From the NCBI RefSeq assembly GCF_003044185.1, contig NZ_PYYB01000001.1, forward strand, positions 248,001 to 312,000: DNA of 64,000 nucleotides, read 5' to 3'. This document shows, one piece after another, positions 1 through 64,000 of this stretch (positions are counted from its first letter, which is position 1; every line of letters starts with the position of its first letter). Both the position numbers and the translations under genes were made by a program. The notes beneath the pieces were generated by a model. That model was not told the DNA's origin, searched no databases, and saw only the letters and a program-made list of their open reading frames with translations. This stretch comes from Paraconexibacter algicola. GTDB taxonomy: Bacteria > Actinomycetota > Thermoleophilia > Solirubrobacterales > Solirubrobacteraceae.

Positions 1-1
1 G

Positions 2-580
2 CAGGCGATCGCGCTCGCCCGCATCGAGCGCGACCTCCACGACGGGGCGCAGGCCCGCCTGGTCGCGCTGAGCCTCGCGCTCGGCCGGGCCGAGCAGCGC
101 CTCGGCGAGGACCACGACGCCGCCCCCCTGGTCCGCGACGCGCGCCGCGAGGCGACGGCGGCGATCGCCGAGCTGCGCGACCTCGCGCGCGGGATCGCGC
201 CGCCGATGCTGCAGGAGCGCGGGCTCGTCGCCGCCGTCGAGGCGCTCGCGCACCGCTCCTCCGTCGCGGTGGACGTCCGCGGAGCGCTCCCCGACCGGCT
301 GCCCCCATCGACCGAGCGCGCCGCGTACTTCGTCGTCGCCGAGTCGCTCACCAACGTCGCCAAGCACGCGCCCGACGCGCGCGCGACCGTGTCGCTGTTC
401 GCCTCCGACGGCGCGCTGTGGGTCGAGGTCGCCGACGACGGCCCCGGCGGCGCCGACCCGGCCGGCACCGGGCTGCTCGGCCTGCGCTCCCGCGTCGAGG
501 CGCTCGACGGCCGCCTGACCGTCACCGACCTGGACCCGACCGGCACGCGGGTGCGTGCGGAGCTGCCGTGCGCGTCGTGA
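2..580 (+). CDS. NarL-family sensor histidine kinase, C-terminal part (5' end outside window)
   Basis: The reading frame is open from base 2, so the N-terminal sensory part lies upstream of the window. The visible 192 residues start at the HisKA_3 dimerisation/phosphoacceptor box (ERDLHDGAQARL, His at about visible residue 13). A HATPase_c domain follows, with an N box (ESLTNVAKHA) and glycine-rich loops (VADDGPGG, GTGLLGLRSRV). This arrangement is typical of NarX/DegS-class kinases, which autophosphorylate on His and pass the phosphate to a LuxR-type regulator. The stop codon overlaps the start of the downstream response regulator, so the two form one two-component operon. The signal cannot be inferred because the sensor domain is missing. 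Confidence 0.93.
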   Translation, partial: QAIALARIERDLHDGAQARLVALSLALGRAEQRLGEDHDAAPLVRDARREATAAIAELRDLARGIAPPMLQERGLVAAVEALAHRSSVAVDVRGALPDRLPPSTERAAYFVVAESLTNVAKHAPDARATVSLFASDGALWVEVADDGPGGADPAGTGLLGLRSRVEALDGRLTVTDLDPTGTRVRAELPCAS

Positions 581-1224
581 TCGCCGAGGACCACGTGCTG
601 CTGCGGGCGGGGATCGTGGCGCTGCTGGCGGACCACGACATCGAGGTCGTCGCCGAGGTCGAGGACGGCGAGGGCCTGCTCCGCGTGCTCGGCGGGCACA
701 AGCCCGACCTGGCGATCGTCGACGTGCGGCTTCCGCCGACGTTCACCGACGAGGGCATCCGCGCGGCGATCGAGGCCCGCCGGCGCTGGCCGCAGCTCGG
801 CGTGCTCGTGCTCTCGCAGCACGTCGAGGAGGCGTACACGTCGGAGCTGCTGGCCTCCGGCGGCGGCGGGCTGGGCTACCTGCTGAAGGAGCGCGTCGCC
901 GAGGTCGCCGACTTCGTGGATGCGGTGCACCGCGTCGCCGACGGCGGCACCGCCCTGGACCGCGAGGTCGTCGCGCAGCTCGTGCGCCCGGCCGAGCGCG
1001 TGCAGGACGGTCGCCTCGCCGACCTCACGCCCCGCGAGCGGGACGTGCTCGGCCTCATGGCGGAGGGCCGCTCCAACGCCGCGATCGCCCGCGAGCTCGT
1101 CGTCACGGCGGGCGCGGTCGAGAAGCACGTCACGAGCATCTTCGGAAAGCTCGACCTGCCGGCCAGCTCCGACGACCACCGGCGCGTCCTCGCCGTCCTC
1201 GCCTGGCTGCAGGACCAGGGCTGA
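568..1224 (+). CDS. LuxR/NarL-family response regulator
   Basis: This 218-residue protein is the probable partner of the upstream kinase. The receiver domain (about 1-120) has the acidic pair ED at 7-8, the phosphoacceptor Asp52 in the IVDVRLPP strand and the conserved Lys in YLLKERV. A GerE/LuxR helix-turn-helix follows (LTPRERDVLGLMAEG, then NAAIARELVV and AGAVEKHVTSIF). The GTG at 568 is chosen because the protein then begins directly at the first receiver strand (VRVVIAEDH) and overlaps the kinase stop by 13 bases, implying translational coupling. Longer upstream extensions of this frame are shadows of the kinase gene. Confidence 0.93.
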   Translation: MRVVIAEDHVLLRAGIVALLADHDIEVVAEVEDGEGLLRVLGGHKPDLAIVDVRLPPTFTDEGIRAAIEARRRWPQLGVLVLSQHVEEAYTSELLASGGGGLGYLLKERVAEVADFVDAVHRVADGGTALDREVVAQLVRPAERVQDGRLADLTPRERDVLGLMAEGRSNAAIARELVVTAGAVEKHVTSIFGKLDLPASSDDHRRVLAVLAWLQDQG

Positions 1225-1308
1225 GCGGGACGGCACCGGGGGTTACCCCCACCCCGGCCGGTGGCACCCCCCATCGCTGCGCCGCGCGGCCGCCGCGACG
1301 ATCCGCTC

Positions 1309-2262
1309 GTGTCCCTGATCGAGTCCGCCCCGCCCACGAGCGCGTCGCCGGCCCCGGCACGCGACGACGTCCAGCCCTGCCACAACGAGACGCTGGACCG
1401 CTTCCTCACCGGCCTGGTCACCGGCATCCCGATCCTCGCGCTCGGCATCGTCGGCTGGCAGCTGTGGAACTCGCTGCTGCACGTCAGCGACCTGATCGTG
1501 CTGGCGATCATGTACGTGATCACCTGCCTGGGGATCACCGTCGGCTTCCACCGCCTGTTCACGCACCGCAGCTTCAAGACGGGACCGCGCACGCGCGGCG
1601 TCCTCGCGGTCATGGGGATGATGGCGATCGAGGGCCCGGTGATCTCCTGGGTCGCCGACCACCGCAAGCACCACGCGTTCAGCGACCACGAGGGCGACCC
1701 GCACTCCCCGCACCTGCACGGTCACGGCCTCAAGGGCGCGCTGCACGGCCTGTTCCACGCGCACGTCGGCTGGATCTTCATGCACGACCAGCGCGGCTCG
1801 CACGACCGCTACGCCCCCGACCTGCAGGACGACCCCGTCGTCTCCTGGGCCAACGGCAAGTTCTTCTACTGGGTGCTGCTGGGCCTGGCGCTCCCGTTCG
1901 GCCTCGGCTGGCTGATCGGCGGCTCGCTGGCCACCGCGCTCACCGGCCTGCTGTGGGGCGGCGCCGTGCGGATGCTGCTGCTGCACCACGTCACCTACTC
2001 GATCAACTCGATCTGCCACGTGTTCGGGCGCAAGGCCTACGAGTCCGACGACGAGTCCCGCAACGTCGGCTGGCTCGCGCTGTTCTCGATGGGCGAGTCG
2101 TGGCACAACAACCACCACGCCTTCCCGACCTCCGCGCACCACGGGCTGCGCTGGTACCAGGTCGATCTCTCGGCGCTCGTGATCCGCGGCATGGAGCGCG
2201 TCGGGCTCGCGTGGGACGTCGTGCGCCCCAGCGCCGAGCGGATGGCCGCCAAGCAGCGCTGA
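1309..2262 (+). CDS. Acyl-CoA/fatty-acid desaturase (delta-9 type), membrane di-iron enzyme
   Basis: Integral-membrane desaturase of 317 residues, expected to place a cis double bond in a saturated acyl chain using a di-iron centre and external electrons. All three histidine boxes are present: HRLFTH, HRKHH and HNNHH, with the extra His in LLHHVTYSINS. Hydrophobic segments lie at about 30-75 and 175-225. The length and box spacing match bacterial delta-9 acyl-CoA desaturases. GTG 1309 is preferred over GTG 1261 because a GACGAT hexamer sits 6 nt before it, matching the leaderless promoter pattern of the window, and the extra N-terminal residues of the longer form look non-coding. No ferredoxin or reductase is adjacent. 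Confidence 0.92.
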   Translation: MSLIESAPPTSASPAPARDDVQPCHNETLDRFLTGLVTGIPILALGIVGWQLWNSLLHVSDLIVLAIMYVITCLGITVGFHRLFTHRSFKTGPRTRGVLAVMGMMAIEGPVISWVADHRKHHAFSDHEGDPHSPHLHGHGLKGALHGLFHAHVGWIFMHDQRGSHDRYAPDLQDDPVVSWANGKFFYWVLLGLALPFGLGWLIGGSLATALTGLLWGGAVRMLLLHHVTYSINSICHVFGRKAYESDDESRNVGWLALFSMGESWHNNHHAFPTSAHHGLRWYQVDLSALVIRGMERVGLAWDVVRPSAERMAAKQR

Positions 2263-2305
2263 GCGCGCGCTCAAGCAGGCCGGGGGATCTGCCGATCCTC
2301 CGGCC

Positions 2306-3331
2306 ATGCCGTACCCCGTGCCCAGCACCGAGGGCGCCCGGATGGCCGTGCTCGAGGACCTCGAGATCCTCGACACGCCGGCCGAGGCCCTCTACGACGA
2401 CGTCGTCGCGCTCGCCGCGGCGATCTGCCGCACCCCGATCGCGGTCGTGAACCTCGTCGACGCGGACCGGCAGTGGGGCAAGGCGCTCGTGGGACTGCCG
2501 AGCTCGGAGGCCCCACGGGAGCAGTCGTTCTGCGCGCGCACGATCGTCGCGCCCGACGGCACCATGGTCGTCCCGGACACGCTGCAGGACGCGACCTGGG
2601 CGCAGAACGCGATGGTCCTCGGCGCCCCGCACCTTCGCTTCTACGCCGGCGCGGCCATCCACGCCGACGGCCAGCCGGTCGGCACGCTGTGCGTCGCCGA
2701 CAGCACGCCGCGCGAGCTCGACCCGCAGGCGCTGTCGGCGCTGCAGGTGCTCGCCCGGCAGGTCTCCGCGAACCTCGAGCTGCGGCTGCGCTCACGCGAG
2801 CTGCGCGCCGCCAACAGCGAGCTGCGACGTCTCGCCGTCCAGGACCCGCTGACCGGACTGGCGAACCGCACGCTGCTGCTCGACCGGCTGGAGCTCGCCC
2901 TGCGCGTCCGCGCCCGCGCCCGCTCCGGTGGCGCGGTCGGGGTCCTCTTCGGCGACCTCGACGGGCTCAAGCACGTCAACGACACCTACGGCCACCAGGC
3001 CGGCGACGAGCTGCTGCGCGCGGTCGGCCGGCGCCTGGCCCGCCGCGCCCGCGGGACCGACACGGTCGCGCGGATCGCGGGCGACGAGTTCGTGATCGTC
3101 TGCTCGCGGCTGCCCGGGGAGGCGGAGCTCACCGCGGTCGGCGAGCGCCTGAGCACCGGAGTCGCGGCGCCTGTCCCCGGCCTGCCCGACGAGATCGTCC
3201 CGCGGCTGAGCTTCGGCGCCGCGATCGCCCGTGACGGCGAGGACGCCGCCGGGATCCTCGCCCGCGCCGACGCCGCCATGTACGTGGCCAAGCAGGCCCG
3301 GCGCGCGGCGCGCGTGCTCGTCGCGGACTGA
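2306..3331 (+). CDS. GAF-GGDEF diguanylate cyclase
   Basis: 341-residue cytosolic signalling protein. A GAF domain occupies about residues 25-155 (it ends near GTLCVAD), followed by a short helix and a GGDEF domain at about 175-335 (start DPLTGLANR; metal-binding Asp in FGDLDGLKHVN). The signature loop reads AGDEF rather than GGDEF. Both acidic catalytic residues are kept, and AGDEF variants are active in some characterised cyclases. An RxxD inhibitory site (RGTD) lies five residues before the loop, so product feedback by c-di-GMP is plausible. There is no membrane segment or EAL domain. The protein probably makes c-di-GMP in response to a small ligand or redox cue sensed by GAF. Confidence 0.9.
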   Translation: MPYPVPSTEGARMAVLEDLEILDTPAEALYDDVVALAAAICRTPIAVVNLVDADRQWGKALVGLPSSEAPREQSFCARTIVAPDGTMVVPDTLQDATWAQNAMVLGAPHLRFYAGAAIHADGQPVGTLCVADSTPRELDPQALSALQVLARQVSANLELRLRSRELRAANSELRRLAVQDPLTGLANRTLLLDRLELALRVRARARSGGAVGVLFGDLDGLKHVNDTYGHQAGDELLRAVGRRLARRARGTDTVARIAGDEFVIVCSRLPGEAELTAVGERLSTGVAAPVPGLPDEIVPRLSFGAAIARDGEDAAGILARADAAMYVAKQARRAARVLVAD

Positions 3332-3393
3332 CGGCCCGCGGGTTGTGGCCGCGCCCCAAGCCGGGCGCGACGGCGGCTCGTAGCGTCGCCGTC

Positions 3394-4428
3394 ATGGTCG
3401 ACCGCACGAACCGCTGCTACCGCCTGCGCCGCCGCCCGGACGGGCTCGTCACGCCGCAGGACCTCGAGCTCGTCGAGGAGGGGATCCCGCCGCTGCGGGA
3501 CGGGCAGGCGCTCGTGCGCACGAGCTGGCTGTCGGTCGACCCGACGAACCGGATCTGGATGAGCGACCTGCGCGGATACCTCCCGCCGGTGGCGATCGAC
3601 GCGGTGATGCGCGGCCTCGGGATCGGCGAGGTCGTCGAGTCGCGCCGCGACGACTTCCCGGTCGGGGCGCACGTGACCGGCATGCTCGGCTTCCAGGACC
3701 ACTGCCTCGTCGACGACGCGCTGCTGGAGGCACCGCTGACCGTGCTGCCCGACCCGCTGCCCGCGCCGCCGCAGGCGCTGCTGGGCGCGCTCGGGCACAC
3801 CGGCATCACCGCCTGGCTCGGGATCGAGGACATCTGCCGGCCGGCCGCCGGGGAGACCGTCGTGGTGTCCGCGGCTGCGGGGGCCGTCGGGTCGATCGCC
3901 GGGCAGCTCGCCAAGGCGCGCGGCGCCCGCGTCGTCGGGCTCGCCGGGTCCCCGGAGAAGTGCCGGCACGTCGTCGAGGACCTCGGCTTCGACGCGTGCG
4001 TGAACTACAAGGACCTCGACTGGGCCGAGCAGCTCGCGCGCGCCACGCCGGACGGGGTCGACGCGGACTTCGAGAACGTCGGCGGCGAGATCATGGACGC
4101 GGTCCTGCTGCGGCTGAACATCGGGGCGCGGATCGCGCTGTGCGGGATGATCAGCGAGTACAACGACTACGGCCCCGGCGGGGGTTCGACGGTCCCGGGC
4201 CAACGGGCGATCGGCCAGCTGATCATGCAGCGGGCGACGATGACCGGCTTCCTCGTGCTCGACCACGCGGCCCGCTTCCCCGAGGCGATCGCCGCGCTGG
4301 CCGCGCTCGCCGCGGAGGGCCGCCTGCGCTGGACCGACACGGTGGTCGACGGGTTCGAGTCGACGATCGACGCGCTGAACCAGCTGTTCGCCGGGGCGAA
4401 CACCGGCAAGCTCCTCGTGCGCGTCTGA
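3394..4428 (+). CDS. NADP-dependent medium-chain dehydrogenase/reductase (YncB/CurA-like)
   Basis: 344-residue zinc-independent MDR oxidoreductase of the leukotriene-B4-dehydrogenase/CurA group, which reduces alpha,beta-unsaturated carbonyls. Its Rossmann fold shows VVVSAAAGAVGSIAGQLAK (about 150-170), a variant of the AAxGxVG nucleotide motif. It also has GLAGSPEKC and the family-typical DFENVGGEIMDAVL, CGMISEYN and GFLVLDH. The structural-zinc cysteine cluster of true alcohol dehydrogenases is absent. ATG 3394 is chosen because TAGCGT lies 7 nt upstream (leaderless type) and homologues begin close to this point. It stands alone, and its natural substrate is not shown by the sequence. Confidence 0.9.
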   Translation: MVDRTNRCYRLRRRPDGLVTPQDLELVEEGIPPLRDGQALVRTSWLSVDPTNRIWMSDLRGYLPPVAIDAVMRGLGIGEVVESRRDDFPVGAHVTGMLGFQDHCLVDDALLEAPLTVLPDPLPAPPQALLGALGHTGITAWLGIEDICRPAAGETVVVSAAAGAVGSIAGQLAKARGARVVGLAGSPEKCRHVVEDLGFDACVNYKDLDWAEQLARATPDGVDADFENVGGEIMDAVLLRLNIGARIALCGMISEYNDYGPGGGSTVPGQRAIGQLIMQRATMTGFLVLDHAARFPEAIAALAALAAEGRLRWTDTVVDGFESTIDALNQLFAGANTGKLLVRV

Positions 4429-4446
4429 CGCGTACGCTCCCGGGGC

Positions 4447-5127
4447 GTGCCCGAGTCCTACACCGACGCCCCGTTCCTCACCGGCCGCTTCGACGACGCG
4501 CTCGCGTACGCGGCCGCGCACCACGCCACGCAGCTGCGCAAGGGCACGCCCGTGCCGTACGTGGCGCACCTGCTCGCGGTGGCGTCGCTCGTCCTGGAGA
4601 TGCACGGCGACGAGGACGAGGCGATCGGCGCGCTGCTGCACGACGTCGTCGAGGACGGCGGTGGCCGGGAGGCGCTCGCCGAGATCGAGGAGCGGTTCGG
4701 GGGCCCGGTCGCCGCGATCGTGCTCGCCAACAGCGACCGGGTCGACGTCCCCGACGACGAGGACGGGGACCCGCGCGACCGCGGTGCCGCCTGGTACCGG
4801 CGCAAGGTCGCGTACGTGCGCGCGTTCCCGGAGAAGTCGCCGGCCGCCCTGCGGGTGTCGCTGGCCGACAAGCTCCACAACGCCCGCTCGATCCTGCTGG
4901 ACTACCGCACGCACGGGGACGACCTGTGGGCGCGGTTCAAGCAGGGCCAGGGTCTCGCGACGCGCGTCTACTACCGGGAGATCGCGCTCGCCTTCGAGCG
5001 CGAGGAGCACCGCATCGGCGCGGCCGCCCGGCCCTACGTCGGGGAGCTGCGGCGGGTCGTCGACGCGATCACCGCGCTCGCCGAAGAGCATCAGGGGCCC
5101 GACACGCGGGTCGGGTTCGACGGCTGA
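4447..5127 (+). CDS. HD-domain phosphohydrolase, MESH1/RelA-SpoT-hydrolase-like
   Basis: 226-residue HD_4-family protein. Visible motifs are YAAAHHATQLRKG (first metal His), PYVAHLLAV, the HD pair in ALLHDVVED and the distal metal ligand in LADKLHNAR. These follow the order in the (p)ppGpp hydrolase domain of RelA/SpoT and in stand-alone MESH1 enzymes. No synthetase domain is present. The function could be hydrolysis of ppGpp or another pyrophosphorylated nucleotide; the exact substrate is inferred. It starts at GTG with TACGCT 8 nt upstream and no ribosome binding site, so the mRNA is probably leaderless. Confidence 0.87.
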   Translation: MPESYTDAPFLTGRFDDALAYAAAHHATQLRKGTPVPYVAHLLAVASLVLEMHGDEDEAIGALLHDVVEDGGGREALAEIEERFGGPVAAIVLANSDRVDVPDDEDGDPRDRGAAWYRRKVAYVRAFPEKSPAALRVSLADKLHNARSILLDYRTHGDDLWARFKQGQGLATRVYYREIALAFEREEHRIGAAARPYVGELRRVVDAITALAEEHQGPDTRVGFDG

Positions 5128-5211
5128 CGGCCCGCGGTCGCGCCGGCGCGCGTCCGACACTTGTCCACTGGATCGGTGCAGTTCGTCGCCGGGTGCGCTA
5201 CGCTCCCTCGC

Positions 5212-5335
5212 GGTCAAGAGCGCCAGCGTCAAGCCCCGGCTCGCTGGCCGGCAACCCTCCAACCGCGGTGGGGTGCCCCGGGTGAGGACCAGGCCGCACA
5301 GTCGTCCCCGGACGGTCTGTGGCAAGCGCGGACCC
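5212..5335 (+). ncRNA. SAM-IV riboswitch
   Basis: This region matches the SAM-IV aptamer nearly base for base by eye. P1 is GGTC (5212) pairing with GACC (5287-5290). The SAM-pocket segments GCCAGCGTCAAG, GGCCGGCAACC, CCAACCGCGGTGGGG and GCCCCGGGTGA occur in the right order. A 3' hairpin (CACAG...CTGTG, with inner CGTCC/GGACG) and the terminal GGCAAGCGCGG follow. Downstream, GGACCC and GGGTCC (5330-5347) form a 6-bp stem ending 12 nt before the AGGAG of the next gene, so SAM probably controls translation or early termination there. SAM-IV is known from Actinomycetales, where it controls sulfur metabolism genes. Confidence 0.92.
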
Positions 5336-5369
5336 CGACGTGGGTCCGGACCCATATCGAGGAGCTCGC

Positions 5370-6752
5370 ATGACCCCTGTCGTCCCCGTCGTCCCGTCCC
5401 GCCCGCTGCTGCCGGTGGTCGGCGCCGACCTGCCGCTGCCCGTGCTGGGCGGCGGCACGCGCCGCCACGTGCACCTCGACCTCGCGGCGACCGCGCCCGC
5501 GCTGCGGGCGGTCGCCGACGCGGTCACGGCCGCGCTCCCCTGGTCGGGCAGCGTGCACCGCGGCGCCGGCCTGCCCTCGCAGGTGGCGACCGCCCGCTAC
5601 GAGGAGGCGCGCCGGGAGATCGGGACGTTCGTCGGCGCACGCGAGGACGACGTCGTCGTGGTGGTGCGCAACACGACGGACGCCCTGAACCTGCTCGCCT
5701 CGGCGGTCGCCGCGCGCGGCGGCGAGGTCGTCGTCGTGGACGTCGAGCACCACGCGAACCTGCTGCCGTGGCGCACGGGCGCCCACCGCCTCGTCCCGGC
5801 GGCGACGACCGTGCAGGAGACGATCGCCCGGATCGCCGCGGAGCTCGCGCTGCGCCCCGCCGCGCTGCTCGCGGTCACCGGCGCGTCGAACGTGACCGGC
5901 GAGGTCCTGCCGCTGGAGCGGCTCACCGCGCTCGCCCACGCGCACGGCGCGCGGATCGCCGTGGACGCCGCCCAGCTCGCCCCGCACCGGCGGATCTCCC
6001 TGGCCGCCTCGGGCGTGGACTACGTGGCGTTCTCCGGGCACAAGCTGTACGCGCCGTTCGGCGCGGGCGCCCTGGTCGGACGGCGGGACTGGCTGGACGC
6101 GGCACCCCCGCACCTCGCGGGCGGCGGCGCGGTGGTGGAGGTCCGCAGCGACGGCACCGACTGGGCGGCCGCGCCGCAGCGCCACGAGGGCGGCACCCCG
6201 AACCTCGTCGGCGCCGTCGCGCTCGCCGCCGCCTGCCGGACGCTCGCCGCGCTCCCGGAGGGCGCGCTCGAGGCGCACGAGCGGGCGCTCCACGCGCGGC
6301 TGCTCACCGGGCTGGAGGCGCTGCCCGGCGTCGCCGTGCACCGGCTCTTCGACGACGCCGACGACGCGATCGGGGTCGTCGCGTTCACCGTCGACGGGCT
6401 CGCTCCGGGCCTCGTCAGCGCGGTGCTCGCGGCCGAGCACGCGATCAGCGTCCGCGACGGCCGCTTCTGCGCGCACATCGCTCTGGAGCGCGTGCTGCGC
6501 CGGCCCGAGGGCGCGGTGCGGGCGAGCCTCGGCGCGTGCTCGTCGCTCGCCGACGTCGAGGCGCTGCTGGCCGCGGTCGAGCGGCTCGTCACCGAGGGGC
6601 CGGCCGGCGAGTACGTCCGCTGCGACGACGGCACGTGGGCCCCCGCCCGCGACGACCGCACGCTTCCCGAGCCGCTGGTCGCGGGTGCCACCGCGGGCGG
6701 GTCCCCGTGCACGGCCGCCGCGGTCGACGCCGCCGGCGTGCTGACGGTCTGA
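5370..6752 (+). CDS. Class V aminotransferase, cysteine desulfurase-like (SufS/CsdA group)
   Basis: 460-residue PLP enzyme controlled by the SAM-IV riboswitch just upstream. Fold-type-I landmarks are visible: NTTDALNLLA, the PLP-stacking His in VEHHANLLPW, Asp in VDAAQLAPH and the Schiff-base Lys in FSGHKLYAPFG. A cysteine in the sequence DGRFCAH falls where SufS carries its persulfide Cys (HCAQ). It may therefore release sulfur from cysteine or a related thiol, but no SufU/SufE or Fe-S assembly gene is adjacent. SAM control points to sulfur-amino-acid metabolism rather than cluster assembly. ATG 5370 has AGGAG at 5360-5364. The last 50 residues form an extra low-similarity tail. Confidence 0.88.
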   Translation: MTPVVPVVPSRPLLPVVGADLPLPVLGGGTRRHVHLDLAATAPALRAVADAVTAALPWSGSVHRGAGLPSQVATARYEEARREIGTFVGAREDDVVVVVRNTTDALNLLASAVAARGGEVVVVDVEHHANLLPWRTGAHRLVPAATTVQETIARIAAELALRPAALLAVTGASNVTGEVLPLERLTALAHAHGARIAVDAAQLAPHRRISLAASGVDYVAFSGHKLYAPFGAGALVGRRDWLDAAPPHLAGGGAVVEVRSDGTDWAAAPQRHEGGTPNLVGAVALAAACRTLAALPEGALEAHERALHARLLTGLEALPGVAVHRLFDDADDAIGVVAFTVDGLAPGLVSAVLAAEHAISVRDGRFCAHIALERVLRRPEGAVRASLGACSSLADVEALLAAVERLVTEGPAGEYVRCDDGTWAPARDDRTLPEPLVAGATAGGSPCTAAAVDAAGVLTV

Positions 6753-6775
6753 GCCGCGGCGGACGGGCGGGCGGG

Positions 6776-7564
6776 TCAGCGGGGGTCCAGCGGCGTGCCG
6801 GTCGCGACGAGCGCGCCCGCCACGAGCGCGATGAGGATCGGCTGGTGCACGAGGTAGATCGTCAGCGACCGGCGGCCCGGCGCGCCCGCCGCGTGCGCGC
6901 GCGGCGAGCCGTCCCCGAGCCCGCGCAGCAGCGCGCGGCGCTCGCCGCCCGGGTAGAGCAGCGCGCCGAACGCGACGCCCAGCAGGCAGGGCCCGATCCA
7001 CGGCAGCAGCGGCACCCAGTCCACCCCCGTCTCCCCCGGGTCGAGCCCGATGACCATCAGCGCGGACTGCGCGCTCGACGTGCCCTGGAGGGCCAGGCCG
7101 GCCGCGACCGCGGCGACGCCGAGGACCGCGTTCCAGTGCCGCAGGCCGACGAGCCCGGGCAGGACGACGAGGTGGGCGACGGCGATCAGGTGCAGGATGC
7201 CGAAGCGCACGAGCTCGTCACCGAGCGCGATCCCGGTGGCGACGGAGACCGCGAGCGCCCCGGCGGCCACCTGCAGGCCTCGCGGCACACCGCTGCGCCA
7301 GCGCTCGCGCGCGTCGACGCCGCGGGCCCGCAGCCGCGCGTCGCGCACCCAGAAGCTGAGGCCCACGACGGTGAGGAACGTCGAGGCGCACGCGATCTGC
7401 AGCGCGCGCCAGCCACCGTCGTAGGGGTTCGGGGCGACGTCGGGGGCAAGGAAGCGGATGTCGTAGACCAGGTGGTAGACGACCATCATCACGATCGCGG
7501 CGGTGCGCAGGAGGTCGATCTCCCACAGCCGCGCGCGGCGCGGCGGGGCGGCGGGCTCAGTCAC
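6776..7564 (-). CDS. DUF1624 / heparan-alpha-glucosaminide N-acetyltransferase-like membrane protein
   Basis: 262-residue integral-membrane protein with about seven hydrophobic helices. It opens with RLWEIDLLRTAAIVMM and a His in VVYHLVYD, the signature of the DUF1624 (HGSNAT catalytic) family and of related acyltransferase-3-type proteins. Such proteins move acyl groups across the membrane onto sugars; the acceptor here is unknown. The last helix contains LTIYLVHQPILIALV, another recurring element of these families. GTG 7564 lies inside the end of the upstream CNNM gene (8-bp overlap), so both are translated from one mRNA. Confidence 0.85.
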   Translation of the reverse strand: MTEPAAPPRRARLWEIDLLRTAAIVMMVVYHLVYDIRFLAPDVAPNPYDGGWRALQIACASTFLTVVGLSFWVRDARLRARGVDARERWRSGVPRGLQVAAGALAVSVATGIALGDELVRFGILHLIAVAHLVVLPGLVGLRHWNAVLGVAAVAAGLALQGTSSAQSALMVIGLDPGETGVDWVPLLPWIGPCLLGVAFGALLYPGGERRALLRGLGDGSPRAHAAGAPGRRSLTIYLVHQPILIALVAGALVATGTPLDPR

Positions 7565-8831
7565 GGGCGGCGACGTCGGTGAGGACCGCGACCTCGGTGA
7601 TGCGGGTGCCGTCGACCGCCTGCACGGTGATGCGGGAGCCGTCGAACTCGACCACGTCGCCGGGGCGCGGCCGCCGCCCGAGCCGCTCGAACACCGCGCC
7701 GGCCACGGTGCGCGCGGACGTGTCCCCGAGGTCGAGGCCGAAGTGGCGCTCGAGGTCGAGGATCGCGGTGGCGCCGGGCATGACGAGCGCCCCGTCCTCG
7801 CGCTCCTCGACGCCGGGCAGCTCGGGGTCGTACTCGTCCTCGATGCTGCCGACGAGCTGCTCGAGCAGATCCTCGAGCGTGACGATCCCCGCGGTGGAGC
7901 CGTACTCGTCGACCACGACGGCGAGCTGCTTGCGGCCCGCGCGCAGCTCGGCGAGCAGCGGGCGCAGCGACTTGGACTCCGGCACGACGACCGCGGGGGT
8001 CGCGACGTCGCCGACGGCCGTGTCGGGGTCACGGCGCTCGGCGGCGAGCAGCTCGCGCACGTGGACGACGCCGACGAGCCGGTCGATCGACCCGTCACCG
8101 ACCGGGTAGCGCGTGTGCGGCTGGGCGACGTGCTGGTCGAGCGCCGCACGGACGGTCTGCTCGGCGTCGAGCCAGCGCACGTCCCGCGCCGCGACCATGA
8201 CGTCGCGGGCGTCACGGTCGGCGAAGTCCAGAACGTTGTGCAGGAGGCGCTCCTGGTCCTCGGCGATGACCCCGGAGCCCTCCGCCTCGTCGACGAGCTC
8301 GCGCAGCTCCTCCGGGGACTGCACGCCGTCCCCGGCGGTGACGTCGTGGACGCCGAACGGCCGCAGGACGAGCAGCGAGGACTGCCGCAGGACCCAGACG
8401 ACCGGGCGGAACAGGCGGGCGAGCAGCTCGATCGGGACGGCGATCCGCATGACGAGCGCCTCGGCGCGGTCGAGCGTCAGCGACTTCGGCACGAGCTCGC
8501 CGAGCACGACCGACAGGTAGGTGACGCTGCCGAAGGCGATCAGGAACGCCAGCCAGCCGGGCACGCCGTCCCCGAGGACGTCGCGGACGATCGGCTCGCC
8601 GAGCGCGCCGGTGAGGATGCCGAGCATCGTGATGCCGACCTGCACGGTCGAGATCACGCGCACCGGGTCGTCCATCAGCCGCAGCGCGGCGGCGGCCCGG
8701 CGCGAGCCCTCGGCGGCCGCGAGGTTCAGCGGCCCGCGTCGCGCGGTGACGACGGCGTACTCCCCGACGACGAAGAACGCGTTCGCACCGACGAGCGCGA
8801 GCACGGCGAGCAGGCCCAGAGCGTCTTGCAC
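7557..8831 (-). CDS. HlyC/CorC-family protein (CNNM + two CBS + CorC_HlyC domains)
   Basis: 424-residue membrane protein linked in its family to Mg2+/Co2+ export. A CNNM domain of three to four helices covers about 1-170 and contains ANAFFVVGEYAV, STVQVGITMLG and LGELVPKSL. A CBS pair lies at about 195-325 (MVAARDVRWLD; VVVDEYGSTAGIVTLEDLLEQLVG), followed by a C-terminal CorC_HlyC domain (GAVFERLGRRPRPGDVVEFD). GTG 8831 is preferred to TTG 8840 because TACCAT sits 7 nt before it and the protein then begins just ahead of the first helix, as in homologues. It overlaps the downstream DUF1624 gene. Confidence 0.9.
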   Translation of the reverse strand: MQDALGLLAVLALVGANAFFVVGEYAVVTARRGPLNLAAAEGSRRAAAALRLMDDPVRVISTVQVGITMLGILTGALGEPIVRDVLGDGVPGWLAFLIAFGSVTYLSVVLGELVPKSLTLDRAEALVMRIAVPIELLARLFRPVVWVLRQSSLLVLRPFGVHDVTAGDGVQSPEELRELVDEAEGSGVIAEDQERLLHNVLDFADRDARDVMVAARDVRWLDAEQTVRAALDQHVAQPHTRYPVGDGSIDRLVGVVHVRELLAAERRDPDTAVGDVATPAVVVPESKSLRPLLAELRAGRKQLAVVVDEYGSTAGIVTLEDLLEQLVGSIEDEYDPELPGVEEREDGALVMPGATAILDLERHFGLDLGDTSARTVAGAVFERLGRRPRPGDVVEFDGSRITVQAVDGTRITEVAVLTDVAARD

Positions 8832-8936
8832 TGCCCGCAATGGTAGTGGCCGCCGCCCGACGCCCCGGGGGAGCGACGGCGCGCGCCCGCCCGCGGGACG
8901 CGGACGGGCGCGGACAGGCGATCGAGGCCGGGGGCG

Positions 8937-9074
8937 TCAGTGGGCGAAGACCGGGTCGCCCGACGTGGCCTGCGCCGGGACGCGGGACCCGTCGAGCACG
9001 AGCGCGGAGACGACGGCGCCGACGAAGAAGATCCCCGCCGCCCACCAGAACGCGGTCGTGTAGCCGTGGATCGC
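8937..9074 (-). pseudogene. C-terminal remnant of an EmrB/QacA-type MFS transporter
   Basis: About 46 residues read on the minus strand as AAIHGYTTAFWWAAGIFFVG, then a hydrophobic helix, a short polar tail and a stop. The HGY(T)xAFWWAAGIF element and this position next to the terminus are characteristic of the last transmembrane helix of 14-TM drug:H+ antiporters (DHA2 family). Beyond about 9075 the similarity stops abruptly and the sequence becomes the end of an opposite-strand TetR gene. There is no start codon or upstream part, so this is a broken gene rather than a small protein. Confidence 0.7.
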
Positions 9075-9260
9075 CGCCTGGCCGACTACACCCGCGACAT
9101 CGCCCCCGACGCCTGGCGGCGCATGCTCGTCCTCGTCCTCGACGGCCTGCGCGCCACCGGCACCGACGCCACCCCGATGCCCGCCGCCCCCGTCGACCAG
9201 GAGGACCTCGAGCGGGTCATGCAGGCCGCGGGCCACGCGGACCGCCGTCGCCGCGGCTGA
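9075..9260 (+). pseudogene. C-terminal remnant of a TetR-family regulator
   Basis: The plus-strand frame ending at 9260 reads LADYTRDIAPDAWRRMLVLV, then LDGLRATG and a polar tail. The DAWRRxLxLxLDGLRA pattern is typical of the final helices of actinobacterial TetR/AcrR ligand domains. The DNA-binding N-terminal domain and most of the ligand domain are missing. Immediately to the left, on the other strand, is the C-terminal end of an MFS exporter. A divergent exporter-regulator pair that lost both N-terminal parts and the shared promoter in one deletion would leave exactly this arrangement. Confidence 0.65.
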
Positions 9261-9301
9261 GCGATCCCGTCGGGCCCCGTCGCCCGTATCCGTCCGGGAC
9301 C

Positions 9302-9724
9302 ATGCTGCTGGAGCTGCTGAACCTCGTCGACGTCGCCGTGCTCTGCGGCCTGATCTGGACGATCCAGGTCGTGCACTACCCGCTCTTCGCGCGCGTGCCC
9401 GAGCCCGCCTGGCCCGCCTACGAGGCCGAGCACCAGCAGCGGATCACCGTCCTCGTGCTGCCGCTCATGCTCGCGAACGTCGGCCTCGCCGCCGCGCTGC
9501 TCCTCGACGGCGGCGCGCCACAGGACCTCGCGATCGCCAACCTGGCGCTCGCCGGAGGGATCTTCGCCGCGACCGGCGCGGTCTACGCCCCCATGCACGG
9601 GCGGCTCGCCGCCCGCCACGACCCGGCGCTGCTCACGCGACTCGTGCGGCTGAACTGGCTGCGCACGCTCGCGTGGACCGCCCAGCTCGCCGTGGCGATC
9701 GCGCTGCTGGACGCGGCGGTCTGA
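9302..9724 (+). CDS. Small integral membrane protein of unknown function
   Basis: 140-residue protein with four predicted helices, at about 5-25, 50-70, 78-98 and 120-138. Conserved-looking polar features are IQVVHYPLFARV after the first helix, EAEHQQRITV before the second and AVYAPMHGRLA in the loop after the third. They resemble small four-helix DUF families of the anthrone-oxygenase/DUF1772 type, but I cannot assign one firmly. It is separated from the broken TetR remnant by 41 bases and runs towards the TauE gene on the other strand. Confidence 0.75.
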   Translation: MLLELLNLVDVAVLCGLIWTIQVVHYPLFARVPEPAWPAYEAEHQQRITVLVLPLMLANVGLAAALLLDGGAPQDLAIANLALAGGIFAATGAVYAPMHGRLAARHDPALLTRLVRLNWLRTLAWTAQLAVAIALLDAAV

Positions 9725-9736
9725 GCGCCGGCGCAC

Positions 9737-10501
9737 TCACAGCACGAGCTGCAGGATCGCCGCGAGCCCGACGACCACGACGAGCGCCCGCAGCGTCCCC
9801 GGCGCGAGCCGCCGACCGATCCGCGCCCCGATCACGCCACCGGTCGCCGCCCCGACCGCGATCAACGCCGCCGCCCCGAACGACACGTCCGCCACGAGCA
9901 CGAAGACGAGCGCCGCCACCCCGTTGGCCGTCCCCGCCAGGAGGTTGCGCAGGCCCTGCAGGCGCGCCATGTCGTCCGGCAGCGCCGTCCCGAGCAGCGC
10001 GAACAGCAGGATCCCCTGCCCCGCCCCGAAGTAGCCGCCGTACACGCCGGTCGCCCCGATCCCCGCCCGCAGGCCGGCCGTGCCCTCCGCGTGGCCGCCC
10101 GCCGCCCGGCCCTCCCGCCGCCGCGCGACCCACGCCGCGACCCGCGGCTGGAAGACGACGAGCACGAGCGCACCCGCGATGAGCACGGGCACCACGACCG
10201 CGAAGAGGTCCTCCGGCAGCTCCAGGAGCAGGATCGCGCCGATCACCGACCCCGCCGCCGAGCAGGACGCCAGCAGCAGCGCGGACCGCCGGTTCTCCGC
10301 CAGCTCGCGGCGGTAGCCCCACGCCGCCGTGAACGAGCCCGGCACCAGCCCGAGGCCGTTCGTCGTGTTCGCCACCACCGGCGGGTAGCCGACCGCCAGC
10401 AGCACGGGAAAGGTCACGAGCGTGCCCGAGCCGATCACCGCGTTGATCGTCCCGGCGGCCAGGCCGGCGGCCAGGATCGCGATCGCCTCGAGGATCGTCA
10501 T
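9737..10501 (-). CDS. TauE/SafE-family permease
   Basis: 254-residue membrane protein of the sulfite exporter TauE/SafE family (PF01925). It has about eight hydrophobic helices in two repeats; typical elements are AAGTINAVIGSGTLVTFPVLL with NTTNGLG in the first half, and TGVYGGYFGAGQGILLFALL with LQGLRNLLAG in the second. Members export organosulfur anions or move other small anions, so the substrate is not fixed by sequence. ATG 10501 has TAGGGT 8 nt upstream on its strand, consistent with a leaderless promoter in the short gap shared with the divergent phosphatase gene. Confidence 0.9.
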   Translation of the reverse strand: MTILEAIAILAAGLAAGTINAVIGSGTLVTFPVLLAVGYPPVVANTTNGLGLVPGSFTAAWGYRRELAENRRSALLLASCSAAGSVIGAILLLELPEDLFAVVVPVLIAGALVLVVFQPRVAAWVARRREGRAAGGHAEGTAGLRAGIGATGVYGGYFGAGQGILLFALLGTALPDDMARLQGLRNLLAGTANGVAALVFVLVADVSFGAAALIAVGAATGGVIGARIGRRLAPGTLRALVVVVGLAAILQLVL

Positions 10502-10574
10502 CCCGTCGGACCCTACGGACCGGGCAACGCGGCGGTCACGAGCCCGCGGTCCGCGTCCCGTAGCGTGTGCGGTG

Positions 10575-11378
10575 ATGCCCGACACCGCGCCGCCCACCAC
10601 GCCGATCGACCTCGACGGGACCGTCAACGCCCGCGACGTGGGCGGCATCCCGCTCGCCGACGGCAGCGGCGTGATCGCGCCCGGCGTGCTGCTGCGCGCC
10701 GACAACCTGCAGGACCTCACCGAGCGCGACATCGCCACCCTCGTCGAGGAGCTCGGCCTGCGGCTCGTCGTCGACCTGCGCACCGGCTACGAGCTGCGGT
10801 CGGAGGGCCCCGGCCCGCTCGAGCGCGACGAGCGCGTGCGGATCGAGCACCGCTCGCTCTACCCGGAGACCGGGGGCGGCACCGACCTCGACCTGCAGAC
10901 CGTGCTGCCGTGGGGCGACGGCGTCGGCGCCGACCTGCCGCAGGAGACCCCGACCGTCCGCGCGTACCTCGGCTACACGCGCCGCCGCCCCGACTCGATC
11001 GTCGAGGCGCTGCGCGCGATGGCGCACACCGAGGGCGCCACGCTGGTGCACTGCGCCGCCGGGAAGGACCGGACCGGCACCGTCGTCGCGATCGCGCTCG
11101 CCGCGGCCGGGGCGGACCGCGACGCGATCGTCGCCGACTACCTGGCGACCGCGCAGAACATCGAGGCGATCGTGCAGCGGCTCGCCGAGACGAACACCTA
11201 CGGCGCCGAGATGCGCAAGCACGACCCGTCGAGCCACGCGCCCGTCCCCGGCACGATGGAGCGCGTCCTCGAGCTCCTGGAGGCCGAGCACGGCAGCGTC
11301 GAGGCGTGGCTGCTCTCCGAGGGCCTGCGCCCCGAGGAGCTCGAGCGGCTGCGCGCGCGGCTGCGCCGGCAGGACTGA
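10575..11378 (+). CDS. Tyrosine phosphatase-like protein (Y_phosphatase3 family)
   Basis: 267-residue protein with the phosphatase P-loop HCAAGKDRTG (CX5R; Cys and Arg intact) and the family N-terminal element NARDVGGIPLADG. It also has LLRADNLQDLT and VVDLRTGYEL. This is the layout of the lipid/protein tyrosine phosphatases of the PF13350 group (MptpB-like). The C-terminal third is helical and contains AYLGYTRRRPDSI before the active site. It starts at ATG 10575 or the adjacent GTG 10572; TAGCGT at 10561-10566 provides a leaderless-type promoter. It converges on the MetE-like gene with only 9 bases between the stops. Confidence 0.9.
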   Translation: MPDTAPPTTPIDLDGTVNARDVGGIPLADGSGVIAPGVLLRADNLQDLTERDIATLVEELGLRLVVDLRTGYELRSEGPGPLERDERVRIEHRSLYPETGGGTDLDLQTVLPWGDGVGADLPQETPTVRAYLGYTRRRPDSIVEALRAMAHTEGATLVHCAAGKDRTGTVVAIALAAAGADRDAIVADYLATAQNIEAIVQRLAETNTYGAEMRKHDPSSHAPVPGTMERVLELLEAEHGSVEAWLLSEGLRPEELERLRARLRRQD

Positions 11379-11387
11379 CCCGCCGCG

Positions 11388-12305
11388 TCAGGGGGCGGTC
11401 GCGCGCGCCGCGTCCGCGCGCCGGCGCATCGTGCCGGCGACGTCGCGCAGGGCCACCGCGACCTGCCGCTCGCGCTCGACGCTCATCCGTCCCGTCCCGC
11501 ACGACGCCGTCAGCAGGCTGCGTCCCGCGGTCCGGGGGACCGCCTCCACCGCGGCCGTGACCCGTCGGATGCCGTGCAGCGCGTACTCGGGCCGGTGGGC
11601 GGCGATCGCCCCCCACGCCACCCAGGCCCCGCGCGCGGCGAGCGCGTCGAGCGAGCGGGCCGCCCGCCCGTCGACGGGCGTGAACGCGAGGTCCAGCGAC
11701 AGCAGGTCGGGGGCCGCTGCGTCGACCACGTCCCACGGCACCTCGCAGCAGCAGTGCAGGCCCCACGCGTCGGCGAGGTCGCGCAGCGGCGCCCAGGCCG
11801 CCTCGATGCCCGGGTGGGCGCAGAGGCCGAGCGCGGGCTCGTCGAGGACCAGCACCACGCCCGGGCCGCGCTCCCGGACCGCGTCGACCGCCTCCGCCGC
11901 GGCGTCCGCGAGCCACGTGGCGAGCTCCGCAGTCCGCGGGGACGGGGTCCCCGCGGGGGCGGACGCGTCCGTGGCCCGGTCGATCGCGCAGCCGAGCGTC
12001 ACCGGCCCGGTCAGCTGGAGCTTCACGACGCCGTGGGCGGGCGGGCGCCGTTCGAGCTCCCGCAGGAACGCCGGCCACGCCGCCGGCTCCCGCGCCGCGC
12101 GCTCGGGCGTCCAGGTCCGCCGCGCCGCGACGTCCCCGAGCCACTCGTGCACCATGTCGCCGTCGTGGCGCGGCAGCTGCGGGCAGAACGGGACCGCGTA
12201 GGCGAGCGTCAGGTACTCGACGGCCGCGGCCGGGTCGGCGTGCGGCAGGCTGCCGATCCCGGTCGTCGCCCAGGACGGCAGCTGGTCCAGCAGCGGGAGC
12301 CGCAC
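11388..12305 (-). CDS. Short cobalamin-independent methionine synthase-like protein (MetE C-terminal fold)
   Basis: 305-residue protein corresponding only to the catalytic beta-barrel of MetE. It opens with WATTGIGSLPHADP and shows the zinc-ligand pattern His-x-Cys in LHCCCEVPW and the distal Cys in TASCGTGRMS. A substrate-side acidic stretch (VLVLDEPALGL) is also present. Half-length MetE proteins of this type accept methyl groups from donors other than folate in archaea and some bacteria, so the donor is uncertain. GTG 12305 lies 10 bases after the stop of the last MCE gene, so it may be co-transcribed with the MCE operon, although the functions look unrelated. Confidence 0.87.
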   Translation of the reverse strand: MRLPLLDQLPSWATTGIGSLPHADPAAAVEYLTLAYAVPFCPQLPRHDGDMVHEWLGDVAARRTWTPERAAREPAAWPAFLRELERRPPAHGVVKLQLTGPVTLGCAIDRATDASAPAGTPSPRTAELATWLADAAAEAVDAVRERGPGVVLVLDEPALGLCAHPGIEAAWAPLRDLADAWGLHCCCEVPWDVVDAAAPDLLSLDLAFTPVDGRAARSLDALAARGAWVAWGAIAAHRPEYALHGIRRVTAAVEAVPRTAGRSLLTASCGTGRMSVERERQVAVALRDVAGTMRRRADAARATAP

Positions 12306-12315
12306 CCGCCCGCGC

Positions 12316-13728
12316 TCACTCGGGCGCGCGCGAGAGCTTCGGGAACCGCGAGACGCCGGCCCCGGCGTCGAACGGCTGCTGCTGCAGGCACGCGGGCGGC
12401 TGGCCGAGCGGCGGCACGACCTGCGGGTTGCCCGTGTTCGTGCAGTCGAAGGACTCGTAGCCACCGTCGGGCCCGATCTTCCGCTGCGCGAGCGGCGCCG
12501 GGTACGGGTTGGAGCGGTTGCTCGGTGCACGCTGCTCGAAGAACCCGAGCGTCTCGTTCCACACCGGCAGCAGCAGCCGCAGGTAGTTCGTCTGGCGGCC
12601 GCTGGCGGTCGGCGCCGTGCGGTTCGTCGCCGCCGCGACCTTCGCCCACGACTGCGTGAAGTCGGTGCGGTAGGCGGCCAGGAAGGCGGTCGCCGGCTCG
12701 AGGTCGCGCGAGAACGGCGCGAGGCGGTCGAACAGCGGGCCGGCGGCCTGCAGGATCGCGGTCGTCGCGGGCAGGCCGTTGCGGGCGGCGCTCAGCACGG
12801 GCGAGAGGTCGCGGGAGAGGTCGCGCAGGTCGTCGCCGAGCGCGGCGCCGCCGTCGAGGGTGGGCTTGAGGTCGCGGGCGACGGGGCGCAGGTCGCGGAC
12901 CGCGGGCAGCAGGTCGCGGCTGAGCGCGCGGGTCGAGGTGGCGCTGCGGTCGAGCGCCTGCAGGAACGGCGGCAGCGCGCGCACGGTCGCGCGGAGGTCG
13001 TCGCGGCGCGCGGCGGTCGTGCGCAGCACCTGGTCGCCGGCGGTCACGAGCTCGCGCGTGGCCACGTCGCGACGCCCGACGGTGCGGAACACGGTGCCCG
13101 CGTCGCGGACGAGCCCCTGCACCGCGCGGGACTGCGCGTCGAAGGTCGCGAACACGTCCCCGCCGTCCTGCAGCAGCGGGCCGAGGTTGCCGACCGCGTC
13201 GTTGATGTCCGTGCCGCGGCCCTTCAGCGCCGCCGACCAGCCCTGCATCCAGCGCTGGAGGTTGCGCCGCGACGGGGCGTCGAACGCCTGCAGGACCTCG
13301 TCGAGTTCGACCGTCGACGCGACCTGCCCGCGGGCGAGCGTCCCGCCCTCGGGGATCTCGGGCGCACCGGGCGAGCCCGGGGTCATCTCGACGTAGATCT
13401 CGCCGAGCAGCGTCTTCTGGCGCAGGATCGCGCGGGCGTCGGCGCGCAGCGGCGCGTAGCGCGGGTCGATCTGCAGCGTGGCGCGGGTGCGGTCGCCGTC
13501 GCGGCGCTGGTCGACGACCTTGCCGATCGGCACGCCGGAGACCCGCACGTCGGCCTGCTCGGCGAGCTGCGTGGCCTCCGGGAACAGCACGTCGGCCCGG
13601 TAGCCCTTGGGCTTCAGCGGCGTCGAGCCGCCGAAGCTCACCCAGAGGAACAGCAGCAGCCCGAAGCAGGTCAGGGCGAACACGACCATGATGGCCAGCC
13701 GGCTGCGGGTCATCTCCGACGGGTTCAC
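12316..13728 (-). CDS. MCE/MlaD-family protein (sixth and last of the operon)
   Basis: 470-residue secreted/anchored lipid-transfer protein. One N-terminal helix (about 10-32, LAIMVVFALTCFGLLLFLW) is followed by the MlaD domain (about 40-125: YRADVLFPEATQL, VRVSGVPIGKV, LGEIYVEMTPG). A long helical region of about 250 residues and a proline-rich, two-cysteine tail follow. MCE proteins assemble as hexamers that carry lipids across the envelope. GTG 13728 is preferred to GTG 13737 because it gives the same 4-bp GTGA overlap that joins the other genes of this operon, with GGGGGTG upstream as ribosome binding site. Confidence 0.9.
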   Translation of the reverse strand: MNPSEMTRSRLAIMVVFALTCFGLLLFLWVSFGGSTPLKPKGYRADVLFPEATQLAEQADVRVSGVPIGKVVDQRRDGDRTRATLQIDPRYAPLRADARAILRQKTLLGEIYVEMTPGSPGAPEIPEGGTLARGQVASTVELDEVLQAFDAPSRRNLQRWMQGWSAALKGRGTDINDAVGNLGPLLQDGGDVFATFDAQSRAVQGLVRDAGTVFRTVGRRDVATRELVTAGDQVLRTTAARRDDLRATVRALPPFLQALDRSATSTRALSRDLLPAVRDLRPVARDLKPTLDGGAALGDDLRDLSRDLSPVLSAARNGLPATTAILQAAGPLFDRLAPFSRDLEPATAFLAAYRTDFTQSWAKVAAATNRTAPTASGRQTNYLRLLLPVWNETLGFFEQRAPSNRSNPYPAPLAQRKIGPDGGYESFDCTNTGNPQVVPPLGQPPACLQQQPFDAGAGVSRFPKLSRAPE

Positions 13729-14999
13729 TTCGGGCACACCCCCAGATCGGCGAGCGGCTGCAGCAGCGGGACGAGCAGGCCGGCCTGGTTGACGTTCGCG
13801 CAGGAGACGATGACCTGCCCGCGCCAGGCGACGCCGTTGCCGTCGTTGGTCGAGAGCATGGAGGTCGTGTTGTGGCCGAACCAGGCGAGCCAGAAGAGGT
13901 AGCCCTCCTCCTTGCCCGGCGGGTTGTAGGCGATCGTGTTCACGACCCGGCCCAGCACCGCCATGCTGCGGTCGAGGTCGGCGGTCACCGGGGTCAGGGC
14001 CTTGACCGCGGCGGCGGTCTGCCGGGCGGTCGGGCGTGCCTCGCGCGAGAGGCCGCGCAGCTCGCGGACGGCGGGGCCGCCGGTCCGCGCCAGGGACGCG
14101 AGGTCCTGCAGCGCGGGCCGCAGCCGGCGCGCGGTCGGCTCCAGGCGCGTCAGCGCGGGCTTCAGGTCACGGGCCAGCGGGCGGGCGGCGGCCAGCGCGC
14201 CGTCGACCTCCCCGAGCGTGCCGGGCAGCTCCGCGAGGCCGCGGCGCAGCGCGTCGTCCTCGCTGGCGATGGCGGCGAACGTCGTGTTGCCCTGCGACAC
14301 CAGCGCCTGCAGGTCGTCGGACTGGCCGGCGACGCGGCCCGACAGGGACGCCAGGCGGCTGACGAGGCGGCGCAGCTCGACCCGACGGCCTCGCAGCGCG
14401 GCGGTGAGCTCCTTCGTGCGCGCGAGCGTCGGCTGGCTGGTCTTGAGGATCTCGCGGAGGTTCAGCGCGCGGTCGCCGGCGAGGCCGTCGCCGAGGCCCT
14501 GGACGAGCGCCTGCACGTACCCGCGCGTGTCGCCGTCGAGGCCCGCGAGGACCTCGTCGACGTTCACGGTCGGCGTCGCGCGGGACACGGGCAGCACGTC
14601 GTCGGAGCCGAGCTTCGGCGCCGACGGGGTCCCCGGGTCCATGTCGATCGTCATGTCCTGCAGGCCGGTGCGGGGCCGCACGAGCACCTTCGCGTCGGCG
14701 TGCACCGCGTCGAGCTTGTTGCGCTCGATGTCCATCCGGACGACGGCGCGGCCGTTCACGAGGTCGACGGCGCCGATCTCGCCGACGTTGACGCCCGCGA
14801 CCGTGACCGTCTGCCCCTGGCCGGGGGTGATCGCCTGCGCGGTGGGCAGCTCGACCTTGACGCTGTAGAAGTCCTCCCAGGGCAGCCGCAGCCGCTGGTT
14901 GACGAGGATGTAGCTGCCGACGGCGACCGCGGCGATGAGCAGGCCGAAGATCGCGAGGATCGTGACCGAGTACTTGCGCAGCTGCTGGCGGAGGTTCAT
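13725..14999 (-). CDS. MCE/MlaD-family protein (fifth of the operon)
   Basis: 424 residues. The transmembrane anchor lies at about 10-32 (VTILAIFGLLIAAVAVGSY). The MlaD domain at about 42-125 includes VTVAGVNVGEIGAVDLVNG and LQDMTIDMDPG. A helical stretch with repeated LARDLKPAL/RLRPAL motifs spans about 150-340. The C-terminal part (YLFWLAWFGHNTTSMLSTND, with two cysteines near the end) is the segment seen at the end of many actinobacterial MCE proteins. Its ATG overlaps the stop of the fourth gene by 4 bases (14996-14999). With its neighbours it probably forms one hetero-hexameric lipid-uptake assembly. Confidence 0.92.
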   Translation of the reverse strand: MNLRQQLRKYSVTILAIFGLLIAAVAVGSYILVNQRLRLPWEDFYSVKVELPTAQAITPGQGQTVTVAGVNVGEIGAVDLVNGRAVVRMDIERNKLDAVHADAKVLVRPRTGLQDMTIDMDPGTPSAPKLGSDDVLPVSRATPTVNVDEVLAGLDGDTRGYVQALVQGLGDGLAGDRALNLREILKTSQPTLARTKELTAALRGRRVELRRLVSRLASLSGRVAGQSDDLQALVSQGNTTFAAIASEDDALRRGLAELPGTLGEVDGALAAARPLARDLKPALTRLEPTARRLRPALQDLASLARTGGPAVRELRGLSREARPTARQTAAAVKALTPVTADLDRSMAVLGRVVNTIAYNPPGKEEGYLFWLAWFGHNTTSMLSTNDGNGVAWRGQVIVSCANVNQAGLLVPLLQPLADLGVCPK

Positions 15000-16534
15000 C
15001 GCGACCCCTTCGCGTCGGCGGCGCGCTCGCGGGTCAGGGCGCGGCGCAGCTTGCCGTCCTTCGTCAGCGACTGCAGGCGCTGCACGGCCTTCCCGACCGA
15101 GGTGCCCAGGGCGCTGCGCGTGGCCCCGGAGATGCGGCGCTGGTTGGCCGGGGCGGGCACCGAGTCGGCCCGCAGGTCCGGCAGGTCCTGCTTCAGGCAG
15201 TCGGCGCCGGGGGCGAACGGCGGCACCTGGTTGGGCGTGTACCGCGGGCGCGCCCCGAGCAGCGGCTCGGAGGTGAGCGACACGAGGTCGCCGACGCCGG
15301 GCAGCGCGGTCGAGACGAGGTTCTCGCCCCCGCCGGCGTGGTAGCGGACCGCGGCGCCGTTGGCGTCGAAGCTGCTGCCGGCCGAGGCGAGCCCCGGGCC
15401 GATCATCGCGATCTCCTGCCAGACCGGGCGGCCGGTGGAGAGCGCCCCGTCGTCGACGGACTTGTTCAGGGTCGGCACGACGTTGCGCGAGACGCAGCGG
15501 GCGATCGGGTCGATCCGGCCGAGCAGCGTGTCGAGCGCCGGCTGCAGGGTGCGCAGGCCGCTGACCGCGGGCCGCAGGTCACGCACGAGCGCCGGCAGCT
15601 CGCTGGGCGCCAGCAGGCCGGCGGTCGAGCGCACGAACGGGCGGGCCGTGTCGATCGCCCCGGGCGCAACCCGCAGCGCCGGGCGCAGCGCCGAGGCGAA
15701 GCGGCGCAGCGGCGGCAGCGCGCCGCGGAGGTCGGCGAGCGCCGGACGGGCGGTCGAGAGCGTGCGGTCGAGGCCGCGCAGCGTCGCGGCGAGGTCGTCG
15801 CGCGACGCGGCCAGCGTCGTCACGGTCTGCGCGAAGCCGGTGACGAGGCCCGCGAGCTCGCCGTCCCGGGCGGCGAGCGCGTCGGACACCTTCGCCTGGG
15901 CCTGCACGAAGCGGGTCAGGTCGCCGGGCTTCTGGCCGCGCGCCGCCTCGCTGACGATCGCGGTGCCGGTGAAGGCCCCGGCCCAGTCGGCGAAGCCGGC
16001 GTTCACGGCCTCGGCGCCGCCGCCGTCGAAGGCGGTGGCGAGGTTCTCCACCGTCGCCTGGACGTCGGCGCGCGAGTTGCTGCGCAGGGCGCCGAGCACC
16101 TCGTCGAGCTGCACCGCGACGGCGGTCTGCCCGATCGGGATCGTCCCGTTGTCCGGGACCTCCCCGGCGCCCGGGGTGCCGGGTCGCACGTCGACGAAGA
16201 AGTTGCCCTCCAGGAACAGCCGCGGACGGATCTTCATCGTCGCGTCGCGGTGGATCGGCCGGCCCTTGTCCTCGAAGCGCAGGCGCGCGACCGCGGTGCC
16301 GCCGGGTCCGCGCTCGACGCGCACGACCTTGCCGACCTCGACGCCCGCGATCCGCACGGGCGAGCCGCCCTTGATCTCGGTGGCCGCCGAGGTGAACACG
16401 GCGTCGACCTCGTACTGGGGCTTGAACGGGACCCGGAACTTCGTGAAGCCCAGGTAGGTGAAGGCGGCGACGAAGACGAGCGCCAGCGCCCCGGCCTTGA
16501 ACGGGCTCATGCCCGGCTTGACCCCGCGCCTCAT
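14996..16534 (-). CDS. MCE/MlaD-family protein (fourth of the operon)
   Basis: 512 residues, the longest of the six. The membrane anchor lies at about 12-30 (AGALALVFVAAFTYLGF). The MlaD domain at about 40-125 contains VRIAGVEVGKVVRVERG and LEGNFFVDVRPG. A long amphipathic helical region follows, with recurring ARPALADLR-type units, and then a C-terminal domain (VWQEIAMIGPGLASAGSSFD) and a basic tail. It begins with ATG overlapping the preceding stop (ATGA). The helical region is the part of MCE proteins that builds the hydrophobic tunnel or needle. Confidence 0.92.
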   Translation of the reverse strand: MRRGVKPGMSPFKAGALALVFVAAFTYLGFTKFRVPFKPQYEVDAVFTSAATEIKGGSPVRIAGVEVGKVVRVERGPGGTAVARLRFEDKGRPIHRDATMKIRPRLFLEGNFFVDVRPGTPGAGEVPDNGTIPIGQTAVAVQLDEVLGALRSNSRADVQATVENLATAFDGGGAEAVNAGFADWAGAFTGTAIVSEAARGQKPGDLTRFVQAQAKVSDALAARDGELAGLVTGFAQTVTTLAASRDDLAATLRGLDRTLSTARPALADLRGALPPLRRFASALRPALRVAPGAIDTARPFVRSTAGLLAPSELPALVRDLRPAVSGLRTLQPALDTLLGRIDPIARCVSRNVVPTLNKSVDDGALSTGRPVWQEIAMIGPGLASAGSSFDANGAAVRYHAGGGENLVSTALPGVGDLVSLTSEPLLGARPRYTPNQVPPFAPGADCLKQDLPDLRADSVPAPANQRRISGATRSALGTSVGKAVQRLQSLTKDGKLRRALTRERAADAKGSR

Positions 16535-17919
16535 CGACCCGCCCCCTCGACGAACGTGGGCGGCGAGGTCTTCTCGGTCGCGCCCGGCTGCACGCCCGGT
16601 GCGGGCCCGATCTGCTGGCCCGGCACGAACGTCTCGTTGCCCGGCTCGCACTCGCCGCCGGCGCCGGTGTCGGCGACCGGCATCGCGTGGAGCGTGCGCG
16701 ACGCACGGGCGCTCTGGAACATCTCCTCGCCCTGCACGATCGGGATGAAGCGGAACCAGGTGCCCATCGTGTCGCCCTCGCTGACGACCTGCGGGACGTT
16801 GCGACCCCAGAGGCCGAGGTAGTTGCAGCGGGTCTGGAACGGCGCGATGACCTCGAGCGCGGTGCCGAGCGACCGCACGCTGGTGGTGAGGTGGCGCAGG
16901 GCGACTGGCAGCGACGCGCGACGCGAGAGCGCGTCCAGGCGCGACAGCGTCCGGCGCAGGTCGGTGCCCAGGCGCGGGGCGCGGCGCAGCACCGGGGTGG
17001 CGGCCTGCAGGCCGGCGGTCAGGCGGTCGGCGGAGCCGCGCAGGACGGCGACCGCGGGCCGCGCGTCGCGCAGCAGGCCGGCGGCCTCGGCCAGCAGCGG
17101 GCGGGCCTCGCGGAAGCCGGCGGCCGCGTTGCGCTGGGCGCCCGGGGCGACGACGAGGGTCCGGTCGATCGCCGCGTCCTCGGCGCCGAGCGCCTCGAAC
17201 GTGCGCGCGCCGGCCTCGAACAGGCTGCCGAGCTGCGGCGTGACGGGCGCGAGCGCGGCGGTCGTGGCCCGCGCGCCCTGCAGGAAGCCGCGCAGGTCGG
17301 TGGTGTCCGACCGCAGGTTGGCCGCGACGGAGCGCAGGTCGGTGGCGACCTGCGGGAGCGCGCCGATCGCGTCGCTGAGGTCGGGGCCGCGGCCCGCGAG
17401 CCCGCTGCCGAGCTCGCGCACGACGCCGCGCACGCCGGCGCGGGTCGGGGCGTCGAACGCGGAGATCGCGTCGTCGAACGCCACGACGCCGGTGGACTGG
17501 CGCAGCGGGATCTCGCCGCCGGCGGCCAGCTCGCGGCTGCTGCGCCCGGGGATCAGCTCGAGGTACTTCAGGCCGAGGTTCGAGCGCTGCCGCACGATCG
17601 CCCGCGTGTCCGCGGCGAGCGGCTGCGCGGCCGTCTCGAGCGCCACGTCGATCCGCGCGGCGGGCAGGGCGTCGCCCCGGCCGGGCTCCGCGGTGATCGC
17701 CTTCACGACCCCGACGCGCGAGCCGCCGATCCGCACGTCGTTGCCGGGCACGAGCTCGGCGGCGTCGGGGACGACGACCTCGAGGTCGTAGGTCGGGACG
17801 AACGGCAGGCCGTTGTTGGCGTTGTAGGAGAGGAACACCGCGACGACGACGATCAGCGTCGTGATCGCGCCGATGAGCACCGGGTTGGCGGCGAGCGAGC
17901 TGTTGCGGCGGCGGTTCAT
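16531..17919 (-). CDS. MCE/MlaD-family protein (third of the operon)
   Basis: 462 residues. An anchor helix at about 13-32 (VLIGAITTLIVVVAVFLSY) precedes the MlaD domain (about 42-130: VRIGGSRVGVVKAI, LGLKYLELIPG). The helical tunnel region reaches about residue 360. The C-terminal part has CNYLGLWGRNVPQ, where the Cys probably pairs with the one in GGECEPGN, and a TFVPGQQIGPAPG tail. Start and stop both overlap neighbours by 4 bases, so translation is coupled through the operon. No signal cleavage site or lipobox is seen. Confidence 0.92.
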   Translation of the reverse strand: MNRRRNSSLAANPVLIGAITTLIVVVAVFLSYNANNGLPFVPTYDLEVVVPDAAELVPGNDVRIGGSRVGVVKAITAEPGRGDALPAARIDVALETAAQPLAADTRAIVRQRSNLGLKYLELIPGRSSRELAAGGEIPLRQSTGVVAFDDAISAFDAPTRAGVRGVVRELGSGLAGRGPDLSDAIGALPQVATDLRSVAANLRSDTTDLRGFLQGARATTAALAPVTPQLGSLFEAGARTFEALGAEDAAIDRTLVVAPGAQRNAAAGFREARPLLAEAAGLLRDARPAVAVLRGSADRLTAGLQAATPVLRRAPRLGTDLRRTLSRLDALSRRASLPVALRHLTTSVRSLGTALEVIAPFQTRCNYLGLWGRNVPQVVSEGDTMGTWFRFIPIVQGEEMFQSARASRTLHAMPVADTGAGGECEPGNETFVPGQQIGPAPGVQPGATEKTSPPTFVEGAGR

Positions 17920-19448
17920 CGGCCCCCTCCGAGCAGCGAGCCGAGCAGGGACTGCAGGTCCGGCGCGGGCGTCGGCGAGGCCTGCGGGTCGCGCTTGCCG
18001 GTGAGCCCGCCGAGCAGCCCGTCGAGCGTGTCCTGGAGGGCCTTGGGCAGATCGCCGACGACCTGCGGCACGGACGGGAGCTTCGGCGTCGCGGGCGCCG
18101 TCGGCTTCCCGGTCTGGGGCGACGGCGTGGGCGTCAGCTGCGGCGTGGCGGACGGGGTCTTCGGCGCCGCGGCAGGGGTCGTGCCGGCGCGCTCGGGCGT
18201 CTCGCGCGCGGCGCGGCGCCCGGCGGTCCCAGCGCCGGCGGCGAAGTGCGCGTCGCACGCCTCGGTGGTGACGACCGCGTACAGGTTGCAGGACCCGTCG
18301 ACGATCGCGTACGCCGGCAGGATGTGCGAGACGCTGTCGTAGCGGGCCAGCGCGGCGGTCGCCCAGTAGACGAACCGCAGCACGCCCTCGACGGCGCCCT
18401 GGTCGCGCGAGCTCTCGAGGAAGGCGGCGAGCTGCGTGCCCGCGGGCCCGGCCGTCTCGGCGAGGCGCCGCAGGCGGCGGATCTGCGGCGCGGCGGGCTT
18501 CACCGCGCGCCGGCCGGCGGCCGCGGCGGTGCCGAGCTCGCGCAGCGCCGGGCGGGCGGCGGTCGAGAACGGGCTGAGCGCGCCGACGAGCCGCGTGGCC
18601 GACGGGGCGGCCGCCGTGAGCTGCCGCACGACCGGCGCGCCGTCCTCCCCGAGGCGGCGCAGCTCGCGCAGCGCGGGCCGGGCCTGCGCCAGGAAGCCGG
18701 GGAGCTCGCGCAGCGTCGACCGCAGCTCGGCGTTGCGCCGGGCGGTCGGGCGGGTCGCGGCGGCGGCACCGCTGATGAAGTCGGCGACGTCCTCGCGGCG
18801 GCCGTCGAGCTCGCCGATGACGGTGTCGGCCTCGCCGATCAGCGTGCGGATCGTCTGGCGCTCGCCGTTGACGAGCGTCAGCAGGCGCTCGGTCTCCTTG
18901 AACGCCGGGTCGGCCTGGCGGATCGCCTCGTCGAGGTCGTCGCCGCGGCCGGCGAGGCCGCCGCCCAGCGCGCTGAGCAGCAGCGCGGCGCGGGTCGTCG
19001 TGGGCTGGCGGAAGGTCGCGAGGACGAGGTCGAGGTCGACGGGCGAGCGCGTGTTCTGGAGCGGCACGGTCGGCGTGTCGCTGCCCGCGGGCACGCGCAG
19101 CTCGCCGGCGTCCGGGGTGCCCGGGGTGCACTGGACGAACTTCTCGCCGATCAGCGACTGGGGCTGCACGGTGCAGTCGGCGTCGGCCCGGAAGGGCGCG
19201 AACTTCGGGTCGACCCGCATGCTGATGCGGGCGCGGCGGTCCTTCGTGAGCGACACGTCCTCGACGCTGCCGACCTTGGCGCCGGCGATCTTCACGTCCT
19301 GGCCGGGGATGAGGAAGCCGGCGTTGCGGAAGATCGCGTCGACGCGGTAGTCCCCGCCGTCGGTCTCGCTGCCGCCCGCACCCGAGAGCACGACGCCCAG
19401 CAGGAGCGCGGCGACCGCCAGCAGCCCGATGCGCAGTCCGAGCTTCAT
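17916..19448 (-). CDS. MCE/MlaD-family protein with Pro/Thr-rich tail (second of the operon)
   Basis: 510 residues. The N-terminal helix (about 4-24) is followed by the MlaD domain (about 35-120: VKIAGAKVGSVEDVSLTKD, IGEKFVQCTPG). A helical region continues to about 370, and CNLYAVVTTEACDAHF probably supplies a disulfide. The last 100 residues are rich in Pro, Thr and Ala (TPSATPQLTPTPSPQTGKPT), typical of an unstructured wall-spanning linker. The protein ends in a Gly/Leu-rich segment. It overlaps the first gene by ATGA. The disordered tail distinguishes it from the other five and may position the complex in the envelope. Confidence 0.92.
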   Translation of the reverse strand: MKLGLRIGLLAVAALLLGVVLSGAGGSETDGGDYRVDAIFRNAGFLIPGQDVKIAGAKVGSVEDVSLTKDRRARISMRVDPKFAPFRADADCTVQPQSLIGEKFVQCTPGTPDAGELRVPAGSDTPTVPLQNTRSPVDLDLVLATFRQPTTTRAALLLSALGGGLAGRGDDLDEAIRQADPAFKETERLLTLVNGERQTIRTLIGEADTVIGELDGRREDVADFISGAAAATRPTARRNAELRSTLRELPGFLAQARPALRELRRLGEDGAPVVRQLTAAAPSATRLVGALSPFSTAARPALRELGTAAAAGRRAVKPAAPQIRRLRRLAETAGPAGTQLAAFLESSRDQGAVEGVLRFVYWATAALARYDSVSHILPAYAIVDGSCNLYAVVTTEACDAHFAAGAGTAGRRAARETPERAGTTPAAAPKTPSATPQLTPTPSPQTGKPTAPATPKLPSVPQVVGDLPKALQDTLDGLLGGLTGKRDPQASPTPAPDLQSLLGSLLGGGR

Positions 19449-20743
19449 GGCGCGTTCCCCGGGTCGCAGGGGAAGCCGGGCGTCGGCGTGTTGTTCGGCG
19501 AGCTCGTGACCTGCCGGTAGGCGCCGCCGGCGCAGCGCGACGTGCGCCCGTTCTTGAACGGCAGCGGCAGGCCCTTGGTGAGCCCGGAGAGGGCACCGGT
19601 GAGCGACAGCTGCGAGGCGACGGGCGTGATCCGCGCGTACGGGCCGTTGGCGTCGTAGGAGTTGACCTGCTGACCGCCGAAGCCGGTGACGACGCCGTGG
19701 TAGACGTCCGGCAGGTACGGCAGGACGCCCTGGACGATCGGGTCGGCGTCGGCGAGGGCGGTGCGCGTCGCGGTGAACGACGCGAGCGCCGTGTCGCGCA
19801 GCGCGGGCATCCGCCGCAGGACCGCGCCAAGGTCGGGCAGCAGGCCGCGCAGCGAGGCGATCGCCGGGCCGGACCGGTCGAGCACGGGCTGCAGGTCGCG
19901 GACCAGTCCGGCGGCGCGCGGGGCGACGGGCCGCAGCTCGCGGGCGGCCGGCCGCAGCGCGGTGAAGGTGCGGTCGAGGTCGTTCAGCGCGCCGGTCGCG
20001 TCGGCCAGCGTCCCGGGCGCGCGGCGCAGGACGCCCTCGAGCGACTGCTGCTCGTCCGCGAGCGTGCGGGCGGTGGTGGCGGCGCCGGCGAGGCCGCGGT
20101 CGAGGTCCGCGTCGCGGGAGGCGACGGCGGCGACGACGGAGGCGGTGCGGACGAGGAAGCCGCGCAGCGCGGTGTTGTCGCGGCCCAGGTCGCGGCTGAG
20201 CAGGTCGAGCTGGGAGAGCGCCGGGTTCAGGGCGACGAGGCCGCGGTTGGCCTCGGCGGCGGCGCCCTCGTAGATCGCGGCCTGGTTGCGCAGCAGGTCC
20301 TGCGCGGCGTTGCGGGTCTGGGCGTCGAGGGTCGCGAGGAGGCTGTCGATCTCGACGACGGAGTTCGTGCGCGCGGTGGCGAGCGTGCCGCCGTCGGCGA
20401 TCTCGGGCGCGTTGTTGGGCCCTGGGTGGAGCTGGATGAACCGGTTGGCGACGCTCGAGAGCGAGGCGACGCGGATCTCCGCGCGGGTGCCCTCGTGCAG
20501 CGGCGTGAGGTCCTCGTCGGTGATGCGGACCTTCACCTCGGCCGCGTTGTCGTCGGCGAGCACGATGTCGTCGACGGTGCCGACCGGCAGGCCACCGACC
20601 TTCACCTCGTTGCCCTTGACGAGCTGGGAGGCGTTGTCGAACCGGAGGGTGAGACGGTACTCGTCACCGCCGCGCGTGAGCACGAGAGCGGCGGCCGCGA
20701 TCGCGACCACCAGCGCTGCCACAGCGACGATCCTCCCCTGCAC
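19445..20743 (-). CDS. MCE/MlaD-family protein (first of the operon)
   Basis: 432 residues starting with GTG. A short N-terminal anchor (about 4-23, IVAVAALVVAIAAAALVLT) is followed by the MlaD domain at about 28-110 (VKVGGLPVGTVDDIVLADD, VANRFIQLHPG). A long helical region follows, and then a C-terminal segment (YLPDVYHGVVTGFGGQQVN) with two cysteines. It heads the six-gene operon. In mycobacterial and rhodococcal mce loci the genes upstream of the first MCE gene encode two YrbE permeases; here the upstream DNA instead carries a divergent small coiled-coil gene. Confidence 0.92.
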   Translation of the reverse strand: MQGRIVAVAALVVAIAAAALVLTRGGDEYRLTLRFDNASQLVKGNEVKVGGLPVGTVDDIVLADDNAAEVKVRITDEDLTPLHEGTRAEIRVASLSSVANRFIQLHPGPNNAPEIADGGTLATARTNSVVEIDSLLATLDAQTRNAAQDLLRNQAAIYEGAAAEANRGLVALNPALSQLDLLSRDLGRDNTALRGFLVRTASVVAAVASRDADLDRGLAGAATTARTLADEQQSLEGVLRRAPGTLADATGALNDLDRTFTALRPAARELRPVAPRAAGLVRDLQPVLDRSGPAIASLRGLLPDLGAVLRRMPALRDTALASFTATRTALADADPIVQGVLPYLPDVYHGVVTGFGGQQVNSYDANGPYARITPVASQLSLTGALSGLTKGLPLPFKNGRTSRCAGGAYRQVTSSPNNTPTPGFPCDPGNAP

Positions 20744-20973
20744 CGTTCGTGGTTCTCCCTCTGATCGCGGATTCCGTCACACCGGAATTCCGCATGAACA
20801 ACACCCTTTCGGAAACGTATCTCATCGTTCGCGCAAGACCGCCGGTTGCCTGCGCGTCGGCGCTCGTCGGCCCCGGTTCCGGCGCACGCGCGCCCGCGCG
20901 GGCGTGTGACCTCGGCCGGTCTGCGGCGTACTCCAGAGGCCGTCCCGCTGCACCCGACCTCCCAGGAGACACC
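20744..20973. promoter_or_regulatory. Divergent promoter region of the MCE operon with an inverted repeat
   Basis: The 230 bases between the first MCE gene (minus strand) and the small coiled-coil gene (plus strand) contain no gene. At 20771-20788 lies a perfect inverted repeat, ATTCCG-N6-CGGAAT, overlapping the palindrome GGAATTCC (20784-20791). It is placed about 30 bases upstream of the MCE GTG, so it could be an operator for that operon. The CGGAC-N5-GTCCG operator used by the catabolic genes further along is not present here. No regulator gene is adjacent. Confidence 0.4.
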
Positions 20974-21324
20974 GTGCCCGACCTCAGCAAGACCGCCCAG
21001 CAGACGCTCGGCGGGGTCACCAAGGACCTGATCGAGAACCCGCTGGTCACCGGGGCGATCACGCAGATCCTCAGTGCGCGCGAGAAGGCCGTCGCGGCCC
21101 AGGAGGTCGCGATGAGCGGCCTGAACATCCCCTCCGCCGCCGACATCGAGCGCCTGACCCGGCGTCTGCGGTCCGTCTCCCAGCGCCTCGAGGGCATCGA
21201 GGACCAGCTCGACGGCGTCGCGCAGAGCCGGTCGACCAAGCGCATCGAGGACCGTCTCGAGGCGATCGAGGCGCAGCTCGCCGAGATCACCGCCGCGCTC
21301 GGCGCGGCGACCGCGAAGTCCTGA
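20974..21324 (+). CDS. Small coiled-coil protein (phasin-like in character)
   Basis: 116-residue, highly charged, all-helical protein with no membrane segment or cysteine. Residues about 25-65 are helical (AREKAVAAQEVAMSGLNIP). Residues 60-110 form a heptad-rich coiled coil ending in two near-repeats, RLEGIEDQLDGV and RLEAIEAQLAEI. The general character resembles phasins and other surface-adsorbing helical proteins, but I do not recognise a named family. GTG 20974 has a clear AGGAG at 20964-20968. It is transcribed away from the MCE operon and ends at paired hairpins before the convergent GMC gene. Confidence 0.75.
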   Translation: MPDLSKTAQQTLGGVTKDLIENPLVTGAITQILSAREKAVAAQEVAMSGLNIPSAADIERLTRRLRSVSQRLEGIEDQLDGVAQSRSTKRIEDRLEAIEAQLAEITAALGAATAKS

Positions 21325-21343
21325 CGTCCCGCCGCCCGGTCAG

Positions 21344-21399
21344 CCGACGTCCGCCACCGTGACGTCGGCCTCGACCGGGCGCGTCGCCGCGCCCGGTCG
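21344..21399. terminator. Two consecutive perfect hairpins between convergent genes
   Basis: Two stems lie between the coiled-coil gene and the convergent GMC oxidoreductase gene. The first is CCGACGTC-N9-GACGTCGG (21344-21368). The second is CGACCGGGCGCG-N4-CGCGCCCGGTCG (21372-21399), a perfect 12-bp stem with a 4-base loop. Neither has a T-run, but both read the same from each strand and sit 12-20 bases past the stops, so they are good candidates for a bidirectional terminator. Confidence 0.6.
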
Positions 21400-21412
21400 G
21401 CGACGCCGCGGC

Positions 21413-22972
21413 TCAGGCCGGGACGGCGGCGTCCTCGCGCACGAGGTCCGCGGCCTTCTCGGCGATCATGATCACCGGCGCGTTGGTGTTCCCGCGCACG
21501 ATCGTCGGCATCACCGACGCGTCGGCGACGCGCAGGCCGTCGATCCCGTGGACCTTCAGGCGCGAGTCGACGACCGGCCCGATCGCCGCGGTCGACGTCG
21601 GGTGGTAGATCGTCATCGTGTTCTCGCGGATGAACGCCCAGAGCTCCTCGTCGGTCGCGTCCTTGGCGGGCGCGACGAACCGGCCGGTGATGATCTCCTG
21701 CATCGCGGGCTGCTCGGCGATCTCCAGACCCAGCCGCACGCCGGCGAGGATCGTCTGGCGGTCCTCCTCGGTCGTGAGGTAGTTGTGGATGATCCGCGGC
21801 TTGGAGTACGGGCTCGCGGAACGCAGCGTCACCGAGCCGCGACTGGTCGGCTTGACGACCCCGGGACCGAACGCGACACCGTGCTCGGTCGCGACGCCGA
21901 GGCCCTCTTCGAAGAAGAACACCGGCGCGCAGTGGAACTGGCAGTCGGGCCCGTCCAGGCCGGGCCGCGTCCGGATGAACGCGCCCGCCTCGGCGATGTT
22001 CGAGGTCAGCGGCCCCTCGCCGTCGACGCTCATCCGCTCGACGTTCTCGTCGGTCATCGCGGTCAGCAGCGACTCGACGTCGGTCTTGTAGTTCATGAGC
22101 GTCATGCAGTGGTCCTGCAGGCCCTGCCCGACCGGCAGGTCCTTCACGACCTCCAGCCCGAGCGCCTCGAGGTGCTCGCGCGGGCCGATGCCCGACAGCA
22201 TCAGGATCTGCGGGGTCTGGTACGCCCCGGCGGTGAGGATGACCTCGCGCTCGGCGAGGATCTCGAAGTGGTCGGGGTGGTCGACGTGCACGCCCTTGCA
22301 GCGGCCCTGCTCGATGATCAGGTCGGTCACCATCGCGTCGGTGATGACGGTCAGGTTCTCGCGGCCCTCCGCCTGCCGCAGGAACGTCGCGGAGGTGCTC
22401 GCGCGCATCCCGTCCTGCTGGGTCGTCTGGTAGCGGCCCACGCCCTCCTGGCGGGCGCCGTTGAAGTCGGGGTTCTCCTCGTGGCCGGCCTGCTTGGCCG
22501 CCTCGACGAAGGCGGTGGCGAGCGGGTGCATCGAGCGGCTCTCGCGCACCGGGAGCGGGCCTCCGGCGCCGTGGTAGAGGTCCTCGCCGCGCTCGTTGTC
22601 CTCGGAGCGCCTGAAGTAGTCCAGGACGTCGTCGTAGCCCCAGCCCTCGGCGCCCATCGCCGCCCACTCGTCGTAGTCGGCGCGGTTGCCGCGGATGTAG
22701 ACCATGGCGTTCATGGAGCTGCAGCCGCCGAGCATCTTCGCGCGCGGCAGGTAGCAGCGGCGGTTGTTCAGCGCCGGCTCCGGGTCCGTCGACATGTCCC
22801 AGTCGCGGCGGCCCTTGAACAGCGCGCCGAACGCGGCCGGGATCTGCACCTCCATGTCCTGGTCGTCGCCGCCCGCCTCCAGCAGCGCGACCTTCACGGA
22901 CGGGTCCTCGGTCAGGCGCGCGGCGAGCACGCAGCCCGCGGATCCGGCGCCGACGATCACGTAGTCGAACAT
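21413..22972 (-). CDS. GMC-family FAD oxidoreductase (choline dehydrogenase-like)
   Basis: 519-residue flavoprotein that oxidises an alcohol. The N-terminal FAD-binding motif VIVGAGSAGCVLAARL and ALLEAGG are followed by the GMC signature region RAKMLGGCSSMNAMVYIRGN and the second signature GAYQTPQILMLSGIGP. Near the C terminus are the catalytic His in TIYHPTSTAAIG and Asn in RGNTNAPV. ATG 22972 is chosen because it follows GGAGAG and begins at the first FAD strand. The substrate could be choline, a long-chain alcohol or a sugar alcohol; no betaine genes are nearby. It is a single-gene unit. Confidence 0.92.
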   Translation of the reverse strand: MFDYVIVGAGSAGCVLAARLTEDPSVKVALLEAGGDDQDMEVQIPAAFGALFKGRRDWDMSTDPEPALNNRRCYLPRAKMLGGCSSMNAMVYIRGNRADYDEWAAMGAEGWGYDDVLDYFRRSEDNERGEDLYHGAGGPLPVRESRSMHPLATAFVEAAKQAGHEENPDFNGARQEGVGRYQTTQQDGMRASTSATFLRQAEGRENLTVITDAMVTDLIIEQGRCKGVHVDHPDHFEILAEREVILTAGAYQTPQILMLSGIGPREHLEALGLEVVKDLPVGQGLQDHCMTLMNYKTDVESLLTAMTDENVERMSVDGEGPLTSNIAEAGAFIRTRPGLDGPDCQFHCAPVFFFEEGLGVATEHGVAFGPGVVKPTSRGSVTLRSASPYSKPRIIHNYLTTEEDRQTILAGVRLGLEIAEQPAMQEIITGRFVAPAKDATDEELWAFIRENTMTIYHPTSTAAIGPVVDSRLKVHGIDGLRVADASVMPTIVRGNTNAPVIMIAEKAADLVREDAAVPA

Positions 22973-23072
22973 CTCTCTCCTCTGGGTTGACCCTCGCGGC
23001 CGACCGTACCCCAGGCGCGGGCACCGGATCCTGGGGGTTCCGCACAACCTGGCGCGCCGGGCGTCTGGGGTT

Positions 23073-24182
23073 CTACGGGAGGAGCTGCACCTCGGCCCGG
23101 CCGTGACGGTGACCGTTGACCTGCAGCTCGACCACGTGCGGGCCGGGGTGGTGCCGTCGGGTCGTCCGCTGCGCGAACGACCGGCGGGCCGTGAGCGTCG
23201 CGGTCTCCCCCGGGGCCAGCGTGCGGGTCGCGAGCTTGAAGACCTTCGGCGCGGTCGCGCCCGACGCCTTGACGTAGTGGACGACGTAGTCGATCGCGAG
23301 CGCGACCGGTGCGTCGCCGGCGTGGGCGAGCGTGCAGGTGAGCGTGAGCTCCTCGCCGATCCGCAGCGCCGTGCGGTCCGGGACGGGCCCGGTGATCGTC
23401 AGGCCGGGCGGCGGCGGGCCGAAGCCCTGCAGCGCGAGTGCCCGCGGATCGCCGGCCTTGACGGCGGTCCGCAGGGCGTGGCGGACGAGCCGCGCGGTCG
23501 GCACGTCGCCCGGTGCTCCGGCCAGCCACCGTCCGGCGACGGCGATGGCGAGGTCCGCGTCGATGCGCGACAGGTCGTTGAGGTGGTTGGCGACCGAGCG
23601 GCGCACGTACTCGGCGGGGTCGCGGTGCAGCGCGTCGAGCAGCCCGACGGTGGCGTCGGGCCGCGCCCGCAGCGCCGGGACGCGGACCGCCCACGGCAGG
23701 TTCGGCCGGGTGCCCTCGCTGACGAGGCGGCGGACGTGCTCGTCGGGGTCGTCGGTCCAGCCCGCGAGGTGCGCGAGCGTGCGGTCGGGGTCGCGCAGCA
23801 GGAAGCGGCGGATCGCCGCCTCGGCGGTCAGGCGCGGGGTGAGCGCACGCAGGAGCTCGAGCCCGGCGACGAGATCGCGGTCGTCCGGGGCCTCGAGCGC
23901 GCGGACCGCCGCCGCGTCGGCGACCGCCCAGATCATCCAGCCGCGGAAGCGGTCGTCGGCGAGCGCGGCCCGCAGGACGGCGTCGAACGCGGCGAAGTCC
24001 GCGGGCAGGCCGGCGAGCGTCGCGTCGCGGATCGCGGCCGAGCGCTCTCCGAGCGCCTGCCCGTCGAGCGCCCCCGCGACGGCCGCGAGCTCGTCCAGCG
24101 GGCGGTCGGGAGCCACCCCGTGCAGCACGTCGCGCAGGGTCTCGACGACCTCGCGACCGAGCAGCTCGTCCGCGAACGGCAC
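23073..24182 (-). CDS. DNA alkylation repair protein, AlkC-like (HEAT repeats + Ig-like tail)
   Basis: 369 residues. The first about 265 are helical repeats of the AlkC/AlkD glycosylase superfamily, including FRGWMIWAVADAAAVRAL, HLAGWTDDPDEHVRRLVSEG and RDPAEYVRRSVANHLNDLSR. The VRRSVANHLND helix is the most conserved stretch in this superfamily. Residues about 275-369 form a beta-rich Ig-like domain (LTLTCTLAHAGDAPVALAID), which favours AlkC over AlkD. AlkC removes 3-methyl-type alkylated bases. GTG 24182 follows the stop of the upstream haem monooxygenase gene after 4 bases, so the two are co-transcribed. Confidence 0.85.
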   Translation of the reverse strand: MPFADELLGREVVETLRDVLHGVAPDRPLDELAAVAGALDGQALGERSAAIRDATLAGLPADFAAFDAVLRAALADDRFRGWMIWAVADAAAVRALEAPDDRDLVAGLELLRALTPRLTAEAAIRRFLLRDPDRTLAHLAGWTDDPDEHVRRLVSEGTRPNLPWAVRVPALRARPDATVGLLDALHRDPAEYVRRSVANHLNDLSRIDADLAIAVAGRWLAGAPGDVPTARLVRHALRTAVKAGDPRALALQGFGPPPPGLTITGPVPDRTALRIGEELTLTCTLAHAGDAPVALAIDYVVHYVKASGATAPKVFKLATRTLAPGETATLTARRSFAQRTTRRHHPGPHVVELQVNGHRHGRAEVQLLP

Positions 24183-24186
24183 CGCG

Positions 24187-24492
24187 TCAGTCCTTGGACT
24201 CCAGGACGTCGAACGACCAGATCTCGCTGTTCGTGCCGACCGGACCGTCGCTGCGGTGCTGGGCGTGCCCGGCCGCGAAGTCGGGCGAGGCGACCCAGGC
24301 GCGGAAGTCCTCCTCACTGCGCCACTTCGTGATCACGAGGCAGACGTCGCGGTCGTCGTTGGGCCGCAGCAGGTCGAAGGACTCGAACCCCTCCGCCTCC
24401 TCGACCCTGCCCGCGCGGGTCGCGAACCGCCGCTCGAACTCGTCGAACCGCTCCCGCGGAACGGTGATCGCGTTGATCTTCACGATGCTCAT
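24187..24492 (-). CDS. MhuD/IsdG-like haem-degrading monooxygenase (ABM fold)
   Basis: 101-residue antibiotic-biosynthesis-monooxygenase-fold protein. It aligns by eye with mycobacterial MhuD: VKINAITVP at the N terminus (conserved Asn), RFATRAGRVEEAEGFESF, then LLRP, ITKWRSEEDFRAW (conserved Trp) and GHAQHRS, where MhuD has its haem-ligand His. It probably breaks down haem to release iron, although ABM proteins are diverse and other small quinone or lipid substrates are possible. It is the first gene of a pair with the AlkC-like gene. Confidence 0.8.
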   Translation of the reverse strand: MSIVKINAITVPRERFDEFERRFATRAGRVEEAEGFESFDLLRPNDDRDVCLVITKWRSEEDFRAWVASPDFAAGHAQHRSDGPVGTNSEIWSFDVLESKD

Positions 24493-24985
24493 GCCGGGGA
24501 TCCTGTCAGCCCGCGGTGGCCGGGCCGCGGGTCACCGGCCGACGACGTGCGACGGGCCCCGTCTGCGGAGCTCGATCGCGTCGATCGTGCCGGAGCGGAG
24601 TGCCTCGACGGCCTCCGGAAGACCACGAGCCGGGTCGTGTCGTCGTCGGCGGCGCATTGTGCCGCTGCGTCTGGGTCGAGCGGGCCGGGTTCGCGTCGGC
24701 GGACAGCGACCGTCGCTTCGCGCGAACCCGCGCAGCCCTCGTCAATCAGCGGTCGAGTCCGACGCTGACGGGGATGACCGGCGCGGCCCTCATCGTTCTG
24801 CGTGGCCGCACGGCGGGCTGGCGGATCTCGCGCATTGCGATAGCGGCGGGGAAAGGCTTCCGCGGAAGCCTCGTCGGCCGAATTGGGTGAACGAAAGCCC
24901 ATGTGCGGTCATCGCCCCACCCAGTTCGCGCACTCGGATCCGCGTGCGAGCGGGAGCGCCTGGACGCAGTCGGTACCTTCGCGGT
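24493..24985. other. 493-base stretch without a convincing gene
   Basis: Between the haem monooxygenase and the HNH gene. Open frames here have poor codon use, many Arg/Ser/Cys and no recognisable domain, so I see no gene. The only structured element is a diverged copy (minus orientation) of the palindromic repeat also found at 38-39 kb, at about 24874-24929. This stretch begins a lower-density accessory region that continues to about 29.1 kb. Confidence 0.5.
24874..24929 (-). repeat. Diverged copy of a palindromic intergenic repeat
   Basis: Read on the minus strand, this segment keeps the ends and centre of the repeat copies at 38.2, 39.0 and 39.2 kb: CGAACTGGGTG at one end, GGGCTTTCG in the middle, and TTCACCCA then CGGCC at the other end. 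The outer arms pair with each other, as in the other copies. It lies in a non-coding stretch. Confidence 0.5.
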
Positions 24986-25348
24986 GTGACGCCCGACTCG
25001 TCGAGAAACCGAGCCGATCTGCGACGAGATTCGGCGCTTCAGCGTCGCTTCCGGGTGCGTCTGATCGAAGAGCGTGGGCACCGTTGCGAGCAGTGCGGCA
25101 ACGCCGAGAAAGTCGAGGCGCATCATCGCGTGCCGCTGAACCAAGGCGGTACGTGGGACTTGGAGAACGGCCAGCTCCTCTGCCCTGAGTGCCATAAGTC
25201 GACCCGGTCGTTTGCTTGGAAGATTCAGCGCGGGGACGGCACGCCCACGCGGGATGTTCTGTTCGAGGCCATTGCTCAGCTCGTGGAGTACGGCGGTTTG
25301 ACCGAAAGCGAGGCGACGGACGCGCGCAATCGCCTTCGGAACTACTAG
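24986..25348 (+). CDS. HNH endonuclease
   Basis: 120-residue nuclease of the HNH/His-Me finger superfamily. The zinc-knuckle and active site read CEQCGNAEKVEAHHRVPLNQ, followed by WDLENGQLLCPECH: two CxxC pairs, the catalytic HH and the Asn in LENGQLLC. A basic N-terminal segment (about 1-30, RRDSALQRRFRVRLIEER) precedes it. Stand-alone HNH proteins of this size occur in phages, mobile elements and restriction systems; no methylase or terminase is adjacent. GTG 24986 has TACCTT 6 nt upstream, fitting the leaderless pattern. Confidence 0.87.
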   Translation: MTPDSSRNRADLRRDSALQRRFRVRLIEERGHRCEQCGNAEKVEAHHRVPLNQGGTWDLENGQLLCPECHKSTRSFAWKIQRGDGTPTRDVLFEAIAQLVEYGGLTESEATDARNRLRNY

Positions 25349-25524
25349 ATCCGGGGACAGTCTTTCCCGCGAGGACCGCTGCGGGAGCCCGGGCAGGTGC
25401 TTCGAGCCGCGCAACGCGTCGGGGTCTGGCATGCGGAACGCCGGTCCAGGGGCAAACTGGGTTGCTCGGTCGGAGGCTGTGCTTCGATTTCGCTCTGGCG
25501 AGCTCGCCGTCGTAGAGTCGGCCC

Positions 25525-25872
25525 GTGCCGGAGTCCACTGAGCCGATTGGTGCGCCGCGGCTTCGTGTCACGGAGAAGCGGGAGTACCAAGGCCCTGTCG
25601 GTTGGTCGCTCCCGCAGCGAGCGCGCGAGTTGGCGGTCGTGCTCTTCGTCGAGTTGGTCGACGTGAAGGTCTCCGTGCGTCCTGCGGGACGGCTAGAGCG
25701 CGTCACCGTGGAGGTCTGCGGCGACTGGAAGAAGGTCAACCGTTTCTGGCGGCGTCTGGACGAGGTCGCCGACGCCGGCGGGCAGACGGACGGCGCCGGC
25801 CGTGCCACGGTGCGCGCTGGCGGGCGGTGGTCGCTGCGAGCGCTTCTCGATTCGATCCTCTCCGGCAGCTAG
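25525..25872 (+). CDS. Hypothetical protein, 115 aa
   Basis: Small mixed alpha/beta protein with no recognised domain, signal peptide or membrane helix. A beta-rich centre (VVLFVELVDVKVSVRPAGR then RVTVEVCGDWKKVNRFWR) precedes a Gly-rich turn and a C-terminal helix. GTG 25525 is supported by TAGAGT 6 nt upstream. Codon use is acceptable for this genome, and no better frame overlaps it. It lies in the accessory stretch after the HNH gene. Function unknown. Confidence 0.5.
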   Translation: MPESTEPIGAPRLRVTEKREYQGPVGWSLPQRARELAVVLFVELVDVKVSVRPAGRLERVTVEVCGDWKKVNRFWRRLDEVADAGGQTDGAGRATVRAGGRWSLRALLDSILSGS

Positions 25873-25965
25873 CCGCTGCCCACTCCGCACTCACAGCGGG
25901 GGTCACGCGAAAGAGCACTAGCGAATTCGCGTGATTGCAGCGGCGGGGTTCCCCCGGTGGCTCCG

Positions 25966-26928
25966 TTAGCCAGAGCCGGTCCAAGACGCGACCACTGGGC
26001 CTGGCGCGATCTCAGCGGGAATAGCTCCTGGGCTGTCGAGTGCAATCTGCGTGAGCGAGTCGTTGCTCCGTGCGAGCATGGTTCTGCCGTCGCGCGAGAA
26101 GTCGAAGATGCGCTGCACGGGCTCGGAGATGGCGACGACCTGACCCGTCGCGGTGTTCACTCGTACGGCTCGTTCTTGCAGACCGGCAGAGGACTGCGCT
26201 CCCAGCATGCGCGTCTTGGAAAGCCATCGCACCGGGCGCAGAGATCCCGTCATGTCTCCAAAGGCTCGCGCCCCGGCACACGCGAAGCCAATCCTCGAAG
26301 GAAACGATTCGTAGCGATTGCCGACAAGCAGCGTGAACGCCAGACACCCGGCCTGGTGACCCCAGACTGGATCGGCACCGTCGTATCGACGGACGACGGT
26401 CGCATGAGCCCCGGGCTTGGCATCCATGACGTGCAGCGAGGAGTCATCGATACCCCTCGTGCTGAACGCGATCCGCGTCCCGGCAGGAGACAGCGCGATC
26501 CCGGCGATGCTGTTGCTGCTCGGGCGGTACCTGCGCAGCAGGGAGGAGCGGCGCACGCGCGTGTCGTACAGGGTGATCTGGTTGCCGACGGCGCTCGTGG
26601 CAACGTAGCGCGAGTCCGCCGACCACGTGGTCCTGTTGAAGAGCGGATCCGATCCAACCCCGTGGCCCCTCGCGATGACGCGCTGCTTCCCGCCCCGGTA
26701 CGGCACGAGTCGAACCTGCGTCCCGCCGCGGCTGACGAACGCGACGCGTCGTCCGTCAGGAGAGACGTGCGGGTCGACGCCGCTGGCCAGACGGCGCGGT
26801 GGCGAGTCGTCGGTCCTGGCCATGATCGCCCCGTCGGACGACTCGTAGACGACCTGCCGCGCCTCCGCTGGGGAGGACACAGCAAGAACGACCACCGTCA
26901 GACCACTCATCGCCAACGCCCGACACAT
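25966..26928 (-). CDS. Secreted TolB-like beta-propeller (WD40-like PD40 repeats) protein
   Basis: 320 residues beginning with a signal peptide (about 1-24, LTVVVLAVSSPAEA). Several propeller blades of the PD40 type follow, each with the pattern VSPDGRRVAFVSRG, WSADSRYVATSAVGN, LSPAGTRIAFSTRG or FSRDGRTMLARSN. Such proteins are extracytoplasmic scaffolds or sensors, and none of the blades shows catalytic residues. ATG 26928 gives the most usual signal-peptide length; ATG 26910 is an alternative. Base composition is a little lower in GC3 than the surrounding core genes, as for the whole accessory stretch. Confidence 0.75.
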   Translation of the reverse strand: MCRALAMSGLTVVVLAVSSPAEARQVVYESSDGAIMARTDDSPPRRLASGVDPHVSPDGRRVAFVSRGGTQVRLVPYRGGKQRVIARGHGVGSDPLFNRTTWSADSRYVATSAVGNQITLYDTRVRRSSLLRRYRPSSNSIAGIALSPAGTRIAFSTRGIDDSSLHVMDAKPGAHATVVRRYDGADPVWGHQAGCLAFTLLVGNRYESFPSRIGFACAGARAFGDMTGSLRPVRWLSKTRMLGAQSSAGLQERAVRVNTATGQVVAISEPVQRIFDFSRDGRTMLARSNDSLTQIALDSPGAIPAEIAPGPVVASWTGSG

Positions 26929-27466
26929 GACCTGTGAAACGCATTGGCTGAACGGGAGTAGCGCACTGAGGCCTGCTGATCGCTTCCGGCGTGGAAGCGG
27001 GCGGGCGCACATCGCACGTGTCGACGGCGCTACTCGGGAGCGAACGCGGAGCGACCGCCTGGATCGTGAAGAGCTTCACCGAGCCGACCCAGTTTCAAGT
27101 TCGCGCGCCAACCCGCGGGGGCACCCGACAGCTGGACTCCGGCACGACGATCGAACCGAAGTCCCTTGTGCGTCGCGGGGCGCGACAGGTGTGTTGGACA
27201 GTCGCCGACGACCGGCGCTGCGCGACGCTGCCGACGGTCTAACCCTCGCTCGCCTCGAAGGCAGCGCCGCGCCGGTGAGCCGACCGCATTGGTACGGGTT
27301 CGCGTCGTGGCCAGCCTGTGCGGCGGCGGCGATCTTCGCGCGCCCTTTCGCGTGAAAGGGAGCGTCGCGCGATTCCGCAGTTCGGTCGAGATCCTCGGCG
27401 AACCCGGAGAGGCCGTTAGCGCCGTCCGCGACGAGGGAACGACGTTCGCGGCAGACGCTCCCGTTG
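26929..27466. other. 538-base stretch with at most a gene remnant
   Basis: No complete gene is convincing here. A plus-strand frame ending at 27242 reads FTEPTQFQVRAPTRGGTRQL and later VRRGARQVCWTVADDRRCATL. Its last part has good third-position GC and looks like the C-terminal end of an exported protein whose 5' part has been lost. The rest of the interval shows only shadow frames and no repeats or hairpins that I can support. Confidence 0.35.
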
Positions 27467-27841
27467 CTACCAGGCGATGGCGGCCCCGTACGCATGCAGC
27501 GCGGGGACGCGGGAGAGCAGTATTGCGTCCTCGGTGAGCGCCTGCGCGACGAGCAGTCGGTCGAACGGATCGCGGTGATGATCTGGGAGGTCCCCGACCT
27601 TCGCGGCGTGCCGCAGGGTGATCGGAAGTTCGTTGGCGCCGCCGGCGAGCAGCGTCTGGCTCCATGTCGGCGGGACGGTGAGCTTGCCCAGGGCCTGTTT
27701 GACGGTGATCTCCCACATCACCACCGCGCTGAGCAGGACCTGAGCGTCGGAGGCGAGCATCAGCCGTTCAGCGGTGGTGCCGAAGCGGTCGTCGTCGGAG
27801 ACCCACCACAACGCAGCGTGCGTGTCCAGCAGCAGTTTCAC
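27467..27841 (-). CDS. vapC: PIN-domain ribonuclease toxin, VapC-like
   Basis: 124-residue PIN-domain protein. The acidic metal site is visible: Asp6 in LLLDTHAALWW, Glu in MWEITVKQALGKL and the distal Asp residues in DPFDRLLVAQA. This is the Sll0205-like PIN subgroup typical of type II toxins that cleave tRNA or other structured RNA. It starts 6 bases after the stop of the Phd-type antitoxin gene, forming a standard vapBC operon. The length is normal for the family and all key residues are kept, so the toxin is probably active. Confidence 0.9.
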   Translation of the reverse strand: MKLLLDTHAALWWVSDDDRFGTTAERLMLASDAQVLLSAVVMWEITVKQALGKLTVPPTWSQTLLAGGANELPITLRHAAKVGDLPDHHRDPFDRLLVAQALTEDAILLSRVPALHAYGAAIAW

Positions 27842-27847
27842 GGCGCT

Positions 27848-28078
27848 TCAGCCGAAGGCCTCGGCGAATCCGTCCGGCAGATCGTCGAAGTCCTCGGCCA
27901 TCGTCACCTGACCGCGCAGGGCGCCGCGCACCGCGGCCATCGACGAGGTCGGGGTCAGGGGGGTCAAGCGCACCACGGGCTTGCCTCGACGAGCGATCAC
28001 GATCTCCTCGCCGGCCTCCGCGCGCTCGACCAACTGCGAGAGCTTGGTCTTGGCCTCATGCATGCCTACCTGCGCCAT
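27848..28078 (-). CDS. vapB: Phd/YefM-family antitoxin, VapB-like
   Basis: 76 residues. The N-terminal Phd/YefM DNA-binding fold reads VGMHEAKTKLSQLVERAEAG and EIVIARRGKPVVRL, which is the conserved core. The C-terminal tail (MAEDFDDLPDGFAEAF) is acidic and would wrap the PIN toxin. It is first in the operon, and a short inverted repeat lies just upstream for autoregulation. TAGCCT 6 nt before the ATG fits a leaderless promoter. Confidence 0.9.
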   Translation of the reverse strand: MAQVGMHEAKTKLSQLVERAEAGEEIVIARRGKPVVRLTPLTPTSSMAAVRGALRGQVTMAEDFDDLPDGFAEAFG

Positions 28079-28096
28079 AGCGTCAGGCTAACCGAT

Positions 28097-28114
28097 CTAG
28101 CTAGACCTGGCTAG
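28097..28114. promoter_or_regulatory. Probable VapBC operator
   Basis: CTAGC-N8-GCTAG, a perfect 5-bp inverted repeat, lies 19 bases upstream of the antitoxin start and just upstream of its TAGCCT -10-like hexamer. Its position and AT-richer sequence fit a Phd-type antitoxin binding site. CTAG is otherwise rare in this GC-rich window, and two CTAGs occur within this site. Confidence 0.5.
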
Positions 28115-28255
28115 AAGTCAGCGTCGAGGGCGATCGTCGCGCCACGCGCGCTCCCGCCACGCGCGAGCGACAGCCCGGCTCGGGTCGGCGGCGGACCGCC
28201 CTTACGTACCTGATGGGACGTTTGTCAGGGGACTCAACCCGCCGGCGCGCGCCGA

Positions 28256-28573
28256 TCAGAGCAGCCCGAGGAGCGCCCAAAGCGCGAACGCGACCGTGAA
28301 CACCAGCGCGACCGCAACGGTCCCGTCCCTGACGTTGCGCGCGTTCGGTCGCCAGCTCCTCAGCAACGGAAGGCTGCGAGCGGTCCATACCCCTCCGGCG
28401 ACCACGAAGGCCAAGAGCAGCGGAACTCCCAGACCCAACACGACGATGGCCGGCAGCTCCCAGTCCAGAGCCCACACGGGGACGTGGAGGAGCGACAGCA
28501 ATCCGAAACAGACGCTTGCCACCTCGCCACTGGTCTGCCGCGTCGCGTCGACCTCGGTCGTTTCATCGCGCAT
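28256..28573 (-). CDS. Small membrane protein, 105 aa
   Basis: Three hydrophobic segments are predicted: about 16-38 (VASVCFGLLSLLHVPVWAL), 42-64 (AIVVLGLGVPLLLAFVVAGG) and 84-104 (TVAVALVFTVAFALWALLG). The first 14 residues are polar and acidic. No conserved motif is recognised. It could be a DUF4190-like or similar small bacterial membrane protein. Isolated in the accessory stretch; function unknown. Confidence 0.6.
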   Translation of the reverse strand: MRDETTEVDATRQTSGEVASVCFGLLSLLHVPVWALDWELPAIVVLGLGVPLLLAFVVAGGVWTARSLPLLRSWRPNARNVRDGTVAVALVFTVAFALWALLGLL

Positions 28574-28744
28574 CTGTCGCGACTCTACCTCCGCCTCGCG
28601 CGACGGCTGCGCTGTCGCTCCCGCGTGGAAGCGCTCGTGGCCCGCACCGAGGTTCAGCTGAACCGCGCGTCCTCTCCAGCCGGCGCGCCGACGGGGCTGC
28701 CGGGCGCTGGACGGCTTGTCGATGAGCCCTCGGCGCGCGGCGGG

Positions 28745-28996
28745 CTAACACGGACTCTTGATGGTGGCGATCCCGCTGCCCCTGAGGCCTACCGCGTTCG
28801 TCGGGCTCTCGCACACCCATCCGTCGGTGACCGGCCGGCACTCCGGACGCTCACCGAGGCTGGGGCAGCGTCGGACCGCTTCGACGCGGGCCTCGTCCCG
28901 GGTGAGCCCGCCGCGCCGCTCGGCGTCCCCGCCGTCGCAGCCGCCGACGGCCCCGCAGAGAACCGTCACAGCGAGCACCTTGCGCACGGAGACCAC
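28745..28996 (-). CDS. Small predicted lipoprotein
   Basis: 83 residues starting with GTG. The N terminus is a lipoprotein signal: a basic start, a hydrophobic run (VLAVTVLCGAVGG) and the lipobox Cys in VGGC followed by an acidic DGGD. The mature part is short, with four cysteines (RRCPS, PECRP, WVCES, final C) that could form two disulfides outside the membrane. No family is recognised. Its small size and lack of operon partners leave its role open. Confidence 0.6.
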   Translation of the reverse strand: MVSVRKVLAVTVLCGAVGGCDGGDAERRGGLTRDEARVEAVRRCPSLGERPECRPVTDGWVCESPTNAVGLRGSGIATIKSPC

Positions 28997-29160
28997 CGTA
29001 GCCGTTCAACTGGACCCGGGCGGACGCCGACCTGCCCGCGGTCGACCATCGGGGACCTCCGCTCAACCGGGCGTGGACCGTGCCCTCTGCGCGCCAGCTC
29101 ATCGCGTTGGTGAGCTGGCGCGCACTCGTGCGGCGTTCGGCCCGGGCGGCGCACCGCGGG

Positions 29161-30030
29161 TCAGCTGGACCGCGTCTCGTACGTCGGCTCCACCCAGCCG
29201 GGGAAGACGTCGGGGAGGTCGGTCGAGACGCGGTCCGGGAACGCGGCCGGGCGCTTCTCGAGGAACGCCGTCACGCCCTCGATCGCGTCGGCGGCCCGGC
29301 CGCGGGTCGCCATCCCGTGGGACTCGGCGCGGTGGGCCTCCATCGGGTGCGCCGCGACGAGCCCGCGCCAGAGCATCTGGCGGGCCAGCGCGACCGACAC
29401 CGGCGACGTGTTCTCGGCGATCTCGCGCGCGAGGCCGCGCGCGGCCTGCAGCAGGCCGCCGTCGTCGTGCAGGCTGCGGACGAGCCCGCCGCGCAGCGCC
29501 TCCTCGGCGTCGAAGACCCGGCCGGTCATCACCCACTCCGTCGCCTGCGCGATGCCGACCACGCGCGGCAGGAACCAGGTGGACGCCGCCTCGGGCACGA
29601 TGCCGCGGCGCGCGAACACGAACCCCATCCGGGCGCTCTCCGCAGCGAGCCGCACGTCCATCGGCAGCGTCATCGTCGCCCCCACCCCGACCGCCGGGCC
29701 GTTGATCGCGGCGATCACCGGCTTCTTCGACGCGAAGATCCGCAGGCTGACCTCGCCCCCCAGATCGCGCGGGACGGATCCCGCGTCGGCGCCGTGGGCC
29801 TCGGCGTCGAAGGACGCCCCGCCGCCGCTGAGGTCCGCCCCGGCGCAGAACCCGCGCCCGGCCCCGGTGACGATCACGGCGCGTACGTCGTCGTCGGCGT
29901 CGGACGCGTCGAACGCGGCGATGAGCTCGCGCCCCATCGTCAGCGTGAAGGCGTTGAGCTGCTCGGGCCGGTCGAGCGTTAGCGTCAGGACGCCGTCGGC
30001 GACCTCGTAGCGGATGGTCTCGAAGTCCAT
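29161..30030 (-). CDS. Crotonase-fold enzyme (enoyl-CoA hydratase/isomerase family)
   Basis: 289 residues with the standard crotonase core: VLTLTLDRPEQLNAF, the oxyanion-hole segments GRGFCAGADLSG and INGPAVGVG, and LPRVVGIAQATEWVMTG. Aligned by eye to rat enoyl-CoA hydratase, neither catalytic Glu (144, 164) is present. A Glu in GIVPEAAST lies where delta3-delta2-enoyl-CoA isomerases keep their single acid, so isomerase-type chemistry is more likely than hydration. TACGGT 6 nt before the ATG suggests a leaderless promoter in the 83-base gap shared with the divergent AMACR gene. Confidence 0.88.
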   Translation of the reverse strand: MDFETIRYEVADGVLTLTLDRPEQLNAFTLTMGRELIAAFDASDADDDVRAVIVTGAGRGFCAGADLSGGGASFDAEAHGADAGSVPRDLGGEVSLRIFASKKPVIAAINGPAVGVGATMTLPMDVRLAAESARMGFVFARRGIVPEAASTWFLPRVVGIAQATEWVMTGRVFDAEEALRGGLVRSLHDDGGLLQAARGLAREIAENTSPVSVALARQMLWRGLVAAHPMEAHRAESHGMATRGRAADAIEGVTAFLEKRPAAFPDRVSTDLPDVFPGWVEPTYETRSS

Positions 30031-30113
30031 CGGCCGACCGTACCCGCCGAACGTACCGAACGCCTGACCGGTAACCGACGGCGTTGGTGGACGATCCATA
30101 AGCTGCGGCCCCT

Positions 30114-31232
30114 ATGAGCCTTCCTCCCCGTACCGGTCCCCTCACCGGCGTCCGCATCCTCGAGGTCGGCGGCATCGGCCCGAACCCCTTCGCCGCGATG
30201 CTGCTCGCCGACCTCGGCGCCGACGTCCTGCGCCTGGACCGTCCCGGCCAGGACCTCTTCCCGGCCCAGTTCAACCCGACGCTGCGCGGCCGCGCGACCG
30301 TCGCGGCGAACCTCAAGTCGCCCGAGGCGATCGAGTCGATCCTCACGCTCGCCGAGCAGGCCGACGCGCTGATCGAAGGATACCGCCCCGGGGTCATGGA
30401 GCGGCTCGGCCTCGGTCCGGACGTCGTGCACGCGCGCAACCCGCGGCTCGTCTACGGCCGCATGACCGGCTACGGCCAGGAGGGCCCCATGGCCCCGGTC
30501 GCCGGTCACGACATCAACTACATCTCGCTCGCGGGCGCCCTCGGCCCGGCGCAGCGCACCGGCGAGAAGCCGATGTTCGCGCTGAACCTCGTCGGCGACT
30601 ACGGCGGCGGCGCGATGTTCCTCGTCATGGGCGTCCTCGCCGGGATCATCGAGGCACGCAGCTCCGGACAGGGCCAGGTCGTGGACGCGGCGATGGTCGA
30701 CGGCGCCGCCGCCCTCACCGCGATGTTCCACGGCATGCGCGCGGGCGGCATGTGGAAGGACGAGCCCGGCACGAACCTCCTGGACTCCGGCGCGCACTTC
30801 TACGACACCTACGAGACCTCCGACGGCGGGCACGTGGCCCTCGGCGCGATCGAGCCGCAGTTCTACGCGCGGCTGCTCGAGCTGCTCGAGATCCCCGCCG
30901 AGGAGATGCCGCAGTTCGAGATGGGCCGCTGGCCGGAGTACAAGGAGCGCCTGACCGCGCTGTTCAAGACGCGCACGCGCGCGGAGTGGGCGGCGCTGCT
31001 GGAGCCCGAGGAGACCTGCGCGACCGGGGTGTACGGCCTCGGCGAGGCGGCCGAGCACCCGCACATGGCCGCCCGCGGCACGTTCGTGGAGGTCGACGGG
31101 ATGGTGCAGCCGCAGGCCGCGCCGCGGTTCGACCGCACGCCCGGCGAGGCGCGCCCGGCGGTGAAGGACACCGCCGCGGTCCTCGCCGACTGGGGCCTGG
31201 ACGAGGCCCAGCAGGCCGCCCTCGGCGGCTGA
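30114..31232 (+). CDS. CaiB/BaiF CoA-transferase family, alpha-methylacyl-CoA racemase (AMACR)-like
   Basis: 372 residues. The N-terminal Rossmann-like part (GVRILEVGGIGPNPFAAMLL, ADLGADVLRLDRP) is typical of family III CoA-transferases. The segments GHDINYISLAGAL and NLVGDYGGGAMF carry the His and Asp that act as acid and base in alpha-methylacyl-CoA racemase. This points to racemisation of 2-methyl-branched acyl-CoAs rather than CoA transfer. That step is needed for oxidation of branched or sterol side chains, matching the surrounding acyl-CoA genes. It is divergent from the crotonase at 29161-30030. Confidence 0.9.
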   Translation: MSLPPRTGPLTGVRILEVGGIGPNPFAAMLLADLGADVLRLDRPGQDLFPAQFNPTLRGRATVAANLKSPEAIESILTLAEQADALIEGYRPGVMERLGLGPDVVHARNPRLVYGRMTGYGQEGPMAPVAGHDINYISLAGALGPAQRTGEKPMFALNLVGDYGGGAMFLVMGVLAGIIEARSSGQGQVVDAAMVDGAAALTAMFHGMRAGGMWKDEPGTNLLDSGAHFYDTYETSDGGHVALGAIEPQFYARLLELLEIPAEEMPQFEMGRWPEYKERLTALFKTRTRAEWAALLEPEETCATGVYGLGEAAEHPHMAARGTFVEVDGMVQPQAAPRFDRTPGEARPAVKDTAAVLADWGLDEAQQAALGG

Positions 31233-31243
31233 GCGACGGACGC

Positions 31244-31267
31244 CCCGGGCGGTGCCGGCCGCCCGGG
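31244..31267. terminator. Bidirectional hairpin between AMACR and the coiled-coil gene
   Basis: CCCGGGCGG-N6-CCGCCCGGG is a perfect 9-bp stem. It lies 11 bases past the AMACR stop and 6 bases from the stop of the convergent coiled-coil gene. It is pure GC with no T-run, so it is a strong fold but an unproven intrinsic terminator. Confidence 0.5.
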
Positions 31268-31273
31268 ACGCGC

Positions 31274-33256
31274 CTACGCGTCGGTGGACGCGGGCGCGGG
31301 GTCGGCGCTCGCGCGCGCCTGCGCCTTCAGGCGCTCCAGGCGGGCGCTGAGCGCGTCGAGGGTCGAGGCTCCCGCCTCGTCGGGGACGGGGACGCCGGCC
31401 GCGTCGGGCTCGAGCGCGCGGTCGCCGCGTGGCGCGTCGTCGTGGCCGTGCGCGTCGTCCTGGGTCTGCGCGGCGGCCCGCGCGGAGGCGAGCTCCGCGC
31501 GCAGCTCCTGCGCCACGACGCTCACGCGGCGCAGCATCGCGTCGCGGCGGGCGAGCTCCTCCTCGAGCTCGGCGCAGCGGGCGGCGCTCGCCTCGGCGGC
31601 CTCGCCCGCGCGCTCGATCCGCGCGCCGAACGCGGCGAGCGCCGCGCGGATCTCGTCCCGGTCCTCGCGCTCGGCCTCGGCCTCGGCGCGGCGGGTGCGC
31701 TCCTGCGCCAGGCACTCCTCGAGGATCGCGATGCGGTCGTTCAGCGTCGTGCGCTCGGCGGCGAGGTCCTCCCGCAGCCGGCCGGTCGCGGTGGCGAGCT
31801 CGTCGCGCAGGACCCCGAGCTTGCCCTGCAGGTCACGCTGGATCTCCTGGCGCAGGCCGCGCTCGGCCCGCAGGGCGGCCTGGCCCGCGGCCTCGACCTG
31901 GGCGACCCGCCGCTCGAGCTCGCCGCGCTCGTGCTGCTCGAGCGTCAGGCGCGCCCCGAGCGCGCCACGCTGGACGCGCTCGTCGTCGAGCGCGCGCTGC
32001 GAGCTGGCGAGCCCGACCTGGGCGGCGGCGATCTCGCGCTGCGCGCCGACGAGCGACTCCTGGTAGGCGCGCACCTGCGCCTCGAGGCGATCGATCTCCA
32101 GGCGCCGGGCGGCGAGCTCCCCGCGCGTGGCCCGGTGCCCGTCCTCCTCGGCCTCCAGACGCCGGGCGAGCTCCGCCCGGGCGGCCTCGGTCGTCTGCAG
32201 GGCGCGACCCCGGACCGCCAGCTCCTCGCGCATCGTGGCGGCGCTCGCCTGCTCGGCCTCCAGGCGCCCGGCGGCCTCGGCCAGCGCGTCGGCGGAGCGG
32301 CGACGCTCCTCCTCGAGCCGCTCGGTCGCCTGCGCCGCGGCCTGCGCGGAGCGGCCGCGCTCGGCGCGCAGCCGGCCGTCCGCGGCGGCGAGGGCCTCGG
32401 CGGAGCGTCGGCGCTCGGCGTCCAGCTCGGCGGCGGCGGACCGGCCGAGGGCGGCGACGGTCTCCTCGCCGGCGGCGGTGAGCGTCGCGAGGTCGCGTGC
32501 GGCGGCCTCGGCCGCGGCACGGGCCTCGTCCTCGGTGCGGGCGAGCGTGGACTCGAGCCGCTCGGCCTCGACGGTCAGCTCGGCGATGCGCGCCTCGTCG
32601 CGCTGGGCCTGCAGCTCGGCGCGGGCGGCGCGCTCGGCCGCCGCCTCCCGCTCACGCTCGTGCTCGGCGCGCAGCAGGTCGGTCGCCCGCTCGGCCTCGC
32701 GGCGGTCCTCGTCGGCCTCGGCGAGCGCGGCGCGCAGCGCGTCGAGCTCCTCGCGCAGCCCGTCCGTCAGGGCGGTCAGCTCGTCGTGCTGGGCGGCGAG
32801 CGCCTCCTCGTACTGGCGCCCGCGGGCCTCCGCGTCGGCGACGAGCTCGGCGACCACGGCCTCGCGGTCGGCCCGCTCGGCGTCCAACTCCTCGACGATC
32901 GTCCAGAGCTCCGCCTCGACCGCGGCGATCGCGGCACGCCGCTCCTCCGCCAGCTGCCGCAGCCGGGCCGCCTCCGCCGCGACGGCGTCGCGGTCGGCGA
33001 CGAGGCCCGCGACCTGCCGGTCGCGATCGGCACGGAACCGCTCGAGGGCGGCGAGGTGCTCGCGGCGCTCCCCGTCGACCTCGGCGCGCAGGGCGGCGAG
33101 CGCCTCGCGCGTCTGGGACAGGTCGCCCGCGAATCCGGGCCGGGGATCCTGGGCGAGCGCGAGACGCGGGCGCTCCTCCCGGGTCGTCAGCAGGGACGCG
33201 GCGCGCTCGTGCAGCTCGCGGATCCGCTCGGCCGACGCGGACGACGGGTGGGTCAT
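31274..33256 (-). CDS. Long alanine/arginine/glutamate-rich coiled-coil protein
   Basis: 660 residues, nearly all predicted alpha-helical coiled coil (about 10-600), with unbroken heptads rich in Ala, Glu and Arg (REALAALRAEVDGERREHLA; ELEEELARRDAMLRRV). There is no signal peptide, membrane helix or ATPase motif. The last 60 residues are acidic and Pro-rich, then a short helix (LDALSARLERLKAQ). It could be a cytoskeletal or polarity scaffold, like DivIVA- or SMC-arm-type proteins, but no head domain is present. It converges with the AMACR gene and has no obvious operon partner. Confidence 0.8.
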   Translation of the reverse strand: MTHPSSASAERIRELHERAASLLTTREERPRLALAQDPRPGFAGDLSQTREALAALRAEVDGERREHLAALERFRADRDRQVAGLVADRDAVAAEAARLRQLAEERRAAIAAVEAELWTIVEELDAERADREAVVAELVADAEARGRQYEEALAAQHDELTALTDGLREELDALRAALAEADEDRREAERATDLLRAEHEREREAAAERAARAELQAQRDEARIAELTVEAERLESTLARTEDEARAAAEAAARDLATLTAAGEETVAALGRSAAAELDAERRRSAEALAAADGRLRAERGRSAQAAAQATERLEEERRRSADALAEAAGRLEAEQASAATMREELAVRGRALQTTEAARAELARRLEAEEDGHRATRGELAARRLEIDRLEAQVRAYQESLVGAQREIAAAQVGLASSQRALDDERVQRGALGARLTLEQHERGELERRVAQVEAAGQAALRAERGLRQEIQRDLQGKLGVLRDELATATGRLREDLAAERTTLNDRIAILEECLAQERTRRAEAEAEREDRDEIRAALAAFGARIERAGEAAEASAARCAELEEELARRDAMLRRVSVVAQELRAELASARAAAQTQDDAHGHDDAPRGDRALEPDAAGVPVPDEAGASTLDALSARLERLKAQARASADPAPASTDA

Positions 33257-33331
33257 CCGTCCAGTGTGACGCCCGACAAGCGCGCCTGCCAGTCGTACAT
33301 CCGGACGGTCCTTGTGACCGGTCGGCCTAGG

Positions 33332-34678
33332 TCATCCGGAGGATGCGGCGACGCCGAGGAGCTCGTCGGCGACCTGCTTGGCGGTCACGGCGCACGCCTG
33401 CGTGCCGCCGTCGCCGTAGTCGCGGACGCCGTCGCCGACGTGCAGCAGGTTGTCCAGCGGCGTCTCGCGGGGCAGCTCGTACCCGGACGCGGCACGCTGC
33501 GCCGGCCAGTCGCCGCGCATCACGCGCGCATCGACGACGCGGGTCTCCGGGTGCGCCATGCCGGGCAGCTCGGCACGCAGCTCCTGCAGCGAGGCCTCCA
33601 GCTCGGCGTCGGCGTCGAAGTCCCCGATCGCCGGGACGGGCACGGCGTAGACGACGGTCAGGTGCCAGCCCTCCGGCGCGAGCTCCGGGCAGGTGGCGGT
33701 CATGTTCCCGGCGTTGCAGATCCGGTCGGTCGCGCTGAAGACGATCAGCCCGGGCGTGTCGAGCAGCGGCTCGCGCGAGGCGACGTGGATGATGATGTTC
33801 GCGCTCGGCCGCGACCGCTCCCGGATCGAGGCGACGTAGTCGGCGGGCAGCGCGTCCTCGCCGACGAGGTCGATCGTGGCGACCGGTCCGACGTTGCTGA
33901 CGACCGCGCCCGCGCGGACGGTGACGGTGCGCCCGTCGGCGCGGCGGACGACGGCGCCGGTCGCGCGGTCGCCCTCGGTGGTGATCCGGGTGACGGTGGC
34001 GCCGGTCCAGACCTCCGAGCCCTCGCGGGTCACGACGTCGGCGATCGCCTCGCAGACCGCGGCGGTGCCGCGCGGATGGAAGCCGAAGTTGCGGAACGCG
34101 CCCTTCTGGGTGAAGTAGGTGAGGAACGCCTTCGCCGGGATCTCGTTCGCGTTGACGGCGAAGATCGCGGCGCTGAGGTTGCGGAACAGGCGGTGGACGG
34201 TCTCGTTGGAGGTCGCGCCCGCGATCCAGTCGGCGAGCGTCACCTGGTCCTCGGGCAGCTCGCCCTTGCGGGCACTGCCGAGCCCGGCGAGGACCTTCGC
34301 GCCCTTCTTCGTGATCTGGTCCAGGAGGAAGGCCCAGCCGCCCTTGGCGGGGTTGACGGTGCGGCCCTTGATCCGGAAGACGTTCGCGGGCTCCGGGTAG
34401 CGGATGTCGAGCGTGGCGCCGAGGTCGGTGAACGTCTGCTCCATCATGCCGCCGTTCTCGATGGCGATGGCCCCGGTGTTGATCGTGAAGCCGTCGACCT
34501 CGAAGCTCGACGCGCGCCCGCCGACCCGCTCGCCGCGGTCGACGAGGAGCACGCGCTGGCCGCCCTGCGCGAGGCGCGCGGCGACGCAGACCCCGCCCAT
34601 GCCGGCCCCGACGACGAGGACGTCGACGGTCTCGACCTCCTGCTCGGACATGTTGTCCAGACGTTCCGTCTCGCTCAT
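33332..34678 (-). CDS. FAD-dependent oxidoreductase, phytoene-desaturase-like (NAD(P)/FAD amine-oxidase fold)
   Basis: 448 residues. The dinucleotide-binding motif VLVVGAGMGGVCVAARL (about 19-35) and VLLVDRGERVGGRASSF mark the amine-oxidase/phytoene-desaturase superfamily. TGATVTRITTEG and VRAGAVVSNVGPVATIDL lie in the second FAD segment, and GDGVRDYGDGGTQACAVTAK near the C terminus. No carotenoid genes are adjacent. The upstream 25-bp palindrome belongs to the operator family of the catabolic genes, so the substrate is more likely an acyl or isoprenoid intermediate. TAGGCT lies 6 nt before the ATG. Confidence 0.85.
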   Translation of the reverse strand: MSETERLDNMSEQEVETVDVLVVGAGMGGVCVAARLAQGGQRVLLVDRGERVGGRASSFEVDGFTINTGAIAIENGGMMEQTFTDLGATLDIRYPEPANVFRIKGRTVNPAKGGWAFLLDQITKKGAKVLAGLGSARKGELPEDQVTLADWIAGATSNETVHRLFRNLSAAIFAVNANEIPAKAFLTYFTQKGAFRNFGFHPRGTAAVCEAIADVVTREGSEVWTGATVTRITTEGDRATGAVVRRADGRTVTVRAGAVVSNVGPVATIDLVGEDALPADYVASIRERSRPSANIIIHVASREPLLDTPGLIVFSATDRICNAGNMTATCPELAPEGWHLTVVYAVPVPAIGDFDADAELEASLQELRAELPGMAHPETRVVDARVMRGDWPAQRAASGYELPRETPLDNLLHVGDGVRDYGDGGTQACAVTAKQVADELLGVAASSG

Positions 34679-34694
34679 GGGAAGAGCCTACCGC

Positions 34695-34719
34695 AACCTC
34701 GGACGCCGTGTCCGAGGTT
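34695..34719. promoter_or_regulatory. CGGAC-N5-GTCCG operator (extended 25-bp palindrome)
   Basis: AACCTCGGAC-N5-GTCCGAGGTT is a perfect 10-bp inverted repeat. It sits 4 bases upstream of the TAGGCT -10-like hexamer of the FAD oxidoreductase gene. It is the longest member of the operator family found at eight promoters in this window and contains the exact core. Confidence 0.7.
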
Positions 34720-34737
34720 TTGGTCCCGTACCGACGC

Positions 34738-35934
34738 TCAGCCGCGGTCGCGACCGACCACGGAGATGAACGAGACGCACGTCCCCGGCCGGCCGCCGAG
34801 GTTGTGCGTCAGCCCGAGCTTCGCGTCCGGCAGCTGGCGCTCGCCCGCCTCGCCACGGAACTGCTGCCAGCACTCGAACAGCATCCGCAGCCCGGACGCG
34901 CCGACCGGATGCCCGAAGGACTTCAGGCCGCCGTCGACGTTGACCGCGAGCGCGCCGTCCTGGTCGAACACGCCGTCGAGCTCGTCACGCCAGGCCTGCC
35001 CACGCTGCGAGAACCCGAGGTCCTCCATCAGCACCAGCTCGGTCGGGGTGAAGCAGTCGTGCACCTCGGCGAGGTCGAGCTGCGCGCGCGGGTCGGTGAT
35101 CCCCGCCTGGGCGTAGGCGTCCTTCGCGCACGCGACGACCTCGTGGAAGGTCGTGTAGTCGTAGTCGGGGTCGATCGGGCCGCTCGCCGGGCCGGCGATC
35201 ATCGACAGCGCCTTCACGTACATCGGCGTGTCGGTGTACCGGTGAGCGTCCTCGGCGCGGACGATCAGCGCCGCGGCGGCGCCGTCGGCGACGCCGGAGC
35301 AGTCGAAGACCCCCAGGCGCCCCGCGACCTTGCCGGCCTGCTTGGCGATGGTCTCCTTGGAGACCTCCTTGCGGAACTGCGCGCGCGGGTTGCGCGCACC
35401 GCCGACGTGGTTCTTCCACGCCACGTGGGTCATCGCGTCGCGCATGTCCTGCTGATCGACCCCGTACTTCTCGCAGTAGGCGGGATCCAGCAGCGAGAAC
35501 GCGGCCGGGGCCGTGAGGTTGATCTCCGGCGCGGTCCCGTCACCGGGGACGGTCGAGCGGACGAGGCCGGCGAACCCGGTGTCCTTGAGCTTCTCGACCC
35601 CGACCGCCATCACACGGTCGTACGCACCGGAGGCGACGGCGTAGCAGGCGGCGCGCACGGCCTCCGAGCCGGTCGCGCACATGTTCTCCACGCGCGTCAC
35701 GGGCTTGTAGTCGATCCCGACCGGGCGGCTGAGGACGACCCCGGACTGCCCGGAGTTCATCGTCCCCAGCCAGTAGGCGTCGACGTCCTCCTTGGGGAGC
35801 CTCGGCGTGGAGGCGAAGCACTCCTGGGTCGCCTCGACGAGCAGGTCGTCGGCGCTCTTGTCCCAATGCTCGCCGAACGTCGTGCAGCCCATGCCGACGA
35901 TGGCGACCTTGTCCTTGATCCCGTGACTAGCCAT
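34738..35934 (-). CDS. Thiolase-fold lipid-transfer-protein-like enzyme (SCP-x/Ltp type)
   Basis: 398 residues of the thiolase superfamily. The nucleophile Cys86 lies in VENMCATGSEA. EVHDCFTPTE and GGLKSFGHPVGASG carry the HDxF and GHPxGASG motifs. The usual C-terminal CxG is altered (GRPGTCVSF), as in the non-condensing Ltp subgroup. It may act as a thiolase on a branched acyl-CoA or as an Ltp2-type retro-aldolase. It overlaps by 8 bases the preceding gene, whose C-terminal OB-fold/zinc-ribbon domain resembles the DUF35 partners that Ltp2-type proteins require. Confidence 0.9.
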   Translation of the reverse strand: MASHGIKDKVAIVGMGCTTFGEHWDKSADDLLVEATQECFASTPRLPKEDVDAYWLGTMNSGQSGVVLSRPVGIDYKPVTRVENMCATGSEAVRAACYAVASGAYDRVMAVGVEKLKDTGFAGLVRSTVPGDGTAPEINLTAPAAFSLLDPAYCEKYGVDQQDMRDAMTHVAWKNHVGGARNPRAQFRKEVSKETIAKQAGKVAGRLGVFDCSGVADGAAAALIVRAEDAHRYTDTPMYVKALSMIAGPASGPIDPDYDYTTFHEVVACAKDAYAQAGITDPRAQLDLAEVHDCFTPTELVLMEDLGFSQRGQAWRDELDGVFDQDGALAVNVDGGLKSFGHPVGASGLRMLFECWQQFRGEAGERQLPDAKLGLTHNLGGRPGTCVSFISVVGRDRG

Positions 35935-37318
35935 CGGTCGGACGCACCTTCCAGAAGTAGTTGTGGACGCCGCCCGTCGTGTACAGGCGGCGGAACGTCA
36001 GCTCCAGCCGCGTGCCGATCCCGATCTCCTCGGGGCTCGCGTCGGCGACCTCGAGCGTGTAGCGGCCGCCACCGTCGAAGTCGACGACCGCGTCGATCAT
36101 CGGCGGCGCGGGCGAGAACGCGAGCCGGTCGACGGTGAACGTCGCGACCGTGCCGCGGGCGCCGCTGAGCGGCCGGCGAGTCATCCGGTCGACCGCGCCG
36201 CAGCCCGCGCACACCCGTCGCGGCGGCACGTGCACGCGACCGCAGGCGTCGCAGACCGTGCCGACGAAGCCGAACTTCCACGCCGCGTCGCGTGCAGAGG
36301 GCGGGGCGGTCGGGCGCTCGGGCTCGGGCCGGCGCGGCGGCTCGCGGTCCAGCAGGCCGCGCCAGCTGAGGTAGGTCGCGTAGGGGACGTCGCGGCCGGC
36401 CGCGGCCTGCTCGGCGATCGCGGTGCCGCGGCGGGCGCTGCCGACGCGGTCGGTGGCGCGCAGCAGCAGCGCGTCGGCCCCGTCGCTGGCGACGACCAGC
36501 AGGATCGTCTCGCCGGGCGCCGCGCGGTCGAGGACGGCGGCGAGCCGCAGGCCCGCGTCCGCCGCGCCCGCGTAGCCGACGCCGGTCAGCTCCTCGGAGA
36601 CGCGACCGCCGCCGAGCGCCTTCGTCGCCGCGGCCGCGGCCTTCAGGTGCGGGCACGAGACGACGAGGTGGTCGGGCTCCCCCACGCCGCCGCGCTCGAG
36701 CGCGCGCGCCGCCGCGTCGCGGATCAGCGGCACGTACGTCTCGAGGCCGAAGCGCTCCTCCCACTGCGTGCTCGTCGCGGCGCCGGGCAGGCGCCAGCGG
36801 TCGAGGAACTCGGCGGTCAACGAGACCTCGGCGAGCGTCTCGACGCATGCCTCGTCGGCCGGGCCGAACGCGAACGCCGCGGCCGCGTCGCCGCCGCCGA
36901 GCTCGTCGGCGCTGCCGGGCAGACCGGTGCGGAGGTCCGACAGGACGGCGACGCCGCCGGTCGCGGCAGCGGCGCGCAGGGCGCCGACGCCGGAGCGCGG
37001 CGAGCCGACGAGGTCGACGGCGAAGCCCTCGCGCGGCAGGTCGAGCGCCGCGTGGACGGCGGCGGCGTTGGTCTTGTCGAGGTACGGCGGGGCGGTCGTC
37101 GCGAGGTACAGGGCGCCGAAGCCCGGGGCGGTCGCCGGATCGCGGCCGTCCAGCAGCCGGCGGGCGGCCTCGGCGGCGAGGGTCGTGGCGTCCTCGTCGT
37201 AGGAGGCGAGCGCGCGGACGCCGCGGCCCGGCCGCCCGGACAGGACGGACCCGGCCTCCGCGCCCTGCAGGCGGTGGCGGGGGACGTAGGCGGCGTAGCT
37301 GACGATGGCGTGACCCAT
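35927..37318 (-). CDS. HMG-CoA synthase-like domain fused to OB-fold/zinc-ribbon (DUF35-like) domain
   Basis: 463 residues in two parts. Residues about 1-330 follow the fold of HMG-CoA synthase/KAS III (IVSYAAYVPRHRL, ALYLATTAPPYLDKTNAAAV, SADELGGGDAAAAFAFG). In the segment VDLVGSPRSGVGAL, Pro107 falls where the catalytic Cys belongs, so a condensing role is unlikely. Residues about 345-463 hold a rubredoxin-like zinc ribbon (CDACG...CAGCG) and an OB fold (GTVATFTVDRLAFSPAPP), as in ChsH2/DUF35 proteins. It is the first gene of a pair with the thiolase-like gene and may be its structural or acyl-CoA-binding partner. ATG 37318 follows GAGAGG. Confidence 0.85.
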   Translation of the reverse strand: MGHAIVSYAAYVPRHRLQGAEAGSVLSGRPGRGVRALASYDEDATTLAAEAARRLLDGRDPATAPGFGALYLATTAPPYLDKTNAAAVHAALDLPREGFAVDLVGSPRSGVGALRAAAATGGVAVLSDLRTGLPGSADELGGGDAAAAFAFGPADEACVETLAEVSLTAEFLDRWRLPGAATSTQWEERFGLETYVPLIRDAAARALERGGVGEPDHLVVSCPHLKAAAAATKALGGGRVSEELTGVGYAGAADAGLRLAAVLDRAAPGETILLVVASDGADALLLRATDRVGSARRGTAIAEQAAAGRDVPYATYLSWRGLLDREPPRRPEPERPTAPPSARDAAWKFGFVGTVCDACGRVHVPPRRVCAGCGAVDRMTRRPLSGARGTVATFTVDRLAFSPAPPMIDAVVDFDGGGRYTLEVADASPEEIGIGTRLELTFRRLYTTGGVHNYFWKVRPTDG

Positions 37319-37342
37319 GGACCCTCTCGGAAACGATCTGTG

Positions 37343-37357
37343 CGGACAGACTGTCCG
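37343..37357. promoter_or_regulatory. CGGAC-N5-GTCCG operator between divergent catabolic genes
   Basis: CGGACAGACTGTCCG, a perfect palindrome around its central base, lies 24 bases upstream of the HMGCS-like gene and 43 bases upstream of the divergent crotonase start. The same 15 bases occur in front of the Rieske gene at 61192-61206. Confidence 0.75.
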
Positions 37358-37400
37358 AGAGGCTACACGACGGGCGCCACGGTGTCGTACGCTGCGGCCC

Positions 37401-38195
37401 GTGAGCACCTACGAGGACCTCCGGCTGACCGTCGCCGACGCCGTCGCGCACGTGCAGCTGCACCGCCCCGACCAGCTGAACGCCTGGACGCCCGACCTGG
37501 GCCGGCAGCTGCTGCACGCGCTGCGCGCCGTCGCCCAGGACGACGCGGTGCGCGCGGTCCTCGTCACCGGCGCCGGGCGCGCGTTCAGCGCCGGCGCCGA
37601 CGTGAAGGTCCCCCGCGAGATCACCCCCGACGGCGAGCCCGATCTCCACACGCGCCTGGAGGAGATCTACAACCCGATCGTGCTCGAGATCCGTCGTATG
37701 GAGAAGCCCGTCGTCGCGGCGGTGCAGGGACCGTGCGCCGGGCTCGGCGTCTCGCTCGCCCTGGCCTGCGACCTCGTCCTCGCCGCCGACGACGCGTTCT
37801 TCCTGCTGGCGTTCGTGCACCTCGGCGTCGCGCCCGACGGCGGCTCGATCCCGCACCTCGTGGCCCGGATCGGCCCGGCGCGCACCGCGCAGCTCGTCAT
37901 GCTCGGCGAGAAGCTCCACGCCCCGCAGGCGCTCGAGTGGGGGCTCGTCAACGCGGTCCACCCGGTCGGCGAGCTGGCGGACGCGGCGCACGCGCTCGCC
38001 CGCCGGCTCGCGGCGGCGCCCACGGTGGCGCTCGCGACGATGAAACAGCTCATCCGCGAGTCGCCCCCGGCCGACCTGCCCGCCTTCCTCGCCCACGAGG
38101 CGGCGCTCCAGCAGCGCCACGCGACGACCGCGGACTACGCCGAGGGCGTCGCGGCCTTCAAGGAGAAGCGCCGCCCGGTGTTCACCGGCCGCTGA
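37401..38195 (+). CDS. Crotonase-fold enzyme, isomerase-type (PaaG-like)
   Basis: 264 residues. Crotonase elements are VAHVQLHRPDQLNAW, GAGRAFSAGADVKV and VQGPCAGLGVSLALACD. The hydratase Glu positions carry other residues (GLGVSL and FLLAF), while Asp is present in LGVAPDGGSIPHL, where PaaG-type isomerases keep their single catalytic acid. It therefore probably shifts a double bond in an unsaturated acyl-CoA. GTG 37401 has TACGCT 7 nt upstream. It shares the operator region at 37343-37357 with the divergent HMGCS-like/thiolase pair. Confidence 0.88.
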   Translation: MSTYEDLRLTVADAVAHVQLHRPDQLNAWTPDLGRQLLHALRAVAQDDAVRAVLVTGAGRAFSAGADVKVPREITPDGEPDLHTRLEEIYNPIVLEIRRMEKPVVAAVQGPCAGLGVSLALACDLVLAADDAFFLLAFVHLGVAPDGGSIPHLVARIGPARTAQLVMLGEKLHAPQALEWGLVNAVHPVGELADAAHALARRLAAAPTVALATMKQLIRESPPADLPAFLAHEAALQQRHATTADYAEGVAAFKEKRRPVFTGR

Positions 38196-38200
38196 CCCCC

Positions 38201-38265
38201 GCCGAACTGGGCGGGCGCAAGGCCGTATCTGGGTCTCGGATCACCCAGAACGGCGGGGCGGGCGG
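38201..38265 (+). repeat. Palindromic intergenic repeat, copy 1
   Basis: This copy starts GCCGAACTGGGCGGG and ends TCGGATCACCCAGAACGGCG. It shares the centre (CCGTATCTGGGTCTCGGATC) with copy 3, but its left arm is diverged, so its hairpin is weaker. It fills the whole gap between the convergent crotonase gene and the hypothetical gene, where it may also act as a terminator. Confidence 0.7.
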
Positions 38266-38829
38266 TCAGGCGGCCTCGCGCGCCACGTAGCCACGCCGGC
38301 GAAGGCGGTCGAGCACGTCGGCGGGCGTACCGAACTCGAGGGCGTCGACCTGCGAGTCACCGCCGCCCTCGTCGAAGGCGAAGACGGTCGCGTCGGCCGT
38401 GAGCGCGACCGGCAGCGTCTGCCGGTTCAGCGCGTGGGCGACCCGGACCAGGGTCCAGAGCACGGGATCGACGACGTTCCCATCGAGCTCAGCCTGGACG
38501 ATCCGCCACGCGTCGATCACCGCTGGCGGCGGCGTGCCAGGCGACGGCTCGACGACGTCGGAGTACTCCCACGCGTTCCAGACGTAGAACCAGCCGAGCG
38601 TCGGATCCTGCGCGAACAGGGCCTCGAGGTCCGCCTCGGTCGCGAGCGCGATGTTCGGCACGACGTCGAGGCCCTCCTGCCCGGCGTCGAGCCCGACGGC
38701 TGCGAACGGCGCGTCCTGCTCGGCGGTTCGCAACAGCGCGACCAGGATCTCGACGTACCCGTCGACGAGGGTGCGCACGGCATCATGCGCCTGGCCGCTC
38801 AGCGGGACGTCCGCGTACTGCTGTGCCAT
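38266..38829 (-). CDS. Hypothetical protein, 187 aa
   Basis: Soluble acidic protein with no recognised family. Features are helical N-terminal residues 1-60, an aromatic stretch LGWFYVWNAWEYSDVVEP at about 78-95 and a helix at about 105-140 (LWTLVRVAHALNRQ). The C-terminal part has TVFAFDEGGGDSQVDALEF and a winged-looking end (LDRLRRRGYVAREAA). The ATG is preceded by GGGAG at a good distance, so it is translated from a leadered mRNA, unlike its neighbours. Copies of the palindromic repeat lie on both sides. It may be a DUF4303-like or immunity-type protein, but this is only a guess. Confidence 0.65.
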   Translation of the reverse strand: MAQQYADVPLSGQAHDAVRTLVDGYVEILVALLRTAEQDAPFAAVGLDAGQEGLDVVPNIALATEADLEALFAQDPTLGWFYVWNAWEYSDVVEPSPGTPPPAVIDAWRIVQAELDGNVVDPVLWTLVRVAHALNRQTLPVALTADATVFAFDEGGGDSQVDALEFGTPADVLDRLRRRGYVAREAA

Positions 38830-38998
38830 CCGTTTCTCCCTTCGATCTGAGATTGATCGTCGCAGATGGCCGACCCTGCGACGCCCATGGCGGCGATCTG
38901 CAGCAGCCGGATCCCGCCGCGCCGCGGCAGCGCCACCCGACGGTCCCCCGAGGGCCGCGATGCGCGGGCCCGGGTGGACGTCGTCCGGGGAGCGCCTC

Positions 38999-39089
38999 GT
39001 CCGCGCGCGGACCGCTCCTGGCCGCCGAACTGGGTGAGCGCGAGGCCAGATCCGGGCTTCGGATCACCCAGAACGGCCGGGCGGGCGGG
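38999..39089 (+). repeat. Palindromic intergenic repeat, copy 2
   Basis: This copy begins GTCCGCGCGCGGACCGCTCC, itself starting with a perfect palindrome, and continues CCGAACTGGGTGAGCGCGAG, a short spacer and TCGGATCACCCAGAACGGCC. CTGGGTGA and TCACCCAG pair as an 8-bp stem that continues inside. Copy 3 starts 151 bases downstream in the same orientation. Confidence 0.75.
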
Positions 39090-39149
39090 CGCGCCGCCCA
39101 CCACACGGCGACGTCGCAGGCGCCCCGGTCGGTTACCGCGGCGGTCGCC

Positions 39150-39236
39150 GTCCGCGCGCGGACCGCTCCAATCCACCGAACTGGGTGAGCCCGAGGCCAT
39201 ATCTGGGTCTCGGATCACCCAGAACCGCTGGTGCGG
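39150..39236 (+). repeat. Palindromic intergenic repeat, copy 3 (best hairpin)
   Basis: The same leading GTCCGCGCGCGGACCGCTCC as copy 2 is followed by CCGAACTGGGTGAGCCCGAG, a 13-base loop and CTCGGATCACCCAGAAC. The stem is CTGGGTGA/TCACCCAG, one mismatch, then CCGAG/CTCGG. The paired changes between copies keep the stem, which suggests a selected structure or a mobile REP-like element. Confidence 0.75.
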
Positions 39237-39240
39237 GCAG

Positions 39241-39412
39241 GTGCGGGCCCCGCTGTGCGCGCCTGCGCGCACCCGCGCCCGGCCGCGCACCCGCGCCGGG
39301 CCGCGCCCGCGCCGCGCCCGCGCCGCGCCCGGCCCGCGCCGCGCACGTGCGGCCGCGCCCGCCCACGCCGCGCGCCCGCGCCCGCCCGCCCGCGCCCGCG
39401 CCCGCGCCCGCT
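39241..39412. repeat. GC-only low-complexity tract
   Basis: About 170 bases composed almost only of C and G, with short units such as CGCGCCCGC and CCGCGCC repeated irregularly. It ends at the stop codon of the last gene of the propeller/sulfatase operon. It is prone to slippage, so its exact length may be uncertain in an assembly. Confidence 0.7.
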
Positions 39413-40870
39413 TCAGCGTGCGTCGGCGAACCGCGTCACGCCGCCGAACGAGCCCGCGTAGGCGACGCCGTCCGGGCCCAGCACGACGGCGCCCCCGTCG
39501 CTGTTGAAGCCCAGGCCCTCCCCGGCGAGGACGCCGAAGCGCCGCGCACCGGTGCGCCAGTCCAGGGCGACGAGGTTCCAGGCGTCGGGGAAGCCGGCCG
39601 GCTTCTCGATCGCGTACAGGAGCCCGGTCGCGCGCGAGACGACCGCCTGCGCCGACGGCGTGACGACGTCGCTCGTCCACGCGACGCGGCAGCCGCGTCG
39701 CCCGACGACCACGCGGGCGAGGCCGCCGGTGGTGGTGCCGCCCGCCTCGGTGGTGAGCAGGCTCTGGTAGCCGTAGGCGTTGCTGACGACGAGCGAGCGG
39801 CCCGCCGCCACGAGGTGCGCCTCGACGCTCCCCGCCCCCGGCCGGAAGACCGGCACCGTGCAGCGCAGGCGCTGGGCGTCCCGGCCCGCCGTCCGCAGCA
39901 CGGTCACGCGCGGCGGGTTCAGGCCGTCGACGACCGCGACGAACCCGCCCGCCACCATCACCGGCGGCGTGCCCGGCCCCTCGTGGATGCGGCCCGAGCG
40001 CCCGTCGGCCAGCCCGGAGCCCAGCGGCTGGCGCCAGACGACCCGGGGCATGCCGTCCGGCCGCGCGACGAGCCGGTACAGCGCGTCGCGCGTCACCACG
40101 TAGGTGCCGGACGCGTCGGTCGCGAGGTCCTCCGCGACCGGCTCGCGCAGCGCGAGCGCGCGCACCGGGCCCCCGTCGCGCGGCACGGTGACGACGGTCC
40201 CCGCGGTGCCGACGACCCAGTCGCGTCCGTCGAAGCCGGCGCCGACGGCGAACGGGCGCTCGCCCGTGCCGAGCGCGCCGCCCAGGTCGGTCTCCCCCGC
40301 CTCCTGCAGCCGGTCGCCCTCGACGGTCACGCGCAGCAGCGTGCGGGCGTGCGTCGGCACGAGCAGGCTGCCGTCCGCGCGCACGACGAAGTGGGTGCCG
40401 CCCGCGAGGTCGGTGCGGTCCGGGCCCGGACGCGGCGGCAGCGCCAGCGAGGCGCGGGTCGCGAGCGTCCGCGGGTCGAACAGCCGCAGCCCCGGGCCGA
40501 GCGGGTTGCTGCAGACGGCCAGCAGCCGGTCGCGCGCGTCGAACGCCAGCGACGAGCAGCCGCCCTGCGCGAACGCGCTGATCGAGCGCGTGCCGACACC
40601 CAGCGGTCCCGGGTACGGGGAGGCCGCGCCGTTCCCGGCGGCCAGGCCGCTGCCGCTGCGCCCGTCAGCGGCGAGCGCCGGGTTGGCGGGCGGGAACGGT
40701 CCGGGCAGCGGGGCCGCGGTCGCGGGCGCCCCGGTGTACCGCGGCAGCGGACCGTCGAGCGGTCCCGGGATCGGGAACGCCGCCTGCTGCGCGGACGTCG
40801 CCGGGACCGCGGCGAGCGCGGTCGCCCCGGCCGCGACCAGGGCGCCGAGGAGCGTGCGCCGGCGGCTCAC
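39413..40870 (-). CDS. Exported beta-propeller protein (sixth gene of the sulfatase operon)
   Basis: 485 residues. The N terminus SRRRTLLGALVAAGATAL is a Tat-type signal (RRR then a hydrophobic run) ending near TSAQQ. A Pro/Gly-rich linker (about 35-75) precedes blades of a propeller: SLAFDARDRLLAVCSNP, GGTHFVVRADGSLLVPTHAR, LATDASGTYVVTRDALYRL and DWVVGTAGTVVTVPRDGG. No catalytic motif is evident. GTG 40870 overlaps the stop of the preceding gene by 4 bases. It is the third propeller gene of this operon, and only it lies after the second sulfatase and the unknown gene. Confidence 0.82.
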   Translation of the reverse strand: MSRRRTLLGALVAAGATALAAVPATSAQQAAFPIPGPLDGPLPRYTGAPATAAPLPGPFPPANPALAADGRSGSGLAAGNGAASPYPGPLGVGTRSISAFAQGGCSSLAFDARDRLLAVCSNPLGPGLRLFDPRTLATRASLALPPRPGPDRTDLAGGTHFVVRADGSLLVPTHARTLLRVTVEGDRLQEAGETDLGGALGTGERPFAVGAGFDGRDWVVGTAGTVVTVPRDGGPVRALALREPVAEDLATDASGTYVVTRDALYRLVARPDGMPRVVWRQPLGSGLADGRSGRIHEGPGTPPVMVAGGFVAVVDGLNPPRVTVLRTAGRDAQRLRCTVPVFRPGAGSVEAHLVAAGRSLVVSNAYGYQSLLTTEAGGTTTGGLARVVVGRRGCRVAWTSDVVTPSAQAVVSRATGLLYAIEKPAGFPDAWNLVALDWRTGARRFGVLAGEGLGFNSDGGAVVLGPDGVAYAGSFGGVTRFADAR

Positions 40871-41637
40871 GGGACGGTCACCGGGTCGGCGCCGGGCACG
40901 TCGGGCCGGGCGGCGGGCGCCGCCGCGTGCTCGTCCTCGCCGCCGCGCAGCGACGGCCGGTAGACGCTCGCGGGCTCCTGCCGGTAGACCTGCACGACGC
41001 AGGCGTCGACGTGCTCCTCCAGGCGCGGCGCGAGCTCGGCCAGCGCCTGCAGCGGCAGCGCGGCGTCGCGCGGCGGGGCGAACAGCGCGATCTGCGGGAA
41101 GCTCAACGGGTGCGGGTCGGTCGGCGCGGGCGGCTCGAGGAAGCCGAGCGAGGCGACCGCGCGGGTCGCGTACACGCACGGTCCCGCGATCGGCTCGGTC
41201 AGCGCGCGGACCGCGTCGATCGCGTCGTCGTCGGCGCCGCGCAGGTGCACGGCGACGAGCGTCCGCGCGGATCGCAGCTGCGGGGCCGTGTGCATCGCGT
41301 GCGTGAACGACGCCTCGAAGCGGCGCACCCCGGACTCGCGGAGCAGGTTGATCGCCAGGTAGTACGGGTTCAGCGTCATCGCCAGGAAGCGCCGCTGCGA
41401 CGGGTAGCGGACGACCAGGAACTTGTCCGCCTGCCGCTCCCCGTGCACGACCGTCTCGGTCCGGCCCATCCACAGCGGCCGACCGCCGACGGCCAGCAGC
41501 GGCGGCGTCACGAGCAGCGCGTACCAGCGGTAGTGCGACCAGCGGCCGGTGTGGATGAGGTTGATGACGTCCAGCGGCCCGGGCAGGTCGCGACGCGCGA
41601 GGTCCAGGAGCGGGCGGGGACGGATGCGGTGCAGCAC
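40867..41637 (-). CDS. Unknown protein, DUF1330-like in part (fifth gene of the sulfatase operon)
   Basis: 256 residues, no signal peptide. The stretch GERQADKFLVVRYPSQRRFL, followed by LNPYYLAINLLRESGVRRFE, resembles the ferredoxin-like dimer fold of DUF1330/NIPSNAP-type proteins. A second similar half follows (GPCVYATRAVASLGFLEPP; IALFAPPRDAALPLQALA). The last 40 residues are polar and Pro-rich. It starts at GTG 41637, 3 bases after the second sulfatase stop, and overlaps the following propeller gene. If it is cytosolic, it is the only member of the operon that is not exported. Confidence 0.7.
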   Translation of the reverse strand: MLHRIRPRPLLDLARRDLPGPLDVINLIHTGRWSHYRWYALLVTPPLLAVGGRPLWMGRTETVVHGERQADKFLVVRYPSQRRFLAMTLNPYYLAINLLRESGVRRFEASFTHAMHTAPQLRSARTLVAVHLRGADDDAIDAVRALTEPIAGPCVYATRAVASLGFLEPPAPTDPHPLSFPQIALFAPPRDAALPLQALAELAPRLEEHVDACVVQVYRQEPASVYRPSLRGGEDEHAAAPAARPDVPGADPVTVP

Positions 41638-41640
41638 GGG

Positions 41641-43434
41641 TCAGCTTTCGGGGAGGAGTTCGCAGAAGAAGCGGGCGTGGTCGGCCCCGCTCGGGCGGGG
41701 CCCGAGCAGGCCGAGGTCGGGCAGGCCGCCCTCGTACAGGAAGGCGGCCGGGGTCGGCTGCGGGCCGGGGATCGTCAGGTAGCTGCCGGGCGCCGCACCG
41801 ACCCACGGGTTGGGGATCGTGTTCGACGTCGCGTTGAGGCTCGGCGGCTCGGGCAGCTTGCGGATCGGGGCGCGCGGCCCGTAGGCCGACACCTGCACCG
41901 GGGTGAACGACACCGCCTCGCGCTCGTAGAGCCAGGCGAGCAGGTCGGCGGCGAGCGCCGCGTAGCCGGGGTCGTTGGCGAGGTTGCGGATCTCGTACGG
42001 GTCGTTCCAGGTGTCGTACAGCTCGTACTCCTGGCGCTCGCGCAGCTCCGGTCCCGCGAAGTGCTGGTCGGCGACCGCGACGTAGCGGGCGAACTTGTAG
42101 CGGCCGTCGTAGATCGCGCGGATGTGGCTGTTCGTGGGGACCGCGGTGCCGACGTTCGTGATCGGGTACTCGTCGGTGCGGTAGAGCGTGTGGTCGCGCG
42201 GGCCGCGCCGCTCGGGATGCTCGAGCGCCTCGACGAGCGACACGCCCCGCAGCCAGGGCCAGCGCGCGACCGGGTCGGCGGCGCCCGCGACCTCCAGCAG
42301 CGTCGGCACGAGGTCGACCGCCTCCCCGAGCGCGGCCGAGCGCCCGCCGCGCGGGAACCGCTTCGGGTAGACGACGGTGAACGGCACGCGGTTCTGCTCG
42401 TCGTACATCGTCGTGCCCTTGTTCTGCAGGCGGTGCGCCGAGCCCAGCTCGCCGTGGTCGGCGGTGCGGACGATCACGGTGTCGTCGAGCGCCCCGGCGT
42501 CCGCGACCGCGCGGATCGCGGCCCCGAGCATCTCGTCGGTCCCGACGATGAGGTCGTAGTAGACGTTCAGGTGGCCACGGAAGTAGTCCGGGTCGTCCTG
42601 GGTGCCGCGCGGCGTGCCCGCGACGACCGCGGCGACCTCGCGGAAGCGCTGCTGGCTCGTCGGCTTGTCCGCGAGCGTCGGCTCGGCGTGGAAGGACGGC
42701 TCGAGCTGCGGGTCGTAGTCCGGCCGCTCCCAGTCGACGCGGAAGCCGCGCGGGTAGAACTGGATGTCGTGCGGGTTGAGCAGCGACAGCACGCACAGCC
42801 ACGGCCGCTCGTCGTCGGCGTGCCGCTTCAGCCAGTCGACCGCCTGGCCGGTCCAGATCGGGTCGTTGGTGTACCCGTCGTTGTAGCCGCCGACGTCCGC
42901 GGGCGGGGAGATCGCGGAGTCGTCGAAGCCGTAGCCGGCGAGCGGGCTGCCCTTCGCGAGGTCGAGCAGCGCCTCCGGATTGGTCGGCGGCTCGCCGGGG
43001 AACGAGAGGTGCCACTTGCCGAAGAACGCGGTGCGGTACCCGAGCTCCTTGAAGAGGTCGCCGATCGTGGGGATCGACGGGTCCATGGTGAACTGCGTGC
43101 CGAGCACGAAGGTCCCGTAGATCCCCTGCTGCGGCGCGTACATGCCCGTCCAGAAGCACGCGCGCGACGGGGAGCAGGCCATCGAGGAGGCGTGGAAGCG
43201 GTCGATCCGCGTGCCGTTGGCGTCCATCCAGCAGCGCACCGGGGTCGGGAGGTGGTCCGGCAGGCGGTCCTGGTGGCGCTCCTGGTCGGTCATGAGGATC
43301 AGGACGTTCGGGCGCCGGCCCGCGGGCGCCGGCGCGGCGGCAGCGGGGACCGCGGCGGTCGCGAGGCCGCCGAGCGACGCGGCCGCCGCCAGCCGCGCAC
43401 CGCCCGCGAGGAACCCGCGCCGGTCGGTGCTCAT
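41641..43434 (-). CDS. Tat-exported sulfatase with canonical CxPSR motif
   Basis: 597 residues. The Tat signal is MSTDRRGFLAGG plus a hydrophobic run to about residue 35. The sulfatase fold begins PNVLILMTDQERH (metal Asp50). The formylglycine site is Cys87 in MACSPSRACFWTG, followed by GYRTAFFGKWHLS. TVIVRTADHGELGSAHRL supplies the other metal ligands (DH). LLNPHDIQFYPRGFRVDW and EYELYDTWNDPYEIRNLAND are typical of choline-sulfatase/arylsulfatase enzymes. It would hydrolyse an external sulfate ester. It overlaps the upstream propeller gene by ATGA. No maturing FGE gene is in the window. Confidence 0.92.
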   Translation of the reverse strand: MSTDRRGFLAGGARLAAAASLGGLATAAVPAAAAPAPAGRRPNVLILMTDQERHQDRLPDHLPTPVRCWMDANGTRIDRFHASSMACSPSRACFWTGMYAPQQGIYGTFVLGTQFTMDPSIPTIGDLFKELGYRTAFFGKWHLSFPGEPPTNPEALLDLAKGSPLAGYGFDDSAISPPADVGGYNDGYTNDPIWTGQAVDWLKRHADDERPWLCVLSLLNPHDIQFYPRGFRVDWERPDYDPQLEPSFHAEPTLADKPTSQQRFREVAAVVAGTPRGTQDDPDYFRGHLNVYYDLIVGTDEMLGAAIRAVADAGALDDTVIVRTADHGELGSAHRLQNKGTTMYDEQNRVPFTVVYPKRFPRGGRSAALGEAVDLVPTLLEVAGAADPVARWPWLRGVSLVEALEHPERRGPRDHTLYRTDEYPITNVGTAVPTNSHIRAIYDGRYKFARYVAVADQHFAGPELRERQEYELYDTWNDPYEIRNLANDPGYAALAADLLAWLYEREAVSFTPVQVSAYGPRAPIRKLPEPPSLNATSNTIPNPWVGAAPGSYLTIPGPQPTPAAFLYEGGLPDLGLLGPRPSGADHARFFCELLPES

Positions 43435-44405
43435 GCGGTCACCCGGTGCACCGCACCGGTGAGGTGGTCGACGGTGAACGCGCGCTCGCCGACGACCGCC
43501 AGGCCGCGGGGGGCGCCGCCGACCGCGCGCCGGCGGGGTCGCGGGCCGAGCACGACGACCTGCCCGGCGCCGCCCACGACCGCCAGGCGACGGCCGCGAC
43601 GCGTGTAGCCCACGGCCGCCGGGAGCGGCCCGGCGGGCAGTCGCCGGACGGTGCCGCGGCGCAGGTCGATCTCGCTGACCCGGTCGGCGTCGGGGCCTGC
43701 GTGGGTGAGCAGCAGGCGGCGGCCGTCGGGGGCGAGCGCGAGCCGCTCGGGCCGGGGCGGTGTCGCCAGGCGGCGGGTGAGGCGCCCGCTGCGCAGGTCG
43801 ATGCGGACGACCTCGTCCTGGGCGGCGAGCGCGACCCAGGCGGCGCGGCCGTCGGCGGTCACGGCGAGCCCGCGCGGCACGAGCCCGAGCTCGTGTCGCG
43901 CGAGCACGGCCGTGCCGTCGGCGTCGAGGACGTGCAGGGTCCCCTCCTGCTCCCCGCCGACGACGACGAGCCGCGCGCGGCGGCCGGTGGTGAAGGTCGC
44001 GGCCCCCGGAGCGGGACCGACGTCGGCCCGGCGCAGCGTCCGAGCTGCGACGGGGTCCACCATCACGAGCCCCGGCTGGTCCCACGCAGCCGTGCTCACC
44101 GCGATCCGTCGCCCGTCCGGCGACACCGCGACCTCCACCGGTTGTCCGCCCACGTCGACGAGGCGGTCGGCGCGTCCTCCGCGGCCGATCAGCGCGATCG
44201 TGCGACGGCGGTCGTGCGCGACGACGAGCGTGCGGCCGTCGCGCGAGGCGGCGATCGCGACCCCGCGGCGCACGGTCACCGAGCGGGCGGCGACGATCGT
44301 GGCGGGCGCCGTGGGCGCGGCGGCGGGCGCGACCGCCGGGGCGGCGAGCAGGCCGGTCGCGCCGGCGACGGCGGCGCCGAGCGCCTCGCGTCGCGTGCTG
44401 CTCAT
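43431..44405 (-). CDS. Exported YVTN-type beta-propeller protein (third gene of the sulfatase operon)
   Basis: 324 residues. It has a Tat-type signal STRREALGAAVAG (about 1-30) followed by seven-blade YVTN/WD-like repeats: VEVAVSPDGRRIAVSTAAW, RGLAVTADGRAAWVALAAQ, ERLALAPDGRRLLLTHAGP and PRGLAVVGERAFTVDHLTG. Blades carry the pattern xLAVSPDGRxAxV with a following DLRSG turn. There is no enzymatic motif. It overlaps both neighbouring sulfatase genes by 4 bases, so it is made together with them. The family often binds other exported proteins. Confidence 0.87.
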   Translation of the reverse strand: MSSTRREALGAAVAGATGLLAAPAVAPAAAPTAPATIVAARSVTVRRGVAIAASRDGRTLVVAHDRRRTIALIGRGGRADRLVDVGGQPVEVAVSPDGRRIAVSTAAWDQPGLVMVDPVAARTLRRADVGPAPGAATFTTGRRARLVVVGGEQEGTLHVLDADGTAVLARHELGLVPRGLAVTADGRAAWVALAAQDEVVRIDLRSGRLTRRLATPPRPERLALAPDGRRLLLTHAGPDADRVSEIDLRRGTVRRLPAGPLPAAVGYTRRGRRLAVVGGAGQVVVLGPRPRRRAVGGAPRGLAVVGERAFTVDHLTGAVHRVTA

Positions 44406-46210
44406 CGCGTCCGGCCGGCCATCGGGCCGAGCTCGCAGAGCATCCGCGCCCGGTGCAGGGCGCGGGCCTCGGCCAGTGCCCGCGACTCGTCCGCCGTCTG
44501 CGGCAGCCGGTCGCCGCCGACGCCGTCGTAGACGCGGGCGAGCAGGTGCGGGTCGCCGAACGGCAGCTGCACGTACGCGCCGGGCACGCCCTCGACCGGG
44601 GACGGCGGGTTCTCCTTGGTCTGGTCGCCGATCGACGGGCGCCCGATCGGGTCGGGGCGGATCGGCTCGATCAGCGACGGCGGCCCGCTGAGCGGCACCT
44701 CGACGGGGCCCAGGCGCTCGCGCTCGAGGTCGTTCAGGACGGTGAGCAGCTCGTCCAGGAGCGGCTTGTAGGCCGGATCGCGGGCGAGGTTGCGCAGCTC
44801 CAGCGGGTCCTCGCGCAGGTCGTAGAGCTCGTACTCCTGGTCCTCGGTGCGCTCGGTCTGGGGCTTGCCGGTCATCGCGACGTAGCGCGCGATCTTGAAG
44901 CGCCCGGAGAGCGCGGCGCGGACGTGACGCCGCCACGCCTTGCCCTGGCCGGCGAAGTCCTGCGGCGACCAGACCTCGTCGCAGGTGCTGACCGTGAACT
45001 CCTTGCCACGCGCCCCGACCGGGTCCTGCAGGGCGGGGACGAGCGAGCGGCCGCGCAGCCACGGGTAGCGGTTGACGGGGTCGGCGACCCCGGCGAGCTC
45101 GAGGCACGTGGGCACGAGGTCGACGGCCTCGGCGAGCGCGGGCGTGCGCGCGCCCTGGACCGCCGGGAACCGCTTCGGGTAGGAGATCGACAGCGGCATC
45201 CGCAGCTGCTCGTCGTAGATCATCGGTCCCTTGCCGACGGCGCGGTGCGAGCCGGCCATCTCGCCGTGGTCGGCGGTGCGGATGACCACGGTGTCGTCGA
45301 ACCCGCCCGAGTGGTGCAGGGCCTTCATGATCGCCGCGTAGTTGTCGTCGGTGTTGACGATCAGGTCGCAGTAGGTGTTGATCAGCCGCTTCCACGTGGC
45401 GGTGTCGTCGGGCTTGATCTTGCCGCGGACGAGCGCCGCGCCCCCGTCGTACTGGGCGTGGACGCGCGGCTTGGAGCGCACGTCGTCCTCGAAGTTCGGG
45501 GGCAGCTGCACCTCCCAGTCGGGCCGGGTGACGTCGGCGGTGAAGCCGCGCGGGAAGTACGCGATGTCGTGCGGGTTCAGCAGCGAGACGACGCAGAACC
45601 AGGGCTGGTCGCCGCCCCCGTGCTCCTTGAGCCAGTCGACGCCCTGCTTCGTCCAGACCGGGTCGTTGTAGATGCCGTCGTTGTAGCCGGCGGGCTCCAG
45701 CGAGGTGGAGATCTCGGAGTAGTCGAAGCCGTACGGCGCGAGGTAGTTGTTGCGCAGCGTGTCGAGCGGTCCCTCCGGCAGCGAGGTGCCGACCATGCTG
45801 AGGTGCCACTTGCCGAAGAACGCGGTGGTGTACCCCTGCTCCTTGAGCAGGTCGGCGATCGTCGGGATCCGTGGGTCGAGCGAGAACTGCCAGCTCTGCA
45901 GGAAGTTCCCGAAGATCCCGTTCTGCGGCACGTACATGCCGGTCCACATGCAGGCGCGCGCGGACGAGCACTGCACGGCGGAGTGGTGGAACCGCTCGAA
46001 GGTGACGCCGTGGCTGTCGATCCAGTCGCGCGCGGGGAGCGGCAGGTCGGGCGTCCACTGCGGCGCGCGCTCCTGGTCGCACATGACGATGAGGATGTTC
46101 GGCTTGCGCGTCGGGGTCTGGGCCCCGGCGCTCGCCTGCCCGAGGGCGGCGGCGGTGAGGGCCGCGGCGCCCGCGGCGCCGAGGGCCTCCCGGCGGGTGG
46201 TGCGGGACAT
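44402..46210 (-). CDS. Tat-exported sulfatase with variant CSSAR active-site motif
   Basis: 602 residues, close in sequence and length to the downstream sulfatase. Tat signal TTRREALGAAGAAALTA; fold start PNILIVMCDQERAP (metal Asp45). The formylglycine position is Cys81 in VQCSSARACMWTG, so the usual Pro and Ser of CxPSR are Ser and Ala. GYTTAFFGKWHLS and TVVIRTADHGEMAGSHRAV are intact. Because formylglycine-generating enzyme normally needs CxPxR, this copy may be poorly matured, matured differently or catalytically altered. ATG 46210 shares its last base with the stop of the upstream propeller gene (TGATG). Confidence 0.9.
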   Translation of the reverse strand: MSRTTRREALGAAGAAALTAAALGQASAGAQTPTRKPNILIVMCDQERAPQWTPDLPLPARDWIDSHGVTFERFHHSAVQCSSARACMWTGMYVPQNGIFGNFLQSWQFSLDPRIPTIADLLKEQGYTTAFFGKWHLSMVGTSLPEGPLDTLRNNYLAPYGFDYSEISTSLEPAGYNDGIYNDPVWTKQGVDWLKEHGGGDQPWFCVVSLLNPHDIAYFPRGFTADVTRPDWEVQLPPNFEDDVRSKPRVHAQYDGGAALVRGKIKPDDTATWKRLINTYCDLIVNTDDNYAAIMKALHHSGGFDDTVVIRTADHGEMAGSHRAVGKGPMIYDEQLRMPLSISYPKRFPAVQGARTPALAEAVDLVPTCLELAGVADPVNRYPWLRGRSLVPALQDPVGARGKEFTVSTCDEVWSPQDFAGQGKAWRRHVRAALSGRFKIARYVAMTGKPQTERTEDQEYELYDLREDPLELRNLARDPAYKPLLDELLTVLNDLERERLGPVEVPLSGPPSLIEPIRPDPIGRPSIGDQTKENPPSPVEGVPGAYVQLPFGDPHLLARVYDGVGGDRLPQTADESRALAEARALHRARMLCELGPMAGRTR

Positions 46211-47250
46211 CAGCGGGGACCCTTCGTGAGCGGGACGGCGGTGAGCAGGCCGGTGTCGCCGTCGACGGCGATCCCCCGGCGTCCGGCGACGGCGACCGCG
46301 CGGGGCGCGCCGCCGGGGCGCGCGCGACGGCGGTGGCGGCCGCTGCGCAGGTCGAGCACCGAGACGGTGCCGTCCCCGGCGTTGGCGACGAGCGCGACGG
46401 TCCCGCGCGCGTCGACGGCGACCCCGGCCGGGTCGGCGCCGGTGCGCAGGGTCCGCAGGGCGCGGCCGCGGACGAGGTCGACGAGCGTGACCCCGGTGGC
46501 GCCGTAGCCGTCGTGGGTGACGAGGGCGCGGGTGCCGCGCGCGGCGAGCGCGAGCTCGGAGGGGAACGGGGACGTCGCGATCCGGCGCAGGACGCGGCGG
46601 CGGCGGAGGTCGACGAGCAGGAGCGCCGCGCCGGTGTGGTCGGTGACGGCGGCGCGGCGGCCGTCGGGCAGCAGCGCGACGGCGCGCGGGCGACCGCCGA
46701 GCGCGATCGGCCCGTCGACGGCGCCGTCGGCGAGCGTGACGCGCAGCAGCCCCTCCTCCCCGGCGACCCAGGCGTGCCGTCCGTCGGCGGTGACGGCGAG
46801 GGCGCGCGGCGCGGCGCCGACGTCGACGCGGTCGGTCGCGGTGCCGGTGAGGTCGACGAGCACGAGGCCGGGGCGGTCGTGCGTGGCGGTGAGCACGAGC
46901 GCGGTGCGGCCGTCGGGGGTGAGCGTGAGCGCGAGCGGCGAGCCCCCGACGTCGCGCGCCGGACCGCGGACGAGGTCGCGCACGCGGACGCGGCTGATCG
47001 TGGTGGCGCCGGCATCGGCGGTCCAGGCGCTGCGCGCGCCGGGCGCGAGCGCGATGGCGCTCGTGCGGGTGCCCGGGGCGGTCGGCGTGCACGGCGCGGT
47101 GTCGGCCGCGCGGGCGACCCCGTCGAGCAGCGATCCGGACGCGGCCCACCCGGCCGCGCCCGTCATCGCTCCGAGCACGAGGGAGCGTCGCGTGCTCCCC
47201 GACGGCGTGGACGCGCCGCTCCCCGACTCTGCTGACCCCTGCTCCCGCAC
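46210..47250 (-). CDS. Exported YVTN-type beta-propeller protein (first gene of the sulfatase operon)
   Basis: 346 residues. The Tat signal lies at about 20-50 (STRRSLVLGAMTGAAGWAA). Propeller blades follow: LALTLTPDGRTALVLTATH, RALAVTADGRHAWVAGEEG, RAVALLPDGRRAAVTDHTG and AGVAVDARGTVALVANAGD. GTG 47250 is chosen because GGAGG ends 7 bases upstream; GTG 47253 is also possible. It heads a six-gene operon (47250 to 39413) and is divergent from a TetR gene across about 95 bases that contain two direct repeats. It looks like a paralogue of the propeller at 43431-44405. Confidence 0.87.
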   Translation of the reverse strand: MREQGSAESGSGASTPSGSTRRSLVLGAMTGAAGWAASGSLLDGVARAADTAPCTPTAPGTRTSAIALAPGARSAWTADAGATTISRVRVRDLVRGPARDVGGSPLALTLTPDGRTALVLTATHDRPGLVLVDLTGTATDRVDVGAAPRALAVTADGRHAWVAGEEGLLRVTLADGAVDGPIALGGRPRAVALLPDGRRAAVTDHTGAALLLVDLRRRRVLRRIATSPFPSELALAARGTRALVTHDGYGATGVTLVDLVRGRALRTLRTGADPAGVAVDARGTVALVANAGDGTVSVLDLRSGRHRRRARPGGAPRAVAVAGRRGIAVDGDTGLLTAVPLTKGPR

Positions 47251-47277
47251 CACGGAACCTCCGCTTCTCCACCGCGC

Positions 47278-47323
47278 TGATGACGCGGTGTCGCAGACCT
47301 TCCCAGCTTGATGACGCGCTGTC
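47278..47323. promoter_or_regulatory. Direct-repeat operator region between the sulfatase operon and tetR
   Basis: TGATGACGCGGTGTC (47278-47292) and TGATGACGCGCTGTC (47309-47323) differ in one base and are spaced 31 bases apart, about three helical turns. Each contains a TGAC...GTC(A) partial dyad. They lie between the divergent sulfatase operon and the TetR gene, so they are probable binding sites of that TetR protein. Confidence 0.55.
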
Positions 47324-47345
47324 AATAGCGCTACTGTGGCGAGCG

Positions 47346-47963
47346 ATGAGCGCCCCCGTGCACCGCACCCGACCGCGGCAGACGCCCGAGCAGACACGCA
47401 GCCAGATCGTGCTGGCGATGCTCGAGCTGCTCCGCGAGCAGCCGTTCCGCGAGATCGGGGTCGAGACGGTCATGCGGCGGACCGGCCACTCGCGCACGGT
47501 CTTCTACCGCCACTTCGAGGACATCCCCTCGCTCGTGCTCGCGGTCATCACCGAGGTCGGCGGGGAGCTCGTCGAGGTCGGCGCCGACTGGGCCGCGGTG
47601 GAGCGTACCTCCCCCGCCGAGGCGCGCGCCCGGCTCGAGCGGTTCGTGGACTTCTACGTGCGCCACGGCCCGGTCGTGCGCGCGATCGCCGCCGCCGCGC
47701 ACCACGACGCGACCGTCGACGCCGCCTACGGGCAGATGGTCGAGGGCTTCATCGCGATGACGACGCAGGCGATCGAGGCCCGCATCGCCCGCGGCGAGCT
47801 CGAGCCGCTCGACGCCCCGGAGGTCGCGCGCGCCCTGGTGCGGATGCTCAACGGCTACCTCGGCGACGCCCTCGGGCAGGAGCCCTTCACCGACCGCGAG
47901 CGCGTGCTCGAGACGGTCTGGACGATCTGGACGAGGACCCTCTACGGCGGAGCGAGCGCATGA
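47346..47963 (+). CDS. TetR-family transcriptional regulator (divergent from sulfatase operon)
   Basis: 205 residues. The N-terminal helix-turn-helix reads IGVETVMRRTGHSRTVFYRHFEDI (recognition helix around TGHSRTVFYRHF). The C-terminal ligand domain resembles the EthR/TetR_C group (ARLERFVDFYVRHGPVVRAI). TACTGT 8 nt before the ATG suggests a leaderless start. It is the first gene of a three-gene operon with two kappa-GST-like genes joined by ATGA overlaps, and it faces the sulfatase operon. It may sense a substrate or product shared by both operons. Confidence 0.9.
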   Translation: MSAPVHRTRPRQTPEQTRSQIVLAMLELLREQPFREIGVETVMRRTGHSRTVFYRHFEDIPSLVLAVITEVGGELVEVGADWAAVERTSPAEARARLERFVDFYVRHGPVVRAIAAAAHHDATVDAAYGQMVEGFIAMTTQAIEARIARGELEPLDAPEVARALVRMLNGYLGDALGQEPFTDRERVLETVWTIWTRTLYGGASA

Positions 47964-48634
47964 CCCCGAAGGACCGCATCGAGCGCCGGCTCGTGCCCCG
48001 GCTGATCGTGACCCTGTCGACCGTCGACGCCCACCGGCGGCTGCTCGCGCGGCTGCGCCGGGCGCGCGGCGGGCGCGGCACCGTCGACCTGTACGTCGCC
48101 TTCGACGACCCGTACAGCGCGGTCGCGACGCTCGGCCTCGCCGCCCGGACGGCCGGCCGCCCCGCGGACGTGCGCGTCCACCCGGTCGTCGCCCGCGGGA
48201 TCCCCGGCGACCCGGCCGCCGAGGCCAAGCGCAGCTACGCGGTGACCGACGCCCGGCGCCTCGCGGCCCGCGACGGACTGACCTTCACGCGCACCACGAC
48301 CGTCACCCCCGCCGCGGCGGCGTTCCTCGCCCGCTGGACCGCCGCCGCGCCCGACGGCGCCGCCCGGCTCGCGTTCGCGGCCGACGCCATGCGACGGCTG
48401 TGGTGCGAGGACGTCGAGCCGACCCCCGACGCGTACGCGGACCTCCACGCCGCGCACCTCGGCCCGCCGCCGGCGGCGGCGCCCGAAGCGCTCCCCGCCG
48501 AGTCGGTCATGCGGCGGCGCGGCCTCTACGACACGCCGATCGCGGTCGTCCACGGGCAGTGGTTCTTCGCCCACGAGCGACTGCCGCAGATCGAGCACCG
48601 CCTCGACGAGCTCGGCTGGAGGGCCACCGCATGA
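47960..48634 (+). CDS. DsbA-like / HCCA-isomerase-family protein (diverged)
   Basis: 224 residues of the thioredoxin-fold kappa-GST/2-hydroxychromene-2-carboxylate isomerase family. The first strand and active-site loop read VDLYVAFDDPYSAVATLGLA, with FDDPYS in place of the usual SPYS. The C-terminal cis-Pro region is YDTPIAVVHGQWFFAHERLPQIEHRLDE, typical of the family. It lacks the CxxC of DsbA. The Asp next to the active-site region and the longer basic N terminus set it apart from the next gene. It probably acts on a glutathione- or mycothiol-linked intermediate or works as its partner subunit. It overlaps both neighbours by 4 bases. Confidence 0.8.
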   Translation: MTPKDRIERRLVPRLIVTLSTVDAHRRLLARLRRARGGRGTVDLYVAFDDPYSAVATLGLAARTAGRPADVRVHPVVARGIPGDPAAEAKRSYAVTDARRLAARDGLTFTRTTTVTPAAAAFLARWTAAAPDGAARLAFAADAMRRLWCEDVEPTPDAYADLHAAHLGPPPAAAPEALPAESVMRRRGLYDTPIAVVHGQWFFAHERLPQIEHRLDELGWRATA

Positions 48635-49212
48635 CGACCGTCCGCTTCTTCTTCTCGTTCCGCAGCCCGTACTCGTACCTCGCGGCACCGCGTGCGTTCG
48701 AGCTCGCGCGGCGCCACGACGTCGAGATCGACGTCCGCGGCGTCCTGCCGATGGCGATGCGCGGCCAGTCGGTGCCGCTGCCCAAGCGGCTGCACACGCT
48801 GCGCGACGCCAAGCGCGAGGCCACGCGCCTGGGCCTGCCGTTCGGTCGCGTGCACGACCCGATCGGGGACGGCGCGGTCCGCTGCCTGCGGGTCTCCGAG
48901 CACGCGCGGGACGTCGGGCGGATCGAGCCGTTCGTGCTGACCGCCAGCCGCGCGATCTGGGGCGAGGCCGTCGAGGTCGCCTCCGACGAGGGCCTGCGCG
49001 CGGTCTGCGAGCGCGCCGGCCTGGAGTGGGCGGCGTGCCGCGCGGCGATCGACGACCCGGCGATGCAGGCGCGGGTCCAGGCCAACACCGACGAGCTCGC
49101 CGCCCTGGGCATGTGGGGCGTGCCGGTGTTCACGCTGGGCGACGAGTGCTTCTGGGGCCAGGACCGGCTCGAGGACCTCGAGGCGGCGCTGACCGCCGGC
49201 GCCGTCGCCTGA
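48631..49212 (+). CDS. 2-hydroxychromene-2-carboxylate isomerase-like (kappa-GST/DsbA fold)
   Basis: 193 residues. The N terminus RFFFSFRSPYSYLAAPRAFE contains the active-site SPYSY of HCCA isomerase/kappa GST. The C terminus has the cis-Pro segment WGVPVFTLGDECFWGQDRL and the family end DLEAAL. The middle is the all-helical insertion (about 60-150). Known members isomerise a ring-opened aromatic intermediate or act as GST; an aromatic or lipid role is possible here. It is last in the TetR operon. Confidence 0.87.
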   Translation: MTTVRFFFSFRSPYSYLAAPRAFELARRHDVEIDVRGVLPMAMRGQSVPLPKRLHTLRDAKREATRLGLPFGRVHDPIGDGAVRCLRVSEHARDVGRIEPFVLTASRAIWGEAVEVASDEGLRAVCERAGLEWAACRAAIDDPAMQARVQANTDELAALGMWGVPVFTLGDECFWGQDRLEDLEAALTAGAVA

Positions 49213-49226
49213 CCGGCCGCCGCCGC

Positions 49227-50645
49227 TCAGCCGGGGCCGAGGTTCTCCACGGCGGGCGGCCGCCAGCGCCCGTCGAGCGCCTCGGGCGCGGGCCCGTAGA
49301 GCCGCAGGTTCAGGCGGAAGGTGCCGGGCGGCGAGGGCAGCCAGTTGACGTCGGGAGCCGTCGGTCGCGTCCGCGCGATCTCGATCACGACCGAGCCGTC
49401 GGGCCGGGTCCGCAGCGGCGGGTGGCTCGGGCCGATCGAGTAGAGGTCGTCGGGGTTGTCGACGAGGTAGCCGTCGGCGTCGTACATCGTCAGTGACCAG
49501 AAGAACCGCGCGGGCGGGATCCGGTCGGGCGTGAAGGTCAGCCGGTAGCGGTTGAGGCCCAGGAACGGGAGTCCGAGGCCGTCGGTGACGCCCGCGGGGT
49601 AGGTCGCCTCCTCGGGCGTGTTGGCGCCCAGGCCGAGCGCGGCGATCAGCGCGCGGTCGCGGTAGGCGGTGCCGAACGCCCCGGTGTTCGCGGGCGGCGT
49701 GTACCAGCCGTCGGTGCGCTGGGCGGCGAGCAGCGCGTCGAGCCGGGAGGTCGACGTCAGCGTGCGGGCCGACAGCTCGATGCCGGCGAAGAGCGCGGCG
49801 CGCGTGGCGGGGTCGAGCTTGGCCGCCTCGGGCGAGCGGCCCGGCCCGATGCCGTAGGGCGCGAGGCGACGCAGCAGCGGCCGGTCGCGGTCAGGCGGTG
49901 GGCTCTCCTCCATCGCGCGGTTGAGCGCGGCGACGAAGCCACCGCCGTCGGTCGGGGTGGGGAAGCTGCCCGGGTCGCCGGGGCGGCAGTCGGTCGCGAA
50001 GCGGCGCGCGGTGCCGTCCAGGCGCGACAGCCGGTAGCGCTGCATGAGCGCGAACGCCCGCGCCTGGTCGGCCCGGTCGGTGGCGAGCGTGCGTCCGATG
50101 ATCCACACGCGGCGGTGCGGGGAGGTGACGACGCGGGTGAACGTGCGGCGCCCGACCTTGCCGGGCTTCTGCGCCCAGCGGACGAGGATGCGCCCGGCCC
50201 GGCCCCCGTCCTCGCGCGTGCCGGGGGTCGCGATGACGTTCGTGTACGGATCGAGCATCGCGAAGCTGAAGTAGCGCGTGCCCATCGCGGGGTGGCGCAG
50301 GACGATCGGGCCCTTGCCGAGGTCGAGGTGCGCGATCGAGTAGAGCGTGTCGGTGTTCGGCGCGACGACGGTGCGGGCGGAGGCGTCGGCGAAGACCGGG
50401 ACGTTGGAGAACGCGTTGACGGGGGCGTTGCCGCGCTCGTCGGGGCAGCGGACGCTCGTCATCTCGCGGCGGACGCGCAGGAACTCCAGCAGCGGGAAGC
50501 CGTACTCGTGGGCGGCCTGTCCGACGGCGAGCGCGGCGACCGGGTTGGGCGCACCCTCGCGGTCGGCCTGCTGCGCCGGAGCGGTGGCGGCGGCCCCGAG
50601 CAGAACGGCGACCGCGGCGAGCGTCGCACCGATTCCCCGTGTCAT
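49227..50645 (-). CDS. Exported DUF1254/DUF1214-domain protein
   Basis: 472 residues with a signal peptide (about 1-24, ending APAQQ). The DUF1254 domain covers about 40-180 (VVAPNTDTLYSIAHLDLGKG, GTRYFSFAMLDPYTN). The C-terminal DUF1214 domain covers about 330-460 (YRDRALIAALGLGANTPEEA, RFFWSLTMYDADGYLVDNPD, IGPSHPPLRTRPDGSVVIEI, VNWLPSPPGTFRLNLRLYGP). The family is secreted and widespread in soil bacteria, and its function is not settled. TAGCGT lies 8 nt before the ATG. It converges with the HCCA-isomerase operon and is divergent from the crotonase at 50734. Confidence 0.9.
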   Translation of the reverse strand: MTRGIGATLAAVAVLLGAAATAPAQQADREGAPNPVAALAVGQAAHEYGFPLLEFLRVRREMTSVRCPDERGNAPVNAFSNVPVFADASARTVVAPNTDTLYSIAHLDLGKGPIVLRHPAMGTRYFSFAMLDPYTNVIATPGTREDGGRAGRILVRWAQKPGKVGRRTFTRVVTSPHRRVWIIGRTLATDRADQARAFALMQRYRLSRLDGTARRFATDCRPGDPGSFPTPTDGGGFVAALNRAMEESPPPDRDRPLLRRLAPYGIGPGRSPEAAKLDPATRAALFAGIELSARTLTSTSRLDALLAAQRTDGWYTPPANTGAFGTAYRDRALIAALGLGANTPEEATYPAGVTDGLGLPFLGLNRYRLTFTPDRIPPARFFWSLTMYDADGYLVDNPDDLYSIGPSHPPLRTRPDGSVVIEIARTRPTAPDVNWLPSPPGTFRLNLRLYGPAPEALDGRWRPPAVENLGPG

Positions 50646-50709
50646 GCCCCGAGACGCTAGCGGCCACGCGCGCACCGCGGCGCCACCGGACAGCCTCGGG
50701 CAGCTAGTC

Positions 50710-50724
50710 CGGACACACTGTAGG
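50710..50724 (+). promoter_or_regulatory. CGGAC-N5-GTCCG-type operator overlapping a promoter
   Basis: CGGACACACTGTAGG keeps the left half (CGGACA) and most of the spacer; the right half is GTAGG. The change creates TAGGAT (50721-50726), a -10-like hexamer 7 nt before the crotonase start, so operator and promoter share bases. Confidence 0.6.
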
Positions 50725-50733
50725 ATCGCGGCG

Positions 50734-51486
50734 ATGCCCGATCCCGTCGTCACGACGACCGTCCACGAGGGCGTCGCGTCGGTCACGCTGAACCGCCCCG
50801 ACGCGATGAACGCGATCACCGTCGCGCTCGCCCGCGAGCTCGAGGCCGCGCTGCGCGACGCCGCCGCAGGCGCCGACGTCATCGTCGTGCGGGGCGCCGG
50901 GGACCACTTCTGCGTCGGCGGCGACTACAAGGAGCTCACCCGCCTGCAGGCGCAGGGCCCCGCGGCGATGCGCGAGCTGTTCGAGGCGTTCGGCGCCGCG
51001 ACCGCGCTGATCGCCACCCTGCCGGTGCCGGTGATCGCCGCCGTCCAGGGCAACGCGATGGCCGGCGGCTTCGAGCTGCTGCAGGCGTGCGACATGGCGA
51101 TCGTCGCCGATGACGTGCGCCTGGCCGACAACCACGCGAACTTCGCGATGGTGCCCGGCGGGGGCGGCTCGCAGCGGCTGCCGCGGCTGATCGGCCGCCA
51201 GCGCGCGCTCGCCCACATCCTCACCGGCGCGCGGATCGGGGCGGCGGAGGCGGTCGCCCTCGGGCTCGCGCTGCGCGCCGTCCCCCGGGCCGAGCTCGAC
51301 GCCGCCGCGGGCGAGCTGGCCGCCACGCTCGCCGCGAAGGACCGCACCGCGCTCGCCCGCACCAAGGCGCTCGTGCACGAGGGCCTCGCGCTGCCGCTCG
51401 ACGAGGGCCTCGCGCTGGAGCGCCGCCGCGTCGTCGAGCACCTGACCTCCCCGGACGCGATGGACGCGTTCACCACGAAGGGATGA
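50734..51486 (+). CDS. Enoyl-CoA hydratase/isomerase family protein
   Basis: 250 residues. Crotonase elements are VASVTLNRPDAMNA, GAGDHFCVGGDYKE and VQGNAMAGGFELLQACD. The Glu equivalent to rat Glu144 is present (GGFEL), while the Glu164 position is occupied by His (LADNHANF), followed by VPGGGGSQRLPRLIG. It is the only crotonase in the window that keeps one of the hydratase acids, so it is the best candidate for hydration, though with a changed active site. It is first in a four-gene operon (crotonase, crotonase, SnoaL, SDR) under the operator at 50710-50724. Confidence 0.9.
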   Translation: MPDPVVTTTVHEGVASVTLNRPDAMNAITVALARELEAALRDAAAGADVIVVRGAGDHFCVGGDYKELTRLQAQGPAAMRELFEAFGAATALIATLPVPVIAAVQGNAMAGGFELLQACDMAIVADDVRLADNHANFAMVPGGGGSQRLPRLIGRQRALAHILTGARIGAAEAVALGLALRAVPRAELDAAAGELAATLAAKDRTALARTKALVHEGLALPLDEGLALERRRVVEHLTSPDAMDAFTTKG

Positions 51487-51490
51487 CCCG

Positions 51491-52279
51491 ATGACCGACG
51501 AGCCCCCCGTCCTGCTGGAGGTCCGCGACGGCGTCGCGCACCTCACGCTCAACCGCCCCGAGCAGTCCAACGCGCTGAACGCCACGCTGCTCGAGCAGCT
51601 GCTCGAGATCGTCGGCCGCCTGCGCGGCGACCGCGACGTGCGCGTCGTCCTGCTCACCGGCGCCGGCAAGAACTTCTGCGGCGGTGGCGACGTCGTCGAG
51701 TTCGCCTCCAAGGGCGAGCAGCTCCCCGACCATCTCGTCGTGCTCACCGAGCAGCTCGGTCGCATCGCCGCCGGGCTCGTCGGCCTCGACGTCCCGGTGA
51801 TCGCCGCGATCCAGGGCGCCGCGACCGGGGGCGGCGGCCTCGGGCTCGCCTGCGCCGCGGACATCGTCGTCGCGGGCGAGTCGGCCCGCTTCATGGTCGC
51901 GGCGACGCGGGTCGGCATGGCCCCCGACGCCGGGATGACGTTCACCCTCCCCCGCCTCGTGGGGCTGCGCGGCGCGCTCGACCTCGCGCTCACCAACCCG
52001 CTGCTGAGCGCCGCCGAGGCGAAGGAGCTGGGGCTCGTCGGGCGCGTCGTGCCCGACGACGCGCTCGCCGACGAGGCCCTGGCGCTCGCGACGAAGCTCG
52101 CGCGCGGCCCGCGCGACTCGCAGGCCGAGACGAAGCGACTGATGTGGGCCGGGGCGGGCGCCGCGTTCGGCGCGGTCCTCGACGACGAGGCGGCGACCGT
52201 CTCGCGGCTGTCCGGGAGCGCCGACGCCCGCGAGGGCCTCGCCGCGGTGATCGAGCGTCGCCGCCCGGAGTTCTCGTGA
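51491..52279 (+). CDS. Crotonase-fold enzyme, isomerase-type
   Basis: 262 residues. VAHLTLNRPEQSNAL, GAGKNFCGGGDVVEF and IQGAATGGGGLGLACA define the crotonase fold. Both hydratase Glu positions are replaced (GGLGL and FMVAA), and Asp is found in VGMAPDAGMTFTLPRLVG, the position used by PaaG-type isomerases. It starts 4 bases after the preceding crotonase stop and overlaps the SnoaL-like gene by GTGA, so it is translated in the same operon. It may move a double bond before or after the step of the first crotonase. Confidence 0.88.
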   Translation: MTDEPPVLLEVRDGVAHLTLNRPEQSNALNATLLEQLLEIVGRLRGDRDVRVVLLTGAGKNFCGGGDVVEFASKGEQLPDHLVVLTEQLGRIAAGLVGLDVPVIAAIQGAATGGGGLGLACAADIVVAGESARFMVAATRVGMAPDAGMTFTLPRLVGLRGALDLALTNPLLSAAEAKELGLVGRVVPDDALADEALALATKLARGPRDSQAETKRLMWAGAGAAFGAVLDDEAATVSRLSGSADAREGLAAVIERRRPEFS

Positions 52280-52692
52280 GCGGCGTGCCGGACCTCGCGG
52301 CGTGGGGCCGCGCCTGGAGCGCCGACGAGCCCGACGCCCTGCTCGCCCTCTACGCCCCGGACGCGGTCTACACCGACGTCGGCTCCGATCTCGTCTTCCA
52401 CGGCCACGACGAGCTGCGCGCGTTCTTCGCGTTCATGCTGCGGTTCTCGCCCGACGGGCTGATCGAGTTCCACGAGGCCTACGGCGACGATCGCGGCTTC
52501 GCGTCGCGGTGGACCTGGTCGGGCACGGCGGCCGGGAAGCTCAAGGTCCGCGACCGCGTCTACCCCGCGACGGGCCGGCGGTTCTCCGTCCCGGGCGTCG
52601 CGTACTGCACGACCACCCCCGACGGCCTGCTGGCGACCCACGCCGACTACTGGGACATGCACGCCGTCCTGCACCAGCTGGAGCTGACATGA
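52276..52692 (+). CDS. SnoaL/NTF2-like protein
   Basis: 138 residues of the NTF2-like alpha+beta barrel: the N-terminal helix with WGRAWSADEPDALLALYAPD, then YTDVGSDLVFHGHDELRAF and the curved sheet FASRWTWSGTAAG, YCTTTPDGLLATHADYWDM. Such proteins act as small isomerases, hydratases or cyclases, or bind ligands; an Asp and a Tyr in ADYWDM line the pocket of several homologues. It is translationally coupled to the crotonase before it and the SDR after it (GTGA and ATGA overlaps), so it probably works on the same ketone or ring intermediate. Confidence 0.85.
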   Translation: MSGVPDLAAWGRAWSADEPDALLALYAPDAVYTDVGSDLVFHGHDELRAFFAFMLRFSPDGLIEFHEAYGDDRGFASRWTWSGTAAGKLKVRDRVYPATGRRFSVPGVAYCTTTPDGLLATHADYWDMHAVLHQLELT

Positions 52693-53438
52693 CGACGCCC
52701 CGACGCTTCGACGGCCGCCGCGCCCTGGTCACCGGGGGTAGCCGCGGCATCGGCGAGGGGATCGCCCGCCGCCTGGCGGCCGAGGGCGCGCACGTGATCG
52801 TCGCCGGTCGCTCGCTGGGCCCCGCGCAGGAGGTCGCCGGGGAGATCGGCGGCAGCGCCGTGCAGATGGACATCTCCGACGCGGAGGCGACGATGGCCGC
52901 GGTCGCGGCGCTCGGCCCGCTCGACGTCCTCGTCAACAACGCGGGCTTCGACGACTTCGCGTACTTCACCGACACGGCCCCGCAGCAGTGGCGGGCGCTG
53001 CTGGGCACGAACCTGGAGGGCATGTTCGCCTGCACGCACGCGGCGCTGCCCGCGATGCAGCAGGCCGGCTACGGGCGGATCCTCAACATCGGCTCGGAGG
53101 CGGGTCGGATCGGCTCCAAGGGCAACGCGGTCTACGCGACGACGAAGGCCGGGATCATCGGCTTCAGCAAGTCGATCGCGCGCGAGAACGCCCGCTACGG
53201 CATCACCTGCAACACGCTGGCGGTCGGGCCGATCGACACGCCGCTGACCGACGCGGCCCGCGCGGTCCCGGTGCACGGCGAGAAGATGGTGCAGGCGATG
53301 AAGGACGGCACGCTGCTGCGACGCCTCGGGACGACCGAGGAGGTCGGGGCGGCGGCGGCGTTCCTGTGCGCCGAGGAGGCGTCGTTCGTGACCGCGGAGT
53401 GCCTCGGGGTCAGCGGCGGGATGGGGATCAGCGCCTGA
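52689..53438 (+). CDS. Short-chain dehydrogenase/reductase (FabG-like)
   Basis: 249 residues. The cofactor motif is VTGGSRGIGEGIARRL, with NNAG at about residue 80. The catalytic Ser lies in NIGSEAGRIG and the Tyr and Lys in YATTKAGII. The Arg in AGRSLGP after the second strand suggests NADP preference. The C-terminal VTAECLGVSGGMG is standard for classical SDRs. As the last gene of the operon, it may oxidise or reduce a 3-hydroxy/3-keto acyl-CoA or ring alcohol. Its stop overlaps a short hairpin. Confidence 0.92.
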   Translation: MTTPRRFDGRRALVTGGSRGIGEGIARRLAAEGAHVIVAGRSLGPAQEVAGEIGGSAVQMDISDAEATMAAVAALGPLDVLVNNAGFDDFAYFTDTAPQQWRALLGTNLEGMFACTHAALPAMQQAGYGRILNIGSEAGRIGSKGNAVYATTKAGIIGFSKSIARENARYGITCNTLAVGPIDTPLTDAARAVPVHGEKMVQAMKDGTLLRRLGTTEEVGAAAAFLCAEEASFVTAECLGVSGGMGISA

Positions 53439-53456
53439 GCGCGCCCCGCGCGCTCA
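53436..53456. terminator. Short perfect hairpin containing both convergent stop codons
   Basis: TGAGCGCG-N5-CGCGCTCA, an 8-bp stem with a 5-base loop, contains the stop of the SDR gene (first three bases) and, on the other strand, the stop of the PGPGW gene (last three bases). It lacks a T-run but is perfectly symmetric for the two convergent genes. Confidence 0.45.
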
Positions 53457-53858
53457 CAGCCCGACGGCGTCGCGGCCCTTGTCGACGAGGTCGTAGCTGA
53501 GGACGGCCCAGACGACGACGCCGGCGAGCACGATGCCGCCGACGGAGGTGACGCCGGCCACGACCGGGCGGCGCTTGGCCTCCTCCCAGGCCGCCTGGCC
53601 CTTCTCCTGGAACTCGTCGAAGATCTTCTCGGCGAAGCGGAACTCCCACGACCAGATCCACAGGCCGAGCAGCATCGGCGGGATCGTCAGCGGTCCGGGC
53701 AGCACGACGAGCGCCAGCCCGAGCGCGATGCAGAGCAGCCCGGCGACGAAGACGCCGACGAGGTAGGCGTGCCGCGTCGCGGGGTTCTCGCGCAGCCGGC
53801 CGCGCCATCCGCCGGGGCGGGTGCGGGCGTGGTCGAGTCCGGGTTCCTCTCCGTGCAT
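53454..53858 (-). CDS. PGPGW-type small membrane protein (TIGR02611-like)
   Basis: 134 residues. Two hydrophobic hairpins lie at about 33-72 and 100-120. Between the first helices is the motif VVLPGPLTIPPMLLGLWIWSW, a variant of the PGPG signature of the TIGR02611/PGPGW family. It is followed by an amphipathic, charged stretch (RFAEKIFDEFQEKGQAAWEE). The function of the family is unknown. The gene is separated by 4 bases from the upstream MBL-fold gene, which is read in the same direction. Confidence 0.8.
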   Translation of the reverse strand: MHGEEPGLDHARTRPGGWRGRLRENPATRHAYLVGVFVAGLLCIALGLALVVLPGPLTIPPMLLGLWIWSWEFRFAEKIFDEFQEKGQAAWEEAKRRPVVAGVTSVGGIVLAGVVVWAVLSYDLVDKGRDAVGL

Positions 53859-53862
53859 CGTC

Positions 53863-54900
53863 TCAAGCCTGACGGAAGCGGATGACGTGCTGCGAGCGAT
53901 CCTCGACGATGCGGCCGTCGGCGAGGAGCAGGTCGAGGTGTCCGAGGACCTCCGACAGCGTCAGGAACGCCTGCGTGATCGCGACCTCGCCCCACTTCGC
54001 GGTCGCGATCTCGTGCGCGCTCATCGGGCCGTCGGTGAGGATCGCGTGGAAGTCGTCGGCGCGCCGCTCGTGCGCGCGCAGCCGCTCGTCGACGAGCGCC
54101 GGGTGGTCGACGACGGGGCCGCCGTGACCGCCGAGGGCGAGCGCGAGGTCCTGCTCGCGCGTGGCGCGCAGCGACTCCCGGTACTGCAGGAGCGGGGTCG
54201 GGCGCGGCCGGGCGCCCTCCCACGGGCCGAACGGCAGGCCCATCGGCCGGGCGATGAGCGCGTTGGAGGAGATGTCCTTGAGCAGGTGGTCGCCCGCGAT
54301 GAGGATCCGCGACGACGGCTCGAGGAGGGTCGTGTCCGACGGCGAGTGGCCGGGCCGCCACGCCACCTCGAACGCGCGCCCGGCGAGTGTCACGGTCTCG
54401 CCCGCGCGGACGGTGCGGTCGACGCGGGCGGGGGCGCCCCAGCCGCGCACGAGCGCGGCGACGGCGTGCAGCGCCTCGGCGACGTGCGCCTCGACGCCGT
54501 GGCGCGACATGAGCAGGAAGGCGTCGTCGTCGTCCTGCTGGGCGAAGGCGTTCCAGTCGGCGAGGACGGGCTCGAGCAGGTCGAGGCAGACGATCTCCGC
54601 CCCGGCGCGGCGCGCGACCTCGCCGGCGAGGCCGATGTGGTCGATGTGCTGGTGGGTGACGAAGACGACGTCGAGGTCGGTGATCGCCCAGCCGTGCGTG
54701 GCGAGCCCCTGCTCGAGGCCGCTGAGCGCGGTGGCGGAGTTCGGTCCGGCGTCGACGAGCGCGAGCCCGTCGCCCTCGATCACGTAGGTGTTGACGTCCC
54801 CGATCGCGAACGGCGTGGGGACGGGGATCCGGTGCAGCCCCGCCTCGGCGGCGGTCTGCAGCGCGGCGTGCGCGTCGTCGTCCAGGGCCGGGGCGCTCAT
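53863..54900 (-). CDS. MBL-fold metallohydrolase
   Basis: 345 residues. The metal motif is VTHQHIDHIGLAGEVA (HxHxDH), with further ligands in RPGHSPSDTTLLEPS and LIAGDHLLKDISSNALI. A C-terminal winged part (about 240-335, VDERLRAHERRADDFHAILT; KWGEVAITQAFLTLSEVLGHLDLLLADG) resembles the LACTB2-type winged-helix end that binds acyl groups or nucleic acid. It lies 9 bases downstream of a TetR gene on the same strand, so the two are co-transcribed. A hydrolase for a CoA thioester or lactone of the same pathway is plausible. Confidence 0.9.
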   Translation of the reverse strand: MSAPALDDDAHAALQTAAEAGLHRIPVPTPFAIGDVNTYVIEGDGLALVDAGPNSATALSGLEQGLATHGWAITDLDVVFVTHQHIDHIGLAGEVARRAGAEIVCLDLLEPVLADWNAFAQQDDDDAFLLMSRHGVEAHVAEALHAVAALVRGWGAPARVDRTVRAGETVTLAGRAFEVAWRPGHSPSDTTLLEPSSRILIAGDHLLKDISSNALIARPMGLPFGPWEGARPRPTPLLQYRESLRATREQDLALALGGHGGPVVDHPALVDERLRAHERRADDFHAILTDGPMSAHEIATAKWGEVAITQAFLTLSEVLGHLDLLLADGRIVEDRSQHVIRFRQA

Positions 54901-54909
54901 GGAGGCAGT

Positions 54910-55512
54910 CTAGGTGGGGTCGGGGATCGCCAGCGTGGCGGTGAGCACGTGGGTCAGCGCGTCGGCGAGCGCCGCCGGGTCCGCGTCCGGCGGGGCGGTC
55001 GCGACGGTGCGCTCGGTCATCCAGGCCAGGGCGGCGCCGGTCTCGGCGGCGGGCGGCCCGTCCGGGATGGCGCCCGCGGTCCGTCCGGCCCGGACGAACC
55101 GCGCGATCGCGCGGGCGTAGTCCTGGACCGCGCTGGTGTAGGCGGCGGCGAGCGACGGCTCGGTGGTGGCCGCGTCGGCGGTGGCGCGCAGGACCGCGCG
55201 CTCACCGGTGTAGGCCTGCAGCAGCGCGGCCATCGACGCGCGGACGTCGGCACGGGTCGCCTGCGCGCCGCGGGCCAGCCACGAGCGCTGGGCGGCGTAG
55301 AGGCGGTGGAGCGTGTCGGCGCTGAGCGCGTGCAGCATCGCCGGGCGGTCCTCGAAGTACTTGTAGAACGTCGAGCGGGAGATGCCCGCGTGGGTGCAGA
55401 GCCGCCCGACGCTGAGATCGCCGGCGGGCGTCCCGTCGGCGGTGAGCGCGACGAGGGCCTCGCGCAGCAGCGCCCGGACCTCGTCCTCCCCGTATGCCTT
55501 GCCCTGTCCCAT
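54910..55512 (-). CDS. TetR-family regulator, candidate for the CGGAC-N5-GTCCG regulon
   Basis: 200 residues. The HTH reads LSVGRLCTHAGISRSTFYKYFED (recognition helix around ISRSTFYKYF) and the ligand domain is all-helical. Both the HTH and the following RPAMLHALSADTLHRLYAAQ are close to the TetR protein at 58519-59145, so the two regulators are paralogues. It is divergent from the acyl-CoA dehydrogenase at 55567, and the shared gap contains an operator of the CGGAC-N5-GTCCG family. The MBL gene follows in the same direction. Confidence 0.9.
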   Translation of the reverse strand: MGQGKAYGEDEVRALLREALVALTADGTPAGDLSVGRLCTHAGISRSTFYKYFEDRPAMLHALSADTLHRLYAAQRSWLARGAQATRADVRASMAALLQAYTGERAVLRATADAATTEPSLAAAYTSAVQDYARAIARFVRAGRTAGAIPDGPPAAETGAALAWMTERTVATAPPDADPAALADALTHVLTATLAIPDPT

Positions 55513-55543
55513 CCGGGCGCATCGTCGCAGGTCGACACAACTT

Positions 55544-55558
55544 CGGACAGCCTGTACG
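55544..55558 (+). promoter_or_regulatory. CGGAC-N5-GTCCG-type operator at the acyl-CoA dehydrogenase promoter
   Basis: CGGACAGCCTGTACG keeps the left half exactly; the right half is GTACG. That change creates TACGAT (55555-55560), the -10-like hexamer 6 nt before the ATG. The site matches the one in front of the second TetR gene (59154-59168, opposite strand) at all 15 positions. Confidence 0.7.
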
Positions 55559-55566
55559 ATGTTGCC

Positions 55567-56733
55567 ATGTCCACCGTCGCCCCCACCCCCACCGGCATCT
55601 TCACCGAGGATCACGCCGCCCTGCGCGAGTCGATCCGGTCCTTCATGGACCGCGAGGTCGTCCCCCACGTCGAGGCGTGGGAGGAGACGACGTTCCCCGA
55701 CGCGATCGTCCGCCGCATGGGCGAGCTCGGCTTCCTCGGCCTGTCGATGCCCGAGGAGTACGGCGGCCAGGGCGGCGACTACTTCTGCAACCTCGTGCTC
55801 GCCGAGGAGGTCGCGCGGGCGGGCAGCGGCGGGTTCCTCATGGGCCTCTCGGTCCACACGGACATGGTCATGCCCCCGCTGCTGGAGTTCGGCACCGAGG
55901 AGCAGAAGCGCGAGTACCTGCCGCGCGGCATCGCCGGGGAGAGCATCTACGCCCTCGGGATCACCGAGCCCGACGCGGGCTCCGACGTCGCCTCGATCAA
56001 GACGCGGGCGGTGTACGACCCGGCCACCGACGAGTACGTCATCAACGGCTCGAAGACCTACATCACCAACGGGCACCGCGCCGACATGATCTGCCTGGTC
56101 ACGAAGACCGACCCGGACGCCGGCTACGCGGGCTTCACCCTCTTCCTCGTCCCGATGGACGCCCCGGGGGTCATCCGCGAGCAGAAGCTGCAGAAGATGG
56201 GCATGCACGCCTCCGACACGGCGCTGCTCGCCTTCCAGGACGTGCGCGTCCCCGCCAGCGCGATCCTCGGCGAGAAGGGCAAGGGCTTCCAGCACATCAT
56301 GTGGGAGCTGCAGGCCGAGCGCTGCATCGCCGCCGCCGGCTGCCTCGCCTACGCCCAGTACGCCTTCGACGCGACCCTGGAGTACGCGAAGGAGCGCCGC
56401 ACCTTCGGCCAGCAGCTCGGCACCCACCAGGCGATCCGCCACAAGTTCGCGCAGATGGCGACGGAGCTCGAGGCCACCCGCAAGCTCATCTACGCCACGG
56501 CCGCCGACTACGCGGCCGGCGCGTACAACGTCCGCGAGATCTCGATGGCCAAGCTCAAGGCCACGCAGGTCGCCTGGGAGGTCGCCGACCAGTGCGTGCA
56601 GATCCACGGCGGCGCCGGCTACATGAAGGAGTACCCGGTCGAGCGCGTCATGCGCGACATCCGGCTCTACCGCATCGGCGCCGGCGCCGACGAGATCATG
56701 CTCGACGTGATCGGCAAGAGCTACGGGCTGTAG
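55567..56733 (+). CDS. Acyl-CoA dehydrogenase (LCAD/IVD-like Glu position)
   Basis: 388 residues with the three-domain acyl-CoA dehydrogenase fold: the N-terminal helical part (FTEDHAALRESIRSFMDREV), middle beta domain (YALGITEPDAGSDVASIKT, YITNGHRADMICLVTKT) and C-terminal helices (ERRTFGQQLGTHQAIRHKFA, IHGGAGYMKEYPVERVMRDI). The usual EGT near the C terminus is replaced by IGAGADE. A Glu in LQAERCIAAAG falls where LCAD and isovaleryl-CoA dehydrogenase keep their catalytic base, so the enzyme should act on longer or branched acyl-CoA. It converges with the acyl-CoA ligase gene. Confidence 0.93.
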   Translation: MSTVAPTPTGIFTEDHAALRESIRSFMDREVVPHVEAWEETTFPDAIVRRMGELGFLGLSMPEEYGGQGGDYFCNLVLAEEVARAGSGGFLMGLSVHTDMVMPPLLEFGTEEQKREYLPRGIAGESIYALGITEPDAGSDVASIKTRAVYDPATDEYVINGSKTYITNGHRADMICLVTKTDPDAGYAGFTLFLVPMDAPGVIREQKLQKMGMHASDTALLAFQDVRVPASAILGEKGKGFQHIMWELQAERCIAAAGCLAYAQYAFDATLEYAKERRTFGQQLGTHQAIRHKFAQMATELEATRKLIYATAADYAAGAYNVREISMAKLKATQVAWEVADQCVQIHGGAGYMKEYPVERVMRDIRLYRIGAGADEIMLDVIGKSYGL

Positions 56734-56745
56734 GCCGCCCGGCGC

Positions 56746-58452
56746 TCACGGCGCGGCGGCCGCGAGCCGCTGCGCCGCGCGCTCGACGAGCTTGAACTTC
56801 TGGACCTTGCCGGTCGGCGTCGTCGGCAGGTCGGCGGCGTCGACGAGCAGGACGTGCTTGGGGACCTTGAACCGCGCGAGGCGCTCGCGGCAGAGCGCGA
56901 GCACGGCGTCGACGTCGACGGCGACCCCGGGCTCGGGGACGACCCAGGCGCAGCCCACCTCGCCCCAGCGCTCGTCGGGGACGCCGACCGCGTAGACCTG
57001 GCTGACGCCCGCGACGGTCGCGACCAGCTCCTCGACCTCCTTGGGCATGACGAGCTCGCCGCCGGACTTGTAGAGCTCCTTCGTGCGGCCGGTCAGGACG
57101 AGGTAGCCGTCCGGGTCCACGCGCCCGAGGTCGCCGGAGTGCACCCAGCCGTCGCGCAGCGCGCCGGCGGTCAGCCCGGGCTCGTCCCAGAAGCCGCGCA
57201 TGTGCGTCGGGCCGGTGGAGATGAGCTCGCCCTCCTCCCCGTCCGGCCGGCGGGTGCCGTCCAGCGGGTCCACCGTCGCATAGGCGCACAGGTCGCCGCC
57301 GGCGTCCGCGATCCCGGCGACGCCGGCGCGCTTCGGCCGTCCGACCGTGGTGGTGTGCCGCTCGGTCGGGTCCTCGGGCAGCGTCATCGTCATCGCGCCG
57401 CCGCACTCGGTCATCCCGTAGCCGGTGGTGATCTCGGTGATGCCGAGCTCCTGCGCGCAGCGCTCCCACAGCCACGCGGGGCCGGGCGCCGCCCCGGAGA
57501 GGAGCGCGAAGACGCTGGAGAGGTCGGTCGTGCGGCGGTCGGGGTGCTCCAGCAGCGCGATCGTCATCGTCGGCACGCACAGCACCTCGGTGGCGCGGTG
57601 GCGGGCGATCGCCGCGTAGTGGTCGGCGGGGTCGAACGCGGTCCGCGGCACGATCGCGCCGCCGACGAACATCGTCGCGATCAGGCCCTCGACGTAGCCG
57701 AACATGTGGTAGCAGGGCAGCGAGAAGAGGATCCGCCGGGCGTCCTCGAACGCGCGGGTCAGCGCCGAGGCGTAGCCGGTGCGCTGCACGGCGTCGTGGG
57801 TGACCATGACGCCCTTGGGCGAGCCGGTCGTGCCCGAGGTGTAGAGGATGTCGCCGATGTCCTGCGGGCGGCGCAGCGGGCCGTGGTCGGTGGGCTGCTC
57901 GGCCCCGAGCCGCTCGAGCCCGGCGACGGTGAGGACCTCGCCGCGGCCGGTGCCGTCGAGCAGCACGACGCGCTCGAGGTCGGGCAGCTCGGCGGTCGGG
58001 CCGCGCTCCCAGCCGGGGGCGATCGCGTCGAGCATCGCGGCCTGGTCCAGGCCCGCGAAGCGCGCCATCGTGATCAGCACGCGGCAACGCGACTGGCGCA
58101 GCACGAACGCGAGCTCGTCCTGGCGGTAGAGGAAGTTGAACGGGATCGCGACGGCGCCGGCCCGCGCGATGGCGAACTTCAGCGGCGCGAACTCGACGTG
58201 GTTGGCCATCAGCAGCCCGACGTGGTCGCCGGGCCGGACGCCGAGCGCGGTCAGGCCGTCCGCCAGCCGCCAGGCCCAGTCGCGGGCCTGGGCGTAGGTG
58301 ACGGTGTGCTCGTCGGTGATGACGAGGGGCCGGTCGGGGAACTCGCGCGCCGCGTCGTCGAGCAGGGCGTCGAGGGTCCGCGGCCGCCACGCCGGGTGCC
58401 GGGCCTCCAGCGTGGCGCGGCGGTCGTCGATGCTCGGCACGGTCGCGTCCAT
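56746..58452 (-). CDS. Acyl-CoA synthetase (AMP-forming ligase, FadD-like)
   Basis: 568 residues. The ATP/AMP motif is ILYTSGTTGSPKGVMVTHDA, followed by the aromatic and A5 region LGITEITTGYGMTECGG, WVHSGDLGRVDPDGYLVLTG (hinge and A8) and PTTPTGKVQKFKL with the A10 Lys. It activates a carboxylic acid to its CoA thioester as entry step of the pathway, and its length is typical for acyl or aryl ligases. TACGGT lies 6 nt before the ATG, and two overlapping copies of the CGGAC-N5-GTCCG-type operator lie just upstream. Confidence 0.93.
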   Translation of the reverse strand: MDATVPSIDDRRATLEARHPAWRPRTLDALLDDAAREFPDRPLVITDEHTVTYAQARDWAWRLADGLTALGVRPGDHVGLLMANHVEFAPLKFAIARAGAVAIPFNFLYRQDELAFVLRQSRCRVLITMARFAGLDQAAMLDAIAPGWERGPTAELPDLERVVLLDGTGRGEVLTVAGLERLGAEQPTDHGPLRRPQDIGDILYTSGTTGSPKGVMVTHDAVQRTGYASALTRAFEDARRILFSLPCYHMFGYVEGLIATMFVGGAIVPRTAFDPADHYAAIARHRATEVLCVPTMTIALLEHPDRRTTDLSSVFALLSGAAPGPAWLWERCAQELGITEITTGYGMTECGGAMTMTLPEDPTERHTTTVGRPKRAGVAGIADAGGDLCAYATVDPLDGTRRPDGEEGELISTGPTHMRGFWDEPGLTAGALRDGWVHSGDLGRVDPDGYLVLTGRTKELYKSGGELVMPKEVEELVATVAGVSQVYAVGVPDERWGEVGCAWVVPEPGVAVDVDAVLALCRERLARFKVPKHVLLVDAADLPTTPTGKVQKFKLVERAAQRLAAAAP

Positions 58453-58470
58453 GCGACGACCGTAACACTT

Positions 58471-58498
58471 CGGGCGCCCTGTTCGGACGACATGTCCG
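58471..58498 (-). promoter_or_regulatory. Tandem CGGAC-N5-GTCCG-type operators at the ligase promoter
   Basis: The second site (58484-58498) is exact, CGGAC-N5-GTCCG, extended to TTCGGAC...GTCCGAA. The first (58471-58485, CGGGC-N5-GTTCG) has two mismatches and overlaps it by two bases, so the centres are 13 bases apart. The same 13-base arrangement is found at the P450 promoter. Confidence 0.65.
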
Positions 58499-58518
58499 AA
58501 GCCGGGGCCGGCGCCGGG

Positions 58519-59145
58519 TCAGCGCGCCGCGACGTACAGCGTGCCCCAGATGACGTCCGCGAGCCCCGTCGCGATGGCGTCGAGCTGCTTGGGCGTCGCA
58601 CCCTGCGCGCGCTGGAGCGTCGTGCGCTCGATCATCCAGCTGAGCGCGGTTGCCGTCTCGGCCGGGTGGACGTCGCGGATCGTGCCGTCCTTCTGCCCGC
58701 GCTGGATGAGCTTGCGGACCGCGCCGACGAAGCCGTCGACGCTCTCCTGGTACATCTCGCCGACCTCGGGGTCGTAGACGGCCGTCTCGGCGACGGCGCC
58801 CATCACGACCTCGTTGGCCTGGAACGCCTCGAGCAGGCCGCGCATCGCGGTGCGGACGTCCTCGTAGGTGACCTCGCCGCGGTTCTCGAACCAGGCCTGC
58901 GCGCCCTCGTAGAACGTGTGGAGGGTCGAGGCGCCGATCGCGCGCAGCAGCGCGCCCTTGTCCTCGAAGTAGACGTAGAAGGTCGAGCGCGCCATCCCCG
59001 CCTCGGCGACGAGCCGCTCGACGCTGAGCTCGGTGAAGCGCTCGCCGTCGGCGACGAGCTTCGTGATCGCCTGGCGCATCCGCTCCTCGATGTCGGACTT
59101 GCGGTCCGCGCGGGCGGCCTTGGAGCGGCGGGTGGTCGACGGCAT
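58519..59145 (-). CDS. TetR-family regulator, probably autoregulated by the CGGAC-N5-GTCCG operator
   Basis: 208 residues. The HTH reads LSVERLVAEAGMARSTFYVYFEDKG, very close to the TetR at 54910-55512 (shared RSTFYxYFED). The ligand domain is long and helical (VGEMYQESVDGFVGAVRKLI). An operator site overlaps its own -10-like TACGAT 6 nt before the ATG, the standard place for autoregulation. It lies between the ligase and Rieske units, both of which carry the operator, so it is the best candidate regulator of the whole group. Confidence 0.92.
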   Translation of the reverse strand: MPSTTRRSKAARADRKSDIEERMRQAITKLVADGERFTELSVERLVAEAGMARSTFYVYFEDKGALLRAIGASTLHTFYEGAQAWFENRGEVTYEDVRTAMRGLLEAFQANEVVMGAVAETAVYDPEVGEMYQESVDGFVGAVRKLIQRGQKDGTIRDVHPAETATALSWMIERTTLQRAQGATPKQLDAIATGLADVIWGTLYVAAR

Positions 59146-59153
59146 CAGCTCAT

Positions 59154-59168
59154 CGTACAGGCTGTCCG
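59154..59168 (-). promoter_or_regulatory. CGGAC-N5-GTCCG-type operator at the tetR promoter
   Basis: On the minus strand this reads CGGACAGCCTGTACG, identical to the acyl-CoA dehydrogenase site at 55544-55558. The GTACG half provides the TACGAT -10-like element of the TetR gene, 6 nt before its ATG. Confidence 0.7.
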
Positions 59169-59177
59169 GACACGAAC

Positions 59178-59405
59178 TCAGTCGGCGCCGGGATCGCGCC
59201 AGCGCAGGAAGGAGGGGTCCAGCAGCTTGTGGAGGCCCCCCTCGGGCAGCCACGCGAGCGTCTCGAGCTCGAGCGCGTCGAGGAAGCCGACCTGCCCGGT
59301 GCGCAGGTCCTCGATCCGCAGGCGCGGGTCGTTGCCCTCGCGGTCGATGCTCAGCCGCACCGAGGCGAACTCGCTCTCGACGACGTCGTCCGGGGGGCCG
59401 GCCAT
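59178..59405 (-). CDS. Small protein (75 aa) coupled to the Rieske dioxygenase beta subunit
   Basis: 75 acidic residues with no cysteine pattern, so it is not a ferredoxin. A beta-rich middle (SEFASVRLSIDREGNDPRLR, GQVGFLDALELETLAWLP) is followed by LLDPSFLRW. Its ATG shares one base with the stop of the beta-subunit gene (TGATG overlap), so its synthesis is coupled to the oxygenase. It could be an accessory or assembly subunit specific to this dioxygenase group. No named family is recognised. Confidence 0.7.
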   Translation of the reverse strand: MAGPPDDVVESEFASVRLSIDREGNDPRLRIEDLRTGQVGFLDALELETLAWLPEGGLHKLLDPSFLRWRDPGAD

Positions 59406-59902
59406 CAGATCAGGAACGCGAGGGTGTGCAGCGGACGCTCGTTGTCGACGAGCACGACCTTCTTGCGCGCCATCCGCAGCCCGTCGGGCGTGTCGCGCAG
59501 GACGTAGGTGGTCCGCCCCGCCCACAGGACGGTGCCGCGCTCGCGCGCCTCGCAGACCAGGACGTTGGCGCCCACGTGGACGTCGTCGGGCAGCTCCGGG
59601 TGCGCCTCGAGCAGCTCGACGTTGGAGACGATCCGCCGCAGGTCCGAGCGCGGGATCTGCGCGTGACGCTTGCCGGTGTGCAGCTGCTTGATGCGGGTGG
59701 CGATGCGGGCGCGGTTGTCGTAGAGCACCGACATCTGCCGCGTCGGGTCGATGTCGGCCCCGTTGGCGGGGACCCAGTAGATCGCGTCGTCGGTCCAGAG
59801 GGCCTCCCACGCGTCGTACTCGTGCTCGTCGGCGTAGCGGGCCTCGCGGTAGACGAACTGCTCGACGGCCTTGAGGAGCTCGAGGTCCAGGGCGGTGGAC
59901 AC
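59405..59902 (-). CDS. Aromatic-ring-hydroxylating dioxygenase beta (small) subunit
   Basis: 165 residues of the NTF2-like beta-subunit fold: LLKAVEQFVYREARYADEHE, YDAWEALWTDDAIYWVPANG, MSVLYDNRARIATRI and a C-terminal sheet with GRTTYVLRDTPDGLRMARKKVV. The WTDDAIYWVP and DxxRQMSVLYDNRxRI motifs are diagnostic of ring-hydroxylating dioxygenase small subunits. It starts at GTG 59902, just after the alpha-subunit stop. It is structural and stabilises the alpha3-beta3 hexamer. Confidence 0.92.
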   Translation of the reverse strand: MSTALDLELLKAVEQFVYREARYADEHEYDAWEALWTDDAIYWVPANGADIDPTRQMSVLYDNRARIATRIKQLHTGKRHAQIPRSDLRRIVSNVELLEAHPELPDDVHVGANVLVCEARERGTVLWAGRTTYVLRDTPDGLRMARKKVVLVDNERPLHTLAFLI

Positions 59903-59906
59903 GGTC

Positions 59907-61169
59907 TCAGTCCTCCATCAGCTCGCGGTAGTGGCGCCAGATCCCGCGCTGCGGGACCTCGTCGGTCGCGTCGCCGATGAGGAAGCCGTTCTCGTCGCGA
60001 CGCTCGCGGTGGGTGCCGCGCTTGATCTGCAGCCACTCCGGCGAGCGCGCCTGGACGCCGCGCTGGTTGCGCTCGTACATCTCGGTGTCGTCCGCGAGCA
60101 GGAAGCCGGCGGGCCCGACGGAGCCGATCGTCTGCTGCAGCAGCCGCCGGTTCATGTCGTCGCAGCCGGGGAACTGCACGGCGGTCACGTGCTGGACCGT
60201 CTCGTCGACGGCCGTGGGCTGGATCACGAACAGCTGGATCTCGGCGATGAACAGGTTCGGGAAGAGCATCACGTGCGGGGCGCCGTCGATCAGGATCTCG
60301 CGGGCGCCGTCGACCCCGTGTCGCGCCTCCATCTGCGCGACGTAGTCGGGCACCTTCTCGGGCCTCGTGCCGAACCAGCCCAGCGGCTGGCCGATGCGGC
60401 GGAACTCGGGGCGCAGGTCGTTCTCGGTGTGCCCGCCGCCGAGGTCGCGGCTGACCGCCGTCGACTTCTCCCCGTACAGGTCGCCGATGCCGCTCTTGGC
60501 GACGCTGAAGATCGAGGAGTGCACGAACTGCGGGTGGTACCCGTCGGTCTCGTTCTCCAGCAGCATCTTCCAGTTGGCCTTCGCCTTGTGCTGCAGCCAG
60601 CCGGCGGTCAGGGCGACCTCGCCCGTCGGCGAGAGGGCGACGAGCCGGTCGAAGGCCTCCGCGGCTGCGCCGAGGTGCTCCATCAGGGACGGTCCGTCCT
60701 CTGCGAAGGAGCCGAAGACGAAGCCCTGGTGGACGCCGATCCGGGGCACGCGGCCGAGCCCGAGGTCCTTCTTGGCCTCGCGCCCGCCGTAGCCGGAGTT
60801 GAACGGGTAGCCGAGCAGCTGCCCGGTGTTGGAGAACGTCCAGCCGTGGTAGGGGCAGCGGAACGCGGAGGAGTTGCCCTTCGCCGCGTCGCACACGAGG
60901 TTCGCGCGGTGGGTGCAGCGGTTGAGCAGCAGGTGGATCTCGCCGCTCTTGTCGCGGCTCATGATGATCGGCTGCGGGCCGATCGACTTCACCACGTAGT
61001 CGTTGGGCTCCGGGATCTCGCTGACGTGCCCGACGTAGACCCACGTCCGGTACCAGATGCGCTCGAGCTCGGCGGCGTAGACCGCGGGGTCGGTGTAGAG
61101 CGACCCGTGGACGCGGTCGTGCTCGATGAGCGCGTCCCAGTCCGGCGTCTGGCGTTCAGCGATGCTCAT
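59907..61169 (-). CDS. Aromatic-ring-hydroxylating dioxygenase alpha subunit (Rieske)
   Basis: 420 residues. The Rieske [2Fe-2S] ligands are Cys85-x-His87 (NRCTHRANLV) and Cys105-x2-His108 (FRCPYHGWTFS). The catalytic domain follows with NWKMLLENETDGYHPQFVHSS, where Asp and two His form the mononuclear iron site. It incorporates O2 into an aromatic or cyclic substrate; electrons must come from a ferredoxin and reductase not present in this window. TATCGT lies 7 nt before the ATG and an exact operator copy lies 10 bases upstream of that. The substrate cannot be read from sequence. Confidence 0.93.
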   Translation of the reverse strand: MSIAERQTPDWDALIEHDRVHGSLYTDPAVYAAELERIWYRTWVYVGHVSEIPEPNDYVVKSIGPQPIIMSRDKSGEIHLLLNRCTHRANLVCDAAKGNSSAFRCPYHGWTFSNTGQLLGYPFNSGYGGREAKKDLGLGRVPRIGVHQGFVFGSFAEDGPSLMEHLGAAAEAFDRLVALSPTGEVALTAGWLQHKAKANWKMLLENETDGYHPQFVHSSIFSVAKSGIGDLYGEKSTAVSRDLGGGHTENDLRPEFRRIGQPLGWFGTRPEKVPDYVAQMEARHGVDGAREILIDGAPHVMLFPNLFIAEIQLFVIQPTAVDETVQHVTAVQFPGCDDMNRRLLQQTIGSVGPAGFLLADDTEMYERNQRGVQARSPEWLQIKRGTHRERRDENGFLIGDATDEVPQRGIWRHYRELMED

Positions 61170-61191
61170 GGCCGCGACGATACCAGATGTC

Positions 61192-61206
61192 CGGACAGAC
61201 TGTCCG
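61192..61206 (-). promoter_or_regulatory. CGGAC-N5-GTCCG operator at the Rieske dioxygenase promoter
   Basis: CGGACAGACTGTCCG, identical to the copy at 37343-37357. It is preceded by TGTC, so the left half is extended (TGTCCGGACA). It lies 23 bases upstream of the ATG, in the -35 region of the predicted promoter. Confidence 0.75.
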
Positions 61207-61234
61207 ATCTTGTCGGGACGCCGCCGGCGCCGGT

Positions 61235-62029
61235 TCAGACGCCGCCGAACCGCGGCGGGCGGCGCTCCCCGAAGGCGCGCACCCCCTCGACCGCGTCGGC
61301 CGTGCGGCTGCACGCGAGCATCGCGTCGACCTCCCGCGCGTAGTGCTCGCGCATCGGCGTCTGCGCCGCCGCGCGCAGCAGGGCGCGGGCGTGGCCGAGC
61401 GCGACCGTCGGTCCCGCGGCGAGCGCCGCGGCCACCTCGCGCGCCCGGTCGTCCAGCGCCTCGGCCGCCACGACCTCGGTCACGAGCCCGGCGCCGAGGG
61501 CCTCCTCGGCGTCGAGCACGCGCCCGAGCAGCAGCATCTCCTGCGCGAGGCGCAGTCCGACGAGCCGGGGCAGCCACCACGAGGAGGCGCCGTCGCCGCT
61601 GAGCCCCAGCAGGTGGAAGCCGGTGGCGAAGCGCGCCTGCGGCGCGGCCAGGACGACGTCGGCGCACCACGCCAGGCCGAGGCCGCCGCCGGCGATCGGC
61701 CCCTGGACCGCGCAGACCACCGGGACGGGCAGCTCGGCGAGCCGCACCAGCGCGTCGTGGAACGGGGCCACCATCGCCGCCATCGCGGCCTCGAGGTCGT
61801 CGAGCGCGCCGGCGAAGTGCGCGAGGTCGCCGCCGACCGTGAAGGCGCGCCCCGTCGCGGTCACGAGGACCGCACGCGCGTCGGCGCCGGCGCGGGCCTC
61901 GAGCTCGGCCACGGCGGCGGCGAACGCCGTGACCCAGGCCGGGTCGATCGCGTTGCCGGCGTCCGGCCGGTCGAGGCGCAGCTCGGCCAGTCCGTCGGAG
62001 ATCGTCAGGGCGATGCGGTCGGTGCTCAC
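61235..62029 (-). CDS. Crotonase-fold enzyme, isomerase-type
   Basis: 264 residues. LAELRLDRPDAGNAI, GRAFTVGGDLAHF and VQGPIAGGGLGLAWCAD define the crotonase fold. Both hydratase Glu positions are replaced (GGLGL and FATGF), and Asp occurs in LGLSGDGASSWWLPRLVG, the PaaG-isomerase position. It starts at GTG 62029 with TACGCT 6 nt upstream. It is divergent from the P450 gene, sharing a gap with two overlapping operator-like sites. It probably processes an unsaturated acyl-CoA in the same pathway. Confidence 0.88.
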   Translation of the reverse strand: MSTDRIALTISDGLAELRLDRPDAGNAIDPAWVTAFAAAVAELEARAGADARAVLVTATGRAFTVGGDLAHFAGALDDLEAAMAAMVAPFHDALVRLAELPVPVVCAVQGPIAGGGLGLAWCADVVLAAPQARFATGFHLLGLSGDGASSWWLPRLVGLRLAQEMLLLGRVLDAEEALGAGLVTEVVAAEALDDRAREVAAALAAGPTVALGHARALLRAAAQTPMREHYAREVDAMLACSRTADAVEGVRAFGERRPPRFGGV

Positions 62030-62059
62030 GACGCCAGCGTAGACGAGCGCGGACAATCC

Positions 62060-62087
62060 CGAACAAGTTGTCCGGCCTACTTGTCCG
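62060..62087 (+). promoter_or_regulatory. Tandem CGGAC-N5-GTCCG-type operators between crotonase and P450
   Basis: CGAAC-N5-GTCCG (62060-62074) and CGGCC-N5-GTCCG (62073-62087) each have one mismatch and overlap by two bases, so the centres are 13 bases apart, as at the ligase promoter. They lie 8 bases upstream of TAGGTT (62095-62100), the predicted -10 of the P450 gene. Confidence 0.6.
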
Positions 62088-62134
62088 ATTCTGGTAGGTT
62101 CGGCGCCCGTCACCCAGGCCGGAGGACCTGCCCG

Positions 62135-63385
62135 ATGAGCACCGCCCAGACCACCGACGTCGACCTCGACGCCATCGACGTCCTCGACGCGCGCTGGTTC
62201 GCCGACGGCACGCCGCACGAGCTGTTCGCCCGCATGCGCGCCGAGGCCCCCGTGCGCTGGAACCCGCTGCCCGACGGCACCGGCTGCTGGTCGGTCACCC
62301 GCCACGCCGACGTGTCCGCGATCAGCCGCGACACCGAGACCTTCTCCTCCTACAAGGCCGGCATCTTCCTGCACCCCGACCAGGTCGTCGGCCTGGACCT
62401 GACGCGGAACCTGCTGCTCTACATGGATCCGCCGCAGCACACGAAGTACCGGCTGATCCTGCAGAAGGCGTTCACGCCGCACACCGTGCAGGCGCTCGAG
62501 GACGGCATCCGCGCCCGCGTGACGAAGACGCTCGACCGGATCGTCGAGGCCGGTTCCTGCGACGTCGTCGACGACATCGCCGTGCCGATCCCGCTGGGCG
62601 TGCTCACCGAGCTCATGGGCGTCCCCGAGGAGGACATCGCCGAGTTCTACACGTGGACCGAGGAGATCGAGGCCGCCCAGCGCGCCCCCGAGCCCAACGC
62701 CGCCGCCGAGGTCTTCGTGAAGATGGCCGGCTACCTGCACGGGCAGATCGAGCGGCAGGCCGCCGAGGGCAACGAGGACTCCCTCGTGATGAAGCTCCGC
62801 GCCGCCGAGGTCGACGGCGAGAAGCTCACGGACCCGGAGATCCTCGTCTTCTTCGGCCTGCTCGCGTTCGCGGGCAACGACACGACCCGCAACACGCTCG
62901 CCAACGGGCTGCACGCGCTGCTCGAGCATCCCGACCAGCTGCAGGAGCTCGTCGAGGACCCGTCGCTCATCCCAGGCGCCGTCGAGGAGATCCTGCGCTA
63001 CACGAGCGTCGTGCGCTGGTTCGTGCGCACCGCGACCACCGACACGGAGCTCGGCGGGCAGTCGATCCGCGAGGGCGACCGCGTGGTCATGTGGTACGCC
63101 AGCGCCTCCTTCGACGACGAGGTGTTCGACGAGCCGACGCGCTTCGACATCCACCGCGTCAAGCCCGAGCACAAGGCGTTCGGCGGCGGCGGACGACACT
63201 TCTGCCTCGGCGCCGGCCTCGCCCGCGCCGAGCTGCGGATCGCGCTCGAGGAGATCACCCGGCGGCTGCGCGACCTCCAGCCCGCCGGCCCGGTCGAGCG
63301 CCTCCCCTCCTCCTGGGCCAACGGCCTCGTGCACTTCCCGGTGACGTTCACGCCCGGCGCGCGCGCCGGCGACACCGCGGCCTGA
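62135..63385 (+). CDS. Cytochrome P450
   Basis: 416 residues, a soluble bacterial class I P450. The I-helix oxygen-binding motif is LLAFAGNDTTRNTLANGL. The ExxR is in AVEEILRYTSVVRWFVRTA. The haem loop is FGGGGRHFCLGAGLARAEL with the ligand Cys. DPPQHTKYRLILQKAFTP is the conserved C-helix region. The CYP125/CYP142/CYP124-like tone of these motifs fits oxidation of an isoprenoid or sterol-like side chain, but this is only an inference. ATG 62135 has GGAGGA at 62121-62126. No ferredoxin or reductase is adjacent. Confidence 0.93.
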   Translation: MSTAQTTDVDLDAIDVLDARWFADGTPHELFARMRAEAPVRWNPLPDGTGCWSVTRHADVSAISRDTETFSSYKAGIFLHPDQVVGLDLTRNLLLYMDPPQHTKYRLILQKAFTPHTVQALEDGIRARVTKTLDRIVEAGSCDVVDDIAVPIPLGVLTELMGVPEEDIAEFYTWTEEIEAAQRAPEPNAAAEVFVKMAGYLHGQIERQAAEGNEDSLVMKLRAAEVDGEKLTDPEILVFFGLLAFAGNDTTRNTLANGLHALLEHPDQLQELVEDPSLIPGAVEEILRYTSVVRWFVRTATTDTELGGQSIREGDRVVMWYASASFDDEVFDEPTRFDIHRVKPEHKAFGGGGRHFCLGAGLARAELRIALEEITRRLRDLQPAGPVERLPSSWANGLVHFPVTFTPGARAGDTAA

Positions 63386-63395
63386 GCGCCGCGGG

Positions 63396-63420
63396 CGCGG
63401 CCGCCGCTCAGGCGGCCGCG
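63396..63420. terminator. Strong hairpin between P450 and the last acyl-CoA dehydrogenase
   Basis: CGCGGCCGCC-N5-GGCGGCCGCG is a perfect 10-bp stem with a 5-base loop. It begins 11 bases past the P450 stop, and its loop contains the stop codon of the convergent acyl-CoA dehydrogenase gene. No T-run follows. Confidence 0.55.
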
Positions 63421-64000
63421 AGCAGGGCGTCGGCGACCGCGGCCGCGGCCGCGTCGACGCCGCCGGCCAGGCGCCGGGAGGACTCGGCGCGCCGGTAGTA
63501 GAGCTGCGCGTCGTGCTCCCAGGTGGCGCCGACGCCGCCGTGGATGAAGATGTTCTCCGGTGCGGCGTAGCGCAGGGCGTCGTCGGCGGTGACGCGGGCG
63601 GCGTTCGCCGCGAGCGCGAAGCCGTCGCGGTCGTGCGCCCACGCCTCCCCCGCGGCGACGAGCAGCGAACGGGCGCCCTCGACGAGCCGCAGCATCTCGA
63701 CGATCTTGTGCTTGATCGCTTGGTAGGAGCCGATCGGCCGCCCGAACGCGAAGCGGTCGACGGCGTAGTCGCGCGCCATCCGCATCGCCGCGTCCGCCGC
63801 GCCGACCGCCTCGGCCGCCAGCAGCGCCCGCTGCAGGTCCACGCCGTCACGGCCGCGGCCCGCGGGCAGCTCCAGCCGGGTCCCCGCGGCGGTGCGCAGG
63901 ACGACGTCCGCGACCGCCCGGGTGCTGTCGTAGGCGCGCTTGCCGGCGACGACGACGCCGTCCGCGCCGGCCTCGACGACGAGCAGGGTGTCGCCGCAGA
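63408..64000 (-). CDS. Acyl-CoA dehydrogenase family protein (5' end outside window)
   Basis: 197 residues are visible, from CGDTLLVVEAGADGVVVAGK to the stop; the N-terminal part lies beyond base 64000. The C-terminal helical domain is clear: RALLAAEAVGAADAAMRMAR, FGRPIGSYQAIKHKIVEMLR, AAPENIFIHGGVGATWEHD and YYRRAESSRRLAGG. The usual catalytic Glu of the EGT motif is not seen, as in the non-catalytic or altered subunits of heteromeric FadE enzymes from sterol pathways. It converges with the P450 gene. Confidence 0.88.
   Translation of the reverse strand, partial: CGDTLLVVEAGADGVVVAGKRAYDSTRAVADVVLRTAAGTRLELPAGRGRDGVDLQRALLAAEAVGAADAAMRMARDYAVDRFAFGRPIGSYQAIKHKIVEMLRLVEGARSLLVAAGEAWAHDRDGFALAANAARVTADDALRYAAPENIFIHGGVGATWEHDAQLYYRRAESSRRLAGGVDAAAAAVADALLAAA

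What the first reader, a model, noticed from the sequence alone, without database searches (positions are those of the whole stretch)
39413..47250. Six-gene overlapping operon alternating exported beta-propellers with sulfatases
Gene order is propeller, sulfatase, propeller, sulfatase, unknown, propeller. Four of the five junctions overlap by 1-4 bases and the fifth is 3 bases, so production is tightly coupled. Five of the six proteins have Tat-type signals. The propellers carry no catalytic motif and look like paralogues. A one-to-one propeller/sulfatase pairing suggests dedicated binding partners, for substrate presentation, metal-cofactor folding before Tat export or surface display. I know of no described system with this arrangement.
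Basis: partly seen in the sequence, partly recalled or inferred. Interest (0 to 1): 0.7.

Follow-up and report, generated by a model that had tools for sequence, protein, structure and literature searches.

The report
Duplicated propeller–sulfatase gene pairs
A soil-type actinobacterium (order Solirubrobacterales) carries a switch-controlled cluster in which exported sulfate-removing enzymes are each made together with a ring-shaped "propeller" protein, a pairing that recurs in distant relatives and therefore probably reflects a working partnership, although physical contact is unproven.

Summary
In detail: six minus-strand genes, propeller–sulfatase–propeller–sulfatase–DUF1330–propeller, joined by overlaps of 1, 4, 4 and 4 bases and one 3-base gap. 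Five proteins carry twin-arginine signals. P1 and P2 are paralogous seven-bladed YVTN propellers; P3 is an unrelated BamB/YxaL/Rv3035-like propeller.

The alternation is best read as a duplicated propeller–sulfatase cassette (P1/P2 42%, S1/S2 about 48% identical), with a third copy elsewhere in the genome. It is conserved in a same-genus genome (TetR | P1–S1 … P2–S2–P3) and in another family (TetR | S1–P2–S2–P3). A sister sulfatase clade across Thermoleophilia is also preceded by a lactonase-like propeller: 14 of 17 genomes with that propeller also have the sulfatase (expected 2.9), ten of them adjacent on the same strand. A divergent TetR with two exact operator copies, unique in the genome, probably controls the locus.

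The pairing idea is supported genomically; contact, substrate and role are untested. P3 and DUF1330 do not fit a one-to-one scheme. The operon genomes lack FGE and anSME, and S1 has an altered motif (CSSAR), so how these sulfatases gain formylglycine is open.

The parts
46210..47253 (-). P1: Tat-type exported seven-bladed YVTN-type propeller
   Evidence: ortholog L137:51-1070 (52-53%) supports the start and Tat motif
44402..46210 (-). S1: Tat-type exported sulfatase (PF00884), variant active-site motif CSSAR
   Evidence: ortholog L105:11473-13296 (73%, motif CSSSR)
45956..45970 (-). S1 active-site motif C81-S-S-A-R85 (third position Ser, not Pro/Ala)
   Evidence: pattern from PMC5066984
43431..44405 (-). 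P2: Tat-type exported seven-bladed YVTN-type propeller, paralogue of P1
41641..43434 (-). S2: Tat-type exported sulfatase (PF00884) with canonical CSPSR motif
   Evidence: orthologs 78-80%, C5 paralogue 67%
43162..43176 (-). S2 active-site motif CSPSR
40867..41637 (-). U: DUF1330-domain protein without signal peptide; accessory, not conserved
   Evidence: PF07045 24.7 bits, cut-off 23; truncated to about 62 aa in L105, absent from L107
39413..40870 (-). P3: exported BamB/YxaL/Rv3035-like propeller with four invariant cysteines
47278..47292 (+). operator-like copy 1 TGATGACGCGGTGTC
   Evidence: equivalents in L137 and L105 intergenic regions
47309..47323 (+). operator-like copy 2 TGATGACGCGCTGTC, 31 bp from copy 1
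   Evidence: the only two exact sites in the 4.7 Mb genome
47346..47963 (+). divergent TetR-family regulator
   Evidence: TetR-type matches; orthologs 65-66% at the same place in L137 and L105
47960..48634 (+). DsbA/HCCA-isomerase-like protein 1, overlapping tetR
   Evidence: conserved in L137 (63%); no Pfam family; likeness judged by eye
48631..49212 (+). DsbA/HCCA-isomerase-like protein 2
   Evidence: PF01323 E 2e-26; conserved in L137 (73%)

Best explanation
The locus is a probably TetR-controlled operon built on a propeller-sulfatase cassette that was duplicated (P1-S1, P2-S2; third copy on contig C5), with an unrelated propeller (P3) behind it. Shown: gene order, overlaps, N-terminal signals (by eye), folds, conservation, operator-like repeats. 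Inferred: a substrate-derived ligand releases TetR; overlapping genes give near-equal amounts of propeller and sulfatase; both fold in the cytosol and leave by Tat; outside, the non-catalytic YVTN propeller binds its sulfatase as a stabilising, docking or substrate-holding partner while the sulfatase removes sulfate from an organic sulfate ester; the desulfated product feeds neighbouring catabolic genes.
For: P2 directly precedes S2 with an ATGA overlap in the window, G078 and G006, and the C5 pair has the same junction; P1 directly precedes S1 in the window and G006. A sister clade (about 30% identical sulfatases) is also preceded by a homologous propeller (hhalign 96%) in G081, G099, G077, G016, G036, G089, G295, G315, G304 and G069, with a 4-base overlap in L160 and very short spacing in L154, L152 and L166; co-occurrence 14 of 17, hypergeometric P 1.6e-9 (genomes are related, so this is optimistic). 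Sulfatase metal and catalytic residues are intact. Two exact operator-like sites, nowhere else in the genome, with counterparts in relatives.
Against: No contact data; complexes could not be modelled. S1 has no propeller of its own upstream in G078. Many sister-clade sulfatases have no such propeller (51 genomes with the sulfatase, 17 with the propeller). P2 (57-59% identity) is less conserved than S2 (79%) between orthologs. No propeller of these two families was found near 79 more distant sulfatases.
Confidence: 0.45

Rival explanations
1. The propellers are separate players in the same pathway: lactonase-like hydrolases or free substrate-binding proteins acting on the same sulfated compound, with no physical complex.
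For: Sister-clade partners match PF10282 'Lactonase' above its cut-off; propellers and sulfatases share operon and export; loss of P1 in G078 and absence of propellers beside many sulfatases fit a dispensable accessory protein.
Against: P1 and P2 stay below the PF10282 cut-off. The propeller-first, near-overlapping order argues for matched synthesis more than for mere co-regulation.
Confidence: 0.3
2. No functional pairing: an ancestral chance neighbour pair was duplicated and persists in a compact operon; each protein works alone.
For: P1/P2 and S1/S2 are paralogous, so the alternation itself is one event, not two independent ones. Overlapping genes are common in such genomes.
Against: Pairing persists across families and at about 30% sulfatase identity, and a third copy in the same genome is again a pair.
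Confidence: 0.18
3. A companion protein of this cluster takes part in sulfatase maturation (formylglycine formation or metal loading), replacing the missing FGE.
For: The only PF03781 match in G000 and in G078 is EgtB next to EgtD; anSME absent; all sulfatases keep the active-site Cys.
Against: The propellers carry Tat signals, whereas known bacterial FGE acts in the cytosol (PMC4505483). Other genomes (G016, G099, G093) also seem to lack FGE, and E. coli makes formylglycine by unidentified machinery (PMC6189696). At least 8 of 15 sister-clade genomes have a true FGE, five of them beside propeller-paired sulfatases.
Confidence: 0.05

Closest known systems
Type I (formylglycine) sulfatases, SulfAtlas family S1 (choline sulfatase / PehA / mucin sulfatase-like)
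   Same: Fold family, D-Q and D-H metal residues, GKWH and lysine motifs, CSPSR in S2.
   Different: S1 has CSSAR/CSSSR; no FGE or anSME in the operon genomes; coupled to propeller genes.
YVTN/YncE/lactonase seven-bladed propellers (1l0q surface-layer domain, YncE, hydrazine synthase beta subunit)
   Same: Fold and repeat pattern of P1/P2; hydrazine synthase beta is a precedent for a propeller serving as enzyme subunit.
   Different: Below all curated cut-offs; the neighbour here is a sulfatase.
BamB / YxaL / Rv3035-like propellers
   Same: Predicted fold of P3.
   Different: No sequence family; part of a Thermoleophilia family mostly away from sulfatases.
Sulfatase-containing polysaccharide utilisation loci
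   Same: Clustered exported sulfatases under dedicated control.
   Different: No SusCD pair and no glycoside hydrolase in the operon; TetR beside it; propellers instead.

Membership tests
Type I formylglycine-dependent sulfatase (PF00884) | PF00884 domain above cut-off | tested here: met
   138 and 138.8 bits, cut-off 25
Type I formylglycine-dependent sulfatase (PF00884) | C/S-x-P/A-x-R maturation motif | tested here: inconclusive
   S2 CSPSR: met. S1 CSSAR (ortholog CSSSR): not met at position 3 (pattern PMC5066984)
Type I formylglycine-dependent sulfatase (PF00884) | Metal and catalytic residues (DQ, DH, GKWH, NPHD, lysine before YDEQ/YEEQ) | tested here: met
   invariant in all six sequences; roles of the residues from general knowledge of the family
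Type I formylglycine-dependent sulfatase (PF00884) | A maturation enzyme (FGE or anSME) in the genome | tested here: not met
   only EgtB-type PF03781 in G000 and G078; no anSME
YVTN/lactonase seven-bladed propeller (P1, P2) | Seven-bladed propeller fold | tested here: met
   P2 model pLDDT 85, best matches 1l0q, hydrazine synthase beta, YncE; P1 by sequence only
YVTN/lactonase seven-bladed propeller (P1, P2) | Curated family cut-off (PF10282, YNCE, TIGR03866) | tested here: not met
BamB-like propeller (P3) | BamB/YxaL-type fold | tested here: met
   model pLDDT 82; TM by target length: Rv3035 0.78, YxaL 0.72-0.74, BamB 0.62-0.70
Dedicated enzyme-propeller complex | Physical contact of propeller and sulfatase | not testable with these tools
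   only single chains can be folded

The most novel reading that the evidence does not exclude
The propeller-sulfatase cassette is a maturation-plus-export unit: the propeller or another companion of the cluster lets a Cys-type sulfatase become active in genomes that have neither FGE nor anSME, i.e. a third route to an active sulfatase.
Probability: 0.05. Interest if true: 0.85.

Novelty: new variant of a known kind. Interest (0 to 1): 0.5.

Why it matters
It points to an undescribed, recurrent partner of bacterial sulfatases in a little-studied class, testable with one pull-down. It also gives near-complete genomes with Cys-type sulfatases and no known formylglycine-making enzyme, a setting in which the open question of further maturation routes can be tested directly.

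Tried and rejected
The FGE-domain hits of G000 and G078 looked at first like maturation enzymes but are EgtB (DinB-like N-terminus, EgtD neighbour). Plasmid collection: no relative above 60% identity, best about 30%. The idea that all three propellers are paralogues was rejected. A signal-less propeller-like gene next to tetR in relatives was tested as a P3 relative: no support (hhalign 0.6%). Sulfatases from other bacteria: none of these two propeller families nearby. Literature searches for sulfatase plus beta-propeller plus operon, and for Solirubrobacter sulfatases, found no such system among the listed papers; the library is incomplete.

Full report
WHAT IS THERE. P1/S1 share 1 base, S1/P2 and P2/S2 share 4 (ATGA), S2/U are 3 bases apart, U/P3 share 4. 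S1 and S2 are PF00884 sulfatases (138 bits each). P1 and P2 match YVTN-type propellers; the P2 model is a seven-bladed propeller closest to the archaeal surface-layer YVTN domain, hydrazine synthase beta and YncE. P3 matches no sequence family, but its model is a propeller closest to Rv3035, YxaL and BamB. U has a DUF1330 domain. Twin-arginine N-termini are visible in all but U (by eye).

PARALOGY. P1 and P2 are about 42% identical, S1 and S2 about 48%. P3 is only doubtfully related to P2 (hhalign 52%). The alternation is therefore most simply a tandem duplication of one propeller–sulfatase cassette. A third cassette stands on contig C5 (propeller then sulfatase, 4-base overlap, beside its own divergent TetR; L106), with a P2-like propeller (50%) and an S2-like sulfatase (67%).

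CONSERVATION. The same-genus genome G006 (its contig C356 appears to be JAOPZJ010000433.1, titled Solirubrobacterales bacterium RYN_252, same length and match position) carries P2-S2-P3 on one contig and, on contig C371, tetR and P1, followed directly by an ATG and the start of an S1-like protein (MVDPTGSQTTRREALR) before the contig ends. G078, of another family, carries tetR | S1-P2-S2-P3 without P1, with a truncated U of about 62 codons. Both P2/S2 junctions are again ATGA overlaps. Beyond these the close family is rare: 3 of 399 genomes of the class, and one hit above 35% identity in a scan of 84,980 species genomes (that scan uses peptide patterns and may leave out near relatives of the window).

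A SECOND, DISTANT SET OF PAIRS. Sulfatases about 30% identical to S1/S2, found across Thermoleophilia, often have a PF10282-type propeller just upstream on the same strand (L151, L152, L153, L154, L159, L160, L166). In a 299-genome sample, 51 have this sulfatase at E<=1e-60 and 17 this propeller at E<=1e-40; 14 have both, 2.9 expected (P 1.6e-9, not corrected for relatedness). In ten genomes the two are immediate same-strand neighbours. That propeller family is homologous to P1/P2 (hhalign 96%). No member of the two propeller families turned up beside 79 sulfatases from other bacteria, nor in 13 other loci of the class that were fetched for P3 relatives.

REGULATION. The tetR–P1 gap holds two copies of TGATGACGCGNTGTC, 31 bp apart. 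They are the only exact matches in 4.7 Mb. Similar paired sites lie in the same gap in G006 and G078. The pattern was derived from these two sites, so its rarity shows that the sites are local to this locus, not that they bind TetR. Two DsbA/HCCA-isomerase-like genes follow tetR here and in G006.

MATURATION PUZZLE. S2 and its relatives have CSPSR or CTPSR, but S1 has CSSAR and its G078 ortholog CSSSR, outside the published pattern with Pro or Ala at that place (PMC5066984). The only PF03781 matches in G000 and G078 are EgtB, and neither genome has anSME. At least eight of fifteen sister-clade genomes do have a true FGE, with the GGSxLC...YCxRYR motif, but a few others seem not to, so the lack is not special to this operon. 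Unidentified maturation is already known for E. coli, and an unmodified sulfatase can still turn over slowly (PMC6189696).

MECHANISM. Most likely (0.45) propeller and sulfatase are made in matched amounts, exported folded by Tat, and work as partners, the propeller as a non-catalytic scaffold or docking subunit. Independent enzymes or binding proteins in one pathway come next (0.30), then no pairing (0.18). The substrate is unknown; the window around the operon holds many CoA-linked and oxygenase-type genes, which suggests, without showing, that a sulfated organic compound is fed into catabolism.

LIMITS. Signals were judged by eye, gene calls in relatives come from a simple codon-position script, genomes in the samples are related and partly incomplete, and complexes could not be modelled.

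Noticed in passing
38200-38275, 39023-39098, 39174-39249: Three copies (75-83% identical to the first) of a roughly 76-bp intergenic repeat with the core GGATCACCCAGAAC, next to a very GC-rich low-complexity stretch at 39268-39410.
   Followed up: partly
L137:2055-3434 and L105:14008-15342: A signal-less protein, 80% identical between the two relatives, sits just behind tetR in G006 and G078 but not in the window; it matches no Pfam family and looks propeller-like by eye.
   Followed up: partly
L154:9334-10485: A gene with a weak FGE-sulfatase domain match (20.9 bits, cut-off 23.3) lies beside a propeller-sulfatase pair in a genome with no clear FGE.
   Followed up: no
L150:6145-10450; window 49227-50645: In L150 a P3-like propeller overlaps the first of two homologues (57% and 53%) of the window gene at 49227-50645, so P3-type propellers and that family may be linked.
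   Followed up: no
12316-20743: Six consecutive, mostly overlapping genes of 424-512 codons with N-terminal hydrophobic segments, resembling an mce import operon; families not tested.
   Followed up: no
L106:6608-10053: Third propeller-sulfatase cassette of the genome on contig C5, with its own divergent TetR (38% identical) and a different operator-like sequence.
   Followed up: partly
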